A DNA stretch of 64,000 nucleotides, taken from assembly GCF_014803405.1 (NCBI RefSeq), contig NZ_JACYFG010000032.1:62001-126000 (forward strand), given 5' to 3'. The translations under genes were made by a program, and so were the position numbers. Shown here piece after piece: positions 1-64,000 of this stretch. This stretch comes from Pelagicoccus enzymogenes (GTDB lineage: Bacteria; Verrucomicrobiota; Verrucomicrobiia; Opitutales; Opitutaceae). Each line of letters begins with the position of its first letter. Positions within the stretch are counted from its first letter, which is position 1. The notes beneath the pieces are model-generated. The model was not told the DNA's origin, did no database searches, and worked only from the letters and a program-made list of their open reading frames with translations.

Positions 1-1418
1 CGGTAGTTTCCGGGAAGTGTGCCGAGCTCTTGGTCCATGAAGGGAAAGATTCCTTCGTCCAGAACCTGTGGGTCCGCGAACGCTTGACCGTCGCGATTGT
101 CGAACGGGTGTGAACTGCGAGCAAAGCGAAGTCGTGTGCGTGGTTGCACAGCGCCGCCACGTCCGTTGGTCGGCTGTCGACCGGTAGTGGTGATGTTGCC
201 GTAGAGGGTGGTGTACCCTTCGCCCCCTGGGCTGTAAGGGATGGACCAGTCACCGCCGGAGTAGGTGGCGTCACCGGAGTAGTAGCCGGTGAGGGCGCGT
301 TCTCTGCCGTCCATGTGACGGATCCATTGGCCCTCGAATTCGAGGGGATTGCCGTCGGCGTCCGTTTTTAGGCGCTCGTCGAAGACGTAATCTCCGGTGG
401 GGCGCGGACGTCCTTGGCTCTCATATGGCCAGGAAGCGTCGTGCAGGAAGTTGCGTTCGCGGAACTCCTCGAGACTCATGTCGCCGTAGGTGTCGGGATC
501 AGAACTCTTGAGAGCAGCGAGTTGCTCGCCTGCGTTGTTCCAGCCTTCTAGCCAATCGCTTACGTTGTCCTGAGGCACGCGGTAGTTCGGTTTGCGAGCG
601 TCGAGCGTGGTGTTTTCGATATAGGCATCGAGAACGGTGTTCTTGAAAGGTTTGTATTTGAATGTTAAATACGCCTTGCGGTCTAGATTTCTGGCGGTCT
701 CCGCCATGAACCGCTGATCGTTGATTACGCCGGCGAAACGAGCGGCAAGCTTGTCTTCGATGAGGGTGCGGCTGAAGTCGACTTGCAGACGGCGCGTGCC
801 GAAGTTGTCTAGCACGAAGTCGATCTTGTTGATGTCGCGCCGAAGATGAGCTTTCTTGGTGGTGTAGTTCACTACGCCAGCAGGCCGACCGAGCCCGAAG
901 AGCAAGGAGTTAGGACCACGCAGGAACTCGGTACGCTCCATGTTGTAGCGGTCCACGGGGCCACGTACCTTGAGGTAGTTAGCGGACTTGGTCGCTCGGC
1001 CGAGGCCGCGAACGCGAACGGAGTTTTCCCTCGCATTAGGATCGTTGAAATCGCCGCCGATGTATCCACCGCCGCCGGGCGATGAGATGTTCTGAGTGTC
1101 GTTGGTGAGGTCGGTATCGACGCCGGCGACCATCGAGAGTGCCCCATCGAGATCGGTGGCGCCGAGATCGTCCATGAAGGCGTCGGTAAGAACGGTGACG
1201 GACGCCGCGACGTCCTTCAGCTGAGTGTTCAGTCGACTGCCAGCGGTGGTCGAGTTTGCGCGGTAGCCATCGTCGCCCTCTGAGGATACGGTAAAAGGCG
1301 ACAGTTCGAAGATTTCCTCTTCGTCCGCTGCCTCCGAATTTTGGGCAGTGAGGTGTGCCCAGGGGGTAGTTGCTGCGAGCGTGACTGCTAACCAGCTGCT
1401 TTTCGGGATCTTTTTCAT
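1..1418 (-). CDS. TonB-dependent receptor, N-terminal part (3' end outside window)
   Basis: An unbroken minus-strand frame begins at ATG 1418 and runs off the left edge with no stop, giving about 472 residues. It starts MKKIPKSSW with a hydrophobic export signal ending near residue 30, then an acidic stretch with EEIFELSPF, which sits where a TonB box belongs. The plug follows, with RLNTQLKDVAASV and NMERTEFLRGPNSLLFGLG, motifs of the plug domain that gates the outer-membrane barrel. The protein would import oligosaccharides across the outer membrane using TonB energy. It is a clear paralog of the next gene upstream (2179-5946): plug and early barrel align almost residue for residue, suggesting tandem duplication. 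The barrel C-terminus is not visible, so intactness cannot be judged. The substrate is inferred only from context. Confidence 0.93.
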   Translation of the reverse strand, partial: MKKIPKSSWLAVTLAATTPWAHLTAQNSEAADEEEIFELSPFTVSSEGDDGYRANSTTAGSRLNTQLKDVAASVTVLTDAFMDDLGATDLDGALSMVAGVDTDLTNDTQNISSPGGGGYIGGDFNDPNARENSVRVRGLGRATKSANYLKVRGPVDRYNMERTEFLRGPNSLLFGLGRPAGVVNYTTKKAHLRRDINKIDFVLDNFGTRRLQVDFSRTLIEDKLAARFAGVINDQRFMAETARNLDRKAYLTFKYKPFKNTVLDAYIENTTLDARKPNYRVPQDNVSDWLEGWNNAGEQLAALKSSDPDTYGDMSLEEFRERNFLHDASWPYESQGRPRPTGDYVFDERLKTDADGNPLEFEGQWIRHMDGRERALTGYYSGDATYSGGDWSIPYSPGGEGYTTLYGNITTTGRQPTNGRGGAVQPRTRLRFARSSHPFDNRDGQAFADPQVLDEGIFPFMDQELGTLPGNY

Positions 1419-1642
1419 TTCGTTTTTTTGCAGTTTGTTCTGGGTTGCGTTACCCCCGCCTGCGGAACCGACTCTGCAGCTGTTTGTCGCAGGCTATGCG
1501 GTAGCCTTGTGGCCTACGGCGTGAGAAATTTCTCTGGGGGTAACGGTTTGTAAGCCAGCGTGCGACGCCGGGTAGTCTGTGCGGCTGCTGGCTGCAACTA
1601 GCCCACGACACATCTGCGGTTCGGGACAATGGAAGTCGGATC

Positions 1643-1654
1643 AATACTTATGAA
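1643..1654. promoter_or_regulatory. Conserved upstream motif, copy 1 (AATACTTATGAA)
   Basis: This copy matches RATWCNTATGAA and lies 225 bp upstream of the receptor start at 1418. A second TATGAA word follows at about 1661. Related copies lie at 6167, 19373, 28626 and 58787, all 221-239 bp from a start codon. Operator, activator site or promoter element cannot be told apart from the sequence. Confidence 0.45.
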
Positions 1655-1875
1655 GGGTATATGAAAGAAATTTGTTCCGCGTCGTCTTAATCGCCTAGAA
1701 ATTTGGATACACGTCTAAGAGGCATGCATATAGCAAGGTCGATCTTGTCATATGCATGGAGATGATTTTACGAATCCGTTACGGTTTGTAGGAATCCGGA
1801 TTCATGCAAAAACGGTATGAATCAAATCTATCGAAATTTGAGAGGCAGTTTTATGTGAAGAATTCTTAAAGGCGT

Positions 1876-2030
1876 TGAATCGCAGCGGGTACATTACCCG
1901 CCGCTCGCGGCGTCGCTAGTCTCTGCGATTCATCGAGCTCCGGAGCCCGAAGGGTCAAATCGTCGTGATGCCCCGTCGCGGTCTTCCGCGATCGACGAAG
2001 TCGACCCCTTGGGGCGGGGTGGCGATTTGA
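1876..2030. repeat. Compound inverted-repeat block upstream of receptor 1
   Basis: There are two adjacent long stem-loops. TGAATCGCAG (1876-1885) pairs with CTGCGATTCA (1923-1932) around an inner GCGGGT/ACCCGC hairpin. TCAAATCG (1955-1962) pairs with CGATTTGA (2023-2030) around CCCCG/CGGGG and TCGCG/CGCGA stems. No reading frame or transposase accompanies it. Function is unknown; an interspersed palindromic repeat or a structured RNA are both possible. Confidence 0.5.
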
Positions 2031-2120
2031 GGGCGAAGATATTCACTTCATCCGCTACCTTACTTTGGTAGCCGCCGTTTTCGTCTTATATGGGAACTCT
2101 CTTGTGCGGTACATGGATGC

Positions 2121-2155
2121 AAAAAGCCTCCGCTCCCAGATGGGAAGCGGAGGCT
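2121..2155 (-). terminator. Intrinsic terminator of receptor 2
   Basis: Read on the minus strand, a stem of about 12 bp (GCCTCCGCTTCCC with GGGAGCGGAGGC, one bulge) is followed by TTTTT. It starts 24 bp after the stop of the receptor gene ending at 2179. Confidence 0.85.
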
Positions 2156-2178
2156 CGTGATTAGAGTTTTGATTTAGC

Positions 2179-5100
2179 CTAGAAATCGAATGAGTTCGTC
2201 AGCTTGAATGTAGTTGGCACGTTGATACCGTAGACAATCGTTTCGTCGGGGCGGAGGCGGATAGGACGGAGGTCGTCGCCTTGCTTGAAGAGGTTGTCTA
2301 TATTGAGCTGGATACGCCAGTTGACCTTGTCGCCGTGGAGCTTGCCGCGGTAGGCGAAGCTCATGCCGCCCGTAACGATCGCATCGCTCTCGAGTGGATT
2401 GTTGAAGTCATCCTGGACGATGATGATTTCCCCTTCGTCAAGCACGCCGTTGCGGTTGATGTCAGTGGTGGGGAATCCCTCTGGCAATGAGTCTGCATCA
2501 CGCACGATCAGGTTGTAGCCGAATACCTTGCCGCTTTCCCAGCGGAGGTTAGTGCCGACCGAGAAGCCCTTAAGCATGCCTTCGCGGAAGCTGTAGTTCG
2601 CGGTTAGGCGGGCATTGTACTCGGAGATGCCAGGGCCTGATGTTCCCTCGCTGCGAATCGCGTCCAAGAGTTCTGTGCCAAAGCGATTGTACAGGTTGGT
2701 CACGAGCAGGTTCGAGTCTGGCGCTGGCGTTTCATCGGGTCCGTACACGGTCGAGTCGCTGTCGCCGTTGGTGTGGAAGCCACGGTCAAAGAACTGTTGC
2801 CAGTACTCGGAGCGCAGTCTGACGTACTCGATGGACTGGCGCTCGATGTTGGTGAGCTCGTTCTCAAGTCTCGAGACGTTGGCGGAGATGCGTAGGTTCT
2901 TGTTTGGATTGTAGGTCGCGCTCAGTTCCCAGCCCTCGGATACGGAGTCACGAGTCACGCCCAAGTTGTTCAGGCGTTCGTACTCGTAGGTGTATTCAAT
3001 AGTTGGGGATCCATCGGGGTTGGTCTGCGGCACCCCGTCCACGACGAGTTGCTGGCCGGTTCCCAAGGCTGGGTTGACGGTGGTCAAGACGCCATCGATC
3101 AGACGGATTTCCTGCCAGTCCGCGATGGTGAAGGCAGTTGCTTCTCCCCGCTGTCTCGCTAGGTCTTGTTCTTTGATGACATCGAGGACGTCGTTCTCGA
3201 AGTTCGGGATACGTTGCTCAAGACGGATAGCGGCGCCAGTGCCGAGTTGGTCTTTTTGGCGTGTGTCGTAGAAGTTGAACTTTAGGTCCAGCTTGTCCTC
3301 AAACAAACTCATGCCGAAACCGTATTCTTCGGTAAGGCCAGATGCGGGAGGATTGGGTCGTCCAAAGGAATCTGTGGTAGGACGGGTGAGGGCGAAGTTC
3401 TCCGATTCGTTGTAGAAGAAGCGCAGCCATGGTGTGGCGTGGAAGACGAGACTGTTGGTGCGGAGGGCCACCGTGGTGCGGTTTAGGACCGATGGGGCTG
3501 AGAGATCGAACTCGTCGATTCTCGAGCCTGATCCGCCTATTCCGCTGTCGAAGTCAATTTGGGTGGCGTCTACTGGATTGGTGAGGAAGAACGAATCGTT
3601 TTGAACGGTGTCCTTGCGGTAGCCGAGGGTAGCCACGATGCGATTGTTCCAGAAGAAGCTCTGCAGCGAGGCACCCCATGCGCCTGCATCGATCGAGGTG
3701 AGTTCGGCGCTGTTGCCGATGACGTATTGTCTCCATGTGACCGGGTTGGGCGCTACTTGCCAACTGCCTCGTGGCGAGGCGCCGGTAGCGTTGGTTGCGG
3801 TGAAGCCGTAATAGGGCAGCGAATCGCCTAGGTTGGGAACCGTGGTATCGGGAAGATCCGTTATGCGCAAGGCGGTGTCGCCGGGCTGTACTGCGTCCCC
3901 GATATACCATATCGGCACGAACCAGCGGCCGCTAGGTAGGTTTTCGGTACTGCCTTCGAAGGCTCCCGGGGTGTAGTCGGCATATCCCGAGGCGCGGTAT
4001 GTGTGGGTTTGGTTCGAGTTGCCGGACATGAAGCCGGTGAGGCGATGATTTCCGAGGAAGCCGAGTTTATCCGACTTTTCCGAGAAGTCGAAGTCGTAGT
4101 TGAGTTGCGCGAGGAAGCCTTCGCTTTCGACGTTTCGGTAGCTCCCGATTGTGCGTCCGTGGAAGAATGGGCGCAAGTAGTTCGGGTTGGGCGTGCGCGC
4201 GTCGTTCTCTGGTGTGAATGGAAGGCTAGGATCGAGCAGGATTTGTTCGAGGAATGCTTGGTTGTTGGCAACCTGGATCCCGTTGCTCACGTTGGTTTGG
4301 GCGAGTGCCACTGCTGCTTCAAGCGTCAGGTTGGTCCTTACCGGCAAACCGTTTGCTCCGGTGAGTAGGCTTGGATTCGGGATCGAGCCTGGGAGGTACT
4401 TGTTGATGTCGATCGACACCGCTTGGGCTTGGGCGAGCGGCGCGAAGGTCTGCTCGGCGGTGTAGCTTTCCTTCAAGTACGAGAGGTTGAAGAAGAGGTC
4501 CTCGACGATCTTCTGCTCGAGGTTGAAGCCGAACTTCTGGTTCTTGACCTCGCGTTCGTTGCCCGGGAGGGCGCCGATCTCGTAGTCGAGGAAGGGGAAT
4601 ATTCCTTCGTCCGTGACCTGTGGGTCGACGAAGGCGCCTTCTCCGGGCGCAGCGTCGTTTCCGAATGAGCTGCGGTGAAAACGGAGCTGGGCGCGAGGGT
4701 TGTTGTTGTTGCCGGCGCTGAGGTTGGGAAGGAGTGTTCCGTAGCTGGTAAATTGTCCGCCAAGGGGAGAATCCCAACCATTTTCGGGAGTGTAGTAGCC
4801 GGTGAATCCGTTATTACGCGTATCCATGAAACGACGGTAGTTGCCTTCGTTTACCAAGAAATTGCCGTTTTCGTCGGTAGCCACTCTCGAAGCGATTGGG
4901 ATGTCGGGAGAAGGCCCTGAATTACCATTGCTCGTGGCGCTCCACGAGGAGTCATAGACGAGATTGTCGTCGAGGTACTGCTGGAGCGGCTTGGTGGCTC
5001 CGGTGGGGTTACCATCTATATCCAGGATGTTTACCAAACCGCCGTTGGCAGCGGCATCAGCGTGGGCGCGATTGTATTCCCTCAACCAAGCGGAAGTGTT

Positions 5101-5946
5101 GTCTTGCGGGAGGCGGTAGTTCGGGCGACGTCCTTGGAGATGCACGTCCTCTACGTAGGCATCGAGCCGAGTGCTTTCGAAGGGTTTGTATCCGATTGTG
5201 AAGTACGCTCTGTTGTCGGTCTCGCCTGCGGTCTTCACTCGGTAGCGACGATCGTTGGCGACCCCGGCAAAGCGCACTGCCAACTTGTCCTCGATCAAAG
5301 CGCGGCTGAAATCGACCTTTAGGCGTCTGGTTCCGAAATTGTCGAGCTGGAATTCGACTTCGTTTTTGTCCTTAGCCATGAAGGCCTTCTTCGTCGTGTA
5401 GTTCACGACGCCGCCGGGTTCGCCCAAACCGAAGAGTAAAGCATTGGCTCCGCGAAGGAACTCGACGCGTTCCATGTTGTAACGGTCGAGCGGTCCGAAG
5501 GCCTCGAGATAGTTCGCCGCGTTTGTGGCGCTGCCGAGCCCGCGAACGCGAATCGTTCCCTCAGAAGCGTTCACGTTGTTGAAGTCTCCTCCGAGGTAGC
5601 CCGATCCTAGGTTGATGGCAGTGACGTCGGAGGTCACGTCAGTTTCGACGCCCGCCACCATGGAAAGGGCGGTAGCGACGTCGATGGCTCCGAGGTCATC
5701 CATGAAAGCGTCCGTCAATACGGAAACGGATGCAGCCACGTCTTTCAGTTGCGTGTTGAGGCGGCTGCCTGCGGTTGTTGACGTGGCGCGGTAGCCGTCG
5801 TCGCCATCGCTGGTAACGGTGAAAGGTGAGAGCTCGAAAATTTCTTCGTCTTCAGAGCTGTTGGTGGTCTGGGCGGAGACGTTTGCCCAGGTAACGCTGG
5901 CAGCTAGCGGGATTGCGACCCAGCTGCGTACAGGGTGTTTTTTCAT
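2179..5946 (-). CDS. TonB-dependent receptor (full length)
   Basis: This 1255-residue outer-membrane receptor should import oligosaccharides with TonB energy. Residues 1-26 form a signal peptide (cleavage near VSA-QT). EDEEIFELSPF at about 32-42 is the presumed TonB box. The plug spans roughly 55-190, with RLNTQLKDVAASV and NMERVEFLRGANALLFGLG. The barrel fills the rest and ends NSFDF, with the terminal aromatic residue typical of BAM-assembled barrels. It is longer than classical siderophore receptors (700-800) but of the usual size for Opitutae carbohydrate-type receptors. No SusD-like gene is beside it. It follows the small sorting-signal protein gene, has its own terminator at 2121-2155 and a motif 221 bp upstream (6167-6178), suggesting a separate transcript. 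It is a tandem paralog of the gene starting at 1418. Substrate is inferred only. Confidence 0.96.
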   Translation of the reverse strand: MKKHPVRSWVAIPLAASVTWANVSAQTTNSSEDEEIFELSPFTVTSDGDDGYRATSTTAGSRLNTQLKDVAASVSVLTDAFMDDLGAIDVATALSMVAGVETDVTSDVTAINLGSGYLGGDFNNVNASEGTIRVRGLGSATNAANYLEAFGPLDRYNMERVEFLRGANALLFGLGEPGGVVNYTTKKAFMAKDKNEVEFQLDNFGTRRLKVDFSRALIEDKLAVRFAGVANDRRYRVKTAGETDNRAYFTIGYKPFESTRLDAYVEDVHLQGRRPNYRLPQDNTSAWLREYNRAHADAAANGGLVNILDIDGNPTGATKPLQQYLDDNLVYDSSWSATSNGNSGPSPDIPIASRVATDENGNFLVNEGNYRRFMDTRNNGFTGYYTPENGWDSPLGGQFTSYGTLLPNLSAGNNNNPRAQLRFHRSSFGNDAAPGEGAFVDPQVTDEGIFPFLDYEIGALPGNEREVKNQKFGFNLEQKIVEDLFFNLSYLKESYTAEQTFAPLAQAQAVSIDINKYLPGSIPNPSLLTGANGLPVRTNLTLEAAVALAQTNVSNGIQVANNQAFLEQILLDPSLPFTPENDARTPNPNYLRPFFHGRTIGSYRNVESEGFLAQLNYDFDFSEKSDKLGFLGNHRLTGFMSGNSNQTHTYRASGYADYTPGAFEGSTENLPSGRWFVPIWYIGDAVQPGDTALRITDLPDTTVPNLGDSLPYYGFTATNATGASPRGSWQVAPNPVTWRQYVIGNSAELTSIDAGAWGASLQSFFWNNRIVATLGYRKDTVQNDSFFLTNPVDATQIDFDSGIGGSGSRIDEFDLSAPSVLNRTTVALRTNSLVFHATPWLRFFYNESENFALTRPTTDSFGRPNPPASGLTEEYGFGMSLFEDKLDLKFNFYDTRQKDQLGTGAAIRLEQRIPNFENDVLDVIKEQDLARQRGEATAFTIADWQEIRLIDGVLTTVNPALGTGQQLVVDGVPQTNPDGSPTIEYTYEYERLNNLGVTRDSVSEGWELSATYNPNKNLRISANVSRLENELTNIERQSIEYVRLRSEYWQQFFDRGFHTNGDSDSTVYGPDETPAPDSNLLVTNLYNRFGTELLDAIRSEGTSGPGISEYNARLTANYSFREGMLKGFSVGTNLRWESGKVFGYNLIVRDADSLPEGFPTTDINRNGVLDEGEIIIVQDDFNNPLESDAIVTGGMSFAYRGKLHGDKVNWRIQLNIDNLFKQGDDLRPIRLRPDETIVYGINVPTTFKLTNSFDF

Positions 5947-6166
5947 GTTTTGCAGTTTTTGTTATGGGGGGTATTGCTACCTGCAAAGCCATGGATCCCG
6001 AGTTCTAGGATTCATTTCACACGATGAGCGCTCATTTTATCTGGGAGCGCGAGAGCCAAAGCTTGAGGTAACAAACAATTAAATGGCCGCGTGTATGAAG
6101 TGATCTCGAACGTCGGTTGAGAGGGATATCCCGCAAGTGAATCGATCCCGCAATAAACCTGAGTTT

Positions 6167-6178
6167 AATACATATGAA
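6167..6178. promoter_or_regulatory. Conserved upstream motif, copy 2 (AATACATATGAA)
   Basis: The copy is 221 bp from the receptor start at 5946. It is identical to the copy at 19373-19384 upstream of the giant lyase-like gene, which suggests that receptor and enzyme share a regulator or promoter type. Confidence 0.5.
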
Positions 6179-6231
6179 GTTTTGACCCGGTTTGGAGCAG
6201 CTCCTGCTCGGAGCTGAATCGAGTGGAGCCT

Positions 6232-6327
6232 GGTTTCCTGTCCCGTCACGCGTCGGATGTCGTTAGCGACGTGGCGCGTGGCGCAGGCTAAAGCGCGGCG
6301 CTACGATTGACGGGCTGGAGGAAAACC
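6232..6327. repeat. Long inverted repeat upstream of receptor 2
   Basis: GGTTTCC (6232) and CCCGTCA (6242-6248) face TGACGGG (6308-6314) and GGAAAACC (6320-6327), with a GTCG-TTAG-CGAC hairpin and GCGC-rich arms inside. It occupies the same relative place, just distal to the 12-bp motif, as the block at 1876-2030. Its role is unknown. Confidence 0.45.
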
Positions 6328-6351
6328 GTTGGATTGCGGCGGGTTCATCAA

Positions 6352-6380
6352 ATAAAAAAGGAAGGCTCGGAGAGCCTTCC
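6352..6380 (-). terminator. Intrinsic terminator of the VPDSG-CTERM gene
   Basis: A perfect 9-bp stem (GGAAGGCTC / GAGCCTTCC, 3-base loop) is followed on the minus strand by TTTTTT. It lies 30 bp after the stop at 6410. Confidence 0.9.
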
Positions 6381-6409
6381 CATTGCGAATTCGTTTTTTG
6401 TGCTAGGAC

Positions 6410-6955
6410 TTAACGGAGGCGCCTCCTTGCCGTGGCAATTGCCAGTACGCCGAGACCGAGCAGGGCAACGGTAGGACCGGAATCAGGTACATCGGCAGCT
6501 CCGGAATTGGTCGCTGCTGTGACGATCACCAATTCGCTGGATACGCTTGCTCCGGGTGTGAAAAAATCCCCTATGCCTCCAATAAGTGGATACGGCGGTG
6601 CGAAGGGACTGGCGCCTACGTCGAAGGAGAAGAAGAAGTTTGTGGCAGCCATGCCTTCTGTCGCTCCGTCGCCGATGGTTCCGTCCATGTCGTAGACGAG
6701 ACTGAAGAGGTCGACGAAAAGGAGGTCGAAAGCTGCTACAAGGGAATTGCCGCTAAAAGACATGGAGAAATCGCTGACCTCGCCAGAGAAGCCGTCGATC
6801 TGTCCGTCCGTATTGATATCCTCTGCGGTGAAGGATCCCGTTACTACGGCTCCTTCTTCGTAGCCACCTTGGGTGAAATCGTAGCTGATGCTAACTGCTT
6901 GGGAAGAAGTGGCCGCGAGGGTTAGAATCGCGACGAAGTAGAGTTTTTTTATCAT
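6410..6955 (-). CDS. VPDSG-CTERM sorting-domain protein
   Basis: This 181-residue exported protein starts MIKKLYFVAILTLAATSSQA, a Sec signal peptide cleaved after about residue 20. It ends with VPDSGPTVALLGLGVLAIATA followed by RRRLR: the tripartite signature (VPDSG motif, hydrophobic segment, basic tail) of VPDSG-CTERM, a PEP-CTERM variant known mostly from Verrucomicrobia and Lentisphaerae and thought to be handled by an exosortase. The middle (21-150) is Gly/Asp/Phe-rich with no recognised catalytic motif, probably a beta-sandwich. It would be a surface or matrix protein anchored or released after sorting. The gene lies 151 bp downstream of the giant lyase-like gene and just upstream of receptor 2, with its own terminator. 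A link to polysaccharide use is inferred only from position. Confidence 0.85.
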   Translation of the reverse strand: MIKKLYFVAILTLAATSSQAVSISYDFTQGGYEEGAVVTGSFTAEDINTDGQIDGFSGEVSDFSMSFSGNSLVAAFDLLFVDLFSLVYDMDGTIGDGATEGMAATNFFFSFDVGASPFAPPYPLIGGIGDFFTPGASVSSELVIVTAATNSGAADVPDSGPTVALLGLGVLAIATARRRLR

Positions 6956-7050
6956 GATCGTGAACTGTGTGTTTGTTGTTTAGGAAACGCGGGGACTTCT
7001 GGTCTGAAGGATACCTGCGGCTTGTAGTGGTCTTAGCGGGTTGGTAAGGG

Positions 7051-7083
7051 AAAAGCCCCGAACAGGATTGCCCTGTTCGGGGC
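7051..7083 (-). terminator. Intrinsic terminator of the giant gene
   Basis: A perfect 12-bp stem (GCCCCGAACAGG / CCTGTTCGGGGC, 5-base loop) is followed on the minus strand by TTTT. It begins 23 bp after the stop at 7107. Confidence 0.9.
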
Positions 7084-7106
7084 CGGAAGGTTTTTGTTTG
7101 GATCGC

Positions 7107-8519
7107 TTACTCGAACTTGAAGCTTTCGATGCTGTATTGGCTTTGGCTGCTTCCTACGAATACGAGATAGAGATCCGGTGTGCCTGAGGGCGTGGATACA
7201 AGATTCGCCGAGAAGGACTGGTACGCTTCGGGTGCTCCTTGTGTTTGATCTATGGATACGCTGGCAATGAGTTCCCCCGAGGGGCTGCCGAGGCGGAACT
7301 CTACTTGCCCCGCAACTCCCGTACCCGCCTTGGCGGAGAGGGTGACCGAGTTAGCTGGCGAGCCGAACTTGAATCTGCCGAACTTCACCCAAGTGCCGTC
7401 TTGGACATTGACCAATTTGTCATCGATCGGAGCAATGCGGCTGTTGTCCTCTGGGTGGGATTCGTCGTCGTACGCGGCCGCGTTGATGAGCGTGCCAACC
7501 TCTGAAGGGACGTAGTCGTAGATGACGTGAAGCGTCGGAGGCGTGCCCGTCGACTCGCGGCTGTCGATGAAGGTTTGCTGGTTGCCGTCGTTCTCGTCGA
7601 CGACGATGAGGCTGAGTTTGCCGTCGAGCAGGTTCTCGATGACCGCATCCGTCACTTCAATCGTGTGGATAGAGTTGTCGTCTGAACGCAGAAAGGTGAT
7701 AGTGCCTTCGAGCACGGCATCGGGAGCGATGACGGTCGTGTCGTCCATGGCGTGGCTGGTCTCGGAGTTCCAGCTGAGGTCCTCTTCGGTCCAAGCGTCG
7801 TTGGTGATGGAGTAGACGTTGACGCTGCGGTCGCCGGTGCCTTCCGCGACTCTGCCGCGGAGGTAGAGGTCGGAAGTGTGGATGCTCGTCGACGGGATCT
7901 GATCGAGGTCGAACTTGAGGTAGGACATCCGGTCGAAGGAGGCGTTTCCGGCATCCTTTACGGCCAAGCGTTCACTGGTTGCGTTGACCTGGTTGGCGCT
8001 GTTCCCCCCGCGGATGAAGCCGTCGGCGATGGTGACGAGATCGAGTTCTTCGATGCCGCCAGGCGCTTCCGTGAAGTGGAAACTCTCGATTTCGAATCCA
8101 CCTTGAGGGAAGACGAGGTAGAGGTCCTGGATACCGCTGGCACGATCAAGATCATCGGTTGAGAACATCTCGAAAACGCCGGGCTCCAGCATCGCTGGGC
8201 GGCGCACCAGCATGACTGTACGGTAGTCGCTCCAGCTCAAGCCGCCGGCTCTGAGCATATCGCTGCCGGGACCGGTTGGGAGGATCTCGACGCTTCCGAT
8301 GAGCGGGCCGTCAGGGGCTAGCTTGCGCAGCTCGATAGAGCTTGCTTGGAAGCCTTTGTTCGCGGCCGAGATCGTGAAGGAAGAGACACCGCTGCCGAAG
8401 TCGAAGTTAGGGAAGCAGATCCAAGTACTGGCTCCTTGAATCGAGAGCTTGTCGTCAGCGATCTTGATGCGTTGGGCGGACTTGCCTTCCGAATCGGTGG
8501 CGTAGTTGATGGCGTAGAT
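7107..8519 (-). other. C-terminal binding block: CBM6, DNRLRE/CBM96-like, CBM6
   Basis: Residues 3540-4009 of the giant protein. The two CBM6-like modules align with each other (TWICFPNFDFGS and TWVKFGRFKFGS; both contain DLYLVF near the end) and flank a DNRLRE-type module with YLKFDLDQIPS and LHVIYDY ends. They probably bind the polymer or cell-wall glycans and keep the catalytic propellers on substrate. Confidence 0.7.
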
Positions 8520-11500
8520 CGTCTCGCCCACGCTACCAGACGAGGATTCGCTGCCGCTGATGCCGACGTTGTCGAATTCGATCCATTTATTGTTGGAGGA
8601 CTCGAAGGTGAGGCGGAAGCTAACGGTGCTGGATGCCTCGAGAGTACGGTCGTCGAGGGAGCTCAGGTCGATATCGACGTCGCCCTTCCAGCCGCCGCCG
8701 AAGCCGTTGGCTACGGAGCCAGTGGCGACGACACCTGGAGAAAGCGCTCCACCGTCGACGATTTCCAAAGTCCAGCTGGCGGTTGGGCTGCCGTTTCTTT
8801 GGATGGCGTCGAAGTGGAAGGCTTCGAGCTCGTAGCCGGTGCCGTTTGTTTCCGTCACGATCAAGTCGATGGACTTGGCTGTGTCGGTTTGCACGCGGTA
8901 GCCCGTGTCATTGTAGCTGGCGTCGGTTCCAAAGGTAGGATCGGCGGCGGCGATTTCGGCAGGGAGGCTGCCGAAGGTGCCGTCTTCGCTGGCTCCACGG
9001 AAGTTGTGGGTCCAACCGGAGGCGATGTTTGCAGTAGTGCCGGTGGCGCCGTTTTCAGTCGTCGCTGGAGAAGGGGCGCCGCTGCCAGCCCATTTCTCCC
9101 AGCCGATGAGCAGGGTAGTCGGGGCAGTGTCTGGTTCGGGTTCTGGGTCCGGATCGACGGCTCCTGCTTCGACGGTGATGACAACAGTGTCCTCGAAGGT
9201 GTCGTCGGCAGTGGTGAGGGTGAGTTTCACTTCGTGGACGCCGACACCGAGGTCGATGAATGCGGTGAGCCCTTGTGCGACTTCCACACCGTCGATGGAC
9301 CAGCTGACTGCTGTCGGTACTATGTCCTCACGGACAAGGGCCTCGAGGGTTACGGTTTCGACTCCGTCTCCGTCGTCATCGGTAGCGGTCTGGGCGGCGC
9401 CCGCGTAGATGGGGCGGCCATCGATGTCGAGGTCGATGATCTGGAGGTAGGTGGTGCGTTCGTCGCCGCTGCCAGGTTCCTTGAGGTAGTAGTAGAGGAT
9501 ACCGTCAGAGATGTAGGGAACGCCCTTGTCGAAAGTCCGTCCTTCTGTAGGTGCGTAGACGGTCTGCCAGTTGTTGGTGCCGCCGACGGTCATTTGGATG
9601 AAGGGGCGGTTGTTCTTGATGGTGATCATGTAGACGTTGTTACCCGCTACGTAGAGTTGCTCGCCGCCAGCGAAGTCGGTGGTGACTACGAAATCTCCTA
9701 GGCCGCGGGCTCGGTAGGCGTGGAGGTACTTGGTGACGTTGTTCTCAAGATCCCTAACGCGAGCGATGATGTGTTCGTCTCCTCGATCAGTGACGTTTAC
9801 GTCGAAGCTGCCTACCATGTGGACTTTGTCTTTTTGGGTGGTTTCAACGTAGTCGCCTGGCTCGAAGACCTTGATCTTGTCGGACTGGACCAAGGGGAGG
9901 GTGAAGGGTTCGCCCTTGTGGTTTTTCCAACCAGTCTTGCCGCTTTGATCGTCGGAATAGGCGTAGTAGACGCCGTTCTGGTAGATGTACTTGTCGTCGT
10001 TGATCGCGGCGCGCTGCTGGAAGGCCATGCGGATCTTCCCGTCAGCGTATTTCATTTCTCCATACACTCCGAAGTTGTAAGGGCTGCCTTGATTTTTGGC
10101 GTTCATGACACCGAAGCCGGTGAGCTCTTCCCACTTGGAGACGCCATCGTACTTCGAGAAGAAGTGGGCACCATTGTTGTTGCCTCCCTTTCTCATGTAC
10201 ATGAAGAGCTCTCCTCCGTCGTTGAGGAAGAAGGTCGGGTAGGTGAGACCTGACCACATATCATGGTCCTCGACGCCAGTCATGGTCTTGTGCTTGTAGT
10301 CGCCATCTGGAGACTTGACGAAGAGACTCAAATTGAAGTCGGCGTCAGGCACTTCGGCAGCGTCGGCCACTGAGTAGGAGTACCTGAAGTAGTCTTCCGC
10401 AAGGCTGCCGTTGGACGGCTTGGTGGCACTGTAGGCGTGCATGTCATACAGCAGGTGGATGGTACCATTGAGCGGGCTGATCGCGACCGCGATGGTGTTG
10501 TGGCTCTCGCCGATGTTTGGATTATTCTGGTATCCATTATGTCGATGCGGGAATTCGATGGTGGCCATAGACCCGGTCTGCGTGTTGAGGCGGGTGAGCA
10601 TGACGTGGCGGTCCTCCTTGCCTCCGCGGTACCATGTCATGAAGACGTAGTGCTTGTAGGTCTTGATACAGTCGCCGTGTGGAGTGATGGTGTTGCCGAA
10701 CTTGTAGTCGTAGTCGTCGGCGCTGTTGGATGCCGAGCTAGAACCGACTTGTCCACCATCGAAGAAGAGGGCCTTGTCGGTGATGTGCGTCTCAGACTGG
10801 AGCGTGACCAGCGGGAGGGTTGTCGGTCCGTCGTCGTCAGGGTTGCCGTCGTCGGGATTTCCATCGTCCGGGTTGGAGACTGCCTCTGTGGCCGAGAAGG
10901 TGAATACGGAGATTGAGGACGAGCTGCCGCCCTTCAGGCTGACTGCGGTGAAGCGGATCTTGCTGGTGAGGATGTTGGCGAGCGGTATGATTTCGTCGTC
11001 GCTTGGGTCGTTGCCAGAAGCTGCTGTCTGCCACGCGGTACCGTCCCAGTATTCGATGAGGTACGCGTCGATGCGGTCGAATGCCTCCTTGATGCGAACG
11101 GAAGTGATCGTTTTCTCTGTGCCGAAATCAAGTTGCAGCCACTGGCCGGTTCCGTTGCCGACGGAGTTCCAACGGGTTAGGTCGTCGCCGTCATTGGCGA
11201 GTTCGACAGGGCCATCGCCATCTGCGTTTGGCGTTTTCGCAGAGGAGGCGGTTATGGTCGCGTCTGTAATGGTTTGGCCACTACCGCCGTCTCCACCGTT
11301 GTCCTCGGGTGTCTCGATGATTTGGATTTCATTGATGCTGACCCAGTCGTTGGAGTAGCCGGTAGCTCCGGTAACTGTTAAGCGCAGGTATTGAGCTTCG
11401 GTTGGGGCAAAGCTGTGCTCGAAGGGGGCGGTTCCGGCGCCGGTGCGGCTGGCGACTTCCACGAAGCCATCGGTAGGGGAGTTGGAGAGTTCCACAGTGT

Positions 11501-14500
11501 AGTGGTAGGCTCGGCCTTGGTAGGTGAAGACCTTTACCCCTTCGATGCTGCGTGGTTCGCTGTAGTCGAGTACCACGGATTTTGGATACACTTGAGCGCT
11601 CCAACGGTAGTCGTCGCCAGTGTTTCCGTCGAAGAGATTCGCGGCGACGTTTGGCGATTGTTCGGCATCGACGGAGACGACGGAAACGCCTTCCTGCGGG
11701 TCGCCTTCTGATGGAGTGTCGTCACCCGGAGGCGTGCCGGTTCCGGAGATCTTGAGGGAATCGAAGTTGTAGCTTCCGGCGGTGGAGGCGACCTTGATGG
11801 TTTGCACTCCCTTGCTGAGTGTGATCTCGGCGGTGCTTGTCCGGAAAACGGTCAAGCTTGGGCTCTTGGTGAGGTTGATATCTGCCAAGGTGGTTGAACC
11901 TTGGGAAATCTTCAGCTTGGAACCTGTTGTCGGTGCCGCGGTACGGACTTCGACAGTGTACGTGCCGGCGTTCGGAGCGTCTACGGTGTACTCTGCGTAT
12001 TTGCCAGGAGAGAAGGCATTCAGGTAGAAGATGGAGTTACTCCAGCGGGTTACCTTCGTGGCGGAGCTCTTGGAAGTGAAGTGCTCGGCTTCGATTGTCT
12101 TTGGTAGTACGTGCGTCTTTGGATTGACCGTGAGCGTCTGACTCGCTTGGGCAGGGAGGAAGTAGTCATCGCCTTCGTCCGAGACGGTGATGGTCGCGGT
12201 GCCTGGGCCGAGGAGATGGCGTACGATGTTGCTCCAGACAACGGCTACCTGATTGTTCGGAGCGACGTAGCGAAGCTTTGCGTTCGGATTGTTGCTGCTG
12301 ACTTGCAGCGTGAATTCCGCATCGCCGGATTCTTTTGTCGGAATCGGATCGAAGGTGATCACTTGAACGCGCTTTGGCACGGTGAGTTCGTGGCCGACGA
12401 TAGGAGCGGCGTTGTAGGTTCCGTTGCCGAGCTGCAAGGCGTTAATGGTGGTTTTTCCAGCACGCTTGACGACTACTGAGTTTCCGACGACTTCGGCGAC
12501 TTCGGTGTCGGTGCTCTCGAAGACCACCGGTAGGCCGGAGCTTGCATTGGCGCTTAGGCCGATGTTGCCGCTATCCCAAACGTATTCAGAAACTGGAAGC
12601 GTGAAGCTGATGCTCTGATTCGATTTGGAGGCGTCTGGTGTGATAGTGAGCGAGCGAACCACGTTTGCGGCTGCGTCGAATTCGCCATCGCCAGCTTGGC
12701 TGGCGATGATGCTGCAGGTGCCGACGCCCATGATCTGGACCTTGTTGCCGTCCACGATGCGAGCGATGTTCGGATCGGAGGATTCGAAGCTGACAGGTAG
12801 CCCGGAGGTGGAGCTTGCGGTTAGCTCGAAGTCATCCGCACTTTCGATCTTGTTGGGTAGAGGATCGAAAGCGATGCTCTGGTCCGCATAGTCGGTCTTG
12901 TTGATGTCGAAGACGTAGCAGTGGATGGTGACTTCGTCGCTTGCTTCCTTCTCGGCGAAGACGGCGACGATCTTGCCATCTTCCATCTGAACTTGGCTCT
13001 TCTGAACGTTGATGCCGGTGTCGATGGCGAAGTCGGTGCGCCAGTCGAGCTCGCCCGCCAAGGTACTTTGCACGGAGAGCTTTCCGCCATTAGTATTCAC
13101 CTTGTACATACGGTTGCCATAGAACTCTCCAATGGCGCCCTTGGCTCTAAAGACACTGAACTCGGATTCGCCCGCTGTTCTCAGGTAGGTGAAGTCGTCT
13201 GTGCCTTTAGGATTCACGCGAAGGTAGAGATCATTTTTGGGAGATACCGCTGCTTGAGGACCTCCCGACCAACCCTCGGTTGTTGGAACACTGCGGGGAT
13301 CAGCGATTAGGAAAGGAGCGTGGTCGATAATAGGCAGATCGTAAGACTTTCCATCGATGGTGGTGGCAGCCCCGTCCATACGAGGACCGAGATTTACGAT
13401 ATAGACGCCTTCATTGATTCGGGTAGGCGACTCGGCCCACCTTACGGAGTAGACATAGTGGAAATCTCCGTTGAGGAGGTAGGGAGCTCCATAGGCGTAG
13501 TTGCGCTCGCCTTGAGTCACGTCAGCTCCGGTGCCTTGAATGATCATCTTCTCGTCCGACCAAGCGTTTCCATCGTAGTAGCTGATCATCATGTTGCCGC
13601 CTACGGCGGAGCCCAGGCGACGTTCGAAGAAGAGTTCGCCTTGGTCGTTGTTGATCAGTTTGGGATACGTGACGCCGGTGACTTTCTTGCCCGGGACGAG
13701 GTAGTCGCGCTGCGGCAGGAAGTTTGCTGCGGTGAATTCAGCGTCTGGAGCGAAGGCCACGTTTTTCGCGGACACGATGTAGTTGAGGTCCTCGTTGTGA
13801 TGGTCATACATGATGTGTATGGTGCCATCGATCGGGCAGACGCCGATGTTGGTGGTGAGGTGGGTGTCGCCCTTGCCGCCGACTAGGCTGAGTTGACCAG
13901 GCAGTTCGACGTGCACCCAATCGCCTTCACCGATCTTCTTGCGAGAGACCATCAGGGCACGGTCGGAGAATCCGCCTCGGTACCAAGTGTAGAAGACGTA
14001 TCCATTTACTACCTTCACGCAGTTGCCGTGCGGGTTGATGGCGGCTCCGTAGTGATAGGGCTTGGGATCGTCTGCCTTCCAGAAGAAGAGGGCGTCGTCG
14101 GTGACGGTGGTGCTCTCGTTTAGGGCAACGAGTCCAGTTGGTTCTACTTCATCCGGATCCGGTACATCGTCGCCAGAACCGCTTCCGCTACCTGTTATGC
14201 CCAAATCGAAAACCTGTAGGTAGGTGGTACACTTGTCGCCGTTGTTGCCGGTTTCCTTTAGGTAGTAGTAGGCTTTCCCGTCTTCGACGTGGACGATGCC
14301 CTTGTCGAAGGTGGGGCCGGTGGTACCTTGGTAGACTTCCTGGAAGTCGCTAGTGCCGCCGGCCGTCTTGACGATGTTTACGCGGCCATCCTTCAGGCCG
14401 ATGACGAACACGTCGTTGCCCGCGGCGTAGAGTTCGCTGCCGGCATTGTACTCGACGGTGGTGAACTCGGTGTCGCCCGCTGCGCGGTAGGTGTGCAGCT

Positions 14501-17500
14501 TTTTGGTGAATCCGAATTCATCGTCTCGAATCTGGCTGACGAAGTGCTCGTCGCCCGCGTCGGTAACGGTGAAGTCGAAGCCTCCCACCATGTAGGCCTT
14601 GTCCGTCTGGGTCGTTTGCACCCAATCGCCCGGCTCGGCGATCAAGACGAGGTCGGCATCGTAGATGGGAGTCTGGAGCGGGTTGCCGTTGGCGTCCTTC
14701 CATTGGTTCACTCCGGCGGGATCGTCGGAATAGGCGTAGTAGATGCCGTTCTGGTACTTGTACTTGTCGGTCCTGTTGTTCTCGCGTCTTTGGAAGGCGA
14801 CGCGAATCTTGCCGTTCAAGAATTTGTAGTCGCCATAAGGGTTCCAGTTGTAGGCGACTGTATCCTTGCCCTCGATCGGGCTAGGTTTGCCGGCTTGTTG
14901 GCTATTGTTGAAGGAGTAGTAGCCGTGCCATTGTCCCTCTCCGTCGTAGCGGGCGAGGAGTTGCTTGCCATTTTCGGAGAAACCATGGCGATTCTTCATG
15001 AGCAGTTCGCCTTGGTCGTTGGTGAAGAAGCCTGGGTAAGTCAGCAACTTGGTCGAAGCGTCATCGGTAATGCCGGGAAAGCGCAGGTGCTTGTAGTGGC
15101 CAGCCTCGGAATTGACGAACTGATCAATGGTGAAATCGTCGTCGGAAACGGTCGCTGCCCCGGCTACGGTGTAGGAGTAGCGGAGGTAGTCGTCAGGGTT
15201 CGCTCCACCGTGGCCGTTGCGGTGCATGTCGTACACGAGATGCACGGTCTCGTCCTTAGGGCAGATGCCGACGGCAATGGTGTTGTGCGTTTCGCCGATC
15301 CACCACTTTCCTTTGTATCCAGTGTGTTGATGCGGAAACTCGATGGTCTTCATTACTCCCGTCTCGGTGTTCAAGCGAGTGAGCATGACGTGGCGGTCGT
15401 TTTCTCCGCCGCGGTACCAGCTCATGAAGACAAACTGTTTGTAAGTCTGGATACAATCACCGTGGGGGGTGAGAGTGCGTCCGTAAACGTAGTCGTAGCC
15501 GTCCGGATTGTTGGCTGAGTGGCTGAGCGCGACCTTGTTCCCGTTGAAGAACATGACTTCGTCGGAAATCTTGGTTTCGGAGACAAGGGTGACTTCTCCT
15601 GAACCGCCGCCGTCAGGTGGAGTGGAACCGTCGTTGCCCGAGCCTCCGGATCCGGAATCGCCATTACCTGAATCGCCGTTGCCTGAATCTCCGCTGTCGG
15701 CGGTCTCTGGGACGGAGCTGATGGCGACGTTATCCAGCTCGAAGTGGCGGGAGTCGGACGATTCGAAGGTGAGACGGAAGGTTGCGGAGCTCGAGGCTTC
15801 GAGGGTCGCGTCGGCGAGGGAAGATAGGTCTACATCGACGTCGGCAAGAGTGTTGGCGTCTCTACCGTTTGCGAGGATACCGCTGGCGACTTGTCCTGCT
15901 GTCAGAGCTCCGCCTTCGAGGATTTCCAAGGTCCAAGGGTAAGGGCCGTTGGCGCTTTCGGCACGAGCGATAGCGTCAAAATGGAAACCTGTGAGGTCGA
16001 TATCGACGCCGTTGGCTTCGGTGACCATGAAGTCGATGGAGCGGGCTCCGGTGCCGGAGCTGCGGTAGCCGGTGTAGTGCAGACTTGGGTCTTGGCCGTG
16101 GGTCAAGTCGGCGGCTGCGAGTTCGGTTGGCAAACTACCGAAGGTGCCGTCCTTGCTGCCAGCTCGGAACTCTTGTTTCCAGCTGGCGTGGAGGTTTGGA
16201 ACTGTGCCGGTGAGGCCGACCTCGAGATCGGCGTCTGTATCCGTCCAGTCATCCCAACCGACGAAGGCGGGCTCTGGGGCGGGTCCTGCGTTCACCGCAG
16301 TCGCCGAGAAGGTGAAGAGGGAGATCGAGGAAGTGCTGCCTCCTTTCAGGTTGACGGCAGTGAAGCGGATCTTGCTGGTAGCGATACTGGGTAGCGGTAC
16401 GGTTTCGTCGTCGCTAGGGTCGAAGCCGGTCGCGGCTGTTTGCCAAGAGCCGCCGTCCCAGTACTCGATGAGGTAGTCGCCAATGCGGTCAAAGGCTTCC
16501 ACGATGCGAACGGAGGAGATTGTTTTTTCCTCAGCGAAATCGAGCTGGATCCATTGCCCTGGTCCGGGAGTATTGGAATTCCATCGGGTGGTGTCGTCGC
16601 CGTCGTTAGCGAACGCGGCCTCTACACCCGGCTTTTGGCTGGATGCGCTGATGGTGGCGTCTGTGACGAGGTATTCTTCAGAACCTGCGGGGAGAGGGAC
16701 CTTCACCAAGAGGTCAAATGAAAGTTCGCTGGTCAGCCCGCGGTTGTCTGTCGCAACGATCTTGATCACGTAGGTTCCTGCTGCGAGGCCGCCGAGCTCG
16801 TCTTCGTTGACGGTTCCGGCTTGCCCCCAAAGGAAGGGGTCGATGGCGATTTCGCGGACCAGGACATCGTCGACAAATAGGCTGACGCCGGTGAGGTCGC
16901 CGTCGAGGTCGCCTACGTTCGCTTCAACGCTGAAGGGTTCGCCTTCTTCGATTTCCGTGTTTCCTGTTGGGTCTACCAGTTCGATGTCTGGAGCGTAGGC
17001 GAGAGCGTTGACCGAAAAGTCCCAAAGGGAAATCGATGATGTAATGCCAGCTTTAAGGCTGACAGCGGTGAAGCGGAGCTTGTTGGTTTGAAGATTCGGT
17101 AGTGGGATAATCTGCGGGTCGCTGGGATCCCTGCCAGCTGCAGCTTGCTGCCATGCGCTGCCGTCCCAGTAATCGAGGAGGTATTCGTCGATGCGGTCGA
17201 AGGCTTCTTTGATTCGAACCGAGCGGAGGGTGCGTACGGCGCCGAAGTCCAGTTCGAGCCACTGGCCGGTGCCGTTGCCGACGGAGTTCCAGCGGGTGGA
17301 GTCGTCGTTGTCGTTGGCGTCTTGGGCGAGGCGGGTGGGGTCGGTCGTCTTTTCGGAGGAGGCGGTGATCGAAGCGTCCAAGATGGTGTACTCAACGGCG
17401 CCGAATGGGAGCGGGCTGCCTTGTACGGTCAAGCTGAAGGCTGTGGCTGCGGTCAGGCCATCGTTGTCGGTGGCGATGACTTCGACGTCGTAGGTGCCAT

Positions 17501-19136
17501 CGTCGAGGCCAGTGAGTTCGTATTCGTGGGCGGTTCCTGCTTGCCCCCAGATATAGGGCGCGGAGGCGAGTTCGCGCACGAGAACGCCGTCGATGTAGAG
17601 AGCGACGCTGGTTATGGTGCCGTCTGCATCGCTGGCGTTTGCTTCGACGCTGAGGCTGTATCCAGTCGTCACGTCAAGGTCGTCTGTCGGAGAAACGAAA
17701 GCGACCTCTGGCCTGATTTCTGGAGATTCGATTGTGGTGGGGGAGATAGGGAGCGTGATAAGTTCGAGGGCGCTGCTGGTCGCTGTATCCAGATCACTAG
17801 GACGGCGTTGGGCGAGGATGAAGAGCTGGTCGCCGCTGTCGGAAATTTGGGCAGTGGCGTTGAGGTAGGGCGCGCTCCCGCTATCGTAAATGGTTTCCCA
17901 AGTGCCCCAGTTGTCGGCGCCTTTGTTGGCGCCGTATACACGGAGTTGGTTGGCAGCGATGGTTACGATGTAGAGGGTGTTGTTGGCGTCGTTGGTCGGG
18001 TCCGCGTAGATCTTGGGGCGGATGCTGGAGCTGGCGCTGAGCTCGTTTTCGATTATAGCTGTACTGCCTTCCGCCTTGTAGTAATGGAACATCCGCGTTT
18101 GGTCCGCGTCGTTCAAATGGCGGAAGAGCATGTGGACGCCGCCGTCGCTATCGATCGCTTGACCCGACTGGTTGTTTACCTTCTTAGCGTAGGGGACGTC
18201 CTTGAACTTGAGGTCAGGGGAATCGAGGCTCATGGCTCCGGCGACTTGTGAATCGAGGCGGTTGAACCAAGTGTTTCCCCCGTCAGCGCTGTAGGCGTAG
18301 TGGAGGTCGTGGTTGGTGACGAAGCCGTTTTCGGTGCCCGCGTTTTCACGCCAAGTCCAGCTGACGTGGGTCTTGCCGTTGCGGTGCCCAATGTCGTTAA
18401 AGTAGGCGTTGCGGTTGCTGTTGCCGGGCTGGCCGTTGTTGGTGCTGTCGGGGTCGGTGTAGTCGCCGATCTTGCCGTTTACGATGCGCGTGCGAGGGGT
18501 CCAGGTCTTGTCGCCGTTGTAGGTGGCGATGAAGCTGTCCGCGTTGCCGGAGCCGCCGTCGTCTCGCCAGACGACCTGCAGTTTGCCGTCCTTGCCCATG
18601 AACATGCGGGGGTAGCAGACGCGGGTCAGCTCTTCGCCGGGAGCGAGAAACGCTTGCTCGGGCTCGAAGAGATTGGCCCCAAAATTCGCGTCGATGGCGT
18701 CGACGGCGTTGGGATCTTTCGTTACGACGTAGCGCAGCCTGTCCGCGTGGAGTCCCCAGATGATATGCAGGCGACCGTCGCTGGGAGAGGCGGCGATATT
18801 GGCGGTGCGGTGAGAGTCGGGGTCGGTGGAATCGTGCGACGGAGAAAATTCGCTTTTAAGCCAAGTGTCCGTAGTGTCGGAGGCCGAGCGGCGGGCTACG
18901 ACGAGCGAGCCGTCTTCATCGTAGTATACGATATATACATACGGGCCAGCGAGCAGGACCGCGTTTTGCTGGTGGGCGGCGGAGATGGAACTGTAGGAAA
19001 ACTCCCGAACGCCATTCGGGAATAGTTGTGCGCTTGCATCGATGGGATCGACGTGAGCCGAACCGGCGTCTACAGCAAGGGATGTGGTCGCAGACAGTGT
19101 TGCCATAGCGACAACGGACAGTGCTTTTTTTATCAT
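7107..19136 (-). CDS. Giant secreted multi-propeller polysaccharide lyase-like protein (4009 aa)
   Basis: The signal peptide is 1-21 (cut near LA-VDAG). Modules in order: BNR_4-like propeller A 36-470; Ig-like 476-572; F5/8C 580-712; Ig-like 714-812; F5/8C 818-946; unknown beta module 953-1142; Ser/Gly/Asp linker; propeller B 1181-1647; propeller C 1666-2080; three Ig-like repeats 2086-2338; CBM6/35-like 2346-2466; F5/8C-like 2484-2609; F5/8C 2622-2750; Asp/Pro linker; propeller D 2771-3240; PKD-like 3244-3325; unknown module again 3342-3527; CBM6 3540-3688; DNRLRE/CBM96-like 3698-3874; CBM6 3880-4009. All four propellers keep a His pair 21 apart and a Tyr-Arg pair 16 apart, as in propeller lyases PL24/PL25. 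BNR_4 folds also occur in GH145 and PL42, so the exact activity is uncertain. The likely role is extracellular depolymerisation of ulvan or a similar polyuronate. No anchor is seen. Confidence 0.9.
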   Translation of the reverse strand: MIKKALSVVAMATLSATTSLAVDAGSAHVDPIDASAQLFPNGVREFSYSSISAAHQQNAVLLAGPYVYIVYYDEDGSLVVARRSASDTTDTWLKSEFSPSHDSTDPDSHRTANIAASPSDGRLHIIWGLHADRLRYVVTKDPNAVDAIDANFGANLFEPEQAFLAPGEELTRVCYPRMFMGKDGKLQVVWRDDGGSGNADSFIATYNGDKTWTPRTRIVNGKIGDYTDPDSTNNGQPGNSNRNAYFNDIGHRNGKTHVSWTWRENAGTENGFVTNHDLHYAYSADGGNTWFNRLDSQVAGAMSLDSPDLKFKDVPYAKKVNNQSGQAIDSDGGVHMLFRHLNDADQTRMFHYYKAEGSTAIIENELSASSSIRPKIYADPTNDANNTLYIVTIAANQLRVYGANKGADNWGTWETIYDSGSAPYLNATAQISDSGDQLFILAQRRPSDLDTATSSALELITLPISPTTIESPEIRPEVAFVSPTDDLDVTTGYSLSVEANASDADGTITSVALYIDGVLVRELASAPYIWGQAGTAHEYELTGLDDGTYDVEVIATDNDGLTAATAFSLTVQGSPLPFGAVEYTILDASITASSEKTTDPTRLAQDANDNDDSTRWNSVGNGTGQWLELDFGAVRTLRSVRIKEAFDRIDEYLLDYWDGSAWQQAAAGRDPSDPQIIPLPNLQTNKLRFTAVSLKAGITSSISLWDFSVNALAYAPDIELVDPTGNTEIEEGEPFSVEANVGDLDGDLTGVSLFVDDVLVREIAIDPFLWGQAGTVNEDELGGLAAGTYVIKIVATDNRGLTSELSFDLLVKVPLPAGSEEYLVTDATISASSQKPGVEAAFANDGDDTTRWNSNTPGPGQWIQLDFAEEKTISSVRIVEAFDRIGDYLIEYWDGGSWQTAATGFDPSDDETVPLPSIATSKIRFTAVNLKGGSTSSISLFTFSATAVNAGPAPEPAFVGWDDWTDTDADLEVGLTGTVPNLHASWKQEFRAGSKDGTFGSLPTELAAADLTHGQDPSLHYTGYRSSGTGARSIDFMVTEANGVDIDLTGFHFDAIARAESANGPYPWTLEILEGGALTAGQVASGILANGRDANTLADVDVDLSSLADATLEASSSATFRLTFESSDSRHFELDNVAISSVPETADSGDSGNGDSGNGDSGSGGSGNDGSTPPDGGGSGEVTLVSETKISDEVMFFNGNKVALSHSANNPDGYDYVYGRTLTPHGDCIQTYKQFVFMSWYRGGENDRHVMLTRLNTETGVMKTIEFPHQHTGYKGKWWIGETHNTIAVGICPKDETVHLVYDMHRNGHGGANPDDYLRYSYTVAGAATVSDDDFTIDQFVNSEAGHYKHLRFPGITDDASTKLLTYPGFFTNDQGELLMKNRHGFSENGKQLLARYDGEGQWHGYYSFNNSQQAGKPSPIEGKDTVAYNWNPYGDYKFLNGKIRVAFQRRENNRTDKYKYQNGIYYAYSDDPAGVNQWKDANGNPLQTPIYDADLVLIAEPGDWVQTTQTDKAYMVGGFDFTVTDAGDEHFVSQIRDDEFGFTKKLHTYRAAGDTEFTTVEYNAGSELYAAGNDVFVIGLKDGRVNIVKTAGGTSDFQEVYQGTTGPTFDKGIVHVEDGKAYYYLKETGNNGDKCTTYLQVFDLGITGSGSGSGDDVPDPDEVEPTGLVALNESTTVTDDALFFWKADDPKPYHYGAAINPHGNCVKVVNGYVFYTWYRGGFSDRALMVSRKKIGEGDWVHVELPGQLSLVGGKGDTHLTTNIGVCPIDGTIHIMYDHHNEDLNYIVSAKNVAFAPDAEFTAANFLPQRDYLVPGKKVTGVTYPKLINNDQGELFFERRLGSAVGGNMMISYYDGNAWSDEKMIIQGTGADVTQGERNYAYGAPYLLNGDFHYVYSVRWAESPTRINEGVYIVNLGPRMDGAATTIDGKSYDLPIIDHAPFLIADPRSVPTTEGWSGGPQAAVSPKNDLYLRVNPKGTDDFTYLRTAGESEFSVFRAKGAIGEFYGNRMYKVNTNGGKLSVQSTLAGELDWRTDFAIDTGINVQKSQVQMEDGKIVAVFAEKEASDEVTIHCYVFDINKTDYADQSIAFDPLPNKIESADDFELTASSTSGLPVSFESSDPNIARIVDGNKVQIMGVGTCSIIASQAGDGEFDAAANVVRSLTITPDASKSNQSISFTLPVSEYVWDSGNIGLSANASSGLPVVFESTDTEVAEVVGNSVVVKRAGKTTINALQLGNGTYNAAPIVGHELTVPKRVQVITFDPIPTKESGDAEFTLQVSSNNPNAKLRYVAPNNQVAVVWSNIVRHLLGPGTATITVSDEGDDYFLPAQASQTLTVNPKTHVLPKTIEAEHFTSKSSATKVTRWSNSIFYLNAFSPGKYAEYTVDAPNAGTYTVEVRTAAPTTGSKLKISQGSTTLADINLTKSPSLTVFRTSTAEITLSKGVQTIKVASTAGSYNFDSLKISGTGTPPGDDTPSEGDPQEGVSVVSVDAEQSPNVAANLFDGNTGDDYRWSAQVYPKSVVLDYSEPRSIEGVKVFTYQGRAYHYTVELSNSPTDGFVEVASRTGAGTAPFEHSFAPTEAQYLRLTVTGATGYSNDWVSINEIQIIETPEDNGGDGGSGQTITDATITASSAKTPNADGDGPVELANDGDDLTRWNSVGNGTGQWLQLDFGTEKTITSVRIKEAFDRIDAYLIEYWDGTAWQTAASGNDPSDDEIIPLANILTSKIRFTAVSLKGGSSSSISVFTFSATEAVSNPDDGNPDDGNPDDDGPTTLPLVTLQSETHITDKALFFDGGQVGSSSASNSADDYDYKFGNTITPHGDCIKTYKHYVFMTWYRGGKEDRHVMLTRLNTQTGSMATIEFPHRHNGYQNNPNIGESHNTIAVAISPLNGTIHLLYDMHAYSATKPSNGSLAEDYFRYSYSVADAAEVPDADFNLSLFVKSPDGDYKHKTMTGVEDHDMWSGLTYPTFFLNDGGELFMYMRKGGNNNGAHFFSKYDGVSKWEELTGFGVMNAKNQGSPYNFGVYGEMKYADGKIRMAFQQRAAINDDKYIYQNGVYYAYSDDQSGKTGWKNHKGEPFTLPLVQSDKIKVFEPGDYVETTQKDKVHMVGSFDVNVTDRGDEHIIARVRDLENNVTKYLHAYRARGLGDFVVTTDFAGGEQLYVAGNNVYMITIKNNRPFIQMTVGGTNNWQTVYAPTEGRTFDKGVPYISDGILYYYLKEPGSGDERTTYLQIIDLDIDGRPIYAGAAQTATDDDGDGVETVTLEALVREDIVPTAVSWSIDGVEVAQGLTAFIDLGVGVHEVKLTLTTADDTFEDTVVITVEAGAVDPDPEPEPDTAPTTLLIGWEKWAGSGAPSPATTENGATGTTANIASGWTHNFRGASEDGTFGSLPAEIAAADPTFGTDASYNDTGYRVQTDTAKSIDLIVTETNGTGYELEAFHFDAIQRNGSPTASWTLEIVDGGALSPGVVATGSVANGFGGGWKGDVDIDLSSLDDRTLEASSTVSFRLTFESSNNKWIEFDNVGISGSESSSGSVGETIYAINYATDSEGKSAQRIKIADDKLSIQGASTWICFPNFDFGSGVSSFTISAANKGFQASSIELRKLAPDGPLIGSVEILPTGPGSDMLRAGGLSWSDYRTVMLVRRPAMLEPGVFEMFSTDDLDRASGIQDLYLVFPQGGFEIESFHFTEAPGGIEELDLVTIADGFIRGGNSANQVNATSERLAVKDAGNASFDRMSYLKFDLDQIPSTSIHTSDLYLRGRVAEGTGDRSVNVYSITNDAWTEEDLSWNSETSHAMDDTTVIAPDAVLEGTITFLRSDDNSIHTIEVTDAVIENLLDGKLSLIVVDENDGNQQTFIDSRESTGTPPTLHVIYDYVPSEVGTLINAAAYDDESHPEDNSRIAPIDDKLVNVQDGTWVKFGRFKFGSPANSVTLSAKAGTGVAGQVEFRLGSPSGELIASVSIDQTQGAPEAYQSFSANLVSTPSGTPDLYLVFVGSSQSQYSIESFKFE
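8556..9113 (-). repeat. Second copy of an unassigned ~186-residue module in the giant protein
   Basis: Residues 3342-3527 repeat residues 953-1142 (DNA 15711-16280). Shared landmarks are an opening GW--W, DGTFGSLP, TGYR, FHFDAI, DLSSL and a closing RLTFESS. I do not recognise the family. The predicted beta-rich pattern and Asp/Asn content suit a binding or spacer module. Confidence 0.6.
9417..10826 (-). other. Propeller module D (lyase-like catalytic signature)
   Basis: Residues 2771-3240. Signature residues are H2820 (HGDC), H2879 (GESH), H2900 (YDMH), Y2966 (TYP) and R2982. It is the closest relative of module B; both have WYRGG and DRHVMLTRLN. All candidate active-site residues are present, so it is likely active. 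Confidence 0.7.
10887..11273 (-). repeat. F5/8 type C module, third copy
   Basis: Residues 2622-2750, nearly identical in sequence and DNA to the copies at 17001-17399 and 16299-16685 (shared ITASS, RWNS, GQWLQLDFG, EAFDRID, YWDG). Discoidin folds of this kind usually bind galactose, uronate or sulfated sugars. Confidence 0.75.
12897..14141 (-). other. Propeller module C (lyase-like catalytic signature)
   Basis: Residues 1666-2080, about 415 residues, shorter than B and D. Signature residues are H1703 (HGNC), H1759 (GDTH), H1780 (YDHH), Y1824 (TYP) and R1840. It is diverged from B and D around the cleft (SDRALMVSRKK instead of DRHVMLTRLN), suggesting a different subsite preference. Confidence 0.65.
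14196..15596 (-). other. Propeller module B (lyase-like catalytic signature)
   Basis: Residues 1181-1647. Signature residues are H1225 (HGDC), H1284 (GETH), H1305 (YDMH), Y1367 (TYP) and R1383. It is separated from module C by only a short Gly/Ser/Asp linker (1648-1665), so B and C form a catalytic pair. Confidence 0.7.
15711..16280 (-). repeat. First copy of an unassigned ~190-residue module in the giant protein
   Basis: Residues 953-1142, repeated at 3342-3527. Each copy borders a propeller module through a low-complexity linker: this one sits before B, the second after D. No family assigned. Confidence 0.6.
16299..16685 (-). repeat. F5/8 type C module, second copy
   Basis: Residues 818-946 of the giant protein, with ITDATIS-like start, RWNS, GQWIQLDFAEEKTI and SISLFTFSATA end. 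It follows an Ig-like spacer just as the first copy does. Confidence 0.75.
17001..17399 (-). repeat. F5/8 type C module, first copy
   Basis: Residues 580-712, preceded by an Ig-like spacer (476-572). The Ig-F5/8C unit is repeated at once (714-946), indicating duplication of the two-domain unit. Confidence 0.75.
17727..19031 (-). other. Propeller module A (typical BNR_4)
   Basis: Residues 36-470. It has the landmarks of the BNR_4 family: DSHRTANIA, HIIWGLH, RVCYPRMF, VVWRDDGGSGN, TWRENAGTENGF and TNHDLHYAYS. The signature residues H109, H130, Y175 and R191 keep the spacing seen in B-D, although the rest is only distantly similar. It may have a different activity (lyase, or a GH145/PL42-like exo-enzyme). 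Confidence 0.7.
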
Positions 19137-19372
19137 AGGTTTTTTGGGGGGAGAGCTTTTCTCAAGGAGAAAAGAGACGGGTCAGACTGGGTTTGGAAAA
19201 ACGAAACCTACACTCTATACGAGATTACGCTGACGCTCTGCTGCGGTCGTAAGACGTAAGCAACGTCTGCCAATTCTCAGAGTGGATTCTTTTGTGAGGT
19301 GGATTGTAGGGGATAATTTACTACAAGCGAATGAAGGAAAACTTGAATTCGGATGTCTATCCAACGACAATA

Positions 19373-19384
19373 AATACATATGAA
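19373..19384. promoter_or_regulatory. Conserved upstream motif, copy 3 (AATACATATGAA)
   Basis: This copy lies 237 bp upstream of the giant gene start at 19136 and is identical over 12 bp to the copy before receptor 2. It implies co-regulation of the enzyme and the importer. Confidence 0.5.
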
Positions 19385-19609
19385 ATTTTTGTAAATGAAC
19401 TGCCTTTCTTGGACGATTTTCTCCAGTAAAGGCGTCCGCTTACGGATGTCGGTGATTCGGGAATCCAAGCATGCAATTAAGTCTCGACCACGACAGATTG
19501 CAGGTCGGGATTCCGAAAGGGAGGGCCAGTGCTACAGGAGTCTGTCAGCGAAATAGAACTGCCCACTAATTGTATTCATAAAACGTACACAGCATTTCTT
19601 TCTGACACG

Positions 19610-19638
19610 AAAAGCGCGGAAAACATGTTTTCCGCGCT
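19610..19638 (-). terminator. Intrinsic terminator of sulfatase 1
   Basis: A near-perfect palindrome AGCGCGGAAAAC-AT-GTTTTCCGCGCT (19613-19638) is followed on the minus strand by TTTTC. It lies about 54 bp past the stop at 19692. Confidence 0.85.
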
Positions 19639-19691
19639 CTCTTTTGAGTCTTTTGAAGGACGGCGTTTGAAAGGCCGCCGTGATTTCTGAT

Positions 19692-21266
19692 TCAGCTATG
19701 CCGAGTGGCGGCTTCCGCTTCTCGTATTTCCTCAAGGGTAAGCATGGAGCGCTGCCCGAGTCGACGTAGGATGTTGAATTCGTCACGGCTCTTGTCGATT
19801 TCGTTGCGGGCGTAGTCTGGCCCTAATGCGCCGATTGAGGGCTGGAGCGTTGGAGGGTCTTGGAAGAGCAAACCATCGTTCGGATCACTTGGGAACTCAG
19901 CCTTGGGGAAGCGAGCCCAGTCGTCGCCTTCGATTGCTTGATCGTAGCCGTCTTTCTTGAAACGGTCGATGGCAAGCTGTCTTACGCTGGCCAATACGTC
20001 TGCGTAGTCGGAGTCGTTGGCAAGATTGACGCTTTCGCAGCCATCCTTGTAGAGCCATTCCTTGTCGTCAGGAGCGCTGTATATGTACTTCCAGTCCTTG
20101 TTGGCGACCATGTACAGTCCGAGTTGGTTCTGGGAAAACTGGCTGTGCACGAAACGTTCGCTGGGATCTCTGTCCTGCAGGCGTTGGAGGCTGATTCCCT
20201 CGATGGTTTCATTGACCGAACCACCGGCGATCTCTAGGAAGGTCGGGAACAGGTCGAGCAGGGACGCGGCTTGGCTGGTTTTTGCTCCGGCTTCGAAGGT
20301 GCCGGGGAGTCGCGCAAGCATCGGAACCTTAACTGAAGCGTCGAGCATGGAGCGCTTGCCGTAGCAGCCGAAGTCGCCGAGCATCTCTCCGTGGTCCGAA
20401 GAAAAGACGATCAGTGTATTGTCGATTTCAGGACCGAGGGCGTCGAGAACGCGTCCGATGTGGAAGTCTAGGTGCGAGACGACACTGTAGTAGGCCGCTC
20501 GGATCATTCTGGTCAGATGTTTGGACTCTCCGGAGTCCATGTACTTGTAGCGACACTGGACTTTGCTCCAGAAGTTCCGTTGGTCTTCGTAGTCTTCTGG
20601 CAAATACGGACTATCCATCTCGTGCATACGGTAGAGGCGAGACCAAGGCACGGGTGCTTCGAAAGGGGGGTGGGGCTTGATCCAGCTGCTCCAGAGGAAA
20701 AAGGGCTTTTCTTTGTCCCTGTTTTTGAGGAACTCGATCGAGCGATCTGCCACCCAGGCGTTGTTGTGGAGCCTATCGGGCAGTTGCGAGGGCTGGGGTA
20801 GGTAATAATATTCACTGCGGAATCCATACGGATCCTGGACGTGCTCGTATCCATTTTCCGAGAGATAGTCGCGGTAGTCGTCTCTGGCTGATTCGCCCAT
20901 GATCTCCTCGGCGTGCTCGCGGGTTTGGAAGCCCCAATCCCCTTTCGCCTTAACGAAATGCATCTTGCCGATGCCATGGGTTTGATACCCGAGCTCGTTG
21001 AGGCCGTCCATGAAGCTGCCTCGGTCGCAGCTGATTGGGAGGTTGTCAACGCAACCGGTTTGGTGAGGCGGCGCTCCGCAGGTCAGGGCATGGCGGGCCG
21101 GCATGCAGACAGGGCTCGGCGTGTAGCAGTGGGTGAAGGCCGTTCCCTCGCGAACCAGGCGATCGATGTTTGGGGTCTTGATTTGGCTGTTGCCAAGGGC
21201 AGCGATGCAGTCGGCACGCAGTTGGTCGGTGAAGATGAAAAGGATGTTCGGTCGGGATTTTACCAT
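19692..21266 (-). CDS. Type I sulfatase, no signal peptide (sulfatase 1)
   Basis: A 524-residue arylsulfatase-superfamily enzyme (CAZy/SulfAtlas S1) that hydrolyses sugar sulfate esters. NILFIFTDQLRADC at 7-20 carries the first metal-binding Asp. SPVCMPARHALTCG holds the maturation motif C-x-P-x-R with Cys54, which must become formylglycine. IVFSSDHGEMLGDFG supplies the second metal site (Asp-His). The protein begins directly with MVKSRPNILF, so unlike the two other sulfatases here it lacks an export signal and should act in the cytoplasm on imported, partly trimmed sugars. Length is normal. It is transcribed away from the GH78 operon; the divergent spacer is 284 bp to the GH78 start. The S1 subfamily and the sugar position attacked cannot be read from the sequence. 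No sulfatase-maturating enzyme is in the window. Confidence 0.93.
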   Translation of the reverse strand: MVKSRPNILFIFTDQLRADCIAALGNSQIKTPNIDRLVREGTAFTHCYTPSPVCMPARHALTCGAPPHQTGCVDNLPISCDRGSFMDGLNELGYQTHGIGKMHFVKAKGDWGFQTREHAEEIMGESARDDYRDYLSENGYEHVQDPYGFRSEYYYLPQPSQLPDRLHNNAWVADRSIEFLKNRDKEKPFFLWSSWIKPHPPFEAPVPWSRLYRMHEMDSPYLPEDYEDQRNFWSKVQCRYKYMDSGESKHLTRMIRAAYYSVVSHLDFHIGRVLDALGPEIDNTLIVFSSDHGEMLGDFGCYGKRSMLDASVKVPMLARLPGTFEAGAKTSQAASLLDLFPTFLEIAGGSVNETIEGISLQRLQDRDPSERFVHSQFSQNQLGLYMVANKDWKYIYSAPDDKEWLYKDGCESVNLANDSDYADVLASVRQLAIDRFKKDGYDQAIEGDDWARFPKAEFPSDPNDGLLFQDPPTLQPSIGALGPDYARNEIDKSRDEFNILRRLGQRSMLTLEEIREAEAATRHS

Positions 21267-21453
21267 CGTTACGGGATGTCTCCTTCCGCTATCTCATTGG
21301 CAGCGAAAAGGTTTATTTTTGCAAGGGAAGTGCGTGATAAGAACGAAGAAGTCGCTACGACTCGAACATAGCTTTGTCGCATCTTTTGTCGTTTTACGGA
21401 CAGGACGATTTGCGGGTTACGACCTCTCTTTCCGCAAATGCACAAAAGAAGCG

Positions 21454-21486
21454 ATGAGTGTCTATTGTCTGCAGGGCTCGTCTTAG
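21454..21486 (+). other. Candidate leader peptide ORF (10 codons)
   Basis: ATG 21454 opens MSVYCLQGSS and stops at 21484-21486. An AGAAG box sits 5 bases before the ATG, and the stop is 12 bases before the strong terminator at 21499-21538 that precedes GH78. This arrangement resembles an attenuation leader but has no run of a regulatory codon, so it may be chance. Confidence 0.25.
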
Positions 21487-21498
21487 GTTAAAATTCTT

Positions 21499-21538
21499 GC
21501 CGCACGCTCGCGGTCATCGCGGGCGTGCGGCTTTTTTT
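21499..21538 (+). terminator. Intrinsic terminator in the 5' leader of the GH78-GH3-MFS operon
   Basis: GCCGCACGC (21499-21507) pairs with GCGTGCGGC (21523-21531), with an inner CGCG/CGCG pairing, and is followed by seven T (21532-21538). It ends 12 bp before the ATG at 21551 and no plus-strand gene precedes it, so it either stops a short RNA or attenuates the operon. Confidence 0.85.
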
Positions 21539-21550
21539 GATACCCTTCCC

Positions 21551-24241
21551 ATGGCTACACTGAACAAAGTTCCAGAGAGCGCAGATACTGTTTCGAGCCT
21601 TCGTTGCGAAGGGCTGGAGTCGCCGCGCTTGATTGACTCCGAGAGGCCTCGATTTTCTTGGAAGATTGTGAGCGTCCGTCGCGGTGCCTCCCAAGGCGCT
21701 TATCAGCTGAGGGTCTTCTCCAGTGGGGCTGGCGGCGAGATCTTGCACGACTCTGGGAAGGTTGAATCTGACAAGTCGCAATGGGTTCAGGTGGATGGTT
21801 TTTGCGCGAAGCCGAGGCGAGCCTACCAATGGCAGCTTAGGATTTGGAACGAGCGTGGCGAAGTCTCTGAGTGGAGCGAGCTGGCTTCATTCGAGACCAG
21901 CTTGATGGGGGAGCCTTGGCCCGCCCAATGGATAAGTGACGGGAGAAAGGTCGAGCTCGGTGAGGCGCCTCCAGCTCGGTATTTCAAGAAGTCGTTCCAG
22001 CTTCCGCAAAAAGCCATGCGAGCGACGCTCTACGTATCCGCTTTGGGAGTCGTTCAGCCTTGGCTCAACGGTGACCGCGTCAGCGACGACTGTTTCTCTC
22101 CGGGGTGGCCCGACTATCGCAAACGCGTTTTTTATACGAGTTACGATATTTCGGATACCTTGAAAGCCGGTGAAAACGTGATCGGTCTTGTGTTGGGGGA
22201 CGGCTGGTACAGCGGGACTCTGTTTTTGGATCACCAATACGATCCGACCCCCAAGGTTTCGGCGTGGGTCGAGATTCTAGCGGAAGATGGAAGTATTGTA
22301 AATTTGGTGACGGACGAAAGCTGGGAGGGGTGTCAGGGGCCCATCCGAGCGAATGGGATCTATTTTGGAGAGACCTTCGACGCCCGCTTGCATGATCCTG
22401 CTTGGTGCGAACCCGGGCGGCGGTGCAGAGAAGGCTTCCCCGCTGTGGTAGAAAGTTCGCCCGGCATACCGATGGTTCCGAGGCATTCGCCCCCGGTAAG
22501 GCCGATCGAAACCTTGCAGCCCATGGAGGTTCGGAAGACGAAAGCGGGTGCTTACCTGTATGACTTTGGACAAAACATGGTCGGTTGGGTGCGCTTGATT
22601 GTGAAGGCGAAGGCCGGCCAGGAAATCTCGCTTCGCTTCGGCGAGATGCTGGAGTCGGACGGGGAGCTGCACACGGCGAACTTACGCACGGCGAAGGCGA
22701 GCGCTTCTTATATTGCCAAGGGAGCTCCTGAGGCGGAGGCATGGGAGCCGAGCTTCACCTTTTTCGGATTTCGGTACGTGGAACTGAGTGGAGTGGAAGA
22801 TACGCAAGAGCATTCTGTACTGGGGATCGTGGTACACACCGACTTGAAGCGTACTGGGACGTTTGAGTGTTCAAACCGGCTTCTGAACAAGCTTTATTCC
22901 AACACCCTGTGGGGGCAAAAGGGGAATTTTTTGGAATTGCCTACGGATTGCCCGCAACGCGATGAGCGACTGGGTTGGACTGGCGATGCCCAAGTCTTCT
23001 GCCATACCGCGCTGTATAACATGGATGCCGGAGCGTTTTACCGGCAGTGGTTAGCTGCGGTGCGAGACAGCTTCGAGGACGGACCGGACGGCGGTTTTGC
23101 AAGTGTTGCTCCTTTCACCGGATTTTCCCATGGAGCTGCCGGCTGGGCGGATGCAGGAGCTATCGTACCTTGGACCGTTTGGCTTCATACGGGAGACCGA
23201 GCGTTGTTGGAGGAGAATTTCGAATCGGTATGCGATTGGGTTGACCTCATGCGCGAATCCGCTCCCGACGGTATCCGCGTCAGCAAGGAGGGCTGGGGGG
23301 ATTGGTTGGCTCCTTGGCACCCTCAAGGGGAGGCTCCCACGCCTTACCGATTGATCGCAACAGCTTACTACGCATACTCCACTCAGATCGCGATTTGGAT
23401 GGCTAAGGAACTTGGGCGCGCGGACAAGGTTCGCGAGTACGAAGAGCTGTTACCCGAAATCAAAGCTGCGTTCCAGCGCGAGTACATTGCGGAAGATGGA
23501 AAAGTCGTGAGCGATGAACAGACCGCTTACCTATTAGCCTTAGGCTTTGATCTGGTGCAGGACGAAAAGCGTGAAGCGATGATCGAGCATCTTGTGTCGG
23601 CGCTGAGGGCCAAGGAAGACCATCTGTCTACAGGATTCATTGGCACGCCCTTAATAGCTCCGGTACTCAGCAAGTGCGGTCGGTCGGACCTCGCCTACAG
23701 GGTGGTCTTGCAAGAAACGTATCCAGGTTGGCTATACAGCGTTAAGAATGGAGCGACGACAATTTGGGAGCGCTGGGATAGCTGGACTCCAGAGAAGGGC
23801 TTCCATCCAATGGGGATGAATTCCTTCAATCACTATGCCTACGGATCTGTGGTGGGTTGGTTTTACGATACGATTGCGGGTATCAAGCCAAACCCGGAGT
23901 TCCCCGGATGGAAACGCTTCCGCATCGAACCAGAAATGGGGGGTGGGCTCAAGTATGCCGCAGCGACCTTGCAAACTCCCTACGGAGAAATTGTTTCGGC
24001 GTGGAGCAGGGAGGTCGACCGAGTCGATGTCGAAATCAGTATCCCAGCCAACACTTCTGCGAGTGTTTCGTTGCCCGCTGAGTCGGTCGCAGCCATCAGC
24101 TCCGGGGGGGCGAAGATTACGGATTCGCAATGTATCGAAAATGTAAGGCTGGAATCGGGACGCGTCCACTTTAGCTTATTGTCGGGTCAGATCCGTTTTA
24201 GGATAGAAGCGGACGGCACTTTGGCAGAATCAAGAATTTGA
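21551..24241 (+). CDS. GH78 alpha-L-rhamnosidase, cytoplasmic type
   Basis: I chose ATG 21551 (MATLNKVPES) because the longer frame from 21458 would read through the terminator at 21499-21538; this gives 896 residues. GH78 enzymes release alpha-L-rhamnose. The N-terminal beta domains (about 20-330) contain RPRFSWKI, SPGWPDYRKR and GETFDARL. The catalytic (alpha/alpha)6 domain follows with DCPQRDERLGWTGDAQ, where Glu472 is the expected general acid, then GWGDWLAPW, and WERWDSWTPEKGFHPMGMNS near the end. There is no signal peptide, so it probably works on imported oligosaccharides. It opens an operon with GH3 (18 bp gap) and an MFS sugar carrier. Ulvan is built on rhamnose, so this fits ulvan use; other rhamnose-containing glycans are possible. 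Confidence 0.95.
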   Translation: MATLNKVPESADTVSSLRCEGLESPRLIDSERPRFSWKIVSVRRGASQGAYQLRVFSSGAGGEILHDSGKVESDKSQWVQVDGFCAKPRRAYQWQLRIWNERGEVSEWSELASFETSLMGEPWPAQWISDGRKVELGEAPPARYFKKSFQLPQKAMRATLYVSALGVVQPWLNGDRVSDDCFSPGWPDYRKRVFYTSYDISDTLKAGENVIGLVLGDGWYSGTLFLDHQYDPTPKVSAWVEILAEDGSIVNLVTDESWEGCQGPIRANGIYFGETFDARLHDPAWCEPGRRCREGFPAVVESSPGIPMVPRHSPPVRPIETLQPMEVRKTKAGAYLYDFGQNMVGWVRLIVKAKAGQEISLRFGEMLESDGELHTANLRTAKASASYIAKGAPEAEAWEPSFTFFGFRYVELSGVEDTQEHSVLGIVVHTDLKRTGTFECSNRLLNKLYSNTLWGQKGNFLELPTDCPQRDERLGWTGDAQVFCHTALYNMDAGAFYRQWLAAVRDSFEDGPDGGFASVAPFTGFSHGAAGWADAGAIVPWTVWLHTGDRALLEENFESVCDWVDLMRESAPDGIRVSKEGWGDWLAPWHPQGEAPTPYRLIATAYYAYSTQIAIWMAKELGRADKVREYEELLPEIKAAFQREYIAEDGKVVSDEQTAYLLALGFDLVQDEKREAMIEHLVSALRAKEDHLSTGFIGTPLIAPVLSKCGRSDLAYRVVLQETYPGWLYSVKNGATTIWERWDSWTPEKGFHPMGMNSFNHYAYGSVVGWFYDTIAGIKPNPEFPGWKRFRIEPEMGGGLKYAAATLQTPYGEIVSAWSREVDRVDVEISIPANTSASVSLPAESVAAISSGGAKITDSQCIENVRLESGRVHFSLLSGQIRFRIEADGTLAESRI

Positions 24242-24259
24242 ATACAGACATTTCAGTTA

Positions 24260-26530
24260 ATGAATAATCAATTACCATTGTACCGCGATGCGAGCGCTTC
24301 GGTCGAAGCTCGAGTAGAGGACTTAATGTCACGCATGACGCTGGAAGAAAAGGTTGCCCAGGTTCAGGCGGTAAGCTTGCGAGACTCGACCGCAGCTGAA
24401 GAGGGACTCGCGGGCATCGTGAAAGCGGTACGTGACGGAATTTCGCAAGGGATTGGCCAAATCGAGAATACCTTCGATCCCAGATCCCCCCAGGAGAGCG
24501 TGCGAGAGGTCAACGACTTGCAGCGCCAGCTACTCGAAGAAACGCGACTTGGCATTCCCGCTCTGGTTGGAAGCGAGTGCGCTCACGGACACGCGGGCAG
24601 GGAATCGACTATCCTACCCGTTCCGCTTGCCATGGCGTCCAGCTGGAATCCTGAGCTGGTGCAGGAGGCGTTTGATGTCGCAGGCCGGGAGGCCCGGGCC
24701 CGAGGCGCCCATGAAGCGCATACGCCTGTACTCGATCTCGGTCGCGATCCGCGTTGGGGCCGTATTGAAGAGACCTTTGGTGAAGACACCCATCTTGTTT
24801 CGCAAATGGGGTTGGCAGCGGTCGCAGGATTGCAAGGTGGGCGTAGTGGCAATGTGGATGCGGATCATATCATCTCGGCTCCTAAGCATTTTGCCGGCTA
24901 TGGACAGGTGGTAGGAGGGCGAAATTTCGCAGCGACTCCTATCGATAGCCGGACATTGCGCGATGAAGTGTTGCCCCCGTTCAAAGCCGTTGTGCAAGAA
25001 GCCAATGCTCTGGGCATGATGGCCTCGCACTGCGAGGTCGATGGGGTGCCTGCCCATGGAAACCGGGCCTTGCTGACGGACTTGTTGCGTGAGGAATGGG
25101 GATTTCAAGGGTATGTGGTTTCTGACTACAATGACGTGCCGCGATTGGAGTTTTTTCAGCGGGTGGCCGAGACGGTGGAGGACGCCTGTGAAATGGCTCT
25201 CAGCGCTGGGATGGATGTAGACCTTCCGGTGGCGCAAGGGTACCAGCATTTGCTGAAAGTGATTCAGGAGCGTCCGCATTTGGAGGAACACCTTGACGTG
25301 AGCGTCAGGCGAGTGCTGCGACTGAAATTCAAGCTTGGCTTGTTTGAAAACCCTTTTGTTGATGAAACGAGAGCTCTCGAGGTGGTAGACTGCAAAGCGA
25401 ACCAAGAGGTTGCGGAGCGAATCGCAACGGAGTCGATCGTAATGCTGAAAAACGATGGAGGCATTTTGCCCTTGCAGCGTGAGGAGCTGAAGTCGATTGC
25501 GGTCTTGGGGCCGAATGCGGACTCGAAGCAAGTCGGCAACTACACTGTGGGCCGGACTGGGATATCCAGCTTCTTGGACGGAGTCCGCGCGGTGGCGGGC
25601 GATCGGCTGGAGGTTCGCCACTGCAAAGGTTGTTCCATAGCCGAGGTCGGCTGGGATGGCGCGCAGTCGACCCTGCATCAAGCGAGCATGGAAGCGGAAG
25701 AGGATAGCATAAGCGAGGCGGTGAATATTGCCGCAAGTTCCGATGTCGCCGTGGTTTGCGTGGGGGGGACCACCGAAACCAGTCGGGAGGCCTTTTACGT
25801 GGATGGCATCAAGGGGGACCGGGCGACGCTCGGTTTGCTGGGGAATCAGCTGGAGCTCGTGCGGCGGGTGGTAGCGACCGGAACCCCTACGGTCGTTGTC
25901 CTGCAAGGGGGGCGCCCCTATTCGATCCCTGAAATCGAGCGCTTGCCGGTTGCGATCCTGAACACTTTTTACCTAGGTCAGGCGAATGGAGCGGCTTTGG
26001 CAAAAGTGGTATTTGGCGAGGAAAGTCCCAGTGGTCGTTTGCCGCTGACGATACCGCGTTCGGTGGGGCAGCTGCCAGTCTACTATTCGCAGAAGCGCAT
26101 TTCCTTCTACAAGGATTATTTGGACGAGGAGCCGGGACCGCTTTATCCCTTTGGCTTCGGCCTAAGCTACGCTCGTTTCGAATATGCCGACCTTCGTTTG
26201 CAGGCGGCTGAAATTTCTCGCGAGGAATCGCTCTGTTTCTCTCTCAAGGTTAAGAACGTGAGCGCCTTTGACGGTGCGGAGGTTGTGCAAGTGTATTTGC
26301 GCGACAAATACGCCTCGGTGGTACGACCGGACAAGCTTTTGGTGGCATTCCAGAAAGTGAAGCTAAAGGCGGGCGAGGAACGTCAGTTGAACTTTGCCCT
26401 GAGTCCGGAAAAAGACATGTCCTTCACTGGGCGAGGTGGCGTTTCCGGCGTCGAAGCGGGTGCGTTCGAGCTCGAAGTAGGAGGTTCGAGTCGCGACGTG
26501 CGGCTGGAGGGGCGCTTCGAAGTAGTGTGA
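24260..26530 (+). CDS. GH3 beta-glycosidase (candidate beta-xylosidase/beta-glucosidase)
   Basis: A 756-residue retaining beta-glycosidase. The N-terminal barrel carries VGSECAHGHAGR (103-114), the conserved Lys-His (209-210, APKHFAGYG) and GYVVSDYND with nucleophile Asp289. The second alpha/beta domain (about 390-610) includes VVCVGGTTETSREA, which supplies the likely acid/base region. A fibronectin III-like C-terminal domain (about 650-756) follows FGFGLSYARFEY, completing the standard GH3 order. There is no signal peptide, so it is cytoplasmic. The gene follows GH78 after 18 bp. In ulvan loci of other bacteria a GH3 enzyme removes xylose, so beta-xylosidase is a reasonable guess, but GH3 specificity cannot be read from the sequence. 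Confidence 0.94.
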   Translation: MNNQLPLYRDASASVEARVEDLMSRMTLEEKVAQVQAVSLRDSTAAEEGLAGIVKAVRDGISQGIGQIENTFDPRSPQESVREVNDLQRQLLEETRLGIPALVGSECAHGHAGRESTILPVPLAMASSWNPELVQEAFDVAGREARARGAHEAHTPVLDLGRDPRWGRIEETFGEDTHLVSQMGLAAVAGLQGGRSGNVDADHIISAPKHFAGYGQVVGGRNFAATPIDSRTLRDEVLPPFKAVVQEANALGMMASHCEVDGVPAHGNRALLTDLLREEWGFQGYVVSDYNDVPRLEFFQRVAETVEDACEMALSAGMDVDLPVAQGYQHLLKVIQERPHLEEHLDVSVRRVLRLKFKLGLFENPFVDETRALEVVDCKANQEVAERIATESIVMLKNDGGILPLQREELKSIAVLGPNADSKQVGNYTVGRTGISSFLDGVRAVAGDRLEVRHCKGCSIAEVGWDGAQSTLHQASMEAEEDSISEAVNIAASSDVAVVCVGGTTETSREAFYVDGIKGDRATLGLLGNQLELVRRVVATGTPTVVVLQGGRPYSIPEIERLPVAILNTFYLGQANGAALAKVVFGEESPSGRLPLTIPRSVGQLPVYYSQKRISFYKDYLDEEPGPLYPFGFGLSYARFEYADLRLQAAEISREESLCFSLKVKNVSAFDGAEVVQVYLRDKYASVVRPDKLLVAFQKVKLKAGEERQLNFALSPEKDMSFTGRGGVSGVEAGAFELEVGGSSRDVRLEGRFEVV

Positions 26531-26715
26531 ACGGAGATTAGATAAGATGCAAAAGGACAAAGAATTCCTTACCTCTTCATTGGTGTTTCTAATTCTTCAC
26601 CCATAGCTTTGATGATTTGCGGCTCTGTCGTTCACCTTGCGGATCCGCTGTCATCCCCAATTGCCCCATTTGGTCCCATACGCGGATCAGTTGCCCGGCA
26701 TCTCCTTATTAACTA

Positions 26716-28089
26716 ATGCAAGCGACAAAAGATACGGAAGCGAAAGCCGCGGAAACGCCGAGCAATGAATCGAGAATGAAGAAGTTCTACGGGCCGGGCG
26801 GCTTTGCGGAGAACATCTCGGTGAACGCGGTTGCCCAGTTGGTGAACCCCGTTTTTGCGATCGCTCTCGGCGTCGATCCGGTACTCGTCGGCTGGGCGAT
26901 GGCGATCCCGCGCCTGTTGGATGCCTTCACCGATCCGCTTATGGGCTCGATTTCCGACAACTGGAAGGGGCGCTTTGGACGTCGTCGGCCGTTTATCGCC
27001 TTTGGAGCCCTCTTCAGTGGCCTTTGCGTGGCTGGGATCTGGTGGACGCCAGAGGCTGCTTCGACTGACTTCCAGTTTTATTGGCTTCTCTCGGCCCTCT
27101 TGGTTTCAACGGTGGGGACTACCAGTTTCGCGGTGCCGTACGTGGCGCTGGGTATGGAGACCGCGTCGTCGAAGCATGAGCGAACCGCTTGGATGGCATG
27201 GCGCTCGTTTTTCCACAAGCTCTCGGGGGTAGGGGTGCAGTGGATGTACTATCTCGTGACGCTCTCCATTTTCACCGGAACCCTGATGGGGGCCAAGGTT
27301 GTGGGAGCCATGGTGGGCTTGATCATTGTGGTGACGGGATTGCTGCCGGCCCTGTTTATCAAGGAAAAGGATCATCCGGCACAGACGGTCGAGCGGGTTC
27401 CGCTTATGAAGAGTTGGAGCTTGACGTTGAGGGACAGGAATTTCCTCGTGCTCGCCATCGCCACGGTACTGATCTTCTCGAGTATCCTCTTAGTCGATAC
27501 GCTCGGTTTCTTTTTGATGGTCTATAACGTCTTTGGCGGGGATGAGGCCAAAATGGGATTTTTCAAGGGCATCGGAGGGACCACGTTTCACGTCGTGGGG
27601 ATCCTGTGCATACCGTTGATGGCTGCTTTCGCGAAGAGGATCGGCAAGCGGCGGGCCTTCGAATTTTGTACGGCTTCCATCGTGGTGGGCGGTATAGTCA
27701 AGCTTTTCGTGTACGTGCCCAACGCGGACTGGTGGGTGATCGTGCCAAACTTTTTCCTGGCTCCCGGTCTGGTAGCGGTGATCGTGCTCGCGCCCTCCCT
27801 GATGGCCGATGTTGCTGCATACGACGAGGAGAAGAACGGTACCTCTCGCCAGGGCATGTACGCTGCCAGTCTAGCCTGGGTGACGAAACTGGCCCTTTCG
27901 CTTACGTCAGTGGGGTCCGGGTACGTTTTGAAGTTCTCTGGTTGGGTGCACGAGTCAGGGATTGACCAGGCTCCGGGGACGTTCGACAAGATGCGTTGGG
28001 TCTTCAGCATGGGCACCATCGCGCTTGCGATCGCAGCTTCTCTCGTCCTGAGGCTCTACAATTTGGAAGAGAAGGAAGAAAACTTGTAG
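26716..28089 (+). CDS. MFS/GPH-family sugar:cation symporter
   Basis: A 457-residue inner-membrane carrier with about 12 hydrophobic segments. The stretch RLLDAFTDPLMGSISDNW followed by KGRFGRRRPFI near residues 70-100 is the hallmark of the glycoside-pentoside-hexuronide (GPH, MelB-like) group. It presumably moves mono- or disaccharides, including possible uronate disaccharides, from periplasm to cytoplasm with H+ or Na+. The 185-bp gap after GH3 is larger than the GH78-GH3 gap, so an extra promoter is possible, but no clear one is visible; a 19-codon frame there (from ATG 26548) has no support. The shared terminator at 28219-28249 closes the unit. The first ~25 residues are hydrophilic; a later start such as MKKFYGPGG is possible. 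Confidence 0.93.
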   Translation: MQATKDTEAKAAETPSNESRMKKFYGPGGFAENISVNAVAQLVNPVFAIALGVDPVLVGWAMAIPRLLDAFTDPLMGSISDNWKGRFGRRRPFIAFGALFSGLCVAGIWWTPEAASTDFQFYWLLSALLVSTVGTTSFAVPYVALGMETASSKHERTAWMAWRSFFHKLSGVGVQWMYYLVTLSIFTGTLMGAKVVGAMVGLIIVVTGLLPALFIKEKDHPAQTVERVPLMKSWSLTLRDRNFLVLAIATVLIFSSILLVDTLGFFLMVYNVFGGDEAKMGFFKGIGGTTFHVVGILCIPLMAAFAKRIGKRRAFEFCTASIVVGGIVKLFVYVPNADWWVIVPNFFLAPGLVAVIVLAPSLMADVAAYDEEKNGTSRQGMYAASLAWVTKLALSLTSVGSGYVLKFSGWVHESGIDQAPGTFDKMRWVFSMGTIALAIAASLVLRLYNLEEKEENL

Positions 28090-28218
28090 GAGAATCGATC
28101 TCTTGCCTTACGGAACATGACGTTGCGACAGGGTTGCGAATGGATCCTTAAGTTGCCAAGGCCAAGTAGAGGTGCGACGAGGCGATCACATTAGAGTCAT
28201 ATTACACGTTTTAGGATG

Positions 28219-28249
28219 CGGGCGTTTTCGCAGGCGCCCGTTTTTTTTT
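28219..28249 (+). terminator. Intrinsic terminator of the GH78-GH3-MFS operon
   Basis: The stem CGGGCG / CGCCCG (28219-28240) is followed by nine T. It lies 130 bp after the MFS stop. Confidence 0.85.
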
Positions 28250-28625
28250 GCTTTGTCCAACGTTGCGCGTGGGGCTAGCGTCTGCTGTTAGCAGCTGGGT
28301 TTTCGGTTGAATGGAGGGCCTACCATTCCTGGCTCAGCCTAGCTTCCGTAACGGGATCGAAGGTCCGCGAATTGTCGATCGCCTGTGTCAAGTCTTGTCG
28401 AGCCTCCGAAGGGAGTGAGTTTGTTCTGAAAATGCATTTGTATAATGCAAAAATGCATCGATTTATGCCCTTGAACAAGGCTCGAGACAGCGGGAGCTCA
28501 AGATGAGCGGCGACAGAATAGGGGGAATGCGAAAATGTGCGGAGAGGAATAGCATGTATGTTTGGGGGCGATTTTGTGTTATATGGATTCAAAAGAACAA
28601 ATAAAAAGGATACCGTACATTGTTA

Positions 28626-28637
28626 GATACGTATGAA
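28626..28637. promoter_or_regulatory. Conserved upstream motif, copy 4 (GATACGTATGAA)
   Basis: The last base is 239 bp before the ATG of receptor 3. The core ATACGTAT is a perfect palindrome with central CG, the style of LacI-family operators. Relative to its gene this copy is inverted compared with the minus-strand copies, which favours a protein-binding site over a promoter hexamer. Confidence 0.5.
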
Positions 28638-28875
28638 TTAAGGTAAACTCTCTCCCGTTATTTACCCAACGCATCTTACCGATGCATACCCCACAGACTA
28701 CCTGTTTAGTGCGTTGCTGCAGGCGTACGTATACGGGTCGCTGTAGGCTCACTTTGGAGATGCGGTGGGGGAGGGCGCCAGTTTGTTTCCCCACAGAGAC
28801 GGCTGTTAGGACACAATCCCGCTGTCGTTGGTACAAACGAGCGACAGTTGATTCTATCAAACAAACCACACATCT

Positions 28876-31800
28876 ATGATTATACCTAAAACAATTGAGC
28901 GAGGATCTTCGCTCGTACTGGTCGCTGTCTTGGCAGGCGGGTACGCTTACGCCCAAGACTCTGACTCCGAAGAAGAAGTCTTCGAACTGTCACCTTTCGA
29001 GGTGTCGAGCAGCGATGACGTTGGATACCGTGCCAACTCGACTCTAGCAGGTTCCCGTCTCAACACCGAACTGAAGGACGTAGCCGCCTCCGTTTCCGTT
29101 CTCACGTCCGAATTCTTGGATGACGTAGGCGCTTCGGACATCGAAACAGCGTTCGCTTATGTTGCGGGTGTCGAGACAGCACTAGTAACCGATACCTCGG
29201 AAAGAGGAAGCTCCGGCGAGCTGCAGGATAGCAGCGTCAATACCCAACCGGGCAACAACCGCGTGCGTGGACTTGCGAGGGCGAGCTTGACGCGTGACTT
29301 CTTCGAGTCAGGGAATGGCAACCTTGATCGCTACAACGTTGATCGAATTGCTCTCGTACGCGGTCCGAATTCGATTCTCTTCGGTCTCGGCAGTCCAGCA
29401 GGTATCATTAATTACACTACAAAGAAGGCAACGACCGGTAAGGATATCAACGAGATATCGCTCAAGGTTGACAGCTTCGGAACCCGCCGGGCGGCATTCG
29501 ATTTTAATAGAGCGATTGGTGAAACGTTCGCCATCCGCTTGATGAAGTTGGATGAAAACACCAAGAGCCAATACGATACTTCCTTCGATAAGGATGATCG
29601 CTTGACCGTCTCACTGTTGGCGAAGCCGTTCAATGGTACCAGCCTGCGCTACAACTTCGAGATGACGGACAACGATGCTCGTCGTCCGAACTATTCGTTG
29701 CCGATCGACAATATCTCGCACTGGGTGGCTCAAGGACGTCCTATTTGGGACATACGCGATCCTGCGAACCAAGGCGTTTTCCCGGCGACGAATTTCCCAG
29801 GCGGTCCTTCGGGCAGCGCCAATCCTGCGTCTCCGGAAACGTTGAACGGAGGGGTTGAGGAAATAAACAGCCCGTTCCCGTTCACCAACATCCAGTTCTT
29901 CCTGCCAGGTAGCGAAGACCCTACGGTTCCCTTCATCACTACCAAGGGCGCGGTAGGGTTCCGTGATCTCGATGAGAACGGGAACTATAGGAATATCAAC
30001 CTGGTGGAAGATGATACGCGGCTCGTTTTGGCGCGAAGCCGCAGTGCTTTCGACCAAGTCGATAACTTCATCAACACCAGCGTAACCGATCCACGCATCT
30101 TCCCGATCTACGATATCAACCTTGCGGCCCTTCCGGGCAACAGCCAGAACCGGGAGAGCGAGACGCATCATGTGAGTTGGACTCAGAAAGTGACGGAGGA
30201 CTTCCACTTCGAGGTTTCAGGATTCAAGGACAACACGACGAACGTAAATGTTTCTCGTTTCAACGGTGCGGATCGTGCCGTATCGATCGATCTTAATCCC
30301 GTCTTGCTTGATGGTGTCACGGCAAACCCTGGTTACCTCCGACCCTACATTTCGGGTCGCGGCGGTAAGAGCGAGAGGGAAGACGATCGTGAAGCGTATC
30401 GTTTTTCGGCTGCCTATGATCTCGATTTCAGAGACGTTAGCGATAAGCTAGGATTCTTGGGAAGGCACGTTTTCTCCGGTTCGCTCTTTGATAGCTCTGC
30501 AACGGACACCAATTTTGGCGCTAGCCCTAGCTCGTTCAATTCGGATGACGCATTGACCTTCGGCCTAAACCGCTCGATTTACGGGAGCTGGGTTTTTCAG
30601 AACTGGTATTTAGGCGACCCCTTTACGGCCGACCAGGAATTTCCCAACTACACTACCTACACGACACAAGACATCGATCCGAGCACTCCAATCTCTGTCT
30701 ACCGACCTGAAAATGGGGCCACTATAAACGATCCACTGGTTTGGGGATACTCGAGCCCAACGCCTACAGAGACGACCTACAGTCGCGCCTCTTGGAATTC
30801 GCTCGACGTCGAAGGTGAAGGCATTACCTGGCAAGGGTATCTGTGGAACAACAAGATCGTAACGACTCTCGGCTTCCGTGAGGACACCGTGACCTCGAAG
30901 TCAGCGAACCAAGACCGTGACGAACTTACCGACTTGGTCGACCCCAGCAATCCTGATGTCTGGGGACCTGCCATTCACGAACGCGAAGCGCTTGCACGTG
31001 ACATGGACCCAGATGCATCGCAAACCGGTTCAACCAGCACCAAAGGTATCGTATTCCATGCCTTCGACTGGCTATCCCTGCATTACAATGAGTCGGACAA
31101 CTTCGAGGTAGGAGCCCTTCGTGTCTATCCAACGCTTGACCCAATCCCAAATCCCTCCGGCGTAGGCGAGGACATTGGTATTGTGATGCGCCTCTTCGAG
31201 AACAAACTGGAGGTCAAGCTGAACCGTTTCGAATCGTCGCAGAAAAACGTTTCCGGTCGCGGTACGCTCGCCAATACGGCTCGTTTCGGAGTCAACACCT
31301 ACGAGCGCTTCGCTTGGGCGACCATTCGTAACTTTCGTAACAACCGTATCCGCGATTACGACAACGGTAGATACATGGAGCTTGAAGGCGTGCGACTCAG
31401 CCAGCAGGAAATGGAAGACTACTTCCGTTATGCCTGGTACGATCCTGATGCTCCGAACAAGCTTAGCGAGCCGACGGAAGCCCGCTACTTCGCCCCCGCG
31501 AACTCGGACGATACGGTCGACGTCGACGCCACTGGCTATGAACTAGAGCTTACCTATAATCCGACCAAGAATTGGAGAATCGCATTCAACGCGACTAAGG
31601 TGCAGACCATCCAGGACAACATTGGTCCTGGCTTCAATGAATACGTCGATGCTCGTATCCAGATTTGGGATAAGACTTGGAAGCCTTGGTCCTTGTATGA
31701 AGCGGATGGTACTCTCGTTCGCTCAGAGCCAGGTATTCGTTTCCAAGATCGTTCCGTGCAAAAGTACATGATCGACGAGTATACGAATCGTATCGTGGCG

Positions 31801-32223
31801 GCGCAAAATACTGCTGCAGCGGGTGAAGGCCGTATCAATGTAGGGCAATCCGAATACGCAGCAAACCTGGTGACGAACTATAGCTTCAAAGACGGACGGT
31901 TCAAGGGGATGTCGATTGGCGCCAACGCCCGTTGGCGTGAAGGTAACGCTGTGGGTTACCCAATCATCCAGACGGAAAATGGGCCAGCTTCCGATTTGGA
32001 GAATCCATTCTATACGGATGCTACGCTAAACGTAGGGCTCAACGCTAGCTATCGTAAGAAGATCTTGGATGACAGCGTGACCTGGATTACTCGCCTACAG
32101 ATCAACAATCTCGTGGGTGACGACGACATCGTGCTCAGCGCCGTCAATCCTGACGGGATGCCGGCTGCTTATCGGGCAGGTCGTGAAAGCTTCCTCCAGT
32201 GGACGAACACCTTTAGGTTCTAG
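28876..32223 (+). CDS. TonB-dependent receptor 3
   Basis: A 1115-residue outer-membrane importer. The signal peptide is 1-26 (AYA-QD). EEEVFELSPFEV (about 32-43) is the presumed TonB box. The plug has RLNTELKDVAASV and NVDRIALVRGPNSILFGLG. The barrel ends TNTFRF with a terminal Phe. It shares the N-terminal motif and plug landmarks with receptors 1 and 2 but is more diverged and about 140 residues shorter, so it likely recognises a different oligomer. It stands alone between two terminators, with the 12-bp motif 239 bp upstream, and is probably a monocistronic unit. There is no SusD-like partner. Substrate is unknown; the neighbours suggest rhamnose- or uronate-containing oligosaccharides. 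Confidence 0.96.
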   Translation: MIIPKTIERGSSLVLVAVLAGGYAYAQDSDSEEEVFELSPFEVSSSDDVGYRANSTLAGSRLNTELKDVAASVSVLTSEFLDDVGASDIETAFAYVAGVETALVTDTSERGSSGELQDSSVNTQPGNNRVRGLARASLTRDFFESGNGNLDRYNVDRIALVRGPNSILFGLGSPAGIINYTTKKATTGKDINEISLKVDSFGTRRAAFDFNRAIGETFAIRLMKLDENTKSQYDTSFDKDDRLTVSLLAKPFNGTSLRYNFEMTDNDARRPNYSLPIDNISHWVAQGRPIWDIRDPANQGVFPATNFPGGPSGSANPASPETLNGGVEEINSPFPFTNIQFFLPGSEDPTVPFITTKGAVGFRDLDENGNYRNINLVEDDTRLVLARSRSAFDQVDNFINTSVTDPRIFPIYDINLAALPGNSQNRESETHHVSWTQKVTEDFHFEVSGFKDNTTNVNVSRFNGADRAVSIDLNPVLLDGVTANPGYLRPYISGRGGKSEREDDREAYRFSAAYDLDFRDVSDKLGFLGRHVFSGSLFDSSATDTNFGASPSSFNSDDALTFGLNRSIYGSWVFQNWYLGDPFTADQEFPNYTTYTTQDIDPSTPISVYRPENGATINDPLVWGYSSPTPTETTYSRASWNSLDVEGEGITWQGYLWNNKIVTTLGFREDTVTSKSANQDRDELTDLVDPSNPDVWGPAIHEREALARDMDPDASQTGSTSTKGIVFHAFDWLSLHYNESDNFEVGALRVYPTLDPIPNPSGVGEDIGIVMRLFENKLEVKLNRFESSQKNVSGRGTLANTARFGVNTYERFAWATIRNFRNNRIRDYDNGRYMELEGVRLSQQEMEDYFRYAWYDPDAPNKLSEPTEARYFAPANSDDTVDVDATGYELELTYNPTKNWRIAFNATKVQTIQDNIGPGFNEYVDARIQIWDKTWKPWSLYEADGTLVRSEPGIRFQDRSVQKYMIDEYTNRIVAAQNTAAAGEGRINVGQSEYAANLVTNYSFKDGRFKGMSIGANARWREGNAVGYPIIQTENGPASDLENPFYTDATLNVGLNASYRKKILDDSVTWITRLQINNLVGDDDIVLSAVNPDGMPAAYRAGRESFLQWTNTFRF

Positions 32224-32678
32224 TCTCCAGAACCTGAATTGTTACCTCAAAGGGTTCCAGGTCATATCTGGAACAAACATCTGGTCCTGCTGCTTTTTAG
32301 TGGCAGGACCTTTTTTTATTGTTCGACAAACAGGAGATACGAGCTTTTTCGAAAAGCCTTAAAGAGCCTGGACCGTGAGTGATGAGCGTAATCCCTTCGG
32401 ATCTTATTTCTACTTTGTCAGATCAGAGCAGTGGGGTGCGGTGCTTGTGTCTTCCTGCAGAGAATTATCATCCTTGCGCTATAACAAGCGCGGCGCCCTG
32501 CGTGTTTTAAGATTTACCTAACAAGTTTCAAAGCCAAGAGGCGATCCACGTCGCCAACCAATGGGCAATCGCTCGTAGGGTGGGGCACTCCTCCGGGCGA
32601 TCGATGTGCGCGCGGAACTTCTGATTCAACCCTCCGCTTGTGGCGGAACCCCTCTGGCTACGTGTCTCGGCACTGAAC
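32224..32678. other. Intergenic region after receptor 3
   Basis: Between convergent genes. Apart from the receptor 3 terminator and a small hairpin (GCTTTTTCGAAAAGC, about 32344-32358) I see nothing. No clear terminator for the minus-strand GH2 gene was found. Confidence 0.5.
32283..32317 (+). terminator. Intrinsic terminator of receptor 3
   Basis: The stem GGTCCTGC (32283-32290) / GCAGGACC (32303-32310) is followed by seven T. Confidence 0.9.
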
Positions 32679-35600
32679 TCACTTGCCTTTTCCGAGGCGA
32701 GTCTGAAGCCATGTTTTGGGGCTTGCCGCCGACGCATTGGGTGGCATCTGGATTTTGGAACCGCGGGCGAAGAGGGTGAACAGCGCCCTCACTTGCTTAT
32801 CTGTTGCCTCGGTTTTAAGCAGGTCCCAAGGGACTTTGATCTCGAAGGTATTGCCGGTCAGATTGTCGACGGAAGCGATTTTACCGCTTGCTAGGATATA
32901 GCTGAATTGCAGCCGAGTCGCATCGGTGAGGTCTTTGGATTCGGCTGTGGAGGTGGCCAGCAGGTCCAGCGATAAAGGCTTTCCGTTGACGCTAGCGGTC
33001 GTTCGATCGTGCTCGACGGACAGCTTTATGATGTCGTTTCCGTAGCGGATTTCCTGCTCGAAGGTCTTGGGGCGTCCGTACTCGATGCCCGTTTCAAAGG
33101 TGCGTTCTTCTCCAAATACGACGCCGGCGATGTGGAGAGCCTCTTCGTTCCAAAGCAGATAATTGATGGCGGAAAGGTTGAGGTCGAACTCGGGCGGTCC
33201 TTCTACGATGCTTTCGGAAGTGAGGTAAATCGGGTGGGCGTGCAGGTAGGGCGTGACGAAGCGATCCTCCATGTCTTCCAGCCATTCGTTGAGCACGCCG
33301 TCTACTGTGATGGGAACCGTCTTCTTTATGACAACGTGGTCGAGCCCGCTCTTTGCGTTCTCGATCGGTGTGCCGTAGTGGGTAAGAACCAGCGAAAGCA
33401 TTTCGCGTTCGGACGCCTTCAGTTGCGGGCCAAATTGCAGGCTGGAGGCGAGGATTTCACCTTTTCCGTGGGGAAAGCTGAACAAGATGGGGCCGGCGTC
33501 TTCGAATCTCCAAAAGGCCTTTCCTGTAAACCCTTGCAGGAGGACGCGGGCTTTGTCGGGCAGACGCGTAAAATGGCCCGAAACGCCCACCCGAGAATCG
33601 CTGAGAAAAAGGGCAGAAGAAACCCCGCCCAGCAGCGGGTGCGCTCCCACCTTGGTAGCAAGGTAGGGCTCGGCCTGCGCGCTATCGAACTCCACTCCGG
33701 AAAGCTGGGAGGCAAGCGGGCCTGAGGCTATGAAAACGGTCCCGCCGGCAGCAGCCCATTGCTTTGCTTCTTCCAGGTCGCTTCCGTTTAAGGCGATCAT
33801 TAGGTCTTGATGCGATGCGAACGCGCCCTGTAGTGTGTCTATGGGTACGTTAAGTTGCTGCGATAGTTCGGTAGGCGATAGCGCGCCCCGAAGGGCGACC
33901 TTTCGAATCCGTTTTTGGGGTGTCTTAGCGGAAAGGTAGCGAAGCATGTTGCCGAGAAGCCGATTGGCCTGCGGGTTATCGAGGTTCTCAGTGAGGTTGA
34001 GCTGGCTGGAAAGTAGCGTGCCTTTGCCGTAGGAGAGTTCCGCAATGCTCACGTGTTCGCGTCGGGTGCCGCTAGCCAAGGGTATCCAGTTTCCTGATTC
34101 GTATTTGTTTACGCTTGAGGGGCGGGCGAAAACGTCGTCGCTGACGCGTCCGTCGACTGGGTCCCAAAGGTGCAGGTTGTCGTTTTCGATTCCCGTAAAG
34201 ATAGGATGTTCCTGCATGAGGATGGGAGCGTTCTTGGAGTAGAACAGGTCCTTGTGCAGCCCCTCCCAGCCCATGGCAGCGTAGGTATGCGGGGAGGTCT
34301 GGATAGCGGACCAGAATTGGAATTTGATGGGGAACCAAAGCGGTGCTTGGTTCTGCTTAAGGCAAAGAAGGGTACCCCCTGCGTTTAGGAAATCGAGAAT
34401 CTTGTCTCTATGCGTGTTGAGCTCTCGATTGTTGGCTCCGTCTGGTATGATCCAGATCAGGTCTGGAGCTTGATCCGGAGAGGGGATCGCCTCGGTGGAA
34501 CGAGTTTCGAGACCGACGGCTTCCAAGGTATGGGAGAGATCCGTATCTCGGTAGATTTGAATGACTGTATCGATAGAGAAGCCGGAGTGCTCGATGGGGA
34601 CGATGGAGAGCCGGTCATTGGCAATGGATTCGTGCTCGCTGTTCAAGTGCGCAATGAGCGTTTGCTCGCCTGAGGGGGCAGGCAGCTTCACTGGGATACG
34701 CCCTTGCTCGGCAGGTTGTAGTCGCAGGTGGACTTCTTTGAGGGGGGCATCCTCCCAACCGTAGCGCAGGGTGTAGCGTTTCGCAATTTCTCCATCGTTG
34801 CAGACTACGATTTCCCTCTGTAGCGGGGCATTCGCTGATGTGTATTTTTGTCTTGGCCAGACGAATACAGTCTCCGCTTGCAGAGCTTGCTTGATGGGTG
34901 CGTAGGTTGCCGCAGGTCGCAGGGGCGTTTTGCCATTGCGGTCTGTGGCTGCGCGGTCGAAAGCGAGCAGGGAGAGCCGGAAGGGCATCACTCCCGATAC
35001 GCCGATCTCCCGCATTTCCAGGATGCGCTCGCGGTAGATTTCTCCCTCTGCGAGATATCGCTCGCGTGTGGAGGCGAACTCGGGAGAGGTCGGAATGCGT
35101 TGCTCCATTCGCCCGCCCACCCAGAATTCTCCCATGAGGAGGGGTTGGTCGCCTTTGGCTTTCCAATCGCGCATGATGCGGGTGTAGTGTTCCTGCATGT
35201 GCAGGGACACCATGTCCTGATCGGGGTCGAACCAGCCCCCTCCGGAGAAGTTGATCGGACGCGTGTCGTCGAAGGGCTTTATAAAATCGGGGAGTTGGCT
35301 GACCCAAGGAAGGTGCAGCTCGTGGTTGTAGCGGAGCATCTCGTTCTCCACGTCCCAAATGACCACAGAGGGGCTGTTGCGGTCGCGCCGCGCCCATTCC
35401 TCGAATTCTTTTTTCGTATTGTTGAGAAAGCGCTGTCCGCCACGCTTGTAGAACATGACGTTGACGGACCAGATGGCCGATTGGTTGATGAGTAGCACGC
35501 CAGCTTCGTCGGCAGCTCGAATGATGTCTCCGTGAGGCATGTAGGCGTGGATTCGGCAAGCGTTGGACCCGAACATTTCCTTGTAGCGCTTGAAAATTTC

Positions 35601-36698
35601 GGTGTGGCTTTCGTCGGCCAGGTGAAAGTCGCGGTAGATCGATTCGCCCCGTAGGCGCGTGGGAATGCCATTGAGCAAGAAGGACGTTCCCTCTATCCAA
35701 AATTCTCGAAAGCCGAAGCGGGTATCCAGGATATCCTTACCTTGATCTGTTTCGAGGACGGCGCGCAGAACGTAGAGGTGTGGATTGTTTGGGCTCCAGA
35801 GTTTTGGATCCTGCCAAGGGACACGGATCTTGTGGTGGGTCGTCTCTGCGTTGTCGATCCTATGGCTTGGAATCTCCAAGTCGACTCTTCGTCCACTGCT
35901 CCAGTCGAGAACCTCGAAGGAAAGGGTTGCCGCCGGCGAGCGAGAGGGAGCGGGAGCGGGGGTGAACTCGACCTCTATCTCCATCTCTTGTTGGCGAGTC
36001 GACGTCTTGACAAAGATATCCCGAAAATAGCGTTCAGAACGGAGCTCCAAGACCGGAACGTCATCGAATCCACCCGGCAGAACCTTGTCGGCACGTCCCT
36101 GGCTGTATTCGGAATCCAACCACGCTGGACCTAGCTGATGATAGGCCTTGTCGCCATCGACCGCCGCGCTGCGGTCTTGCACGAAGATCGCCAAGGTGTT
36201 GCTGCCACGAACAACGGCATCGGTGATTTCGAATTCGAAGGGCGTGTAAGAACCAGCATGCTGGCCAATCCTCTGTCCGTTGAGAAATACGACACCGAGC
36301 AGATCGATGCGGTTGAGCAGAATGAACAAGCGATCCTGAGGCAGCGCTTCTAGTTCAAATCGGGTGGCGTACCAAGCGCACTGGTAGTCCCTCTTCGAGG
36401 GAAACTCATGCGGAAGGTCCACTCGCATACCGGCGGCGTTTGCAGTCAGCGGCAGGAATTGCCATTCTCCGGAAAGCGGGGCCTGTTTTCGGAGATCCGG
36501 AGCTCTGTCCAGAAATCCAGGTGCCTGCCTATGGATCCAGTTGAGCGACTGTGTAGGGCTTTCATGGTTGGCTTTTGGAAGCCAGGCGAGATCGATGGGG
36601 TCGGGCACGGGGGAGGTGGGGGCGATGTTTGTTTGGGCAAGGGCGATTTTACAGAATATGAGAATAGCCAGGAGTGTGAAGCAGCGTTTTGGGGGCAT
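32679..36698 (-). CDS. Secreted GH2 beta-glycosidase with C-terminal CBM9-like domain
   Basis: A 1339-residue exported enzyme (signal peptide 1-21, cut near ALA-QT). GH2 sugar-binding and Ig-like domains span about 75-330. The TIM barrel follows: SVVIWDVENEM places the acid/base at Glu453, and LLMGEFWVGG the nucleophile at Glu524, so the catalytic pair is intact. Residues about 700-950 look like a glutamine-amidotransferase-like fold (IWIIPDGANN, FLNAGGTLLCL) as in some large beta-galactosidases. The last ~200 residues contain VDGVLNEWLEDMED, a CBM9-like start. GH2 specificities include beta-galactosidase, beta-glucuronidase and others; which applies is unknown. The start is 11 bp after the stop of the unknown protein gene upstream, so it is the last gene of the GH39-dehydrogenase-unknown-GH2 operon. 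Confidence 0.9.
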   Translation of the reverse strand: MPPKRCFTLLAILIFCKIALAQTNIAPTSPVPDPIDLAWLPKANHESPTQSLNWIHRQAPGFLDRAPDLRKQAPLSGEWQFLPLTANAAGMRVDLPHEFPSKRDYQCAWYATRFELEALPQDRLFILLNRIDLLGVVFLNGQRIGQHAGSYTPFEFEITDAVVRGSNTLAIFVQDRSAAVDGDKAYHQLGPAWLDSEYSQGRADKVLPGGFDDVPVLELRSERYFRDIFVKTSTRQQEMEIEVEFTPAPAPSRSPAATLSFEVLDWSSGRRVDLEIPSHRIDNAETTHHKIRVPWQDPKLWSPNNPHLYVLRAVLETDQGKDILDTRFGFREFWIEGTSFLLNGIPTRLRGESIYRDFHLADESHTEIFKRYKEMFGSNACRIHAYMPHGDIIRAADEAGVLLINQSAIWSVNVMFYKRGGQRFLNNTKKEFEEWARRDRNSPSVVIWDVENEMLRYNHELHLPWVSQLPDFIKPFDDTRPINFSGGGWFDPDQDMVSLHMQEHYTRIMRDWKAKGDQPLLMGEFWVGGRMEQRIPTSPEFASTRERYLAEGEIYRERILEMREIGVSGVMPFRLSLLAFDRAATDRNGKTPLRPAATYAPIKQALQAETVFVWPRQKYTSANAPLQREIVVCNDGEIAKRYTLRYGWEDAPLKEVHLRLQPAEQGRIPVKLPAPSGEQTLIAHLNSEHESIANDRLSIVPIEHSGFSIDTVIQIYRDTDLSHTLEAVGLETRSTEAIPSPDQAPDLIWIIPDGANNRELNTHRDKILDFLNAGGTLLCLKQNQAPLWFPIKFQFWSAIQTSPHTYAAMGWEGLHKDLFYSKNAPILMQEHPIFTGIENDNLHLWDPVDGRVSDDVFARPSSVNKYESGNWIPLASGTRREHVSIAELSYGKGTLLSSQLNLTENLDNPQANRLLGNMLRYLSAKTPQKRIRKVALRGALSPTELSQQLNVPIDTLQGAFASHQDLMIALNGSDLEEAKQWAAAGGTVFIASGPLASQLSGVEFDSAQAEPYLATKVGAHPLLGGVSSALFLSDSRVGVSGHFTRLPDKARVLLQGFTGKAFWRFEDAGPILFSFPHGKGEILASSLQFGPQLKASEREMLSLVLTHYGTPIENAKSGLDHVVIKKTVPITVDGVLNEWLEDMEDRFVTPYLHAHPIYLTSESIVEGPPEFDLNLSAINYLLWNEEALHIAGVVFGEERTFETGIEYGRPKTFEQEIRYGNDIIKLSVEHDRTTASVNGKPLSLDLLATSTAESKDLTDATRLQFSYILASGKIASVDNLTGNTFEIKVPWDLLKTEATDKQVRALFTLFARGSKIQMPPNASAASPKTWLQTRLGKGK

Positions 36699-36709
36699 GT
36701 GATAGGGGT

Positions 36710-38056
36710 TCAGTTTCGTAGGAAGCGTTTGAGTTCGGAGCGTTGCGCCTTGATGGCGGCGGGAATGTATTTATCTGCGGAGACGCCTGAGGCATCTTCG
36801 ATCGCATCTCTCACGAGCTGCTTTCCGCTCGTTCGCCCTTCGATCGCGTGGAAGCGTGACACAAGCGCGTCGAGAAACGTGTCTCCATAGCGTCGATACG
36901 CATCAAGCAAAACGTAACGGGCTCGATGTGGATTGTCGAAGCTGATGTGGGGAACCGTTTGTGGTTCCTCTGGATCGAAATCGATTTCGCGCTTGTCGGC
37001 TTTGTTCCAGTTTAGAAGGTCTAGTCCAGTTCCGAGCTGGTGTTTGTTCGTTTTGTCTTCGGAAAGAATCTGCAGGTCGTAGATTTCGTCTACGCCCCAG
37101 AAACGAATGGTTGCGAGGTCGTGAAGAAAGTGAGCGAGGACTCGATCAAACCAGTCGCGATCCTTGATGGGTAAGGATTGGGTTTTGATGTGGCTATGCA
37201 GCTGCCTGTGAAAGCCTCTGCGGAATCGTACGTTGCCGCGAAGGACCCAACTGTAGGGATCGTAGATGTAGATCAGGTTGAGCAGAAAGTTTTCTTTAAG
37301 CTTTCGAATCTGCGCGTCGACCGGTTCGCCCGTGTTGTAGAAAATTGGATACTGCAGTTTTACCTCTTGAAAAGCGGTGGAAGGAACGTCGGCGCGCAGT
37401 CCCGCGCTGAAGTGGAACCCTCTTTGGGTTTCCAGGTTCAGGCCTTGTTCCTTAAACTTGTAGATTTGACGCCGATGTCGGTCTGGACTGACCCACGAGA
37501 CCTCCCATTTCGTGATGACGCGGCGTTCCCATTCTCCGGTTTCTTGGTTGAAGCGGATGTTCTTGGCGTACTTGTTGGCCGGAATATTCGTAGGATTGTT
37601 TTGGAGGGAATGAAGGTCCCAGACGACCAGCTCTTCTATATTGAAAAACGGGTCCTGGGCCATGCGTTTGAAGATCGATAGTTCTCGTGTCAGGTGTGGG
37701 CCCGTTATCTTAAAATCCTCGATTCCAAAGTAGCTAGAAAGGGCGGCTAGTTCTTCGGAGAAAGGCTTTATCACCTCGGCTCTCTCTTTCAGCCGTTTCG
37801 CTTCGTCCACCAGCAGCTTATTGTGGTATTTGGTGAGAATTGTATCGAACTCCCGGCGAAACCCGAGGATTACGGGATGATCGCCAGTGTACTCCTTTCC
37901 GCTCAATCCATCGATGATCCTCATGTTATTGGAGAAAACCTCGAAGCCTTCTATTTCAATCAGGAGCATGTCGTCGTCATCTGCTTGAGCGGCTGCATAG
38001 CTGGTAGAAAGAGCGAGAATTGAGAAGAGTAGAACGATTCGGGGGAGGATGCTCAT
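36710..38056 (-). CDS. Secreted protein of unknown function
   Basis: A 448-residue protein with a clear signal peptide (1-23, SYAAA-QADDDD). I recognise no family. It is hydrophilic, rich in charged and aromatic residues, without repeats or membrane segments. Notable stretches are LLIEIEGFEVFSNN just after the acidic N-terminus, KRLKERAEVIKPFSEEL (helical), FRRGFHRQLHSHIKTQS and RARYVLLDAYRRYGDTFLDAL, and a basic C-terminus. His-rich segments are present but no HExxH or other catalytic motif. It is tightly linked to the GH2-CBM9 gene (11 bp) and lies 107 bp below the dehydrogenase, so its function is probably periplasmic or surface polysaccharide handling. That is inference from position only. 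Confidence 0.8.
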   Translation of the reverse strand: MSILPRIVLLFSILALSTSYAAAQADDDDMLLIEIEGFEVFSNNMRIIDGLSGKEYTGDHPVILGFRREFDTILTKYHNKLLVDEAKRLKERAEVIKPFSEELAALSSYFGIEDFKITGPHLTRELSIFKRMAQDPFFNIEELVVWDLHSLQNNPTNIPANKYAKNIRFNQETGEWERRVITKWEVSWVSPDRHRRQIYKFKEQGLNLETQRGFHFSAGLRADVPSTAFQEVKLQYPIFYNTGEPVDAQIRKLKENFLLNLIYIYDPYSWVLRGNVRFRRGFHRQLHSHIKTQSLPIKDRDWFDRVLAHFLHDLATIRFWGVDEIYDLQILSEDKTNKHQLGTGLDLLNWNKADKREIDFDPEEPQTVPHISFDNPHRARYVLLDAYRRYGDTFLDALVSRFHAIEGRTSGKQLVRDAIEDASGVSADKYIPAAIKAQRSELKRFLRN

Positions 38057-38163
38057 TGGAGAGTAGGTTTGGTGTCTCGTTCAGGCGTAGTCACTCACCT
38101 GAAGTAAGTTTGCTTTCTGTGCGGTGTAGCGTCGGGGGCGACGCTTGCGGAAATCGTGCGTGC

Positions 38164-39159
38164 TTATTCGCCGTCGTATCTGAGTCCCCATTCCTCTCGA
38201 AACGCATCCATCGTGCGGGCGAGCTCTAGGGTCTCGTCCAGAGGAATCGTATCGCACTCTGTAAGGCCTTTTAGGATACATTCGGACGCTGCTTCGATCT
38301 CGTAGCGAAACCCGTGAAGGAACTCGCAGGGGAACTCTTTGGTGATGGTTTCGTTGCCCGTTTGCAGGGTGACGGATTGGGCTCCGATGAAAAGGGGCGG
38401 TAGCGTGATGCTTCCGGTTTCGCCGCAAAGGGTGGCGCTGTTCGTGTACTTGCTTTTGATGCCGCAGCAGAGATGGGCAACGAGCCCGCAAGGGTAGGAA
38501 AGCAATAGCGAGTCTTCGACGTCGACGCCAGTTTCGCCGATTTCGCAGATGCTATGCTGAAGGGTCGGAGGTTTTCCTCCGGCCACCATGCTCGCGAGGG
38601 CGAGCGGGTAGATTCCCAAATCAAGCAAGGCTCCTCCGGCCAATTTTGGGTTGAGCATCCGGTGGTCAGGGGCAAACGGCACGTTTGTTCCGAAGCTGGC
38701 AAAGAGCTGACGCGGCTTGCCGATAAGGCCTCCCGCGATCCATCTCCGCATCTGCGCGACCGCCGGCAGGAAGCGGGTCCACATCCCCTCCATGAGGAAA
38801 ACGCCTTTTGCGCGGGCTGCGTCGATCATCTCTGCGGCCTGCTTGGCATTGATGGCAAGCGGCTTTTCGCAGAGCACAGCCTTGCTCGAGTTTAGAGCGA
38901 GCAGGACAGTCTGGTGGTGGAAGTTATGGGTGTTGGCAACGTATACGGCGTCGATTGTAGAATCGTCGAGCAGCGCTTCGTAGCTGTCGTAGCTCTTGCC
39001 CACTCCGTTCTCGAGAGCGAAGGTCTTCGCCTTTCCCGGCGTACGTGAGGCGACCGCGACGAGTTCTGCGTTTTGTGTCGTCTTGGCGCTGGCGGCGAAT
39101 TTGCGGGCAATGCCGCCGCTTGCGAGGACGCCCCAGTTTACTTTTCGATTGTCTGGCAT
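38164..39159 (-). CDS. Gfo/Idh/MocA-family oxidoreductase
   Basis: A 331-residue NAD(P)-dependent sugar dehydrogenase type protein. A Rossmann start (WGVLASGGIARKF, 9-21) is followed by the family motif CEKPLAINAKQ at about 96-106, with the catalytic Lys of EKP, and the C-terminal alpha/beta domain with GGALLDLGIYPLAL. There is no signal peptide, so it is cytosolic. Similar short members act as D-xylose 1-dehydrogenases or dihydrodiol dehydrogenases. Beside a GH39-like enzyme, xylose oxidation is attractive but unproven. The gene starts 28 bp after the GH39-like stop, so the two are co-transcribed. A cytosolic enzyme between exported ones suggests that it acts on the product they release. Confidence 0.92.
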   Translation of the reverse strand: MPDNRKVNWGVLASGGIARKFAASAKTTQNAELVAVASRTPGKAKTFALENGVGKSYDSYEALLDDSTIDAVYVANTHNFHHQTVLLALNSSKAVLCEKPLAINAKQAAEMIDAARAKGVFLMEGMWTRFLPAVAQMRRWIAGGLIGKPRQLFASFGTNVPFAPDHRMLNPKLAGGALLDLGIYPLALASMVAGGKPPTLQHSICEIGETGVDVEDSLLLSYPCGLVAHLCCGIKSKYTNSATLCGETGSITLPPLFIGAQSVTLQTGNETITKEFPCEFLHGFRYEIEAASECILKGLTECDTIPLDETLELARTMDAFREEWGLRYDGE

Positions 39160-39187
39160 AGCATTGAAGAGGGGTAGACTCCAAAGC

Positions 39188-40864
39188 CTATCGGGCAGGC
39201 TGCAGCTCGATCTTTTGGAAGGCGAAGGAAGGGAGCTGAGTTTGAATGCGGATGAGCGAAGTCTCTCCCGTGTCGCTGGCTTCCTGGCTTGCCGTTTTCC
39301 ACTCGGACCATTGCAGGTCGTTCAAGTGGGTATAGCGGTGGGCGTTGGCCACGAAGGTGTCGACGCCTTCCTTTACGAGCATGATATAGGGAGTGCCGTT
39401 TTTATCATAAGTGTCTTTGATCCAGCCGCCGTCAGATTCGTATCGGGTGGCCCGAGGAAAATCGACCGCGAATTGCTGGAAGGCGCATTCGTCTTTGCCG
39501 TAGGTCGCGACGCGGTAGCGGTATTCAGCGTTTGGTGACGATTCCACTTCGAACACGGTCTCGACCGCCTCGTCCTCTTGGTACTCGTTGGAGATCGTGT
39601 TGTAGTTGAAAATCAAAGCGTCGTAGCTGTCGGAAGCCAGATCAGCGGCGAAAATTCCGTCGATCCTATTGCCTTCGACGGCGGGTGGGCCCTTGCTCTC
39701 ATTGGCGTAGCGATGTTTGCCGAGCATGGAGGCGAGCGCTTTTTGGGTGAGCACGTTGGGCTCAACAAGGCCGTCTCGAATGTTGCCCCAGAGATGGACT
39801 TGCTTGATGTCATTTTCCAGTACCATCTTGGCGATGCTGGCGAAGAGCGAGGAGTTGTAGGAATTGCTGAGCCAGACGAATTCGCCGTCGCGGTACTGGG
39901 AGAGTCCCCAGAATTCGTGGATCTCGAAGAGGGCGTCGGGATTCCAGTCGGGGTGCCGCTGGATCGGTTCGATCTGCTCGCGGTACACGATGTCCATATC
40001 GACGCTGTCCTCCTTGTCGTAGAAGGGGTAGTAGGAGGTGCCAATGAAGTCGTAACGGATGCCGTGAGTTTTGGCCCACTCGATGAAGGCCCCTGCGTAG
40101 GAGCCCTCGACGTTGCCGGTGTAATCGGTATATTTCTTGCCGGTAAAGCTGGCCTCGCGAAATTGGGCTCCGACTTTGGCCTCTGGAAGCACCGAGTGCA
40201 CGGCGTCGATGGTGTTCTTGTAGTGATCGAAAAACTGTTGGCGGGTTCCGATCCAATGTCCGGGACGGGTGTCGATTTCGGAGCCGACCCGAAATCGCCA
40301 GGAGGCGACTCGTTCCTCGCCGTAGGTTTCGACGAGCTTGGCGATGGCTGCCTTGATGAAGGCGTGCCATGCCTGCGGGTCGTTGGGCGGGACCGCGTTG
40401 CCGTAGGTCGAGTTCTTGTCTTCAGCCAGGTAGTGCACCCCGTCAGGCTCTTCGACGAAGGTGATGTCTCGCTGGAAGGCCCATGGCGGGTTGTCGAGGA
40501 CGATCTGCTTGAGTTGTATCCCAGAGTTCAATACGACGTCGATGCGACGAATGAGCGGTTCCCAGTCGTAGACATACTTTTCGCCGTCCCACTTGTAGCA
40601 ATCGTATTCGAGCATGCGCTCGCCTTTTTTCGACCAGCCGCCGAGCATGCGTACGCAATTGACGTATGACCCTTCCATTCCAAAGGCCGGAACGTTGATG
40701 CTTTCGTAGGGAGGCAGGCGGTTGTGCGTGTTCCAGAAGTTGTAGATCTCTCCCTTTCGGTTTGCAGGATCGGTGAAGTCACTAGTAAGGGTGATCCCTC
40801 CGAAAGCTAAGGGGGAGGCGAGGAAGCAAAGTTTCAGGAGCAGGGCGGCTCGGATGGAAGGCAT
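39188..40864 (-). CDS. Secreted GH39-like glycosidase
   Basis: A 558-residue enzyme with signal peptide 1-22 (LAFG-GITL). The central part is a TIM barrel resembling GH39 (beta-xylosidase / alpha-L-iduronidase). RVGSEIDTR has Glu196 in the acid/base place after strand 4, and ALFEIHEFWG has Glu317 as candidate nucleophile. The family usually shows an Asn before the acid/base Glu; here it is Ser195, so either the enzyme is a divergent subgroup or another clan A family fits better. A C-terminal beta domain (about 430-558) follows. Ulvan loci in Bacteroidetes often carry GH39. It heads the operon continuing with the dehydrogenase 28 bp later. Confidence 0.75.
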   Translation of the reverse strand: MPSIRAALLLKLCFLASPLAFGGITLTSDFTDPANRKGEIYNFWNTHNRLPPYESINVPAFGMEGSYVNCVRMLGGWSKKGERMLEYDCYKWDGEKYVYDWEPLIRRIDVVLNSGIQLKQIVLDNPPWAFQRDITFVEEPDGVHYLAEDKNSTYGNAVPPNDPQAWHAFIKAAIAKLVETYGEERVASWRFRVGSEIDTRPGHWIGTRQQFFDHYKNTIDAVHSVLPEAKVGAQFREASFTGKKYTDYTGNVEGSYAGAFIEWAKTHGIRYDFIGTSYYPFYDKEDSVDMDIVYREQIEPIQRHPDWNPDALFEIHEFWGLSQYRDGEFVWLSNSYNSSLFASIAKMVLENDIKQVHLWGNIRDGLVEPNVLTQKALASMLGKHRYANESKGPPAVEGNRIDGIFAADLASDSYDALIFNYNTISNEYQEDEAVETVFEVESSPNAEYRYRVATYGKDECAFQQFAVDFPRATRYESDGGWIKDTYDKNGTPYIMLVKEGVDTFVANAHRYTHLNDLQWSEWKTASQEASDTGETSLIRIQTQLPSFAFQKIELQPAR

Positions 40865-41010
40865 GGCAATATTCCAGCGTTTCGGGGTTGCGGTTCAAGG
40901 AGAGACGAGGCTTCGAAGCCATTCTGACATGGGATAACCCATTTCTACTGTTTAGGGTATTAGGTCGTCTCTCGCCCTACATTGGGGGCAGTTAGTTCGG
41001 TGACGGCGAT

Positions 41011-41047
41011 GAAAGAAACAAAGGGACGACTGCGAGAGTCGTCCCTT
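41011..41047 (-). terminator. Terminator of the atypical GH2 gene
   Basis: A perfect 11-bp stem (AAGGGACGACT / AGTCGTCCCTT) with a 5-base loop is followed on the minus strand by TGTTTCTTTC. It lies 20 bp after the stop at 41067. Confidence 0.8.
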
Positions 41048-41066
41048 GGAAGTGAGTGCTGGAGTT

Positions 41067-44036
41067 CTAGCGTTCCTTGGCGAGCACCACGTACATGCGG
41101 GCTTCGTCCGAGATGTCGCTGTCGGAGTTGCCCGCCATGATAATGCTTTCGCCGGCTTTCACTTCTCGCTTGAAGAGCGAGAGAGTGCTTCCGCCGAGGT
41201 CGATGTCATCGCCGGTGTCTTGGTAGTCGGAGAGGAATTCTGGGCGCTCGACGAGGTCGTCGTGTCCCACCCAGATGATCATGTCTTTGCCAGCAATGAA
41301 TTGCAGGAGGTCTCGGGCCCAATAACCCCTGTCGGCATTTGGGGTGCGAATGTATTCGGCTCCGTGCAAGTAAAATGGAATGCGGGTGTAGTTGTATTCT
41401 AAATCCGTCCAGGCCTTCTTTCCCCAGTAGGCGTTGGTGCGGAGGATGGCCTCGTGGTCGCCAGTGTAGCTGAATTGGGCGAAGAGTTCGCTTGTCATCT
41501 CTGTGTTTGGCGCCAGGTCAGGCATGGGTGGCGTATAGGCCGGAAGCGGCTCGGGGTCGCCGAGGTTTTGCGGGTAGACCTGCGGCATCTCCGTAGTGAG
41601 GCCATCCACGATTTCCACAGGGTGCGAGGTAATCTCGATGGTTGCGTCTGGTAGGCCTTCGCGTGAAGCGGTTACGGTGACGGTTCCTGGCTTAAGTAGG
41701 GAACGGATGGATACGCGGTTGATGCCAGCCTCGGTTTCTAGGAATAGATTGTTGGTGCTGTTGACCTTGCCGCTGTTGTAGCCGCCACGCCAGATCCCGG
41801 GACCCTTCACGGCGAAGTCTACCTTGCTTTGGTCGAGGGGACAGCGGCGACCTTCCGAGTCTATCACTTCGAAGTCGATCAAGGCCACGTCCGAACCGTC
41901 GGCTCGCCAACCGTTTGGTCCTGTGATGGAAGTAAGGCGAAGAGCGGCGGGGGCGCCAGCGGTTTCCTTGGATTGGGAGGCTCTCAGGTTTCCGTCTATG
42001 AATGCTTCCGCCTTGAGGGTGCCTGGCTTCCATGCGATGTCGGTAAACTGGAACACATACGCATTTTCGGGCGTGTCGTTGGAACCGATCACTTCGCCAT
42101 TGAGGTAGAGTTTTACGGAAGGGCAATTGGAGATGACGTAGATATCTTTGACGGTGTCTTGGTCGTAGTTCCAATGACCTACGATGTGAACCTGTGGCTC
42201 GGGGCGCCACATGGATTTCAGGGCGTAGAAGGCTTCCTTGGGGAGGCGCACGGCGTCGACTTCCCCGCTCGCTCGGGTGTTTTCGGTCGGGTTGCGTCCG
42301 CCGTGCGGCCCGTCGGAGAAGATCCAGTTAGCCCCCCCGGAGTGAAAGGTCTTCTTGCCCATCTTGTTCCACCAATGGTCGGCTTGGCGGACCGCGAATT
42401 GTTCGGAGGCGAACTTGTAGACGTTGCGCTTGAGGTTCGGGTTGTTGAAAAAGTCATTGTCTGGCGAATACGGATCCCAGACGCGGCGCGGCGCTTCGTC
42501 GCGGCAGTATTCGCTCTCGATGAGGGGGAGGTGCGGGTATTCGCGTTCCCAGCCTTCGGTGCCGATTTCGATGGTGACGTAATCCTCGGATTCGAGTTTC
42601 ACGTCGGCACGACGATTGCCCATAAGGCGTTTTCCGTTCGGGTCGTACTTCGCGATGACGTCGAGGATGTCTTGGTAGTTGCTGGCGCTTTCGGCCCAGT
42701 TGCCGCCTTCCCAAATGAAGATGCTCGGATGGTTGCGGTAGTAGATGACAGTGTCGCGGAAACCGGCGATTCTGATGTCCCAGGTTTCGCCGTCGTCCTG
42801 GGATTCGCCGGAGATTCCGGGCATGAGGGTAACGAATCCGTACTTGTCCGCCATATGCGCTTCGGCTGGCGATCCGGCGCAATGTCCCCAGCGGATGAAG
42901 TTGCCGCCGGCTTCGTCCATCAGGCGGAAGGTGAAGTCGCGCAGCCAGTCGGGAAGGGCTGCGCCGAGACCGGCCCAGGAGTTGGTTGGCTTCTGTCCCC
43001 AGCCGGTGAGCTTGTCGCTTTCGCCGTTGATCCAGAAGCCGGTTTCGTTGTTGAACTCGAAGCTGCGGATACCGAGAGGGGTTTCGTATCCGTCCACGAT
43101 TTGGTTGTCCACTTTCAGCTGGGTGACGACTTTGTAGAGGTAGGGGTGGCGTGGATACCAGCGCTTGGGATTGGCGACCGAACCGGAAACGGAGAAAGTA
43201 TGCTTCGCTTTGGCCGCGAGCTTCTTCTGGTCGGTGACCGTCTCGACGACATTGCCGTCCGCGTCGATGATCTCGGCGATAAATGTGACGGACTGCTTTT
43301 TGCCGTGATTGTTCATCACCTCTGCTTCGACGGTGACGTCGGCGCTGGTCTCGCTGACGTTCTCGGTGAAGACGTAAGTCCCGACCGTCTCTAGATTGTC
43401 GTAGAGGGGCAGAGTGATGTGCAGCGGATCCATGACATGGAGGAAGACGTTGCGGTAGATTCCGCCATGGTTCGGGTGCCAGTGCTCATGGTGCCAGACA
43501 AGAGGATCGTTCTTGCGGAAATGGTCGCCGCGGTCGTTGTTGGCTTTGACGGCGATGACGTTGCTTTCGTCTCCATAGTTCAGATACTCGGTTAGCTCGT
43601 AGCCGAAAGGCAGGAAGCCCGTACGGTTTTGGCCGAGGTGGACTCCATTGATATAGACGTCAGCGACCTGGCGGACGGACTCGAACTCGATGAAGACGGC
43701 CTTCCCCTCGTCAGACTTGGGCAGCCTGAAGTGCTTGCGATACCAGACTGTGCCGCGCCACTGGTTGCTCTCTCCATTGTGTCGGCCCTCGCTCATATCG
43801 TCGAAGGTATCGATGTCGTTGAAGGTGTGAGGGACGCTCACGGTACTCCATCGGCTATCGTCGAAGTTGACTTGTTGGGCTTCGCCAGCATCCGCCTTGA
43901 TGAACTTCCATTCTGGATTGAAGTTGTATTTTACGCGCTCGCCTAGGTCTTGGCCGGACGCAGACAAGGAGAATGCGATCGAGGCCATCGCTACAGCTAA
44001 CAAGGCCTTGTTGGGTACAGGGAGTAAAGAACTCAT
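41067..44036 (-). CDS. Secreted GH2-family protein with unusual acid/base site
   Basis: A 989-residue exported protein (signal peptide about 1-29, SASG-QD). The N-terminal GH2 order is complete: jelly-roll with YRKHFRLP, VADVYINGVHLGQNRTGF and GGIYRNVFLH (95-200), Ig-like domain to about 330, barrel 330-640, then Ig-like modules and an extra C-terminal domain (about 860-989). The strand-4 motif normally reads GNE; here it is IWEGGNWAES with Trp447 where the acid/base Glu belongs. Glu443 or Glu449 might substitute. LPLIESEYC keeps candidate nucleophiles Glu507/Glu509. Barrel and length argue for a functional protein, possibly with changed chemistry, not a decayed one. It has its own terminator; a 202-bp gap separates it from the GH39 operon downstream. 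An AraC gene lies upstream. Confidence 0.88.
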   Translation of the reverse strand: MSSLLPVPNKALLAVAMASIAFSLSASGQDLGERVKYNFNPEWKFIKADAGEAQQVNFDDSRWSTVSVPHTFNDIDTFDDMSEGRHNGESNQWRGTVWYRKHFRLPKSDEGKAVFIEFESVRQVADVYINGVHLGQNRTGFLPFGYELTEYLNYGDESNVIAVKANNDRGDHFRKNDPLVWHHEHWHPNHGGIYRNVFLHVMDPLHITLPLYDNLETVGTYVFTENVSETSADVTVEAEVMNNHGKKQSVTFIAEIIDADGNVVETVTDQKKLAAKAKHTFSVSGSVANPKRWYPRHPYLYKVVTQLKVDNQIVDGYETPLGIRSFEFNNETGFWINGESDKLTGWGQKPTNSWAGLGAALPDWLRDFTFRLMDEAGGNFIRWGHCAGSPAEAHMADKYGFVTLMPGISGESQDDGETWDIRIAGFRDTVIYYRNHPSIFIWEGGNWAESASNYQDILDVIAKYDPNGKRLMGNRRADVKLESEDYVTIEIGTEGWEREYPHLPLIESEYCRDEAPRRVWDPYSPDNDFFNNPNLKRNVYKFASEQFAVRQADHWWNKMGKKTFHSGGANWIFSDGPHGGRNPTENTRASGEVDAVRLPKEAFYALKSMWRPEPQVHIVGHWNYDQDTVKDIYVISNCPSVKLYLNGEVIGSNDTPENAYVFQFTDIAWKPGTLKAEAFIDGNLRASQSKETAGAPAALRLTSITGPNGWRADGSDVALIDFEVIDSEGRRCPLDQSKVDFAVKGPGIWRGGYNSGKVNSTNNLFLETEAGINRVSIRSLLKPGTVTVTASREGLPDATIEITSHPVEIVDGLTTEMPQVYPQNLGDPEPLPAYTPPMPDLAPNTEMTSELFAQFSYTGDHEAILRTNAYWGKKAWTDLEYNYTRIPFYLHGAEYIRTPNADRGYWARDLLQFIAGKDMIIWVGHDDLVERPEFLSDYQDTGDDIDLGGSTLSLFKREVKAGESIIMAGNSDSDISDEARMYVVLAKER

Positions 44037-44239
44037 GGACCCAAGGTAGGGACTGCGTTACAGCTTGTAATCTGGATTTTTGGATAAAATGCAGTAGCAA
44101 ATGCATCGCCCTGCCTAATGGGGGCGTATCCCGTCGCTAGAGCATTTTTCGTTTATCCTGTCGCACAAACCACCACACAAGTCTCAGTGTAAGCGTGCCT
44201 GTAACGCGATTGCTCGTGTCAATCCAAACGAAAAAAGCG

Positions 44240-45157
44240 CTAGCTATGCGTTTCGGAGGGTTGGCTAATCGGGCCGTGGTTGGTGCGAAAGGAGCTGGGC
44301 GAGACCTTGAGGTGCCTGCGAAACAGTTTTGAAAAGTGGTAGGGGTCGGAGATGCCCACGGCTTGGCCGACTTCCGCGATAGAGCGGGTGGTGCTCAGGA
44401 GCAGTTCACAGGCCTGCTTCAGTTGGCGGTTGATAATGTAATGCTTTGCGGAGATGCCCATGTGGTGGCGGAAGAGCTTAAGGACGTGCGAGCGGCTGCG
44501 GCCGATCATGTCCGCTAATTCGGATACAGTTATGGAGCGCATGTAGCGAGCCTCCACGTGGGCCACCATGCGTAGCAGTTCTTCAGGGTAGCGCTGAGCG
44601 GCCGTGTGGTCGGTGTTTTTGAGTCGCAACAGTTCCCCGACGAGCAGACTGCCGAGGTGGCGCGCCTCAGATTCGTTCGAGCCTTTGCTGCGAAGAAAGC
44701 TGCGTATCGTATAGTCGAGGAGCAATGCGATGTTGTCGCCTGCGTTGATTTTGAAGTGAACGACTCCTTCAAGTTCAGGCCAGTCGACGTCGGAGCGGTC
44801 GGGCGAGTTGTAGCCTTCGTCGCTGGGTTGGTGAGGAACGTTAGGGACCCACCGACTGCCCGGGCGGTAGTCCGGGACCAAATGCACGTGGCCGGTAAAC
44901 ATAGGATCGTCCCTGTCGGGTTGGTACTGTATGCTTCTATTCCATGGCAACAGGTAGAGGTCTTGTGCTTCGAGCGTGTATTCGTGTCCGTTGACTAGGA
45001 ATGAGCCTTTTCCGCTTTTGCACCAAAAGAAGGCGCGGCTTTGCACACAAGGGTTGGTGAAGTTTCGATTTCCAGAAAACTGGAGGTAGCCTGCTCTGCA
45101 GACCGCAGGGGTGAACTCGGTAGAGGCTTCGACGTCATCGCTGGTAATTGGGGGCAT
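44240..45157 (-). CDS. AraC-family transcriptional regulator
   Basis: A 305-residue DNA-binding protein. The N-terminal part (about 20-110) is cupin-like (GKGSFLVNGHEYTLEAQDLYLLPW), the sugar-sensing arm. The C-terminal ~100 residues hold two helix-turn-helix motifs: ITVSELADMIGRSRSHVLKLF and the AraC signature region SIAEVGQAVGISDPYHFSKLF with RRHLKVSPSSFR. It is divergent from the GH78 gene at 45341 across a 183-bp spacer and co-directional with the GH2 gene at 44036, so both are likely targets. A 12-bp palindrome (45164-45175) lies 7 bp before its start. The inducer is unknown; rhamnose or a uronate product is plausible. Confidence 0.93.
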   Translation of the reverse strand: MPPITSDDVEASTEFTPAVCRAGYLQFSGNRNFTNPCVQSRAFFWCKSGKGSFLVNGHEYTLEAQDLYLLPWNRSIQYQPDRDDPMFTGHVHLVPDYRPGSRWVPNVPHQPSDEGYNSPDRSDVDWPELEGVVHFKINAGDNIALLLDYTIRSFLRSKGSNESEARHLGSLLVGELLRLKNTDHTAAQRYPEELLRMVAHVEARYMRSITVSELADMIGRSRSHVLKLFRHHMGISAKHYIINRQLKQACELLLSTTRSIAEVGQAVGISDPYHFSKLFRRHLKVSPSSFRTNHGPISQPSETHS

Positions 45158-45163
45158 AACGTC

Positions 45164-45175
45164 ATTTGTACAAAT
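45164..45175. promoter_or_regulatory. Palindrome between araC-type gene and GH78
   Basis: ATTTGTACAAAT is a perfect 12-bp palindrome 7 bp upstream of the regulator start. The location suits autoregulation, but AraC proteins normally bind direct repeats, so another factor or chance is possible. Confidence 0.3.
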
Positions 45176-45340
45176 TTACTTCCAGCTGTCTATTCAAAAC
45201 TGATGGGCTTTTCTGTCTGCCGAGAAGCCGTTCAGGGAATCGGATCAAGCTCTGGCTATTCGACAGAAGGGCTTCATAGAGACAACAGATTACGGAATTG
45301 TCAGTTGGAGGTATAAGATGGCCGCTGTTCAATTGGACCC

Positions 45341-48211
45341 ATGCGAACCCCTGTCAGCTACCTCGCTTCTCTGCTCGTTTTCTTGACTCATGCTTTGTGT
45401 TGTTTGGCGGAGGGGAATCCTCTGCAGGTTGGCAAGCTGAAGAGCGAGCACCTCGTGAATCCGATCCAATTGGATGCGCGCGAACCTCGCTTGAGCTGGA
45501 TGCTTACCACGACGGACCCTGCCGACAGGGACCGCTCGCAAAGCGCCTATCGGATCTTGGTCTCTGGCAGTATCCAGGAATTGGATAAAGGGAATGGTGA
45601 CCTTTGGGATAGCGGAAAGGTCGAGAGCGGCCGTTCCCATCTGGTGCCGTATGCGGGCGTGGAGCTCGTGAGTCGGCAGAAGTGTTATTGGAAGGTCAAG
45701 GTATGGGACGAGTCCGAGAGGGAGAGCGGTTGGTCGCCGGTCGCCGAGTGGACTATGGCTTTGTTAGATGTTAACGACTGGAATGGTTCGGAGTGGATTG
45801 GTTTAGAGGAAGACAATCGCGAATCGGCTTTGGCGGAGCGTGAATACGCTTTCCAGAAGGAACCGGAAATGAAACGCTCCTACCCGTCGCCTCTGCTTCG
45901 CCGCCAAATTTCCATCGAAAAGCCGGTGAGACGAGCTCTCGCCTACGTGGCTGGAGTTGGATACAGTGAGTTCTACCTGAATGGAGAGAAAGTCGGAGAT
46001 GCCGTTTTGGATCCTGGGCAAACGAATTACGAGACACATACTTTGTACGTAACGCATGATGTGAGCTATCTCTTGAAGCAGGGCGATAACGCCCTGGGGA
46101 TTTGGCTGGGAAGTGGCTTCTTTGGACAAAATGTCGCTTGGAAGCAGGACTTCGACTATGGGCAGCCTCGCGCGAGGGCGATCCTATACGTCGAGTATGA
46201 AGACGGTAGCGTAGAGAGCTTTGGCACTGACGGTAATTGGAAAGCGACTACGAGCCCGATCGTTTTCGATAACGTCTATTGGGGCGAGACTTACGATGCT
46301 CGTTTAGAGATACCGGATTGGGCGAGTGCTGGCTATGATGATTCGTCTTGGCAGGACGCGGTTTTGCTGTCGGCGCCTTGTCCGACGGATCGCCTGCGTT
46401 CACAGCTTATCGAGCCGATTCGCGTGCAACGTCGGATCAAGCCGGTTGGGGTAAAGGATATAGGCGGTGGAAAGTACGTCGTCGACTTCGGTGAGAATCT
46501 GGCGGGCTGGGTCGAGATCGTGGTAGACCAAGATCCAGGCGACGTGATCACCATGGTAGCGGGCGAAGTGATGGAGCCGGATGGGATAACGGTGAATACG
46601 GGCACTTCCGGCGGGGCTCCCGGGCGTATCCAAGAAATGATTTATGTGGCGAAGGGAGGCGGAGAGGAGCGATGGAAAGCTCGCTTTTCCTACCACGGGT
46701 TCCAGTTCGTGGAAGTTAGCGGGCTAAGCGCTCCTCCTCATCCTGATACGATCACAGCCGAGCTTGTGTTCAGCGATCTGAAGAAAGCCGGAAGCTTCGA
46801 GTGTTCAGAAGATCTGATGAATCAGCAGTGGGAAATAACGCGTCGCACCCTGGAAGCGAATTGGCACTCGATCCCTGAGGATTGCCCGGCCCGCGAAAAG
46901 TGCGGTTGGTTAGGCGACGCCCATGCGACCTCGGACGTAAGCTTTTATGGATACGACATGACTGTCTTCTTGGCGAAGTTCCTTCGTGACATCGAAGACA
47001 GTTTGAAAAAGGACAAGCGTTACGAGGAGGTTGTGGGCAAGGGAAGGGGGGTGCCAACCTTCGTCGCTCCGGGAAAGCGGGTGACGGATCATCCTGCAGA
47101 GATTGACTGGGCGGTCGCTTATTTGTTGGTTGCGTGGGATGTGTATTTGCACTCTGGTGACACCGTCGTCTTTGATCGTCACTTTGGCCACTTCAAGAAT
47201 TTCGTATCGTATTTCGAATCGATGCGCGGGCCGGGCAATATTTTGCCCAGTGGACTGGGAGACTGGTGTCCACCGCTTTGGGACCGCAAGGGCGCTCCCG
47301 AGTACATGCTCTGTCACCCGCACGTTTCGGGAACCGCCTTCTACTATGAGGCGCTGCGTATCGTGAGCGAGATTGCGTTCCTGAAAGGGGAAGACCGCTA
47401 TGCGGATTACTGTAGAGCGCTTGCCGCAGACGTGAAGGACGCGTTCAATGCGAACTATTTGGAGGTGATCGAGGGTACGGATGCTCGCTTTTACGGGAGT
47501 CAAACGGCGACGGTGATGGCTTTGAAGTTCGGGATGGTTCCGGATGGCATGGTTCCGTCCGTGGTCGATGGCTTGGTCTTTGATATCGAGAAGGTGCACG
47601 AGGGGCATCACGCCGTTGGCATCCATGGCTTACGACATCTTTACACGGTGCTTTCCGATTTCGGGCAGGACGAATTGGTTGCCAGGATGCTGTTGGATCG
47701 TGGTTTCCCAGGTCCGGGATACCTTGCGGATCATGGTTTCTCTACCTGGCCTGAGCGCCAGTTCAACTGGGGCGAGGAACCTCGATACCGTAATTCGATG
47801 AATCATCCCATGCAGGGAGGATTTGCCGCCTTCTTCTTCGAGGGTATCGGCGGAATTCGACCTCTGTCATCGGCAGGCGGATACAAGGGGTTTGAACTGC
47901 GCCCTCGCCTGATGGGTGAGATTGATTGGGCTACGACCACTAAAGAATCGCCCTATGGGGTGATCGAGAGCGATTGGAAACGAGAGGGCGACAGAATCTT
48001 TTGGCAGGTCTCGATTCCTGTGAACACGCAGGCAGAGGTATATTTGCCGACGCCAGACGTTGGCTCGGTCCTAGAGTCGGGAGCCCAGTTGGAAGGCGTT
48101 CCCGGCGTCAAAGATTTGGCGGTCGTTTCTGATGGCTTGAAGGAAAGCGTAAAGCTGACGCTTGGATCTGGGCGCTACTTCTTTGAAATGATCGACTCAG
48201 ATTGGCAGTGA
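45341..48211 (+). CDS. Secreted GH78 alpha-L-rhamnosidase
   Basis: A 956-residue GH78 enzyme, here with a signal peptide (1-23, LCCLA-EGN), so it acts in the periplasm or outside. N-terminal beta domains contain REPRLSWML, AYVAGVGYSEFYLNGEKVG and YWGETYDARLE. The catalytic domain has EDCPAREKCGWLGDAH with Glu519 as expected general acid. GIGGIRPL and the C-terminal beta domain follow. The REK version of the catalytic motif differs from the DER version of the cytoplasmic GH78 at 21551, so these are distant paralogs with probably different linkages or chain lengths. The gene is divergent from the AraC regulator. A GC-rich hairpin (48275-48304) follows its stop. Confidence 0.95.
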   Translation: MRTPVSYLASLLVFLTHALCCLAEGNPLQVGKLKSEHLVNPIQLDAREPRLSWMLTTTDPADRDRSQSAYRILVSGSIQELDKGNGDLWDSGKVESGRSHLVPYAGVELVSRQKCYWKVKVWDESERESGWSPVAEWTMALLDVNDWNGSEWIGLEEDNRESALAEREYAFQKEPEMKRSYPSPLLRRQISIEKPVRRALAYVAGVGYSEFYLNGEKVGDAVLDPGQTNYETHTLYVTHDVSYLLKQGDNALGIWLGSGFFGQNVAWKQDFDYGQPRARAILYVEYEDGSVESFGTDGNWKATTSPIVFDNVYWGETYDARLEIPDWASAGYDDSSWQDAVLLSAPCPTDRLRSQLIEPIRVQRRIKPVGVKDIGGGKYVVDFGENLAGWVEIVVDQDPGDVITMVAGEVMEPDGITVNTGTSGGAPGRIQEMIYVAKGGGEERWKARFSYHGFQFVEVSGLSAPPHPDTITAELVFSDLKKAGSFECSEDLMNQQWEITRRTLEANWHSIPEDCPAREKCGWLGDAHATSDVSFYGYDMTVFLAKFLRDIEDSLKKDKRYEEVVGKGRGVPTFVAPGKRVTDHPAEIDWAVAYLLVAWDVYLHSGDTVVFDRHFGHFKNFVSYFESMRGPGNILPSGLGDWCPPLWDRKGAPEYMLCHPHVSGTAFYYEALRIVSEIAFLKGEDRYADYCRALAADVKDAFNANYLEVIEGTDARFYGSQTATVMALKFGMVPDGMVPSVVDGLVFDIEKVHEGHHAVGIHGLRHLYTVLSDFGQDELVARMLLDRGFPGPGYLADHGFSTWPERQFNWGEEPRYRNSMNHPMQGGFAAFFFEGIGGIRPLSSAGGYKGFELRPRLMGEIDWATTTKESPYGVIESDWKREGDRIFWQVSIPVNTQAEVYLPTPDVGSVLESGAQLEGVPGVKDLAVVSDGLKESVKLTLGSGRYFFEMIDSDWQ

Positions 48212-48274
48212 GGTGCTAGCAGCCGCTAGCTAGGTGCGCTTCCTGCCAAAATGCATCAGAGTTCTATCTTTCCC

Positions 48275-48304
48275 CCTCTCTCCCGGGAGCAAGCGGGGGA
48301 GAGG
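48275..48304. other. GC-rich hairpin after the secreted GH78 gene
   Basis: CCTCTCTCCC (48275-48284) pairs with GGGGGAGAGG (48295-48304) with one mismatch. No T-run follows, so it is at best a weak or factor-dependent terminator, or a dispersed palindrome. Confidence 0.3.
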
Positions 48305-48380
48305 TGCTTAAAGCGCTTCGCTCTCGGAGTACCAGTTTAAGGTATTCCGAAAACAAGGTTGACGCGCAAGCTCGAATAAA

Positions 48381-48396
48381 TAGACCAAGGAGTCTA
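48381..48396. promoter_or_regulatory. Probable TetR-family operator (TAGAC-N6-GTCTA)
   Basis: TAGACCAAGGAGTCTA has 5-bp inverted arms and ends 8 bp before the ATG of the TetR-type gene, covering the ribosome-binding area. It resembles the TAGACC-type boxes I recall for NemR/AcuR-like repressors. Autorepression of the regulator-reductase pair is the simplest reading. Confidence 0.6.
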
Positions 48397-48404
48397 GTAA
48401 ATAA

Positions 48405-49043
48405 ATGGGGGACGAGGAGCAAAAGCTAACTGAACGGGGACGTGGTAGGCCAAAGACCGATCCTCGAGATGCGGAGACGAGGCTGCGATTGATTCGAGCG
48501 GGCTTGGAGATCGCAACGGAGCGAGGATATGTGGCCACCGGCGTGGGGGAGGTGCTCAGGCGAGCTGCAGCGCCGAAGGGGTGCTTCTACCACTACTTCA
48601 AGGACAAGGAAGATTTCGGGCTGCAACTGATTGATGCTTACGAGGAGTTTTTCGCGAAAATGTTGGATCGCTGTTTCGAGAACAGGGCGCTCAGCCCGAT
48701 GAATCGTTTGAAGGCCTTTGTTGACGCTGCGAAGGCTGGGATGGAAAAGCATCAGTTTAGGCGCGGTTGCCTGGTGGGGAATTTAGGTCAGGAGATTGCT
48801 TCGCTTTCGGATGCAATGCGGGAAAAACTGATTGGCGTGATGGAGGATTGGCAAGGGCGCACCGCCGGATGTCTAGCCCTTGCCCAGGACATGGGTGAAC
48901 TCTCGGTGTCTCGCAATGTCGACGAGCTCGCAGCATTCTTTTGGATTGGCTGGGAAGGGGCAGTGCTTAGAGCGAAGCTGGAATTGCGAGCTGATCCCTT
49001 GGATTCCTTCGCCAAAGTCTATTTCCATCTACTGAAAAAATAG
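48405..49043 (+). CDS. TetR-family repressor, AcuR/NemR-like
   Basis: A 212-residue regulator. A basic N-terminus (GRGRPKTDPRD) leads into the TetR helix-turn-helix (about 24-70: LIRAGLEIATERGYVATGVGE, then APKGCFYHYFKDKEDF with the usual FYHYF). The ligand-binding half contains RRGCLVGNLGQEIASLS; a Cys-containing GCLxGNL stretch is characteristic of the subgroup that controls YhdH/AcuI- and NemA-type reductases and senses electrophiles or acrylate. The reductase gene follows after 11 bp, so this is a two-gene operon, and an operator-like palindrome covers the region before the start. Acrylate sensing is inferred from partner and subgroup, not shown. Confidence 0.9.
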   Translation: MGDEEQKLTERGRGRPKTDPRDAETRLRLIRAGLEIATERGYVATGVGEVLRRAAAPKGCFYHYFKDKEDFGLQLIDAYEEFFAKMLDRCFENRALSPMNRLKAFVDAAKAGMEKHQFRRGCLVGNLGQEIASLSDAMREKLIGVMEDWQGRTAGCLALAQDMGELSVSRNVDELAAFFWIGWEGAVLRAKLELRADPLDSFAKVYFHLLKK

Positions 49044-49054
49044 AGAAAATAGTT

Positions 49055-50038
49055 ATGTTTAAAGGTATATGTATCGAAAAAACAGATACGGGGCAGGCCG
49101 TGTCTCGCAAGACTCTGAGCGTTTCCGACTTGCCGGAAGGGGACGTTTTGGTCGATGTCTCTTGGACAACATTGAACTATAAGGACGCATTGGCGGTTTC
49201 CGGGAAGTCTCCGATCGTGAAGCGTTATCCGATGGTTCCCGGAATCGATTTTGCAGGGGTGGTCGCTGAGAGCGAAAACCCTTCCTACCACAAAGGAGAT
49301 GCGGTCGTTCTGACGGGGTGGGGCGTAGGAGAAAAGCACTGGGGAGGTTGGGCCGAGAAGGCTCGTGTCGATGGCTCCTGGCTCGTTCCTTTGCCCGATG
49401 GGCTCAGCTCGCGACAAGCGATGGCGATTGGGACGGCGGGGTTCACTGCCATGCTTTGCGTGATGACTTTAGAGGCCCAAGGGGTGACCCCCGACAAGGG
49501 CGAAATTTTGGTGACGGGAGCCGCTGGAGGCGTCGGGAGCGTGGCAACTGCCCTCTTGGCGCGGAACGGTTATCGCGTCGCTGCCCTGACAGGGCGTCCA
49601 GAGGAGGAGGACTACATCAAGCGCTTGGGAGCTCGTCGGATCGTTGATCGTGAGCGATATGCCGAAGCGGGGCGCCCGCTCGAGAAGGGACTTTGGGCGG
49701 GAGCTGTTGACGTGGTAGGCGGTAAAGTACTCGCTAATGTGTTGGCTTCCATGGACTACGGCGGAGTGGTTGCCTCGTGCGGGTTGGCGGGAGGAATGGA
49801 CCTTCATACTACGGTTGCCCCCTTTATTCTGCGTGGCGTGACTTTGGCGGGCGTGGACAGCGTGATGTGCGAACGGGTTCGTCGCATGGTGGCCTGGCAA
49901 CGCCTTGCCCAAGAACTGGACCTTCGACTTTTGGACGAAATGGTCGAGGAAGTACCCTTTGGCAGAATCTTGGAAGTGGCTCCAAAAATGCTGGAAGGGC
50001 GAATCCGGGGCCGCGTCGTTGTTTCCATGTCCTCATAA
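49055..50038 (+). CDS. acuI: AcuI/YhdH-type zinc-independent medium-chain reductase
   Basis: A 327-residue NADPH-dependent medium-chain dehydrogenase/reductase of the YhdH/AcuI branch, which reduces acryloyl-CoA to propionyl-CoA and detoxifies acrylate. Landmarks are LNYKDALAVSGK (43-54), YPMVPGIDFAGVV (63-75), GWGVGEKHWGGWAEKA, the nucleotide-binding TGAAGGVGSVA (about 151-161), GRPEEEDYIKRLGA, and VDVVGGK, all typical. Zinc ligands are absent as expected. It is cytosolic. The gene is 11 bp behind its TetR-type regulator. Ulva makes DMSP, from which acrylate arises, so the pair may protect the cell when it feeds on that alga. Quinone or other enone reduction remains possible. Confidence 0.88.
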   Translation: MFKGICIEKTDTGQAVSRKTLSVSDLPEGDVLVDVSWTTLNYKDALAVSGKSPIVKRYPMVPGIDFAGVVAESENPSYHKGDAVVLTGWGVGEKHWGGWAEKARVDGSWLVPLPDGLSSRQAMAIGTAGFTAMLCVMTLEAQGVTPDKGEILVTGAAGGVGSVATALLARNGYRVAALTGRPEEEDYIKRLGARRIVDRERYAEAGRPLEKGLWAGAVDVVGGKVLANVLASMDYGGVVASCGLAGGMDLHTTVAPFILRGVTLAGVDSVMCERVRRMVAWQRLAQELDLRLLDEMVEEVPFGRILEVAPKMLEGRIRGRVVVSMSS

Positions 50039-50072
50039 TTTGGATATGTGCTCCCGGAAGCAGGGGGGGGGC

Positions 50073-50088
50073 TTCGATAAGTATCGAA
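50073..50088. promoter_or_regulatory. Palindrome TTCGATA-AG-TATCGAA
   Basis: Perfect 7-bp arms with a 2-base centre, 35 bp after the acuI-like stop and 430 bp before the symporter start. It looks like an operator; the binding protein is unknown. Confidence 0.35.
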
Positions 50089-50296
50089 ATATAGTTGGGC
50101 GATTCGCTTTGAGGGAAGGGGGCTGATGGCTACTCTTCAGATTCAACAGTCTCATACCTCATGTTTCGAATTAACCCCGCGCTATCCCTTCCCAGTATCG
50201 TCTGCGTTTTTGTCACCGCGAGCAGTGCTTGCGGCTTCACCGTAATCGCATTCGCGCAAGCTCTTGATTCCGGAGCTTTGTGTCGGTGGTCGAAAG

Positions 50297-50324
50297 GCGA
50301 AGCCGTCGAACGGTTTCGCTTTTT
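50297..50324 (+). terminator. Intrinsic terminator between acuI-like gene and SSS symporter
   Basis: GCGAAGCCGT / ACGGTTTCGC (10 bp, one G-U) is followed by TTTTT. At 259 bp past acuI it could end that operon, or act as an attenuator in the leader of the symporter operon. Confidence 0.8.
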
Positions 50325-50518
50325 CGCATCGGAAGGCCAACGACGACGCTTACAAGCTCTGCATTGCGTTTCCGGGTGGCTGCTCCGCTCTTTTTTTCGT
50401 AATTTCGTAATGCTACGAGCTCCACTCGCTTCCCCGCAATCGACCGACTCCCCAAGCTTGAAGATTTTCCCAAAACCGTAGGCGCGCGTTTCGCCCCACC
50501 AAACCTACCTTTCAACCT

Positions 50519-52276
50519 ATGATTACAGAGTACATTACTCTCGCTGCCTATTTAGTGCTGTTACCCCTGCTGGGGGTGCTCTTTTCCAAGTTCAATAACA
50601 ACTTGAGCGATTTTGTTCGTGGAGGCGGGCAGGTGGCTTGGTGGCTCTCCGGTTCCAGTATCATGATGGCTGGCATCAGCGCCTTCACATTTACAGGAAA
50701 TGCCTCGGCTGCCTTTGAAGCGGGTCCCACGGTATTGGTCATCTATGCAGCCAATGTTGCGGCCATGTTGATATGTGGCTTCGCCTTGGCAGCTTGGTAT
50801 AGGCAGACCCGCGCCTACACGCCCGCTGACGTCGTGAAGTCTCGCTTCAGTGTCGCGGTAGAGCAATTTTCGGCCTATACGGGGGTGTTGATTCAACCCT
50901 TTGCAGCAGGGATCCAGCTTTGGGCTCTCTCCGTATTTGCCAGCACCACCTTCGATCTTCCCTTGGTGTTGTGTATTTTCGTGATTGGCGCGGTGGTCGT
51001 TTTTTATTCGACCACAGGCGGCAAGTGGGCGGTGATGGCAACGGACTTCGTACAGAGTTTGATCCTGCTCGCGATCACTATTCTCGTCGCTTTCTTCTGT
51101 TATCAGAAGGTGGGCGGGTTCGAAGGGTTCTTCGGTTATTTCTCCCAGCCTGAGTTCGTCGACGATTTCAAATTTGTGAAAGAGCCGGACCAATGGCCGG
51201 ACGGAAAATTCTCCATGCAGTGGATCATCGTCATTTTCATCATGACGATTTACCATCAGATCACTCTGAACTCCGCGGGGCGCTTCCTTGTGGTGAAGGA
51301 TGGCAAGGCCGCTTCCAAATCGGCCTTTCTCGGCGCTTTCCTCATGGCAGCCGGCGCCTTGATCTGGTTTTTCCCGCCGATGGTGGCCCGCTTCCTTTAT
51401 GGTACGGAAATCATGGCTCAGGACATTGCGAATCCTGAAAATTCCAGCTATTCCTTCATCGCCCAAAAGGTGCTCCCGAGCGGATTGATGGGGGTGATGA
51501 TCGCGGCTATGTTTGCGGCAACCATGAGCTCTATGGACTCTGGTCTTAATTCGCAGGTGGGCGTCATTGCCCGTAACATCGTACCTAAAGTGCGCGAGAT
51601 GTTTGGCGTGACCAAGCCCATGACACCCAAAGGCGAAGTCATGCTCTGCAAGGTGGCGACCTTAGGAATTGGGGCCCTGATCATAACCTATAGTTACCTC
51701 TTTTCTCAGAATCGGGAGCTGGCGCTCTTCGATGCGTACTTGATGATAAACTCTATCATCACCATACCGTTGGTGTTCCCGATGTTAGTCGGTTTCTATA
51801 TAAAGAAACTCCCGAGCTGGTCGTACTTTGTTATCTTCGGATTCTGTCTATTGCCGTCATTCTACTCGTACTATTTGAGCGAAACCACGGGTGAAGGCTT
51901 CACCATTCAGCAAAGAGCGATGTGGATCTTTATTTTCGGAGCAATTGGCACCGTCGTATGCCGCCCCTTCTATAAGGGAACATCGGCTGCCTACAAAAAG
52001 AAGGTAGAAGACTTCTACCAGCTCATCAAAACACCGATTCGCGATGACGAGCAGGAAGGGGAGTCCAAGGCCTATGCTCAATTGATGTTGCTAGGACGGG
52101 CTTCGGTGGGAATCGGAATCGCATTGCTCCTGCTCTTGTTCGTTCCCTCCGATTCGACAGGCGTTTGGAGCGTGCTCTTCATCAGCAGCTTCTGTGGCGG
52201 AATCGGACTTTTGCTGCTGTGGGGAGCGCGAGTCGAAAAGCGCAAGGAAGCCCAGCTCCAGGCGGAGAAACGTTAG
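50519..52276 (+). CDS. Sodium:solute symporter (SSS family)
   Basis: A 585-residue inner-membrane Na+-coupled carrier with about 13-14 hydrophobic segments. Features include LSDFVRGGGQVAWWLSGSS near residues 30-48 (the opening typical of SSS sugar carriers), STTGGKWAVMATDFVQ, and AAMFAATMSSMDSGLNSQVG (about 333-352), which contributes Na+-site residues. The tail is hydrophilic. It likely imports a monosaccharide or uronate released in the periplasm. It is the first gene of a unit with the Tat-exported sulfatase 11 bp later, suggesting that the sulfatase product is its cargo. Substrate is not predictable from the sequence. Confidence 0.94.
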   Translation: MITEYITLAAYLVLLPLLGVLFSKFNNNLSDFVRGGGQVAWWLSGSSIMMAGISAFTFTGNASAAFEAGPTVLVIYAANVAAMLICGFALAAWYRQTRAYTPADVVKSRFSVAVEQFSAYTGVLIQPFAAGIQLWALSVFASTTFDLPLVLCIFVIGAVVVFYSTTGGKWAVMATDFVQSLILLAITILVAFFCYQKVGGFEGFFGYFSQPEFVDDFKFVKEPDQWPDGKFSMQWIIVIFIMTIYHQITLNSAGRFLVVKDGKAASKSAFLGAFLMAAGALIWFFPPMVARFLYGTEIMAQDIANPENSSYSFIAQKVLPSGLMGVMIAAMFAATMSSMDSGLNSQVGVIARNIVPKVREMFGVTKPMTPKGEVMLCKVATLGIGALIITYSYLFSQNRELALFDAYLMINSIITIPLVFPMLVGFYIKKLPSWSYFVIFGFCLLPSFYSYYLSETTGEGFTIQQRAMWIFIFGAIGTVVCRPFYKGTSAAYKKKVEDFYQLIKTPIRDDEQEGESKAYAQLMLLGRASVGIGIALLLLLFVPSDSTGVWSVLFISSFCGGIGLLLLWGARVEKRKEAQLQAEKR

Positions 52277-52287
52277 AGTCGGTTAAC

Positions 52288-53784
52288 ATGTCCGAAAAAG
52301 TAAGCAGAAGAACTTTTGTTAAAGGAGCTGTCGGCGCCGCTGCGGTCGCGTCATTAAGCCCCAGCGGCCTTATAAAGGCCGCAGCTCGCGGCAAGTCCAA
52401 GGCTCCCAATTTGGTATTCGTTTTCCCTGACCAATGGCGGGGACAGGCTTTGGGCTTTCGGGCTGAAGATCCTGTCCATACGCCCCACCTAGATCGCTTC
52501 GCAAAGGAGAGCCTTTCCTTGCCGCAGACTGTCGCTAACTACCCGTTATGCAGTCCGTATCGGGGAATGTTGATGAGCGGAAAGTATTCGCATGCCAATA
52601 AGGTGACCGGCAACTGCCGGGCGGATCGGGCCCAGTATGGCGTCGAGTTGCAGCAGGACGAGGACTGCTGGTCGGACGTCTTGCAGGCTCAAGGCTACAG
52701 CTTGGGCTATATCGGCAAGTGGCACCTCGACGCTCCGCGAGAGCCATTTATCGAGGCCAACCCGAAGTGGAACACCTGGTGTCCGCCAGAGCGTCGGCAC
52801 GGATTTGACTACTGGTATTCGTACGGGACCTACAACGATCACAACCGCCCGATGTATTGGGAAACGAAGGCGGACCGCGAGGAATACCATTTCGTCGACC
52901 AATGGAGCCCTGAGCACGAAGCGGACAAGGCCATTGATTATATCCAGAACGAGGACGGGACGATGCGGGACCCTGACCAGCCTTTCGCCTTGGTGGTTTC
53001 GATGAACCCTCCTCATCCGCCGTATCATTTGTATCCAGATAAGTATCGTGAGCCTTATGCAGACAAGTCCCTAGACTCCCTGTTGGTCCGCCCGAACGTC
53101 GACCCAGAGCACCCTAAGGCCAAGGCCAACACGCGGGACTACTACGCTAGCATCACGGGAGTCGACGAGCAGTTTGCACGCATCCTCAAAGCGATTGATG
53201 ATGTCGGATTGAAGGAGGATACGATCGTGGTTTTTACCTCGGACCACGGCGATTGCCTAGGTACTCACGGTGAGGTTTCGAAGAATAATCCCTTCGAAGA
53301 ATCCATGCGGGTTCCGTTCTTGATCCGTTGGCCCGGCAAGATAAAGCCCGGTAGCGATGACCTGCTGCTCTCCACTCCCGACATTTACCCCACCTTGCTC
53401 GACTTGATGGGCTTTGAAAAAGAACTCCCGGAGGGGTTGCAGGGCGACAGCTATGCTCAGCTTATGCGGGGCGCGAACATCGTTCGACCAAGCTCGCAGC
53501 TTTACCTCAAGATTCCCTCCGAGGCTCCGGACTTGGGAGCTAGAGGCGTTAGAACGCAGCGTTACAAGCTGGTGCTAGACATTAGCGCGAACAAAGAGGT
53601 GTCGCGCATGTTGTTCGACCTAAAGGAGGATCCGTACGAATTGGAGAACTTGGCTGGTTCGCACCCGCGCGTTGTCGAGCAATTGATTGATAAGGAGCTG
53701 AAGCCTTGGTTGCTTAAAACCGGAGACCCCTGGTATCAGCACTTGAGCGCGCTGAATGCGGCAGGTAAGGCGGGCAATTCATAA
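52288..53784 (+). CDS. Tat-exported type I sulfatase (sulfatase 2)
   Basis: I start at ATG 52288 because it begins MSEKVSRRTFVKG, a twin-arginine signal with hydrophobic segment to about residue 30; the longer frame from 52165 would overlap the symporter. This gives 498 residues. NLVFVFPDQWRGQALG has the first metal ligand region. YPLCSPYRGMLMSG has the C-x-P-x-R maturation motif with Cys88. VVFTSDHGDCLGTHG supplies the Asp-His metal site. The enzyme removes sulfate esters in the periplasm, folded and probably matured in the cytoplasm before Tat export. It lies 11 bp after the SSS gene. The family subclass is not determined; the motif order fits polysaccharide sulfatases. Confidence 0.93.
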   Translation: MSEKVSRRTFVKGAVGAAAVASLSPSGLIKAAARGKSKAPNLVFVFPDQWRGQALGFRAEDPVHTPHLDRFAKESLSLPQTVANYPLCSPYRGMLMSGKYSHANKVTGNCRADRAQYGVELQQDEDCWSDVLQAQGYSLGYIGKWHLDAPREPFIEANPKWNTWCPPERRHGFDYWYSYGTYNDHNRPMYWETKADREEYHFVDQWSPEHEADKAIDYIQNEDGTMRDPDQPFALVVSMNPPHPPYHLYPDKYREPYADKSLDSLLVRPNVDPEHPKAKANTRDYYASITGVDEQFARILKAIDDVGLKEDTIVVFTSDHGDCLGTHGEVSKNNPFEESMRVPFLIRWPGKIKPGSDDLLLSTPDIYPTLLDLMGFEKELPEGLQGDSYAQLMRGANIVRPSSQLYLKIPSEAPDLGARGVRTQRYKLVLDISANKEVSRMLFDLKEDPYELENLAGSHPRVVEQLIDKELKPWLLKTGDPWYQHLSALNAAGKAGNS

Positions 53785-53838
53785 AATCAAGCGCTCCCCA
53801 CTTGTAATGGCCGCTGCGTGCTTCAAGATCGAAACGTC

Positions 53839-54801
53839 ATGGTTACAAAGGGAGATTTGGAATTTGATACAGTTGTTGTGGGAGCAGGCGTCGCTGGTTT
53901 GGCAGCGGCGCGATTATTGATCCAGCGTGGGCAACGTACCGTCGTGTTGGAGAAGTCGCGCGGAGTTGGCGGCAGAATGGCTGCTCGCCGTCTCGCTGGA
54001 CAGAGTTTTGACAATGGGGCTCACTTTTTCTCCGTCGCTGGGGAAACTTTCGGAAAAGAGCTGCAGCGATGGCAGTCAAAGGATATAGCGAAACTTTGGA
54101 TACAGGATGGAGACCGTCGATTGTATGCCGGTTTGCCAAGCATGAATGCCCTCGCCAAAGAACTGGCAGAGGAAGTGGATGTCGAACGGCAGCAATTGGT
54201 GAGCACTCTGACGATCGAGGACGGCGTCGTTATTCTGCGGTGTGACAATGGTCAAAAGTGGAGAGCTAGGAAGGTTCTCTTTACGGCGCCACTGCCTCAG
54301 TCGTTAGCGATTCTGAAGCGCTCCAATCTAGACTTGGAGTCTGAGTTATTGGACGAGTTGGCTCGAGTGAGCTATGAGCCGTGCCTATCCCTCTTGCTCC
54401 GCCTCAAGGCGGACATCGGTCTCGCTGCCCCAGGTTTCTTGAAGGGAGTGAGCGAGAAACTGGATACGATCACGGACGCGCGACAAAAGGGAACCAGCTC
54501 GCAGCCCGGCTTGATCGTGCACTCGACGGCAGCCTTTGCCGAGGCCAATTACGAAAAGGACCGTCCTGTGCTAGAACAGATGATGATAGCCGCGGTGAAG
54601 GAGCTTTACCCGGTGGAAATTGAAGAGAGCTACTTGCACAAATGGCGCTATGCCCACCGCAAGGGGGAGGGCGTCGGAAGGCTATTCGCGGAGGCTAAAT
54701 CGCTGCCCTTGTACTTTGCGGGTGACTCCTTCGGGATTGCCAAGATAGAAGGCGCTTATGACTCAGGTGCCGCCGCAGCGGAAGCGATTCTGCGAGCCTA
54801 G
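53839..54801 (+). CDS. FAD/NAD(P)-dependent amine-oxidase-like oxidoreductase (renalase type)
   Basis: A 320-residue protein from ATG 53839; a GTG at 53818 would add seven residues and cannot be excluded, as neither has a clear ribosome-binding site. The N-terminus has the FAD-binding fold FDTVVVGAGVAGLAAARLL, the continuation VVLEKSRGVGGRMAARR, and GQSFDNGAHFFS. A C-terminal FAD contact is LYFAGDSFGIAKIEGAYDSG. This order is typical of the bacterial renalase-like NAD(P)/FAD oxidoreductases. There is no signal peptide. Its role in the locus is unclear; the reaction may involve oxidised nicotinamides. It lies 54 bp after the sulfatase gene and may be part of that transcript. Confidence 0.85.
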   Translation: MVTKGDLEFDTVVVGAGVAGLAAARLLIQRGQRTVVLEKSRGVGGRMAARRLAGQSFDNGAHFFSVAGETFGKELQRWQSKDIAKLWIQDGDRRLYAGLPSMNALAKELAEEVDVERQQLVSTLTIEDGVVILRCDNGQKWRARKVLFTAPLPQSLAILKRSNLDLESELLDELARVSYEPCLSLLLRLKADIGLAAPGFLKGVSEKLDTITDARQKGTSSQPGLIVHSTAAFAEANYEKDRPVLEQMMIAAVKELYPVEIEESYLHKWRYAHRKGEGVGRLFAEAKSLPLYFAGDSFGIAKIEGAYDSGAAAAEAILRA

Positions 54802-54880
54802 TTAGTCAGCTCCCTCTATGGCTTTACGGACCATCTCTATACAATAGGGGTGCCATTGATGGAAATTGATGGCTCTTCCT
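54802..54880 (-). pseudogene. Remnant of a sulfatase C-terminus
   Basis: On the minus strand the frame ends GRAINFHQWHPYCIEMVRKA then IEGAD and stop. Sulfatase 3 (60653-62107) ends INFHQWNPYWIEVVRKA then QGGGN and stop. The DNA agrees at 29 of 31 bases in the core (about 54842-54872). No sulfatase-like sequence continues upstream in any minus frame I read, so this is the tail of a deleted gene copy. It directly abuts the stop of the FAD oxidoreductase. Confidence 0.7.
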
Positions 54881-55111
54881 GAAGCCCGCCAGGAGTTGGT
54901 ACTCCACTCATGGCAGAGGGGGACTTTCGCGTAGCGGGTGATTGCCGAAGTTGAGGTTCTCGGTTTTTGCAGACGGATTGTTGAGGGGAGATCTATACAG
55001 ATAGATGGACTTTCCACGACCGGACAGCCGTTTCAGTCTCTCAAGTGGCTCGGTGTTCCACAGCGGCTCGCTAGGCTTATGTTTTACGTACGATATTTGC
55101 CAAAAAGGACT
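54881..55111. other. Gap before the discoidin-like gene
   Basis: Together with the remnant, this leaves 310 bp without an intact gene. The frame that enters the next gene from 54938 has a composition unlike it; I see no regulatory site beyond the AAGGA box just before 55112. Confidence 0.45.
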
Positions 55112-55897
55112 ATGAAAATTACCCACACTGATCGATTAGGAAAAAAGCTTTCGGAAGCTTCTGGAGAGAACAGCGTCGAAATTGAAATATTGGGCGAGTT
55201 CGGGTTTGAGGATATCCTGATTTTCGAAATGGAGCCGGGTTCGTTTGTGGAGGTCGACATCGATCCGACTTTCAACAAGTCCATCGTTTATGCGCCGGAC
55301 GGGAAAATCGTATACCAGTTGCCTGTTGGCCCGAAGGCGAGGGCCTACGACCCTGAGGCTTTTAAGGGGGAGCGCCACTTAATCACCATGGAAAGGGTTT
55401 CTCGCGAGTGGCTCGCCAAGCGACGAAACTTGGCTATGAACTCGTTGGATACGCGTTGGGACACCGGATATTTTCCTCATGCCTCGGCGAACGTGGTAAC
55501 TCGTGACGAGCCCTGGTTCGAGGCGAAGAATGCGATTGACGGACACCTGTCGAGGGTCGGTCATGGAGCGTGGCCGTACCAATCTTGGGGAGGCGGTCTG
55601 AGAGATGACTTGGTGTTTCGCCTGGATTTTGGTCGAGAAGTATTGATCGACGAGATCGTCATCTATCTGCGCGCGGATTACGCTGACGACCATGATATCA
55701 ATTGGGAATCAGGGGTCGTGACATTCTCCGATGGGGAAAAAATGCCAATCTCCATGAAGAAGGTAGAGGAAGGGCAATCGTACGCATTTGCGGAAAAGAA
55801 GGTGACATGGATCGAGCTGTCCGAGTTGAAGCGTGAAATCTCTGCCGCATTCTCAGCCCTAACCCAAATTGAGGTTTTTGGCAGGGACATCCTCTAG
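55112..55897 (+). CDS. Cytosolic discoidin (F5/8C)-like protein of unknown role
   Basis: I start at ATG 55112 (MKITHTDRLG) because AAGGA lies 5 bases upstream; the longer frame from 54938 adds an unlikely N-terminus. This gives 261 residues, no signal peptide. The first ~100 residues form a beta-rich region (FGFEDILIFEMEPGSF; IVYAPDGKIVYQLPVG). The second half looks like a discoidin fold: HASANVVTRDEPWFEAKNAI, DGHLSRVGHGAWPYQSWGGG, then LVFRLDFGREVLIDEIVIYLRA and WIELSELKR. Such folds bind sugars, but here in the cytoplasm. It could be a binding domain, a regulator or an enzyme subunit; I cannot say. The stop overlaps the likely terminator at 55880-55916. Confidence 0.78.
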   Translation: MKITHTDRLGKKLSEASGENSVEIEILGEFGFEDILIFEMEPGSFVEVDIDPTFNKSIVYAPDGKIVYQLPVGPKARAYDPEAFKGERHLITMERVSREWLAKRRNLAMNSLDTRWDTGYFPHASANVVTRDEPWFEAKNAIDGHLSRVGHGAWPYQSWGGGLRDDLVFRLDFGREVLIDEIVIYLRADYADDHDINWESGVVTFSDGEKMPISMKKVEEGQSYAFAEKKVTWIELSELKREISAAFSALTQIEVFGRDIL

Positions 55898-55916
55898 CTC
55901 GCTGCCTGCTTTTTTT
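55880..55916 (+). terminator. Probable terminator overlapping the end of the discoidin-like gene
   Basis: GGCAGG / CTGCC-type arms (55880-55885 and 55902-55909) are followed by seven T (55910-55916). The loop is long (about 17), so strength is moderate. Confidence 0.5.
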
Positions 55917-55969
55917 GGGTTCATCAGCAGGAGCAGAGGAAATTGCTGGCTAAGTTGCTTGGTACAACT

Positions 55970-56033
55970 GTGGGAAGCGACCTTGTGCCACGATTGCTTT
56001 GGTCGAATCGTGGCACAAGGGCACACTTCCCAC
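55970..56033. repeat. REP-like palindromic element, copy 1
   Basis: GTGGGAAG (55970) and CTTCCCAC (56026-56033) flank a perfect 15-bp stem CCTTGTGCCACGATT / AATCGTGGCACAAGG. The overall form, GTGGGA-xCG-CTTG-stem, strongly recalls REP elements of other bacteria. A second copy lies at 57559-57621. It lies between convergent genes, a usual REP location. Confidence 0.8.
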
Positions 56034-56075
56034 GGGAAAACTCAAAATTCCCGCAAGAATCACCAAGGAGGGCGC

Positions 56076-56112
56076 AAAAAAGCCAGCCACCGAATTGCGG
56101 AGGGGGCTGGCT
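56076..56112 (-). terminator. Intrinsic terminator of GH88 enzyme 1
   Basis: AGCCAGCC / GGCTGGCT (8 bp) with a 16-base loop is followed on the minus strand by TTTTTT, 28 bp after the stop at 56140. Confidence 0.8.
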
Positions 56113-56139
56113 GAGGGTTGCACTCGTTTCGGTTTTCGC

Positions 56140-57294
56140 TTAGCTCAGGGCGCCGGCCACTCGCAGTTGATTCGAGGCGTTGAGGGCACGGAGCTTCGAG
56201 AGAGCTTCAACGTAGTAGTAGTCGCCGTAGATGAGCGAGACGTCGATGCCGATATCGGCAGGGCGATTGAAAGTTCCACCGTGGATGATGCCGTCGCTGT
56301 CGTTGTCCCAGTTCCCGTAATTCTCGTAGGTAGACTTGATAATAGCGGTCGCGGCTCCGAGGTATTTGTCCGACTCCTCGCCTTCCAGAAAGGAAGAGAG
56401 CAAGATCATGCCACTTGCCGCGCAGGCTCCAGCTGACGTGTCGCGAGGGGTATCGTCATCGCGCGGCACGCGGAAATCCCAGTGCGGAACGTTGTCTTCC
56501 GGCAATTCGCTGATAAAGAAATCGGACACTTTCTTGCCTACTTCTAGATAGCGGGGTTCTTGGGTGTATTTGTAGGCGAGGGCCATGCCATGGACTGCCC
56601 ATGAAGTTCCTCGAGACCAAGCGGAGGTCGTGGATTGGCCCTGACCGCTTTGCACCTTGATCTTTTCGCCGGTGAAGGGATCGAACTCGACCATGTGATT
56701 CACGGAAAAGTCGTCCCGGATGAAGTTTTCGATCACGGTTTCGGTGTGAGCGACGGCTACATGACGGAAACGAGGGTCTCCGGTTTCCTCCGAGGCCCAG
56801 TGAAGCAGGGGAAGGTTCATCATGCTGTCGATGATGCTGAGGCCGCGCGGATCCGAATCGTTTAGGCCGTTTTTGTTCCACGCGGACAGGAAGTTACCTG
56901 CTATGTTGAATCGGCTGGCCAGGTGGCTGGCGGCAATCAAGGCGCGACGCCTTGCTTCTGGGTCACCCGTCATCGTGTAGCGTTTGATGGAGGTGAGTTG
57001 CCACATGAAGCCGACGTCGTGGTGTAGATTGACGTACTCGTTGAGCGCTTGGTCCATCTGGTTCTCGCAGCTCAGGGCAATCTTGGCGAAAGGCTCGTGC
57101 TTGGTGTCCTCGTAGATCAACCAGAGGAGTCCCGGCCAAAAACCTGTTACCCAGCGCCAGAGGTCCTCGGTGTAGGTGTACTTGCCGTTCTCGTCTGTCA
57201 TGGACGGGAATCTGTCGCCGATGACGAGGCTCGTCTTCTCTACCTTTTTTACCAATGCTTTCCATGCATCGTCTGTCCAACTGTTGTCGATCAT
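56140..57294 (-). CDS. GH88 unsaturated glucuronyl hydrolase 1
   Basis: A 384-residue (alpha/alpha)6-barrel enzyme that hydrates the 4,5-unsaturated uronate left by polysaccharide lyases, releasing it from the oligosaccharide. The catalytic aspartates expected in GH88 are Asp93 (HHDVGFMW) and Asp156 (GLSIIDSMMNLP). WRWVTGFWPGLLWLIYE and STTSAWSRGTSWAVHGMALA are further family landmarks. There is no signal peptide, so it acts in the cytoplasm on imported lyase products. The pairing with lyase-like propellers is direct support for a lyase-based pathway. It is about 460 bp downstream of the kduD-like gene with its own terminator; 28% or so of residues look shared with GH88 enzyme 2 only around motifs, so specificities likely differ (glucuronate versus linkage partner). 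Confidence 0.93.
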   Translation of the reverse strand: MIDNSWTDDAWKALVKKVEKTSLVIGDRFPSMTDENGKYTYTEDLWRWVTGFWPGLLWLIYEDTKHEPFAKIALSCENQMDQALNEYVNLHHDVGFMWQLTSIKRYTMTGDPEARRRALIAASHLASRFNIAGNFLSAWNKNGLNDSDPRGLSIIDSMMNLPLLHWASEETGDPRFRHVAVAHTETVIENFIRDDFSVNHMVEFDPFTGEKIKVQSGQGQSTTSAWSRGTSWAVHGMALAYKYTQEPRYLEVGKKVSDFFISELPEDNVPHWDFRVPRDDDTPRDTSAGACAASGMILLSSFLEGEESDKYLGAATAIIKSTYENYGNWDNDSDGIIHGGTFNRPADIGIDVSLIYGDYYYVEALSKLRALNASNQLRVAGALS

Positions 57295-57558
57295 ACGTTC
57301 TTTTGTCGCTTATTTGAAAGGGGTCCGCATCGCATGTCGTTCAACGATTTGGAGGGGCGCAGCTAATTAGTTGTGCTACGTGAAGGGAAGTGGGGCTATT
57401 TTTTTCAACTGTATGTATTTTTTTCGGGCCCGGCCTGGGGCCGATGCAGCGTTGCGGGGAAGGGAGGCGAGGAACGCTGTCGTTTAGGATGAGTGCCGAG
57501 GGCTGTCAGGACCGCGGCACCTTGTGTTTCCATTCATGTTCGTCACATTGGATGGCTT

Positions 57559-57621
57559 GTGGGAAGCGACCTTGCGTCCCGATCGCTCCGCTCCAAATCG
57601 CGGCACAAGGCCGCTTCCCAC
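57559..57621. repeat. REP-like palindromic element, copy 2
   Basis: GTGGGAAGCGACCTTG (57559-57574) is identical to the start of copy 1. The other side reads CGGCACAAGG and CTTCCCAC (57614-57621). The inner stem is imperfect. The size (63 bp) is nearly that of copy 1 (64 bp). Confidence 0.75.
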
Positions 57622-57681
57622 TTTAAATCGTACCACAGGAATAGTGCAGGATGTTTCGCTGAAACCACACCAGGATGTAGC

Positions 57682-57722
57682 AAAAAAAGCTGCAGGCTGG
57701 AGACTCATCCCCAGCCTGCAGC
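57682..57722 (-). terminator. Intrinsic terminator of the kduD-like gene
   Basis: A perfect 12-bp stem GCTGCAGGCTGG / CCAGCCTGCAGC is followed on the minus strand by seven T. It starts 34 bp after the stop. Confidence 0.92.
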
Positions 57723-57756
57723 CCAAAGTGTAGGTGCGTGTTCGCGTCTGGCTTTG

Positions 57757-58560
57757 CTAGATTTCGTTCTCGCCCTTGACGTAGCCGAAGTTCGCCAAGA
57801 TGCCGCCGTCGACGTACAGGATGTGGCCGTTGACGAATTGGGCCGCGTTGGAGGCGAGGAAGAGAGCTGCGTTTGCAACGTCTTCCGGCTCTCCCCAGCG
57901 GTTGGCAGGGGTGCGAGTCATTACCAAGTCATTGAAGGGATGCCCGCCTTCGCGGATGGGAGCGGTTTGGGAGGTCGCGATATAGCCGGGGCCGATGCCG
58001 TTGACCTGCAGTCCGTATTTTGCCCACTCGCAAGTCATGTTTTCGGTGAGCAACTTCAAGCCGCCTTTTGCTGCTGCGTACGCGGAAACGTTTTGACGAC
58101 CGTATACGCTCATCATCGAGCACATGTTGATGATTTTGCCGGCCCGGCGCTCGATCATGCCAGGAGCCACTCGCTTGGCTACGATGAGCGGTGCCACTAG
58201 GTCGACGTCGATCACTTGCTCGAAGTCCTTGATCGGCATATCCAAAATTGGGATACGCTTGATGATGCCTGCATTGTTCACTAGGATGTCGATGGGGCCG
58301 ACGTCCTTTTCGATTTGGCTAATGCCTCTGTCGACTTGCTCTTCGCTGCAGACGTTGAAGTTTAAGGTGTAGACATCGATTCCTTCCTTGGCGTACTCGG
58401 CCTTGCATTCTTCGAGCTTTTCGTCGCTCAAGTCGTTGACGCAAAGCTGAGCGCCCGCTTTGGCCAAAACCTTGCCGATGGCCATGCCGATGCCATGGGT
58501 GCCGCCTGTGACGAGTGCTACTTTCCCCGAAAGGTCGAATAGTTCTTGAATGATGCTCAT
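57757..58560 (-). CDS. kduD: KduD/gluconate 5-dehydrogenase-type SDR
   Basis: A 267-residue classical short-chain dehydrogenase. TGGTHGIG (18-25) binds NAD(P); NNAG (95-98); catalytic Ser148, Tyr161 and Lys165 (YAAAK). The family with FDLSGKVALVTGG starts includes gluconate 5-dehydrogenase and KduD, which converts 2,5-diketo-3-deoxygluconate to 2-keto-3-deoxygluconate, the step after unsaturated uronate is released and isomerised by KduI. Two flanking GH88 genes make KduD the better guess. It is cytosolic. KduI, KdgK and KdgA are not in the window. A motif copy lies 227 bp upstream (58787-58798), tying it to the receptors and the giant lyase-like gene. The symbol is tentative because KduD and gluconate 5-dehydrogenase are hard to separate by sequence. 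Confidence 0.82.
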   Translation of the reverse strand: MSIIQELFDLSGKVALVTGGTHGIGMAIGKVLAKAGAQLCVNDLSDEKLEECKAEYAKEGIDVYTLNFNVCSEEQVDRGISQIEKDVGPIDILVNNAGIIKRIPILDMPIKDFEQVIDVDLVAPLIVAKRVAPGMIERRAGKIINMCSMMSVYGRQNVSAYAAAKGGLKLLTENMTCEWAKYGLQVNGIGPGYIATSQTAPIREGGHPFNDLVMTRTPANRWGEPEDVANAALFLASNAAQFVNGHILYVDGGILANFGYVKGENEI

Positions 58561-59285
58561 TTTATATATTTAGAATTTTAATGCGTAATATAAGTATAAC
58601 CGTCACTCGGCTCTATCGAATGAAGTGGCGAGCTCGACGCAGTGCTTGCTTCGCGTCGACGGCGACGCAATTGGAAGCAGTGGTTCTGCTTTTATTGTTT
58701 CGATGAGGAGGTAACAAATAACTGCAATGCTCGATGGCGCAGCAGTCTGTCAAAGCTTCAGTTCGCGCAGAGGAAGAAAAGCCTTCGATTCGTATGAAAT
58801 GTTTTAGTACATTACAGGGCGGCGAGCTGTGGGAATGAACAACGGACATGTAATAGTCCATTTCGTTCGATATAAGGAAAGCCACAATACTTGTGGTGCT
58901 TGTCTGGCTTGAGAAGACGCTGGCTTCAGCTCTGACATTATCGCAAGCGGACGACGGATTCTGCGAAATAGCAGTCGCCGTATAAAAGTGAGATATAGAT
59001 GTATCAGGCCCTGTAGGTGTTTAAGGTTTACCGAGCCGTAAATCCTTCAACGCGGTATCGGCACGGGCACGGGCTATGTGCTCGTAGCGAGGGCTGCATT
59101 CTCCTCGCATTCCTAGGCGGTCCCGCGGAAACGAGAGTCAGCTTGTTGATGATGTCACCCTAAGCGTTTTCAATGAACGTATCGTTAGCGATCGCTGGCA
59201 AGCGGGTATCTCATCTGAAGCAGTGTCGGAATCACCTGCTAGGAATGCCGAGAGGGAGCATCCCTAGCGGCTCTTTGCGAATGGT
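58561..59285. other. Long intergenic region (725 bp) upstream of the kduD-like gene
   Basis: No gene supported. The first 40 bp before the start are very AT-rich (TATACT and TATATT words on the minus strand at about 58570-58600), a possible promoter. A GCGTCG-ACGG-CGACGC hairpin lies near 58650, the motif at 58787-58798, and an 11-bp stem GCTAGGAATGC / GCATCCCTAGC at 59238-59268 past the GH88 stop without a T-run. The remaining ~400 bp show nothing I can name. Confidence 0.5.
58787..58798. promoter_or_regulatory. Conserved upstream motif, copy 5 (GATTCGTATGAA)
   Basis: The weakest copy (T at position 4), but at the same distance, 227 bp, from the kduD-like start as the others from theirs. 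Confidence 0.35.
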
Positions 59286-60449
59286 TTACATTTCCTCAGA
59301 CGACGAGGGGAGACCGAGGAAGGCATAGAGGGCCTCGAGGTAGTAGTAATCTCCCCAGCTTACGAATGCTGTCCCGAGGTCTCGATGGTACATACCCTCT
59401 CGCAGAATTCCAGCGCCCTCGTACACATCTGTGTTTTGATAGCGTTGCGCGAGAATCGTCAGGAGGTCGCCTGATGCCTTCTGGTAGGTTGTCGCCTTTT
59501 CTCCTTCCAGTACCCGGCCGAGGCGCACCAGTCCGGCGACGAAGATTGCGGTTGCGGAGCTGTCGCGTATGTCTGGGGTTTCGTCGGTGAAGTCGAAGTC
59601 CCAGTAGTTGATATCGTTTTCTGGAAGGTTGGCGAGGTAGACGTCGGCGCACTTGGTTGCTATTTCGAGAAAGCTTGGGTCTTGGGTAAATACGTAGCTC
59701 TTGTAGAAACCGTAGACTGCCCAGGCTTGGCCGCGGGCCCAGGTGGATTCGTCTTTGTGGCCTTGGTGGGTCGCTCCGTGGAGGGGCTTCCCGCTTTGCA
59801 CGTCCATCCAGTAGGTGTGGTAGCTTGAGAAGTCGTCGCGGATAAGGGTCTTGCTGCTTACTTTGGCGTGCGAGATGGCAGCCTCTCTGTATTTGGAATC
59901 CCCAGTCAGCTCTGACGCGAGGTAGAGGTGAGGCAGGTTCATCATGCAGTCGATGATGATACGGGTCTTGTCGGCATGCGGGTCCATCGGTCCCCATGCT
60001 TGGATGAAGCCGCCTTTCTCGTTGTAACGGGCCATCAGCTTGTCCGCCGCGGCGAGGAAGAGCGCCTTACTTTGCTCATCGCCAGTAGCCTTGTAGTCGT
60101 AGTAGGCGGTCATCTCGTACAGGAATCCGATGTCGTGGGTCTCCATATGGCCGCTTTCGCAGCGAGACTTGAACGACGCAAGGATCTGCTCACGCTTAGA
60201 TAGGTAGTACTCGTCTTTCGTGTTGAGGTAGGCCAAGTAGAGCTCGCCGGGATAAAATCCCATGGTCCAAACCTTGTTTTCCTCCTTTGGATAAACGTCG
60301 TTCTCGCTTACGTGCTGAAAGCGGTCGTAGTAATGCTCGACGTTGTGGCGAACGATTTTCAGGGCCTGTTCTAAGGCTGCGTTTATAGCAGGATGGTCTT
60401 TACTCATGAGATCTAAATGGGGGTGAGAATTGGTATTTTCGGCTATCAT
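59286..60449 (-). CDS. GH88 unsaturated glucuronyl hydrolase 2
   Basis: A 387-residue GH88 enzyme. The aspartates expected to act are Asp106 (METHDIGFLYEM) and Asp167 (RIIIDCMMNLPHLY). KVWTMGFYPGELYLAYL and DESTWARGQAWAVYGFYKSY are other family landmarks. There is no signal peptide, so it is cytoplasmic. A start at the second Met (60407, MSKDHPAIN) is equally possible. It lies 203 bp downstream of the exported iduronate-2-sulfatase-like gene and 725 bp upstream of the kduD-like gene, all in one direction. Two non-identical GH88 enzymes suggest two kinds of unsaturated product, for instance with different neighbouring sugars or sulfation. Confidence 0.93.
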   Translation of the reverse strand: MIAENTNSHPHLDLMSKDHPAINAALEQALKIVRHNVEHYYDRFQHVSENDVYPKEENKVWTMGFYPGELYLAYLNTKDEYYLSKREQILASFKSRCESGHMETHDIGFLYEMTAYYDYKATGDEQSKALFLAAADKLMARYNEKGGFIQAWGPMDPHADKTRIIIDCMMNLPHLYLASELTGDSKYREAAISHAKVSSKTLIRDDFSSYHTYWMDVQSGKPLHGATHQGHKDESTWARGQAWAVYGFYKSYVFTQDPSFLEIATKCADVYLANLPENDINYWDFDFTDETPDIRDSSATAIFVAGLVRLGRVLEGEKATTYQKASGDLLTILAQRYQNTDVYEGAGILREGMYHRDLGTAFVSWGDYYYLEALYAFLGLPSSSEEM

Positions 60450-60652
60450 ACCTGAAGTTTATTGAAGTTAGGGAGCTCGGGGTGGCCCCTCGGTGGAAAC
60501 CGCCAAAACTGGGTTGGGGTCGCTCTTTCGGCGAACGAATCAATCAGTATGGATGACTTTCTTGCGGAAGAACGAGTGGGGGGGGGAGCTCCTACTAGGC
60601 GAACGTCTGGGTACGGAGGATCACTCCTTATCCACCGGTCCTGCAGAGTGGG

Positions 60653-62107
60653 CTAGTTTCCTCCTCCTTGGGCCTTGCGCACTACTTCGATCCAATAGGG
60701 GTTCCATTGGTGGAAATTGATGGGTAGGACCTTGCTTTGATTTTGTGGAATATGCTTCGCTAATCTATTCTTCAGCTCTGTGTGCTGTGGATTTGCAGCG
60801 ACGTTGTCGAACTCGTTAGGGTCGAGGGAGCGGTCGTAGAGCTCTTCGGAACCGTCCTCGTAGCGGATGTAGCGGTAACGCTCGTCGCGCACGGCGACAT
60901 TGTTTCGTCCCCAGATTGTGATGACGGGGTGGTCCCACGCCGCCTGCGGGTTGTCGAGCAGCGGCTTCAGGCTGCGACCGTCAAGCGTATCGGGTATGTC
61001 GATACCGATTAAGTTCAGCAAGGTCGGGTAGAGGTCGATTAGCCCTACGGGGCGACGGCAAATCGCGTTTTGGGGAATGCCAGGACCGGAGATGAGAAGA
61101 GGGACCCGGGTAGACTCTTCCCAGAGCGTCATCTTGGTTACGATGTTCTTTTCTCCAAGGTGATACCCGTGATCTGACCAGAGGACGACGATGGTATTCT
61201 CTGCGTAGGAGCTCTTCTCCAGGGCGTCCAACACGCGCCCGATCTCGTAGTCCGCATAGGCCACGCACGCCAGATAGGCCTGCACGACCTCTTTCCATTT
61301 TCCGTTTTCTATCATCCATTCCGTAGATGGAGTTGGCGGGGCTTCGTGGATGAGTTTACTGATTTCCGGAAGGTCGTCCCAGTCGCTTGCGAGGTAGGGT
61401 GGGAGTTCGATGGTATCGAGGTCGAACTTGTCGAACCACTCTTGAGGCACGTGCCAAGGGACGTGGGGTCGATTGATGCCTACACCAAGGAAAAAGGGTG
61501 CATCGTGATTTTGGGAAAGCGCTCCGATTGCATAGTCGGCAACGGCGTGGTCGGGCATTTGATCGTTGCGCTCAGGAAACGCTCCCCAATCAGTGGATGT
61601 TCTGTCGGCGTCGTAGTTCATGGGCTTCTCAGGATAAGGGCCGAAGTCCTTGAAGCCTGCATAGTCTTGAAGCAGGTTTCCGCCAGCTCCCTGATGGAGC
61701 AGTTTGCCGGCTCCTAAAGTTTTGTATCCATGGCGAGCGAGCAGGTGGGTGAGAAATTCAGGACGTTGCGGGGCTCCGTTTTCGGGAACGATTTCATTAT
61801 CCTTCACATGCAAGTAGATGCCACTAGTGGAGGGTAGTAACCCAGTGAATACAGAAGCTCGCGAGGGACCGCAAAGCGGGGCCTGGCAGTGGGCGTTGGT
61901 GAAGCGAGTGCTGCGCTCGGCGAGTCTTTGAAGGTTGGGAGTGATGGCTTGCTCATGCCCGCCAAACGGAATGACCCAGTCGTTCAGGTCGTCGACTGCG
62001 ATGAAGAGTATGTTGGGAGATTTTGGGGGAGCTGCGGGTGACGAGCTGATGAATGCGACGAATCCGCAGAGAATAAGAATGAGGCGTAGGATGCTGATAC
62101 GTTTCAT
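60653..62107 (-). CDS. Sec-exported sulfatase, iduronate-2-sulfatase-like (sulfatase 3)
   Basis: I start at ATG 62107 because MKRISILRLILILCGF opens a classical signal peptide (to about residue 26); the frame from 62221 adds 38 residues before it. This gives 484 residues. NILFIAVDDLNDWVIPFGG is the opening typical of iduronate-2-sulfatase relatives (SulfAtlas S1_7). CQAPLCGPSRASVFTG holds the C-x-P-x-R motif with Cys79. VVLWSDHGYHLGEKN and GVGINRPHVPWHVP are further hallmarks. It removes sulfate in the periplasm or outside. Ulvan contains iduronate and sulfate, so context fits. The last residues, INFHQWNPYWIEVVRKA, recur in the remnant at 54802-54880. It is divergent from the DUF5060 gene. 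Confidence 0.93.
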   Translation of the reverse strand: MKRISILRLILILCGFVAFISSSPAAPPKSPNILFIAVDDLNDWVIPFGGHEQAITPNLQRLAERSTRFTNAHCQAPLCGPSRASVFTGLLPSTSGIYLHVKDNEIVPENGAPQRPEFLTHLLARHGYKTLGAGKLLHQGAGGNLLQDYAGFKDFGPYPEKPMNYDADRTSTDWGAFPERNDQMPDHAVADYAIGALSQNHDAPFFLGVGINRPHVPWHVPQEWFDKFDLDTIELPPYLASDWDDLPEISKLIHEAPPTPSTEWMIENGKWKEVVQAYLACVAYADYEIGRVLDALEKSSYAENTIVVLWSDHGYHLGEKNIVTKMTLWEESTRVPLLISGPGIPQNAICRRPVGLIDLYPTLLNLIGIDIPDTLDGRSLKPLLDNPQAAWDHPVITIWGRNNVAVRDERYRYIRYEDGSEELYDRSLDPNEFDNVAANPQHTELKNRLAKHIPQNQSKVLPINFHQWNPYWIEVVRKAQGGGN

Positions 62108-62435
62108 GGGAGCACAGTTGGGGAGCTGGTCTTGTTGCCGATTGATGATTCTTCGGGCGAGGCAACGGTGACTTTGGGAATGGGCGAATTTCGCAGCTAG
62201 CGGAGAACGAGTAAAACTCATTCATCTGAATTAAGAAGCTTCAGGTTTGAGGGGCGCTTACTGTGCCAAGCTCAACTTTCGCATGTTGATTTGGATACAG
62301 CTTTGTCCTTTTGGAGCTTTGAGTTGTTTTTGCATTGGAGGGGTACGGAAACTGGATTTGAGTTCGGTTTCACCATTGAAATCTGGGCCGAGCTGTCGCT
62401 CGTCATCAGCCCCACCCCCCTAAACTGCTATTGTC

Positions 62436-64000
62436 ATGACGCTTCGTTCAATCGTTTCGACCCTTCTTTGCGCGCTCCTTGTATTTGTTTTTTCCAGCTC
62501 TCTCAACGCTGGCGAAAACGTGGCGATCCATCTGTGGGAACCTGTTGTGCTTACCTTTGAAGGCCCGGAGGCTTCGGAAACCGCGCATACCTTCCGCAAC
62601 TATCGTATCGACGTAAGCTTTCGTCACGGAGACCGTCAGGTTACCGCTCCGGGCTATTTCGCGGCGGATGGGGATGCAGCGAACAGCGGCGCGGATTCCG
62701 GAAACAAGTGGCGGGTGAAGTTCACTCCGGACGCTACCGGAGAATGGAGCTACAAGGTTTCGTTCCGGGAGGGCCCGGACATCGCGATAAGCACAGACCC
62801 CAAAGCGGGAAAAGCAGTCAAGCCGATCGATGGTAAGAGCGGAACCTTCGAGGTGCTACCCACTTCAGTGGAAGCGGAAGGCTTCTTTGCCAAAGGGCAG
62901 TTGCGTTATGTCGGCGAGCACTACTTGCAGCATCAAGGAACTGGCGAATGGTTCGTTAAAGCGGGAGCGGGAAGTCCGGAAGATTTCCTAGGGTATGCAG
63001 GATTCGACGGCACTTACGATCGTGGCAGCAACCTGCCAGACGATGCTTTAGGCGAGGATGGGTTGCACAATTACGCTCCCCACATCAACGACTGGCGGGA
63101 AGGCGATCCCACTTGGGGAGACGGGCGCGGCAAGGGAATCATCGGAGCCCTCAATTACCTAGCCGAGAAAGGCTGCAACACGATCTACAACGTACTGATC
63201 ACCTTGAACGGGGACGCGGACACGACTTGGCCATGGGTCGACCCCATCGAGTATGACGAAGGCAAGGCTCCCGATTTTAAGTATAAGCGGACCAAATACA
63301 AGAACCTAGACGTGTACGACGTCTCCAAGCTGGACCAGTGGGACATTGTTTTCAGTCACATGGATCGGCTGGGCATCAACCACGACACTTACCTGACGGA
63401 AAACGAGAACACGGCATTGCTGAATGGGGATCAGCTTGGTTTTGAAACGAAGCTCTACTTCCGCGAGATGGCTGCTCGCTTTTCGTATCACCTCAGCTGG
63501 CGTTGGAATATAGGGGAAGAGCCGCACGACGTGCGCCCCCCGGAAATGAGCGAGTGGATGGCCTACCTGCAGACAATCAACATCTATAATCACCCAGTAG
63601 GGCACCACTGCAGCGGGAAGCGCGAGCTGCGTTACGACGTCTACGACCCGCAGCTTGGCAAGGACTACATGGATGCGGCCTTCCTACAGATTAACGAAGA
63701 CTATCATCTGGAAACGCTTAAGTACGTAACGGCATCGCGAGAAGCGGGCAAGAAATGGGTTGTTCCCATCGATGAGCCGAATCGTATCCTTCCTGGAAAC
63801 GACGACATGGCTCGCGAAAGTTTTTGGAAGGTCATGATGGCTGGCGGTGAGGGGCTGGGCGTTTATGTCGCGTATCAGTTGAGCGACTACACTGACATTA
63901 CGATCGAAGATTTCCGCCGCATGGAATCGGTTTGGGAGGTGCTCAAGCATGGAGTCGATTTCTTCCAAATTCCCGAGATCAATCGCGAGCTGCCAAAGCT
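62436..64000 (+). CDS. DUF5060-containing secreted glycosidase-like protein (3' end outside window)
   Basis: An open frame from ATG 62436 to the window end, about 521 residues with no stop. Residues 1-25 are a signal peptide (SSLNA-GENVA). Residues about 28-150 match the DUF5060 beta-sandwich type (LWEPVVLTFEG, FRNYRIDVSFRHG, GNKWRVKFTPDATGEWSYKV), which precedes glycosidase TIM barrels. The barrel follows: GALNYLAEKGCNTIYNVLIT, then HLSWRWNIGEEPHD with a Glu-Glu pair in the acid/base place, and WVVPIDEPNRI with Glu in the candidate nucleophile place. Such proteins occur in algal-polysaccharide loci; activity is not known. The gene is divergent from sulfatase 3 across about 330 bp measured from its ATG. 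Confidence 0.88.
   Translation, partial: MTLRSIVSTLLCALLVFVFSSSLNAGENVAIHLWEPVVLTFEGPEASETAHTFRNYRIDVSFRHGDRQVTAPGYFAADGDAANSGADSGNKWRVKFTPDATGEWSYKVSFREGPDIAISTDPKAGKAVKPIDGKSGTFEVLPTSVEAEGFFAKGQLRYVGEHYLQHQGTGEWFVKAGAGSPEDFLGYAGFDGTYDRGSNLPDDALGEDGLHNYAPHINDWREGDPTWGDGRGKGIIGALNYLAEKGCNTIYNVLITLNGDADTTWPWVDPIEYDEGKAPDFKYKRTKYKNLDVYDVSKLDQWDIVFSHMDRLGINHDTYLTENENTALLNGDQLGFETKLYFREMAARFSYHLSWRWNIGEEPHDVRPPEMSEWMAYLQTINIYNHPVGHHCSGKRELRYDVYDPQLGKDYMDAAFLQINEDYHLETLKYVTASREAGKKWVVPIDEPNRILPGNDDMARESFWKVMMAGGEGLGVYVAYQLSDYTDITIEDFRRMESVWEVLKHGVDFFQIPEINRELPK

Follow-up and report, generated by a model that had tools for sequence, protein, structure and literature searches.

A predicted four-propeller lyase array on a single 4009-residue chain in an ulvan-type locus of Pelagicoccus

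Ulvan is a sulfated rhamnose-uronate polymer of green algae. The ulvan lyases characterised so far come from two phyla, according to an excerpt of PMC12915356, and the first multimodular ulvan enzyme, so called in the section of PMC8511951 drawn on here, is P36 of Formosa agariphila. The solved PL24 enzymes LOR_107 (6BYP) and Uly1 (7CZH) carry one catalytic propeller each, and the functional roles of LOR_107 residues used below follow part of PMC11395424, in which N263 and H384 mutants of one PL24 enzyme were inactive. FoRham1 (7ESK), a PL42 enzyme whose residue roles are taken from part of PMC8377490, has gum arabic, not ulvan, as its substrate. The locus analysed here lies in a window of 64,000 nucleotides, part of a 254-kb contig in the 6.2-Mb genome of Pelagicoccus enzymogenes, and includes a single frame at 7107-19136 on the minus strand that has an ATG start and 4009 codons and encodes a 433 kDa product. 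We propose, and consider it likely, that this product is a secreted, covalent array of four propeller lyases that acts on ulvan from a scaffold of eight carbohydrate-binding modules. The reading frame, the homologies, the residue conservation, the separate origins of modules B and D and the occurrence of a PL40 lyase in place of B in a sister species are computed; secretion, the activity of the modules, the substrate and the cooperation of the modules, in series on one chain, we infer.

Judged by eye, the N-terminus of the giant protein (roughly residues 1-22, 19071-19136) is probably a Sec signal peptide, and all parts of the protein are encoded on the minus strand. Module A (residues 36-470, 17727-19031), a BNR_4 propeller placed on the PL42/GH145 side by sequence, fold, Pfam and tree, is followed by Pfam matches to Big_7 (476-553, 17478-17711), an F5/8 type C domain that we take to be CBM32-like (589-693, 17058-17372), a further Big_7 (716-791, 16764-16991) and a further F5/8 type C domain (829-930, 16347-16652), and then by a stretch that we call domain X (copy 1, 951-1145, 15702-16286). 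Module B (1181-1647, 14196-15596; sequence, Pfam and tree) and module C (1666-2080, 12897-14141; sequence, fold, Pfam and tree) come next, and between C and module D (2771-3240, 9417-10826; sequence, Pfam and tree) Pfam places a CBM_6 (2349-2464, 11745-12092) and two F5/8 type C domains (2492-2604, 11325-11663; 2628-2737, 10926-11255). Beyond D lie domain X copy 2 (3336-3530, 8547-9131), a partial CBM_6 match (3569-3622, 8271-8432), a CBM96 (3702-3871, 7524-8033) and a C-terminal CBM_6 (3905-4009, 7110-7424). Eight binding modules thus pass the Pfam cut-offs in addition to the two Big_7 domains (four F5/8 type C, three CBM_6 and one CBM96), which is the number that the preliminary description had estimated. 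CBM96 was originally reported as alginate-binding (PMC9971899, in part), so the binding modules alone do not point to ulvan. The two domain X stretches, of 195 residues each, match no Pfam family above the cut-off; they carry VGWDDW or IGWEKW near the start, have two aligned copies in the sister orthologue as well, and could represent a binding module not yet described. Antisense to the giant gene, at 8346-19025 on the plus strand, there are several long open frames of up to 451 aa, which its codon use probably explains, and directly downstream of it (6410-6955, minus strand) is a gene whose 181-aa product has a VPDSG-CTERM sorting motif.

Four active-site signatures had been described on this one polypeptide, and all 16 of the residues named were recovered when checked in the translated frame: H109/H130/Y175/R191 in module A, H1284/H1305/Y1367/R1383 in B, H1759/H1780/Y1824/R1840 in C and H2879/H2900/Y2966/R2982 in D. 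The corresponding pattern, H-x20-H with Y-x15-R 40-80 residues on, occurs at exactly four sites in the 4009-aa protein, with Pro directly after the Tyr at each of them. Composition-preserving shuffling gave no site in 1848 of 2000 shuffles, one in 137, two in 13 and three in 2, so that four sites were reached in 0 of 2000 (mean 0.08 sites per shuffle). Each of the four modules also scores over the Pfam BNR_4 cut-off. The additional claim that every module keeps a first His does not extend to module A, whose H55 is unconserved in relatives, or to two members of the C clade, both from Catenovulum, which have Arg at that position; in the alignment of 14 A-type sequences the invariant residue is the Gln directly after H55, not H55, which is itself aligned to Tyr26 of FoRham1. 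All 20 propellers of a broader alignment share His, His, Tyr, Arg and a second Arg without exception, and one of these sequences is a GH145-like protein. Both His and the Arg are likewise conserved in GH145 glycosidases, as stated in part of PMC8377490, and hence their conservation in module A alone is no proof of lyase activity. The one-to-one alignment to residues of solved enzymes indirectly suggests that His, Tyr and Arg would meet in one cleft.

Modules B and D are predicted PL24 ulvan lyases. Over nearly their full length B matches Uly1 (E 5.5e-132) and D matches LOR_107 (E 1.6e-152). All seven compared LOR_107 residues (H146, H167, Y243, R259, R320, N263 and H384) are kept in D, and B keeps the first five and is changed at N263 and H384. 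In a maximum-likelihood tree of 50 rows B and D share a 16-row clade with both solved PL24 enzymes (99/99), within which B falls among Catenovulum and Alteromonas lyases (100/100) and D joins the D of the orthologue and standalone PL24 proteins from this genome and another of the genus (100/99). Tandem duplication as the source of B and D was considered and rejected, a clade of B plus D having a p-AU of 1.96e-35.

Module C is only 27-28% identical to B and D and, like B, keeps the first five LOR_107 residues (His, His, Tyr, Arg and second Arg) and is changed at N263 and H384 (5/7). Its AlphaFold2 model (alignment of 19 sequences, mean pLDDT 83.2, pTM 0.87) has PL24 7DRQ as top Foldseek match (E 3.7e-26), and the families rank as PL24, then PL42, GH145 and PL25. 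The unrooted tree places C in a separate clade of eight rows (100/100) beside the 18-row PL24 group (87/81), where it is joined with the C of the orthologue and three Bacteroidota proteins (100/99). Single-lyase frames of 1062-1079 codons carry its relatives in Prolixibacteraceae (75% identical), in Polaribacter (65%) and in a genome of the Bacteroidales (61%). C appears to belong to a separate clade beside PL24, and its lyase activity is predicted from homology. Together with the rejected B/D clade, these groupings indicate that at least B, C and D have separate histories. The protein in Prolixibacteraceae (locus L023, 1679-4864), which belongs to the Bacteroidota, is 75% identical to a verrucomicrobial module, which suggests that the module C lineage has moved between phyla. 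Another genome of the genus (G127) has a PL24 frame of 505 aa and a PL24-like, lyase-like frame of 487 aa (locus L087); the latter branches immediately outside the remaining 16 PL24 rows (100/99 for all 17) and could be intermediate between the C clade and PL24. For functional study of this clade adjoining PL24 the giant protein offers a first target.

Module A is a propeller of the PL42/GH145 side and probably, as predicted from sequence, a rhamnose-glucuronate lyase. Its sequence matches FoRham1 of PL42 (2e-25) and four GH145-type structures (E 5.2e-14 to 2.5e-12), among them 4IRT, which we presume to be a GH145 enzyme; no PL24 chain came up among its sequence matches. The AlphaFold2 model, which has weak loops (alignment of 20 sequences, mean pLDDT 73.7, pTM 0.78), finds PL42 7ESK as its top Foldseek match (E 1.0e-20, 22-23% identity in the fold alignment), followed by PL24, GH145 and PL25. 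Nine of ten compared FoRham1 residues are the same in module A (H85, H105, Y150, R166, S170, Y202, R220, N275 and Q276), the tenth, Tyr26, being His55; Arg331 and Glu381 lie outside the alignment and Asn247, a glycosylation site, was left uncounted. In the tree A pairs with the A of the orthologue only (100/100), on a long branch whose deeper placement is weak (77/36), and a clade of A with FoRham1, whose row is partial, is absent from the best tree, its joining not being rejected (p-AU 0.438).

The preliminary description had likened the propellers to the ulvan lyases of PL24 and PL25, of which PL24 stands for B and D and PL25 falls for all four modules, A being nearest to PL42/GH145 and C lying beside PL24. 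The minimum of three subtypes that it gave for the polypeptide is supported. A PL25 identity of A and C had been suggested by their short, PL25-like spacing of 44-45 residues from His to Tyr and is ruled out by sequence: with pAlt76 PL25 as reference, which itself matches 5UAM at 9e-252, BLASTP gave no match to A or C at E 1, and E values of 0.26 for B and 0.025 for D. Structure prediction, which had been proposed as a check, gave lyase-propeller folds for the models of A (best PL42) and C (best PL24), with the PL25 fold 5UAM matched by both (E 1.6e-10 and 4.2e-12) and ranked behind PL24, PL42 and GH145.

The giant gene adjoins a sulfatase gene (19692-21266, minus strand), beyond which are genes for a GH78-type alpha-L-rhamnosidase (21458-24241, plus) and a GH3-type glycosidase (24260-26530, plus). 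Two unsaturated uronyl hydrolases of the GH88/GH105 type, a type expected to act on lyase products, are predicted from Pfam Glyco_hydro_88 at 56140-57294 and 59286-60449, both on the minus strand. In total the window encodes three sulfatases, two enzymes of the GH78 type, the GH3, two GH2, a GH39-like protein, the two GH88/GH105-type enzymes, transporters and three TonB-plug proteins. The contig accounts for 11 of the 16 BNR_4 places of the genome, four of them inside the giant protein. Of the proteins that hold the other seven, four are PL25-like (with 33-60% identity to pAlt76 PL25 across the aligned parts), and the rest are a standalone PL24, one GH145-like protein and one A-like protein. 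It also has nine sulfatase matches with frames above 450 aa and two fragments, one of them under the cut-off, of 55 sulfatase matches genome-wide. By its likeness to published ulvan loci, as described in parts of PMC12915356 and PMC8511951, the locus appears to be of the ulvan type, with ulvan as the presumed substrate. Also inside the locus (36713-38056, minus strand) is a gene for a 448-aa protein without a Pfam match at E 0.001. At locus L081 (12234-15442) a divergent PL25-like frame (34% over 307 residues) with a very long tree branch is followed directly downstream by a standalone PL24 that is 69% identical to module D.

The giant frame occurs in two of eight genomes of the genus. The second is that of Pelagicoccus sp. 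SDUM812005, where an orthologue matched by query residues 1-4009 occupies L022:362-14221 on the plus strand as one frame of 4620 codons (4561 aa from the first plausible ATG), 83% identical over residues 1664-2616 and 74% over 1-957. Modules A, C and D are present in that order and B is absent; between D and the C-terminal domains the orthologue has instead a CBM96 and a heparinase-II/III-type domain that matches PL40 Uly1040 (9VTK) at E 9.5e-153 and keeps six of its six catalytic residues (N245, W246, Y305, D358, H485 and H487). A PL40 relative was found in one of the eight genus genomes, SDUM812005, which has a second PL40 that is 31% identical, and the window's own genome gave no PL40 match. 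By homology, the two species therefore have four lyase modules each, three in common and one different (B or PL40), and the four-propeller set was found in one species only, the sister having three propellers and a PL40 lyase. After the collinear parts, the best alignment between the two proteins joins residues 920-1649 (domain X and B) to sister residues 2348-3056 (domain X and D) at 52%, which is a sign of domain shuffling.

We searched for related propellers in eight genomes of the genus, the eight genomes behind the loci, 200 genomes of the family (matches listed), 286 of the class (the best six or fewer candidates per genome), 387 of the phylum (best four or fewer) and sets of 299 (best five or fewer), 196 (best eight or fewer), 247 (best six or fewer) and 29 genomes, these sets overlapping. 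Among the matches listed no frame outside Pelagicoccus had two propellers, bearing in mind that draft genomes break long genes, and the longest other propeller frames were of 1452, 1089, 1302 and 1606 aa; those of 1400-1606 aa had one propeller match each, and a few single-propeller frames gave two partial matches (e.g. G1245, 448 aa). A contig scan with six peptide patterns gave 43 loci, and among these the Pelagicoccus orthologue was the one frame to combine two or more modules of the A-D types; the multi-module check covered ORFs of at least 250 aa in 64 loci, of which L006 and L008 likewise show two modules but are fragments of the giant gene itself.

Module A, and perhaps C, might be no ulvan lyase: A would then act, in a PL42-like manner, on a side chain or on another rhamnose-glucuronate polymer, or would be a non-catalytic binding propeller, and we give this a substantial chance that falls somewhat short of even. 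The nearest solved relative of A is the gum arabic enzyme FoRham1, whose rhamnose-binding Asn and Gln are kept, A stands on its own long branch with the orthologue alone, and its signature residues are equally conserved in GH145 enzymes (part of PMC8377490). However, the 14 A-type sequences all keep His, His, Tyr, Arg and the second Arg, and rhamnose 1,4-linked to glucuronate is common to gum arabic caps (for which see the same part of PMC8377490) and ulvan; both points speak against this account. The matches of A to four GH145-type structures could also mean a GH145-type rhamnosidase working on the opposite face of the propeller, but the catalytic His48 of BT3686, on the posterior face of GH145, is aligned (by eye) to Ala63 of module A and the lyase face is complete, so we reject this identity as very improbable.

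The integrity of the chain admits two other accounts. Neighbouring lyase genes could have been fused by an assembly artefact, given a draft assembly of 60 contigs and an orthologue from which module B is absent; yet the frame has no stops or breaks, base composition is even, and an independent genome has an orthologous single frame with the length and identities given above. We take the fusion to be real since the SDUM812005 orthologue is likewise one giant frame, which rules the artefact out and leaves it scarcely any probability. Alternatively, the chain could be a precursor whose acidic, Gly/Ser/Asp-rich linkers are cut by proteases after secretion, so that the four lyases would work independently and their coupling would have no function. 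Low-complexity linkers do stand ahead of modules B, C and D, and related propellers elsewhere are separate, in frames no longer than those listed above. Nevertheless, a second species retains the fusion and the A-C-D order despite a changed lyase set, and standalone PL24 and PL25-like genes are already present on the same contig, and we thus regard a precursor as unlikely.

We therefore return to a covalent lyase array as the preferred reading, in which eight carbohydrate-binding modules and Ig-type linkers would form the scaffold for four beta-propeller lyases. By beta-elimination each propeller would cut an alpha-L-Rha-(1->4)-uronate bond, with the uronate neutralised by the Arg with help from the second His and the Tyr, and the first His both taking the C5 proton and protonating the leaving oxygen. 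B and D would serve as endo ulvan lyases, C as a further ulvan lyase with another subsite preference, and A, by way of a rhamnose pocket like that of FoRham1, would trim chain ends that are rhamnose-capped or less sulfated. Pieces from separate sources would have been joined, and the catalytic set would vary by species, the sister having A, C and D with a PL40 lyase. More tentatively, the protein might be the Pelagicoccus covalent counterpart of a multi-enzyme ulvan complex, in which a conserved scaffold (A, the Big_7 and F5/8 type C repeats, C, CBM_6, D and the C-terminal CBM96-CBM_6) would accept lineage-specific lyases of unrelated folds (a gammaproteobacterial-type PL24 or a PL40 toroid), such that four lyases of complementary subsite preference are kept on a single chain of the heterogeneous polymer. 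The verrucomicrobial four-lyase protein and its natural variant lend themselves directly to testing whether joining lyases of different specificity covalently speeds the breakdown of a heterogeneous sulfated polymer.

The earlier statement that no polysaccharide lyase with four catalytic propellers has been described agrees with the open-licence literature searched, in which we found none, nor any chain of four lyase modules with one exchanged between species. LOR_107 and Uly1 are of the same family as B and D by sequence, with His, His, Tyr and Arg kept, but they have a single propeller where the chain described here has two of PL24 and two further ones, and B departs from them at N263 and H384. 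FoRham1 is the best match of module A in both sequence and fold, with nine of ten compared pocket residues shared; A differs in being bacterial, in its low identity and in having His55 in place of Tyr26. Uly1040 resembles the extra module of the SDUM812005 orthologue down to its catalytic residues, although PL40 has no counterpart in the window's genome. Like the giant protein, P36 of Formosa agariphila (sulfatase S1_25 plus GH78) is a multimodular ulvan enzyme, but as described in part of PMC8511951 it has two catalytic domains and no lyase, and the CelAly-type enzymes (GH5+PL31, PL7+GH16+PL6) similarly unite several catalytic and binding modules on one marine polypeptide, but with at most three catalytic modules, at most two PL domains and brown-algal substrates, according to an excerpt of PMC13235733. 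The parts of the Pelagicoccus protein are of known kinds or close kin to them, and their arrangement as a chain of four lyase modules, one of which is exchanged between species, is, against the literature searched, a new assembly.
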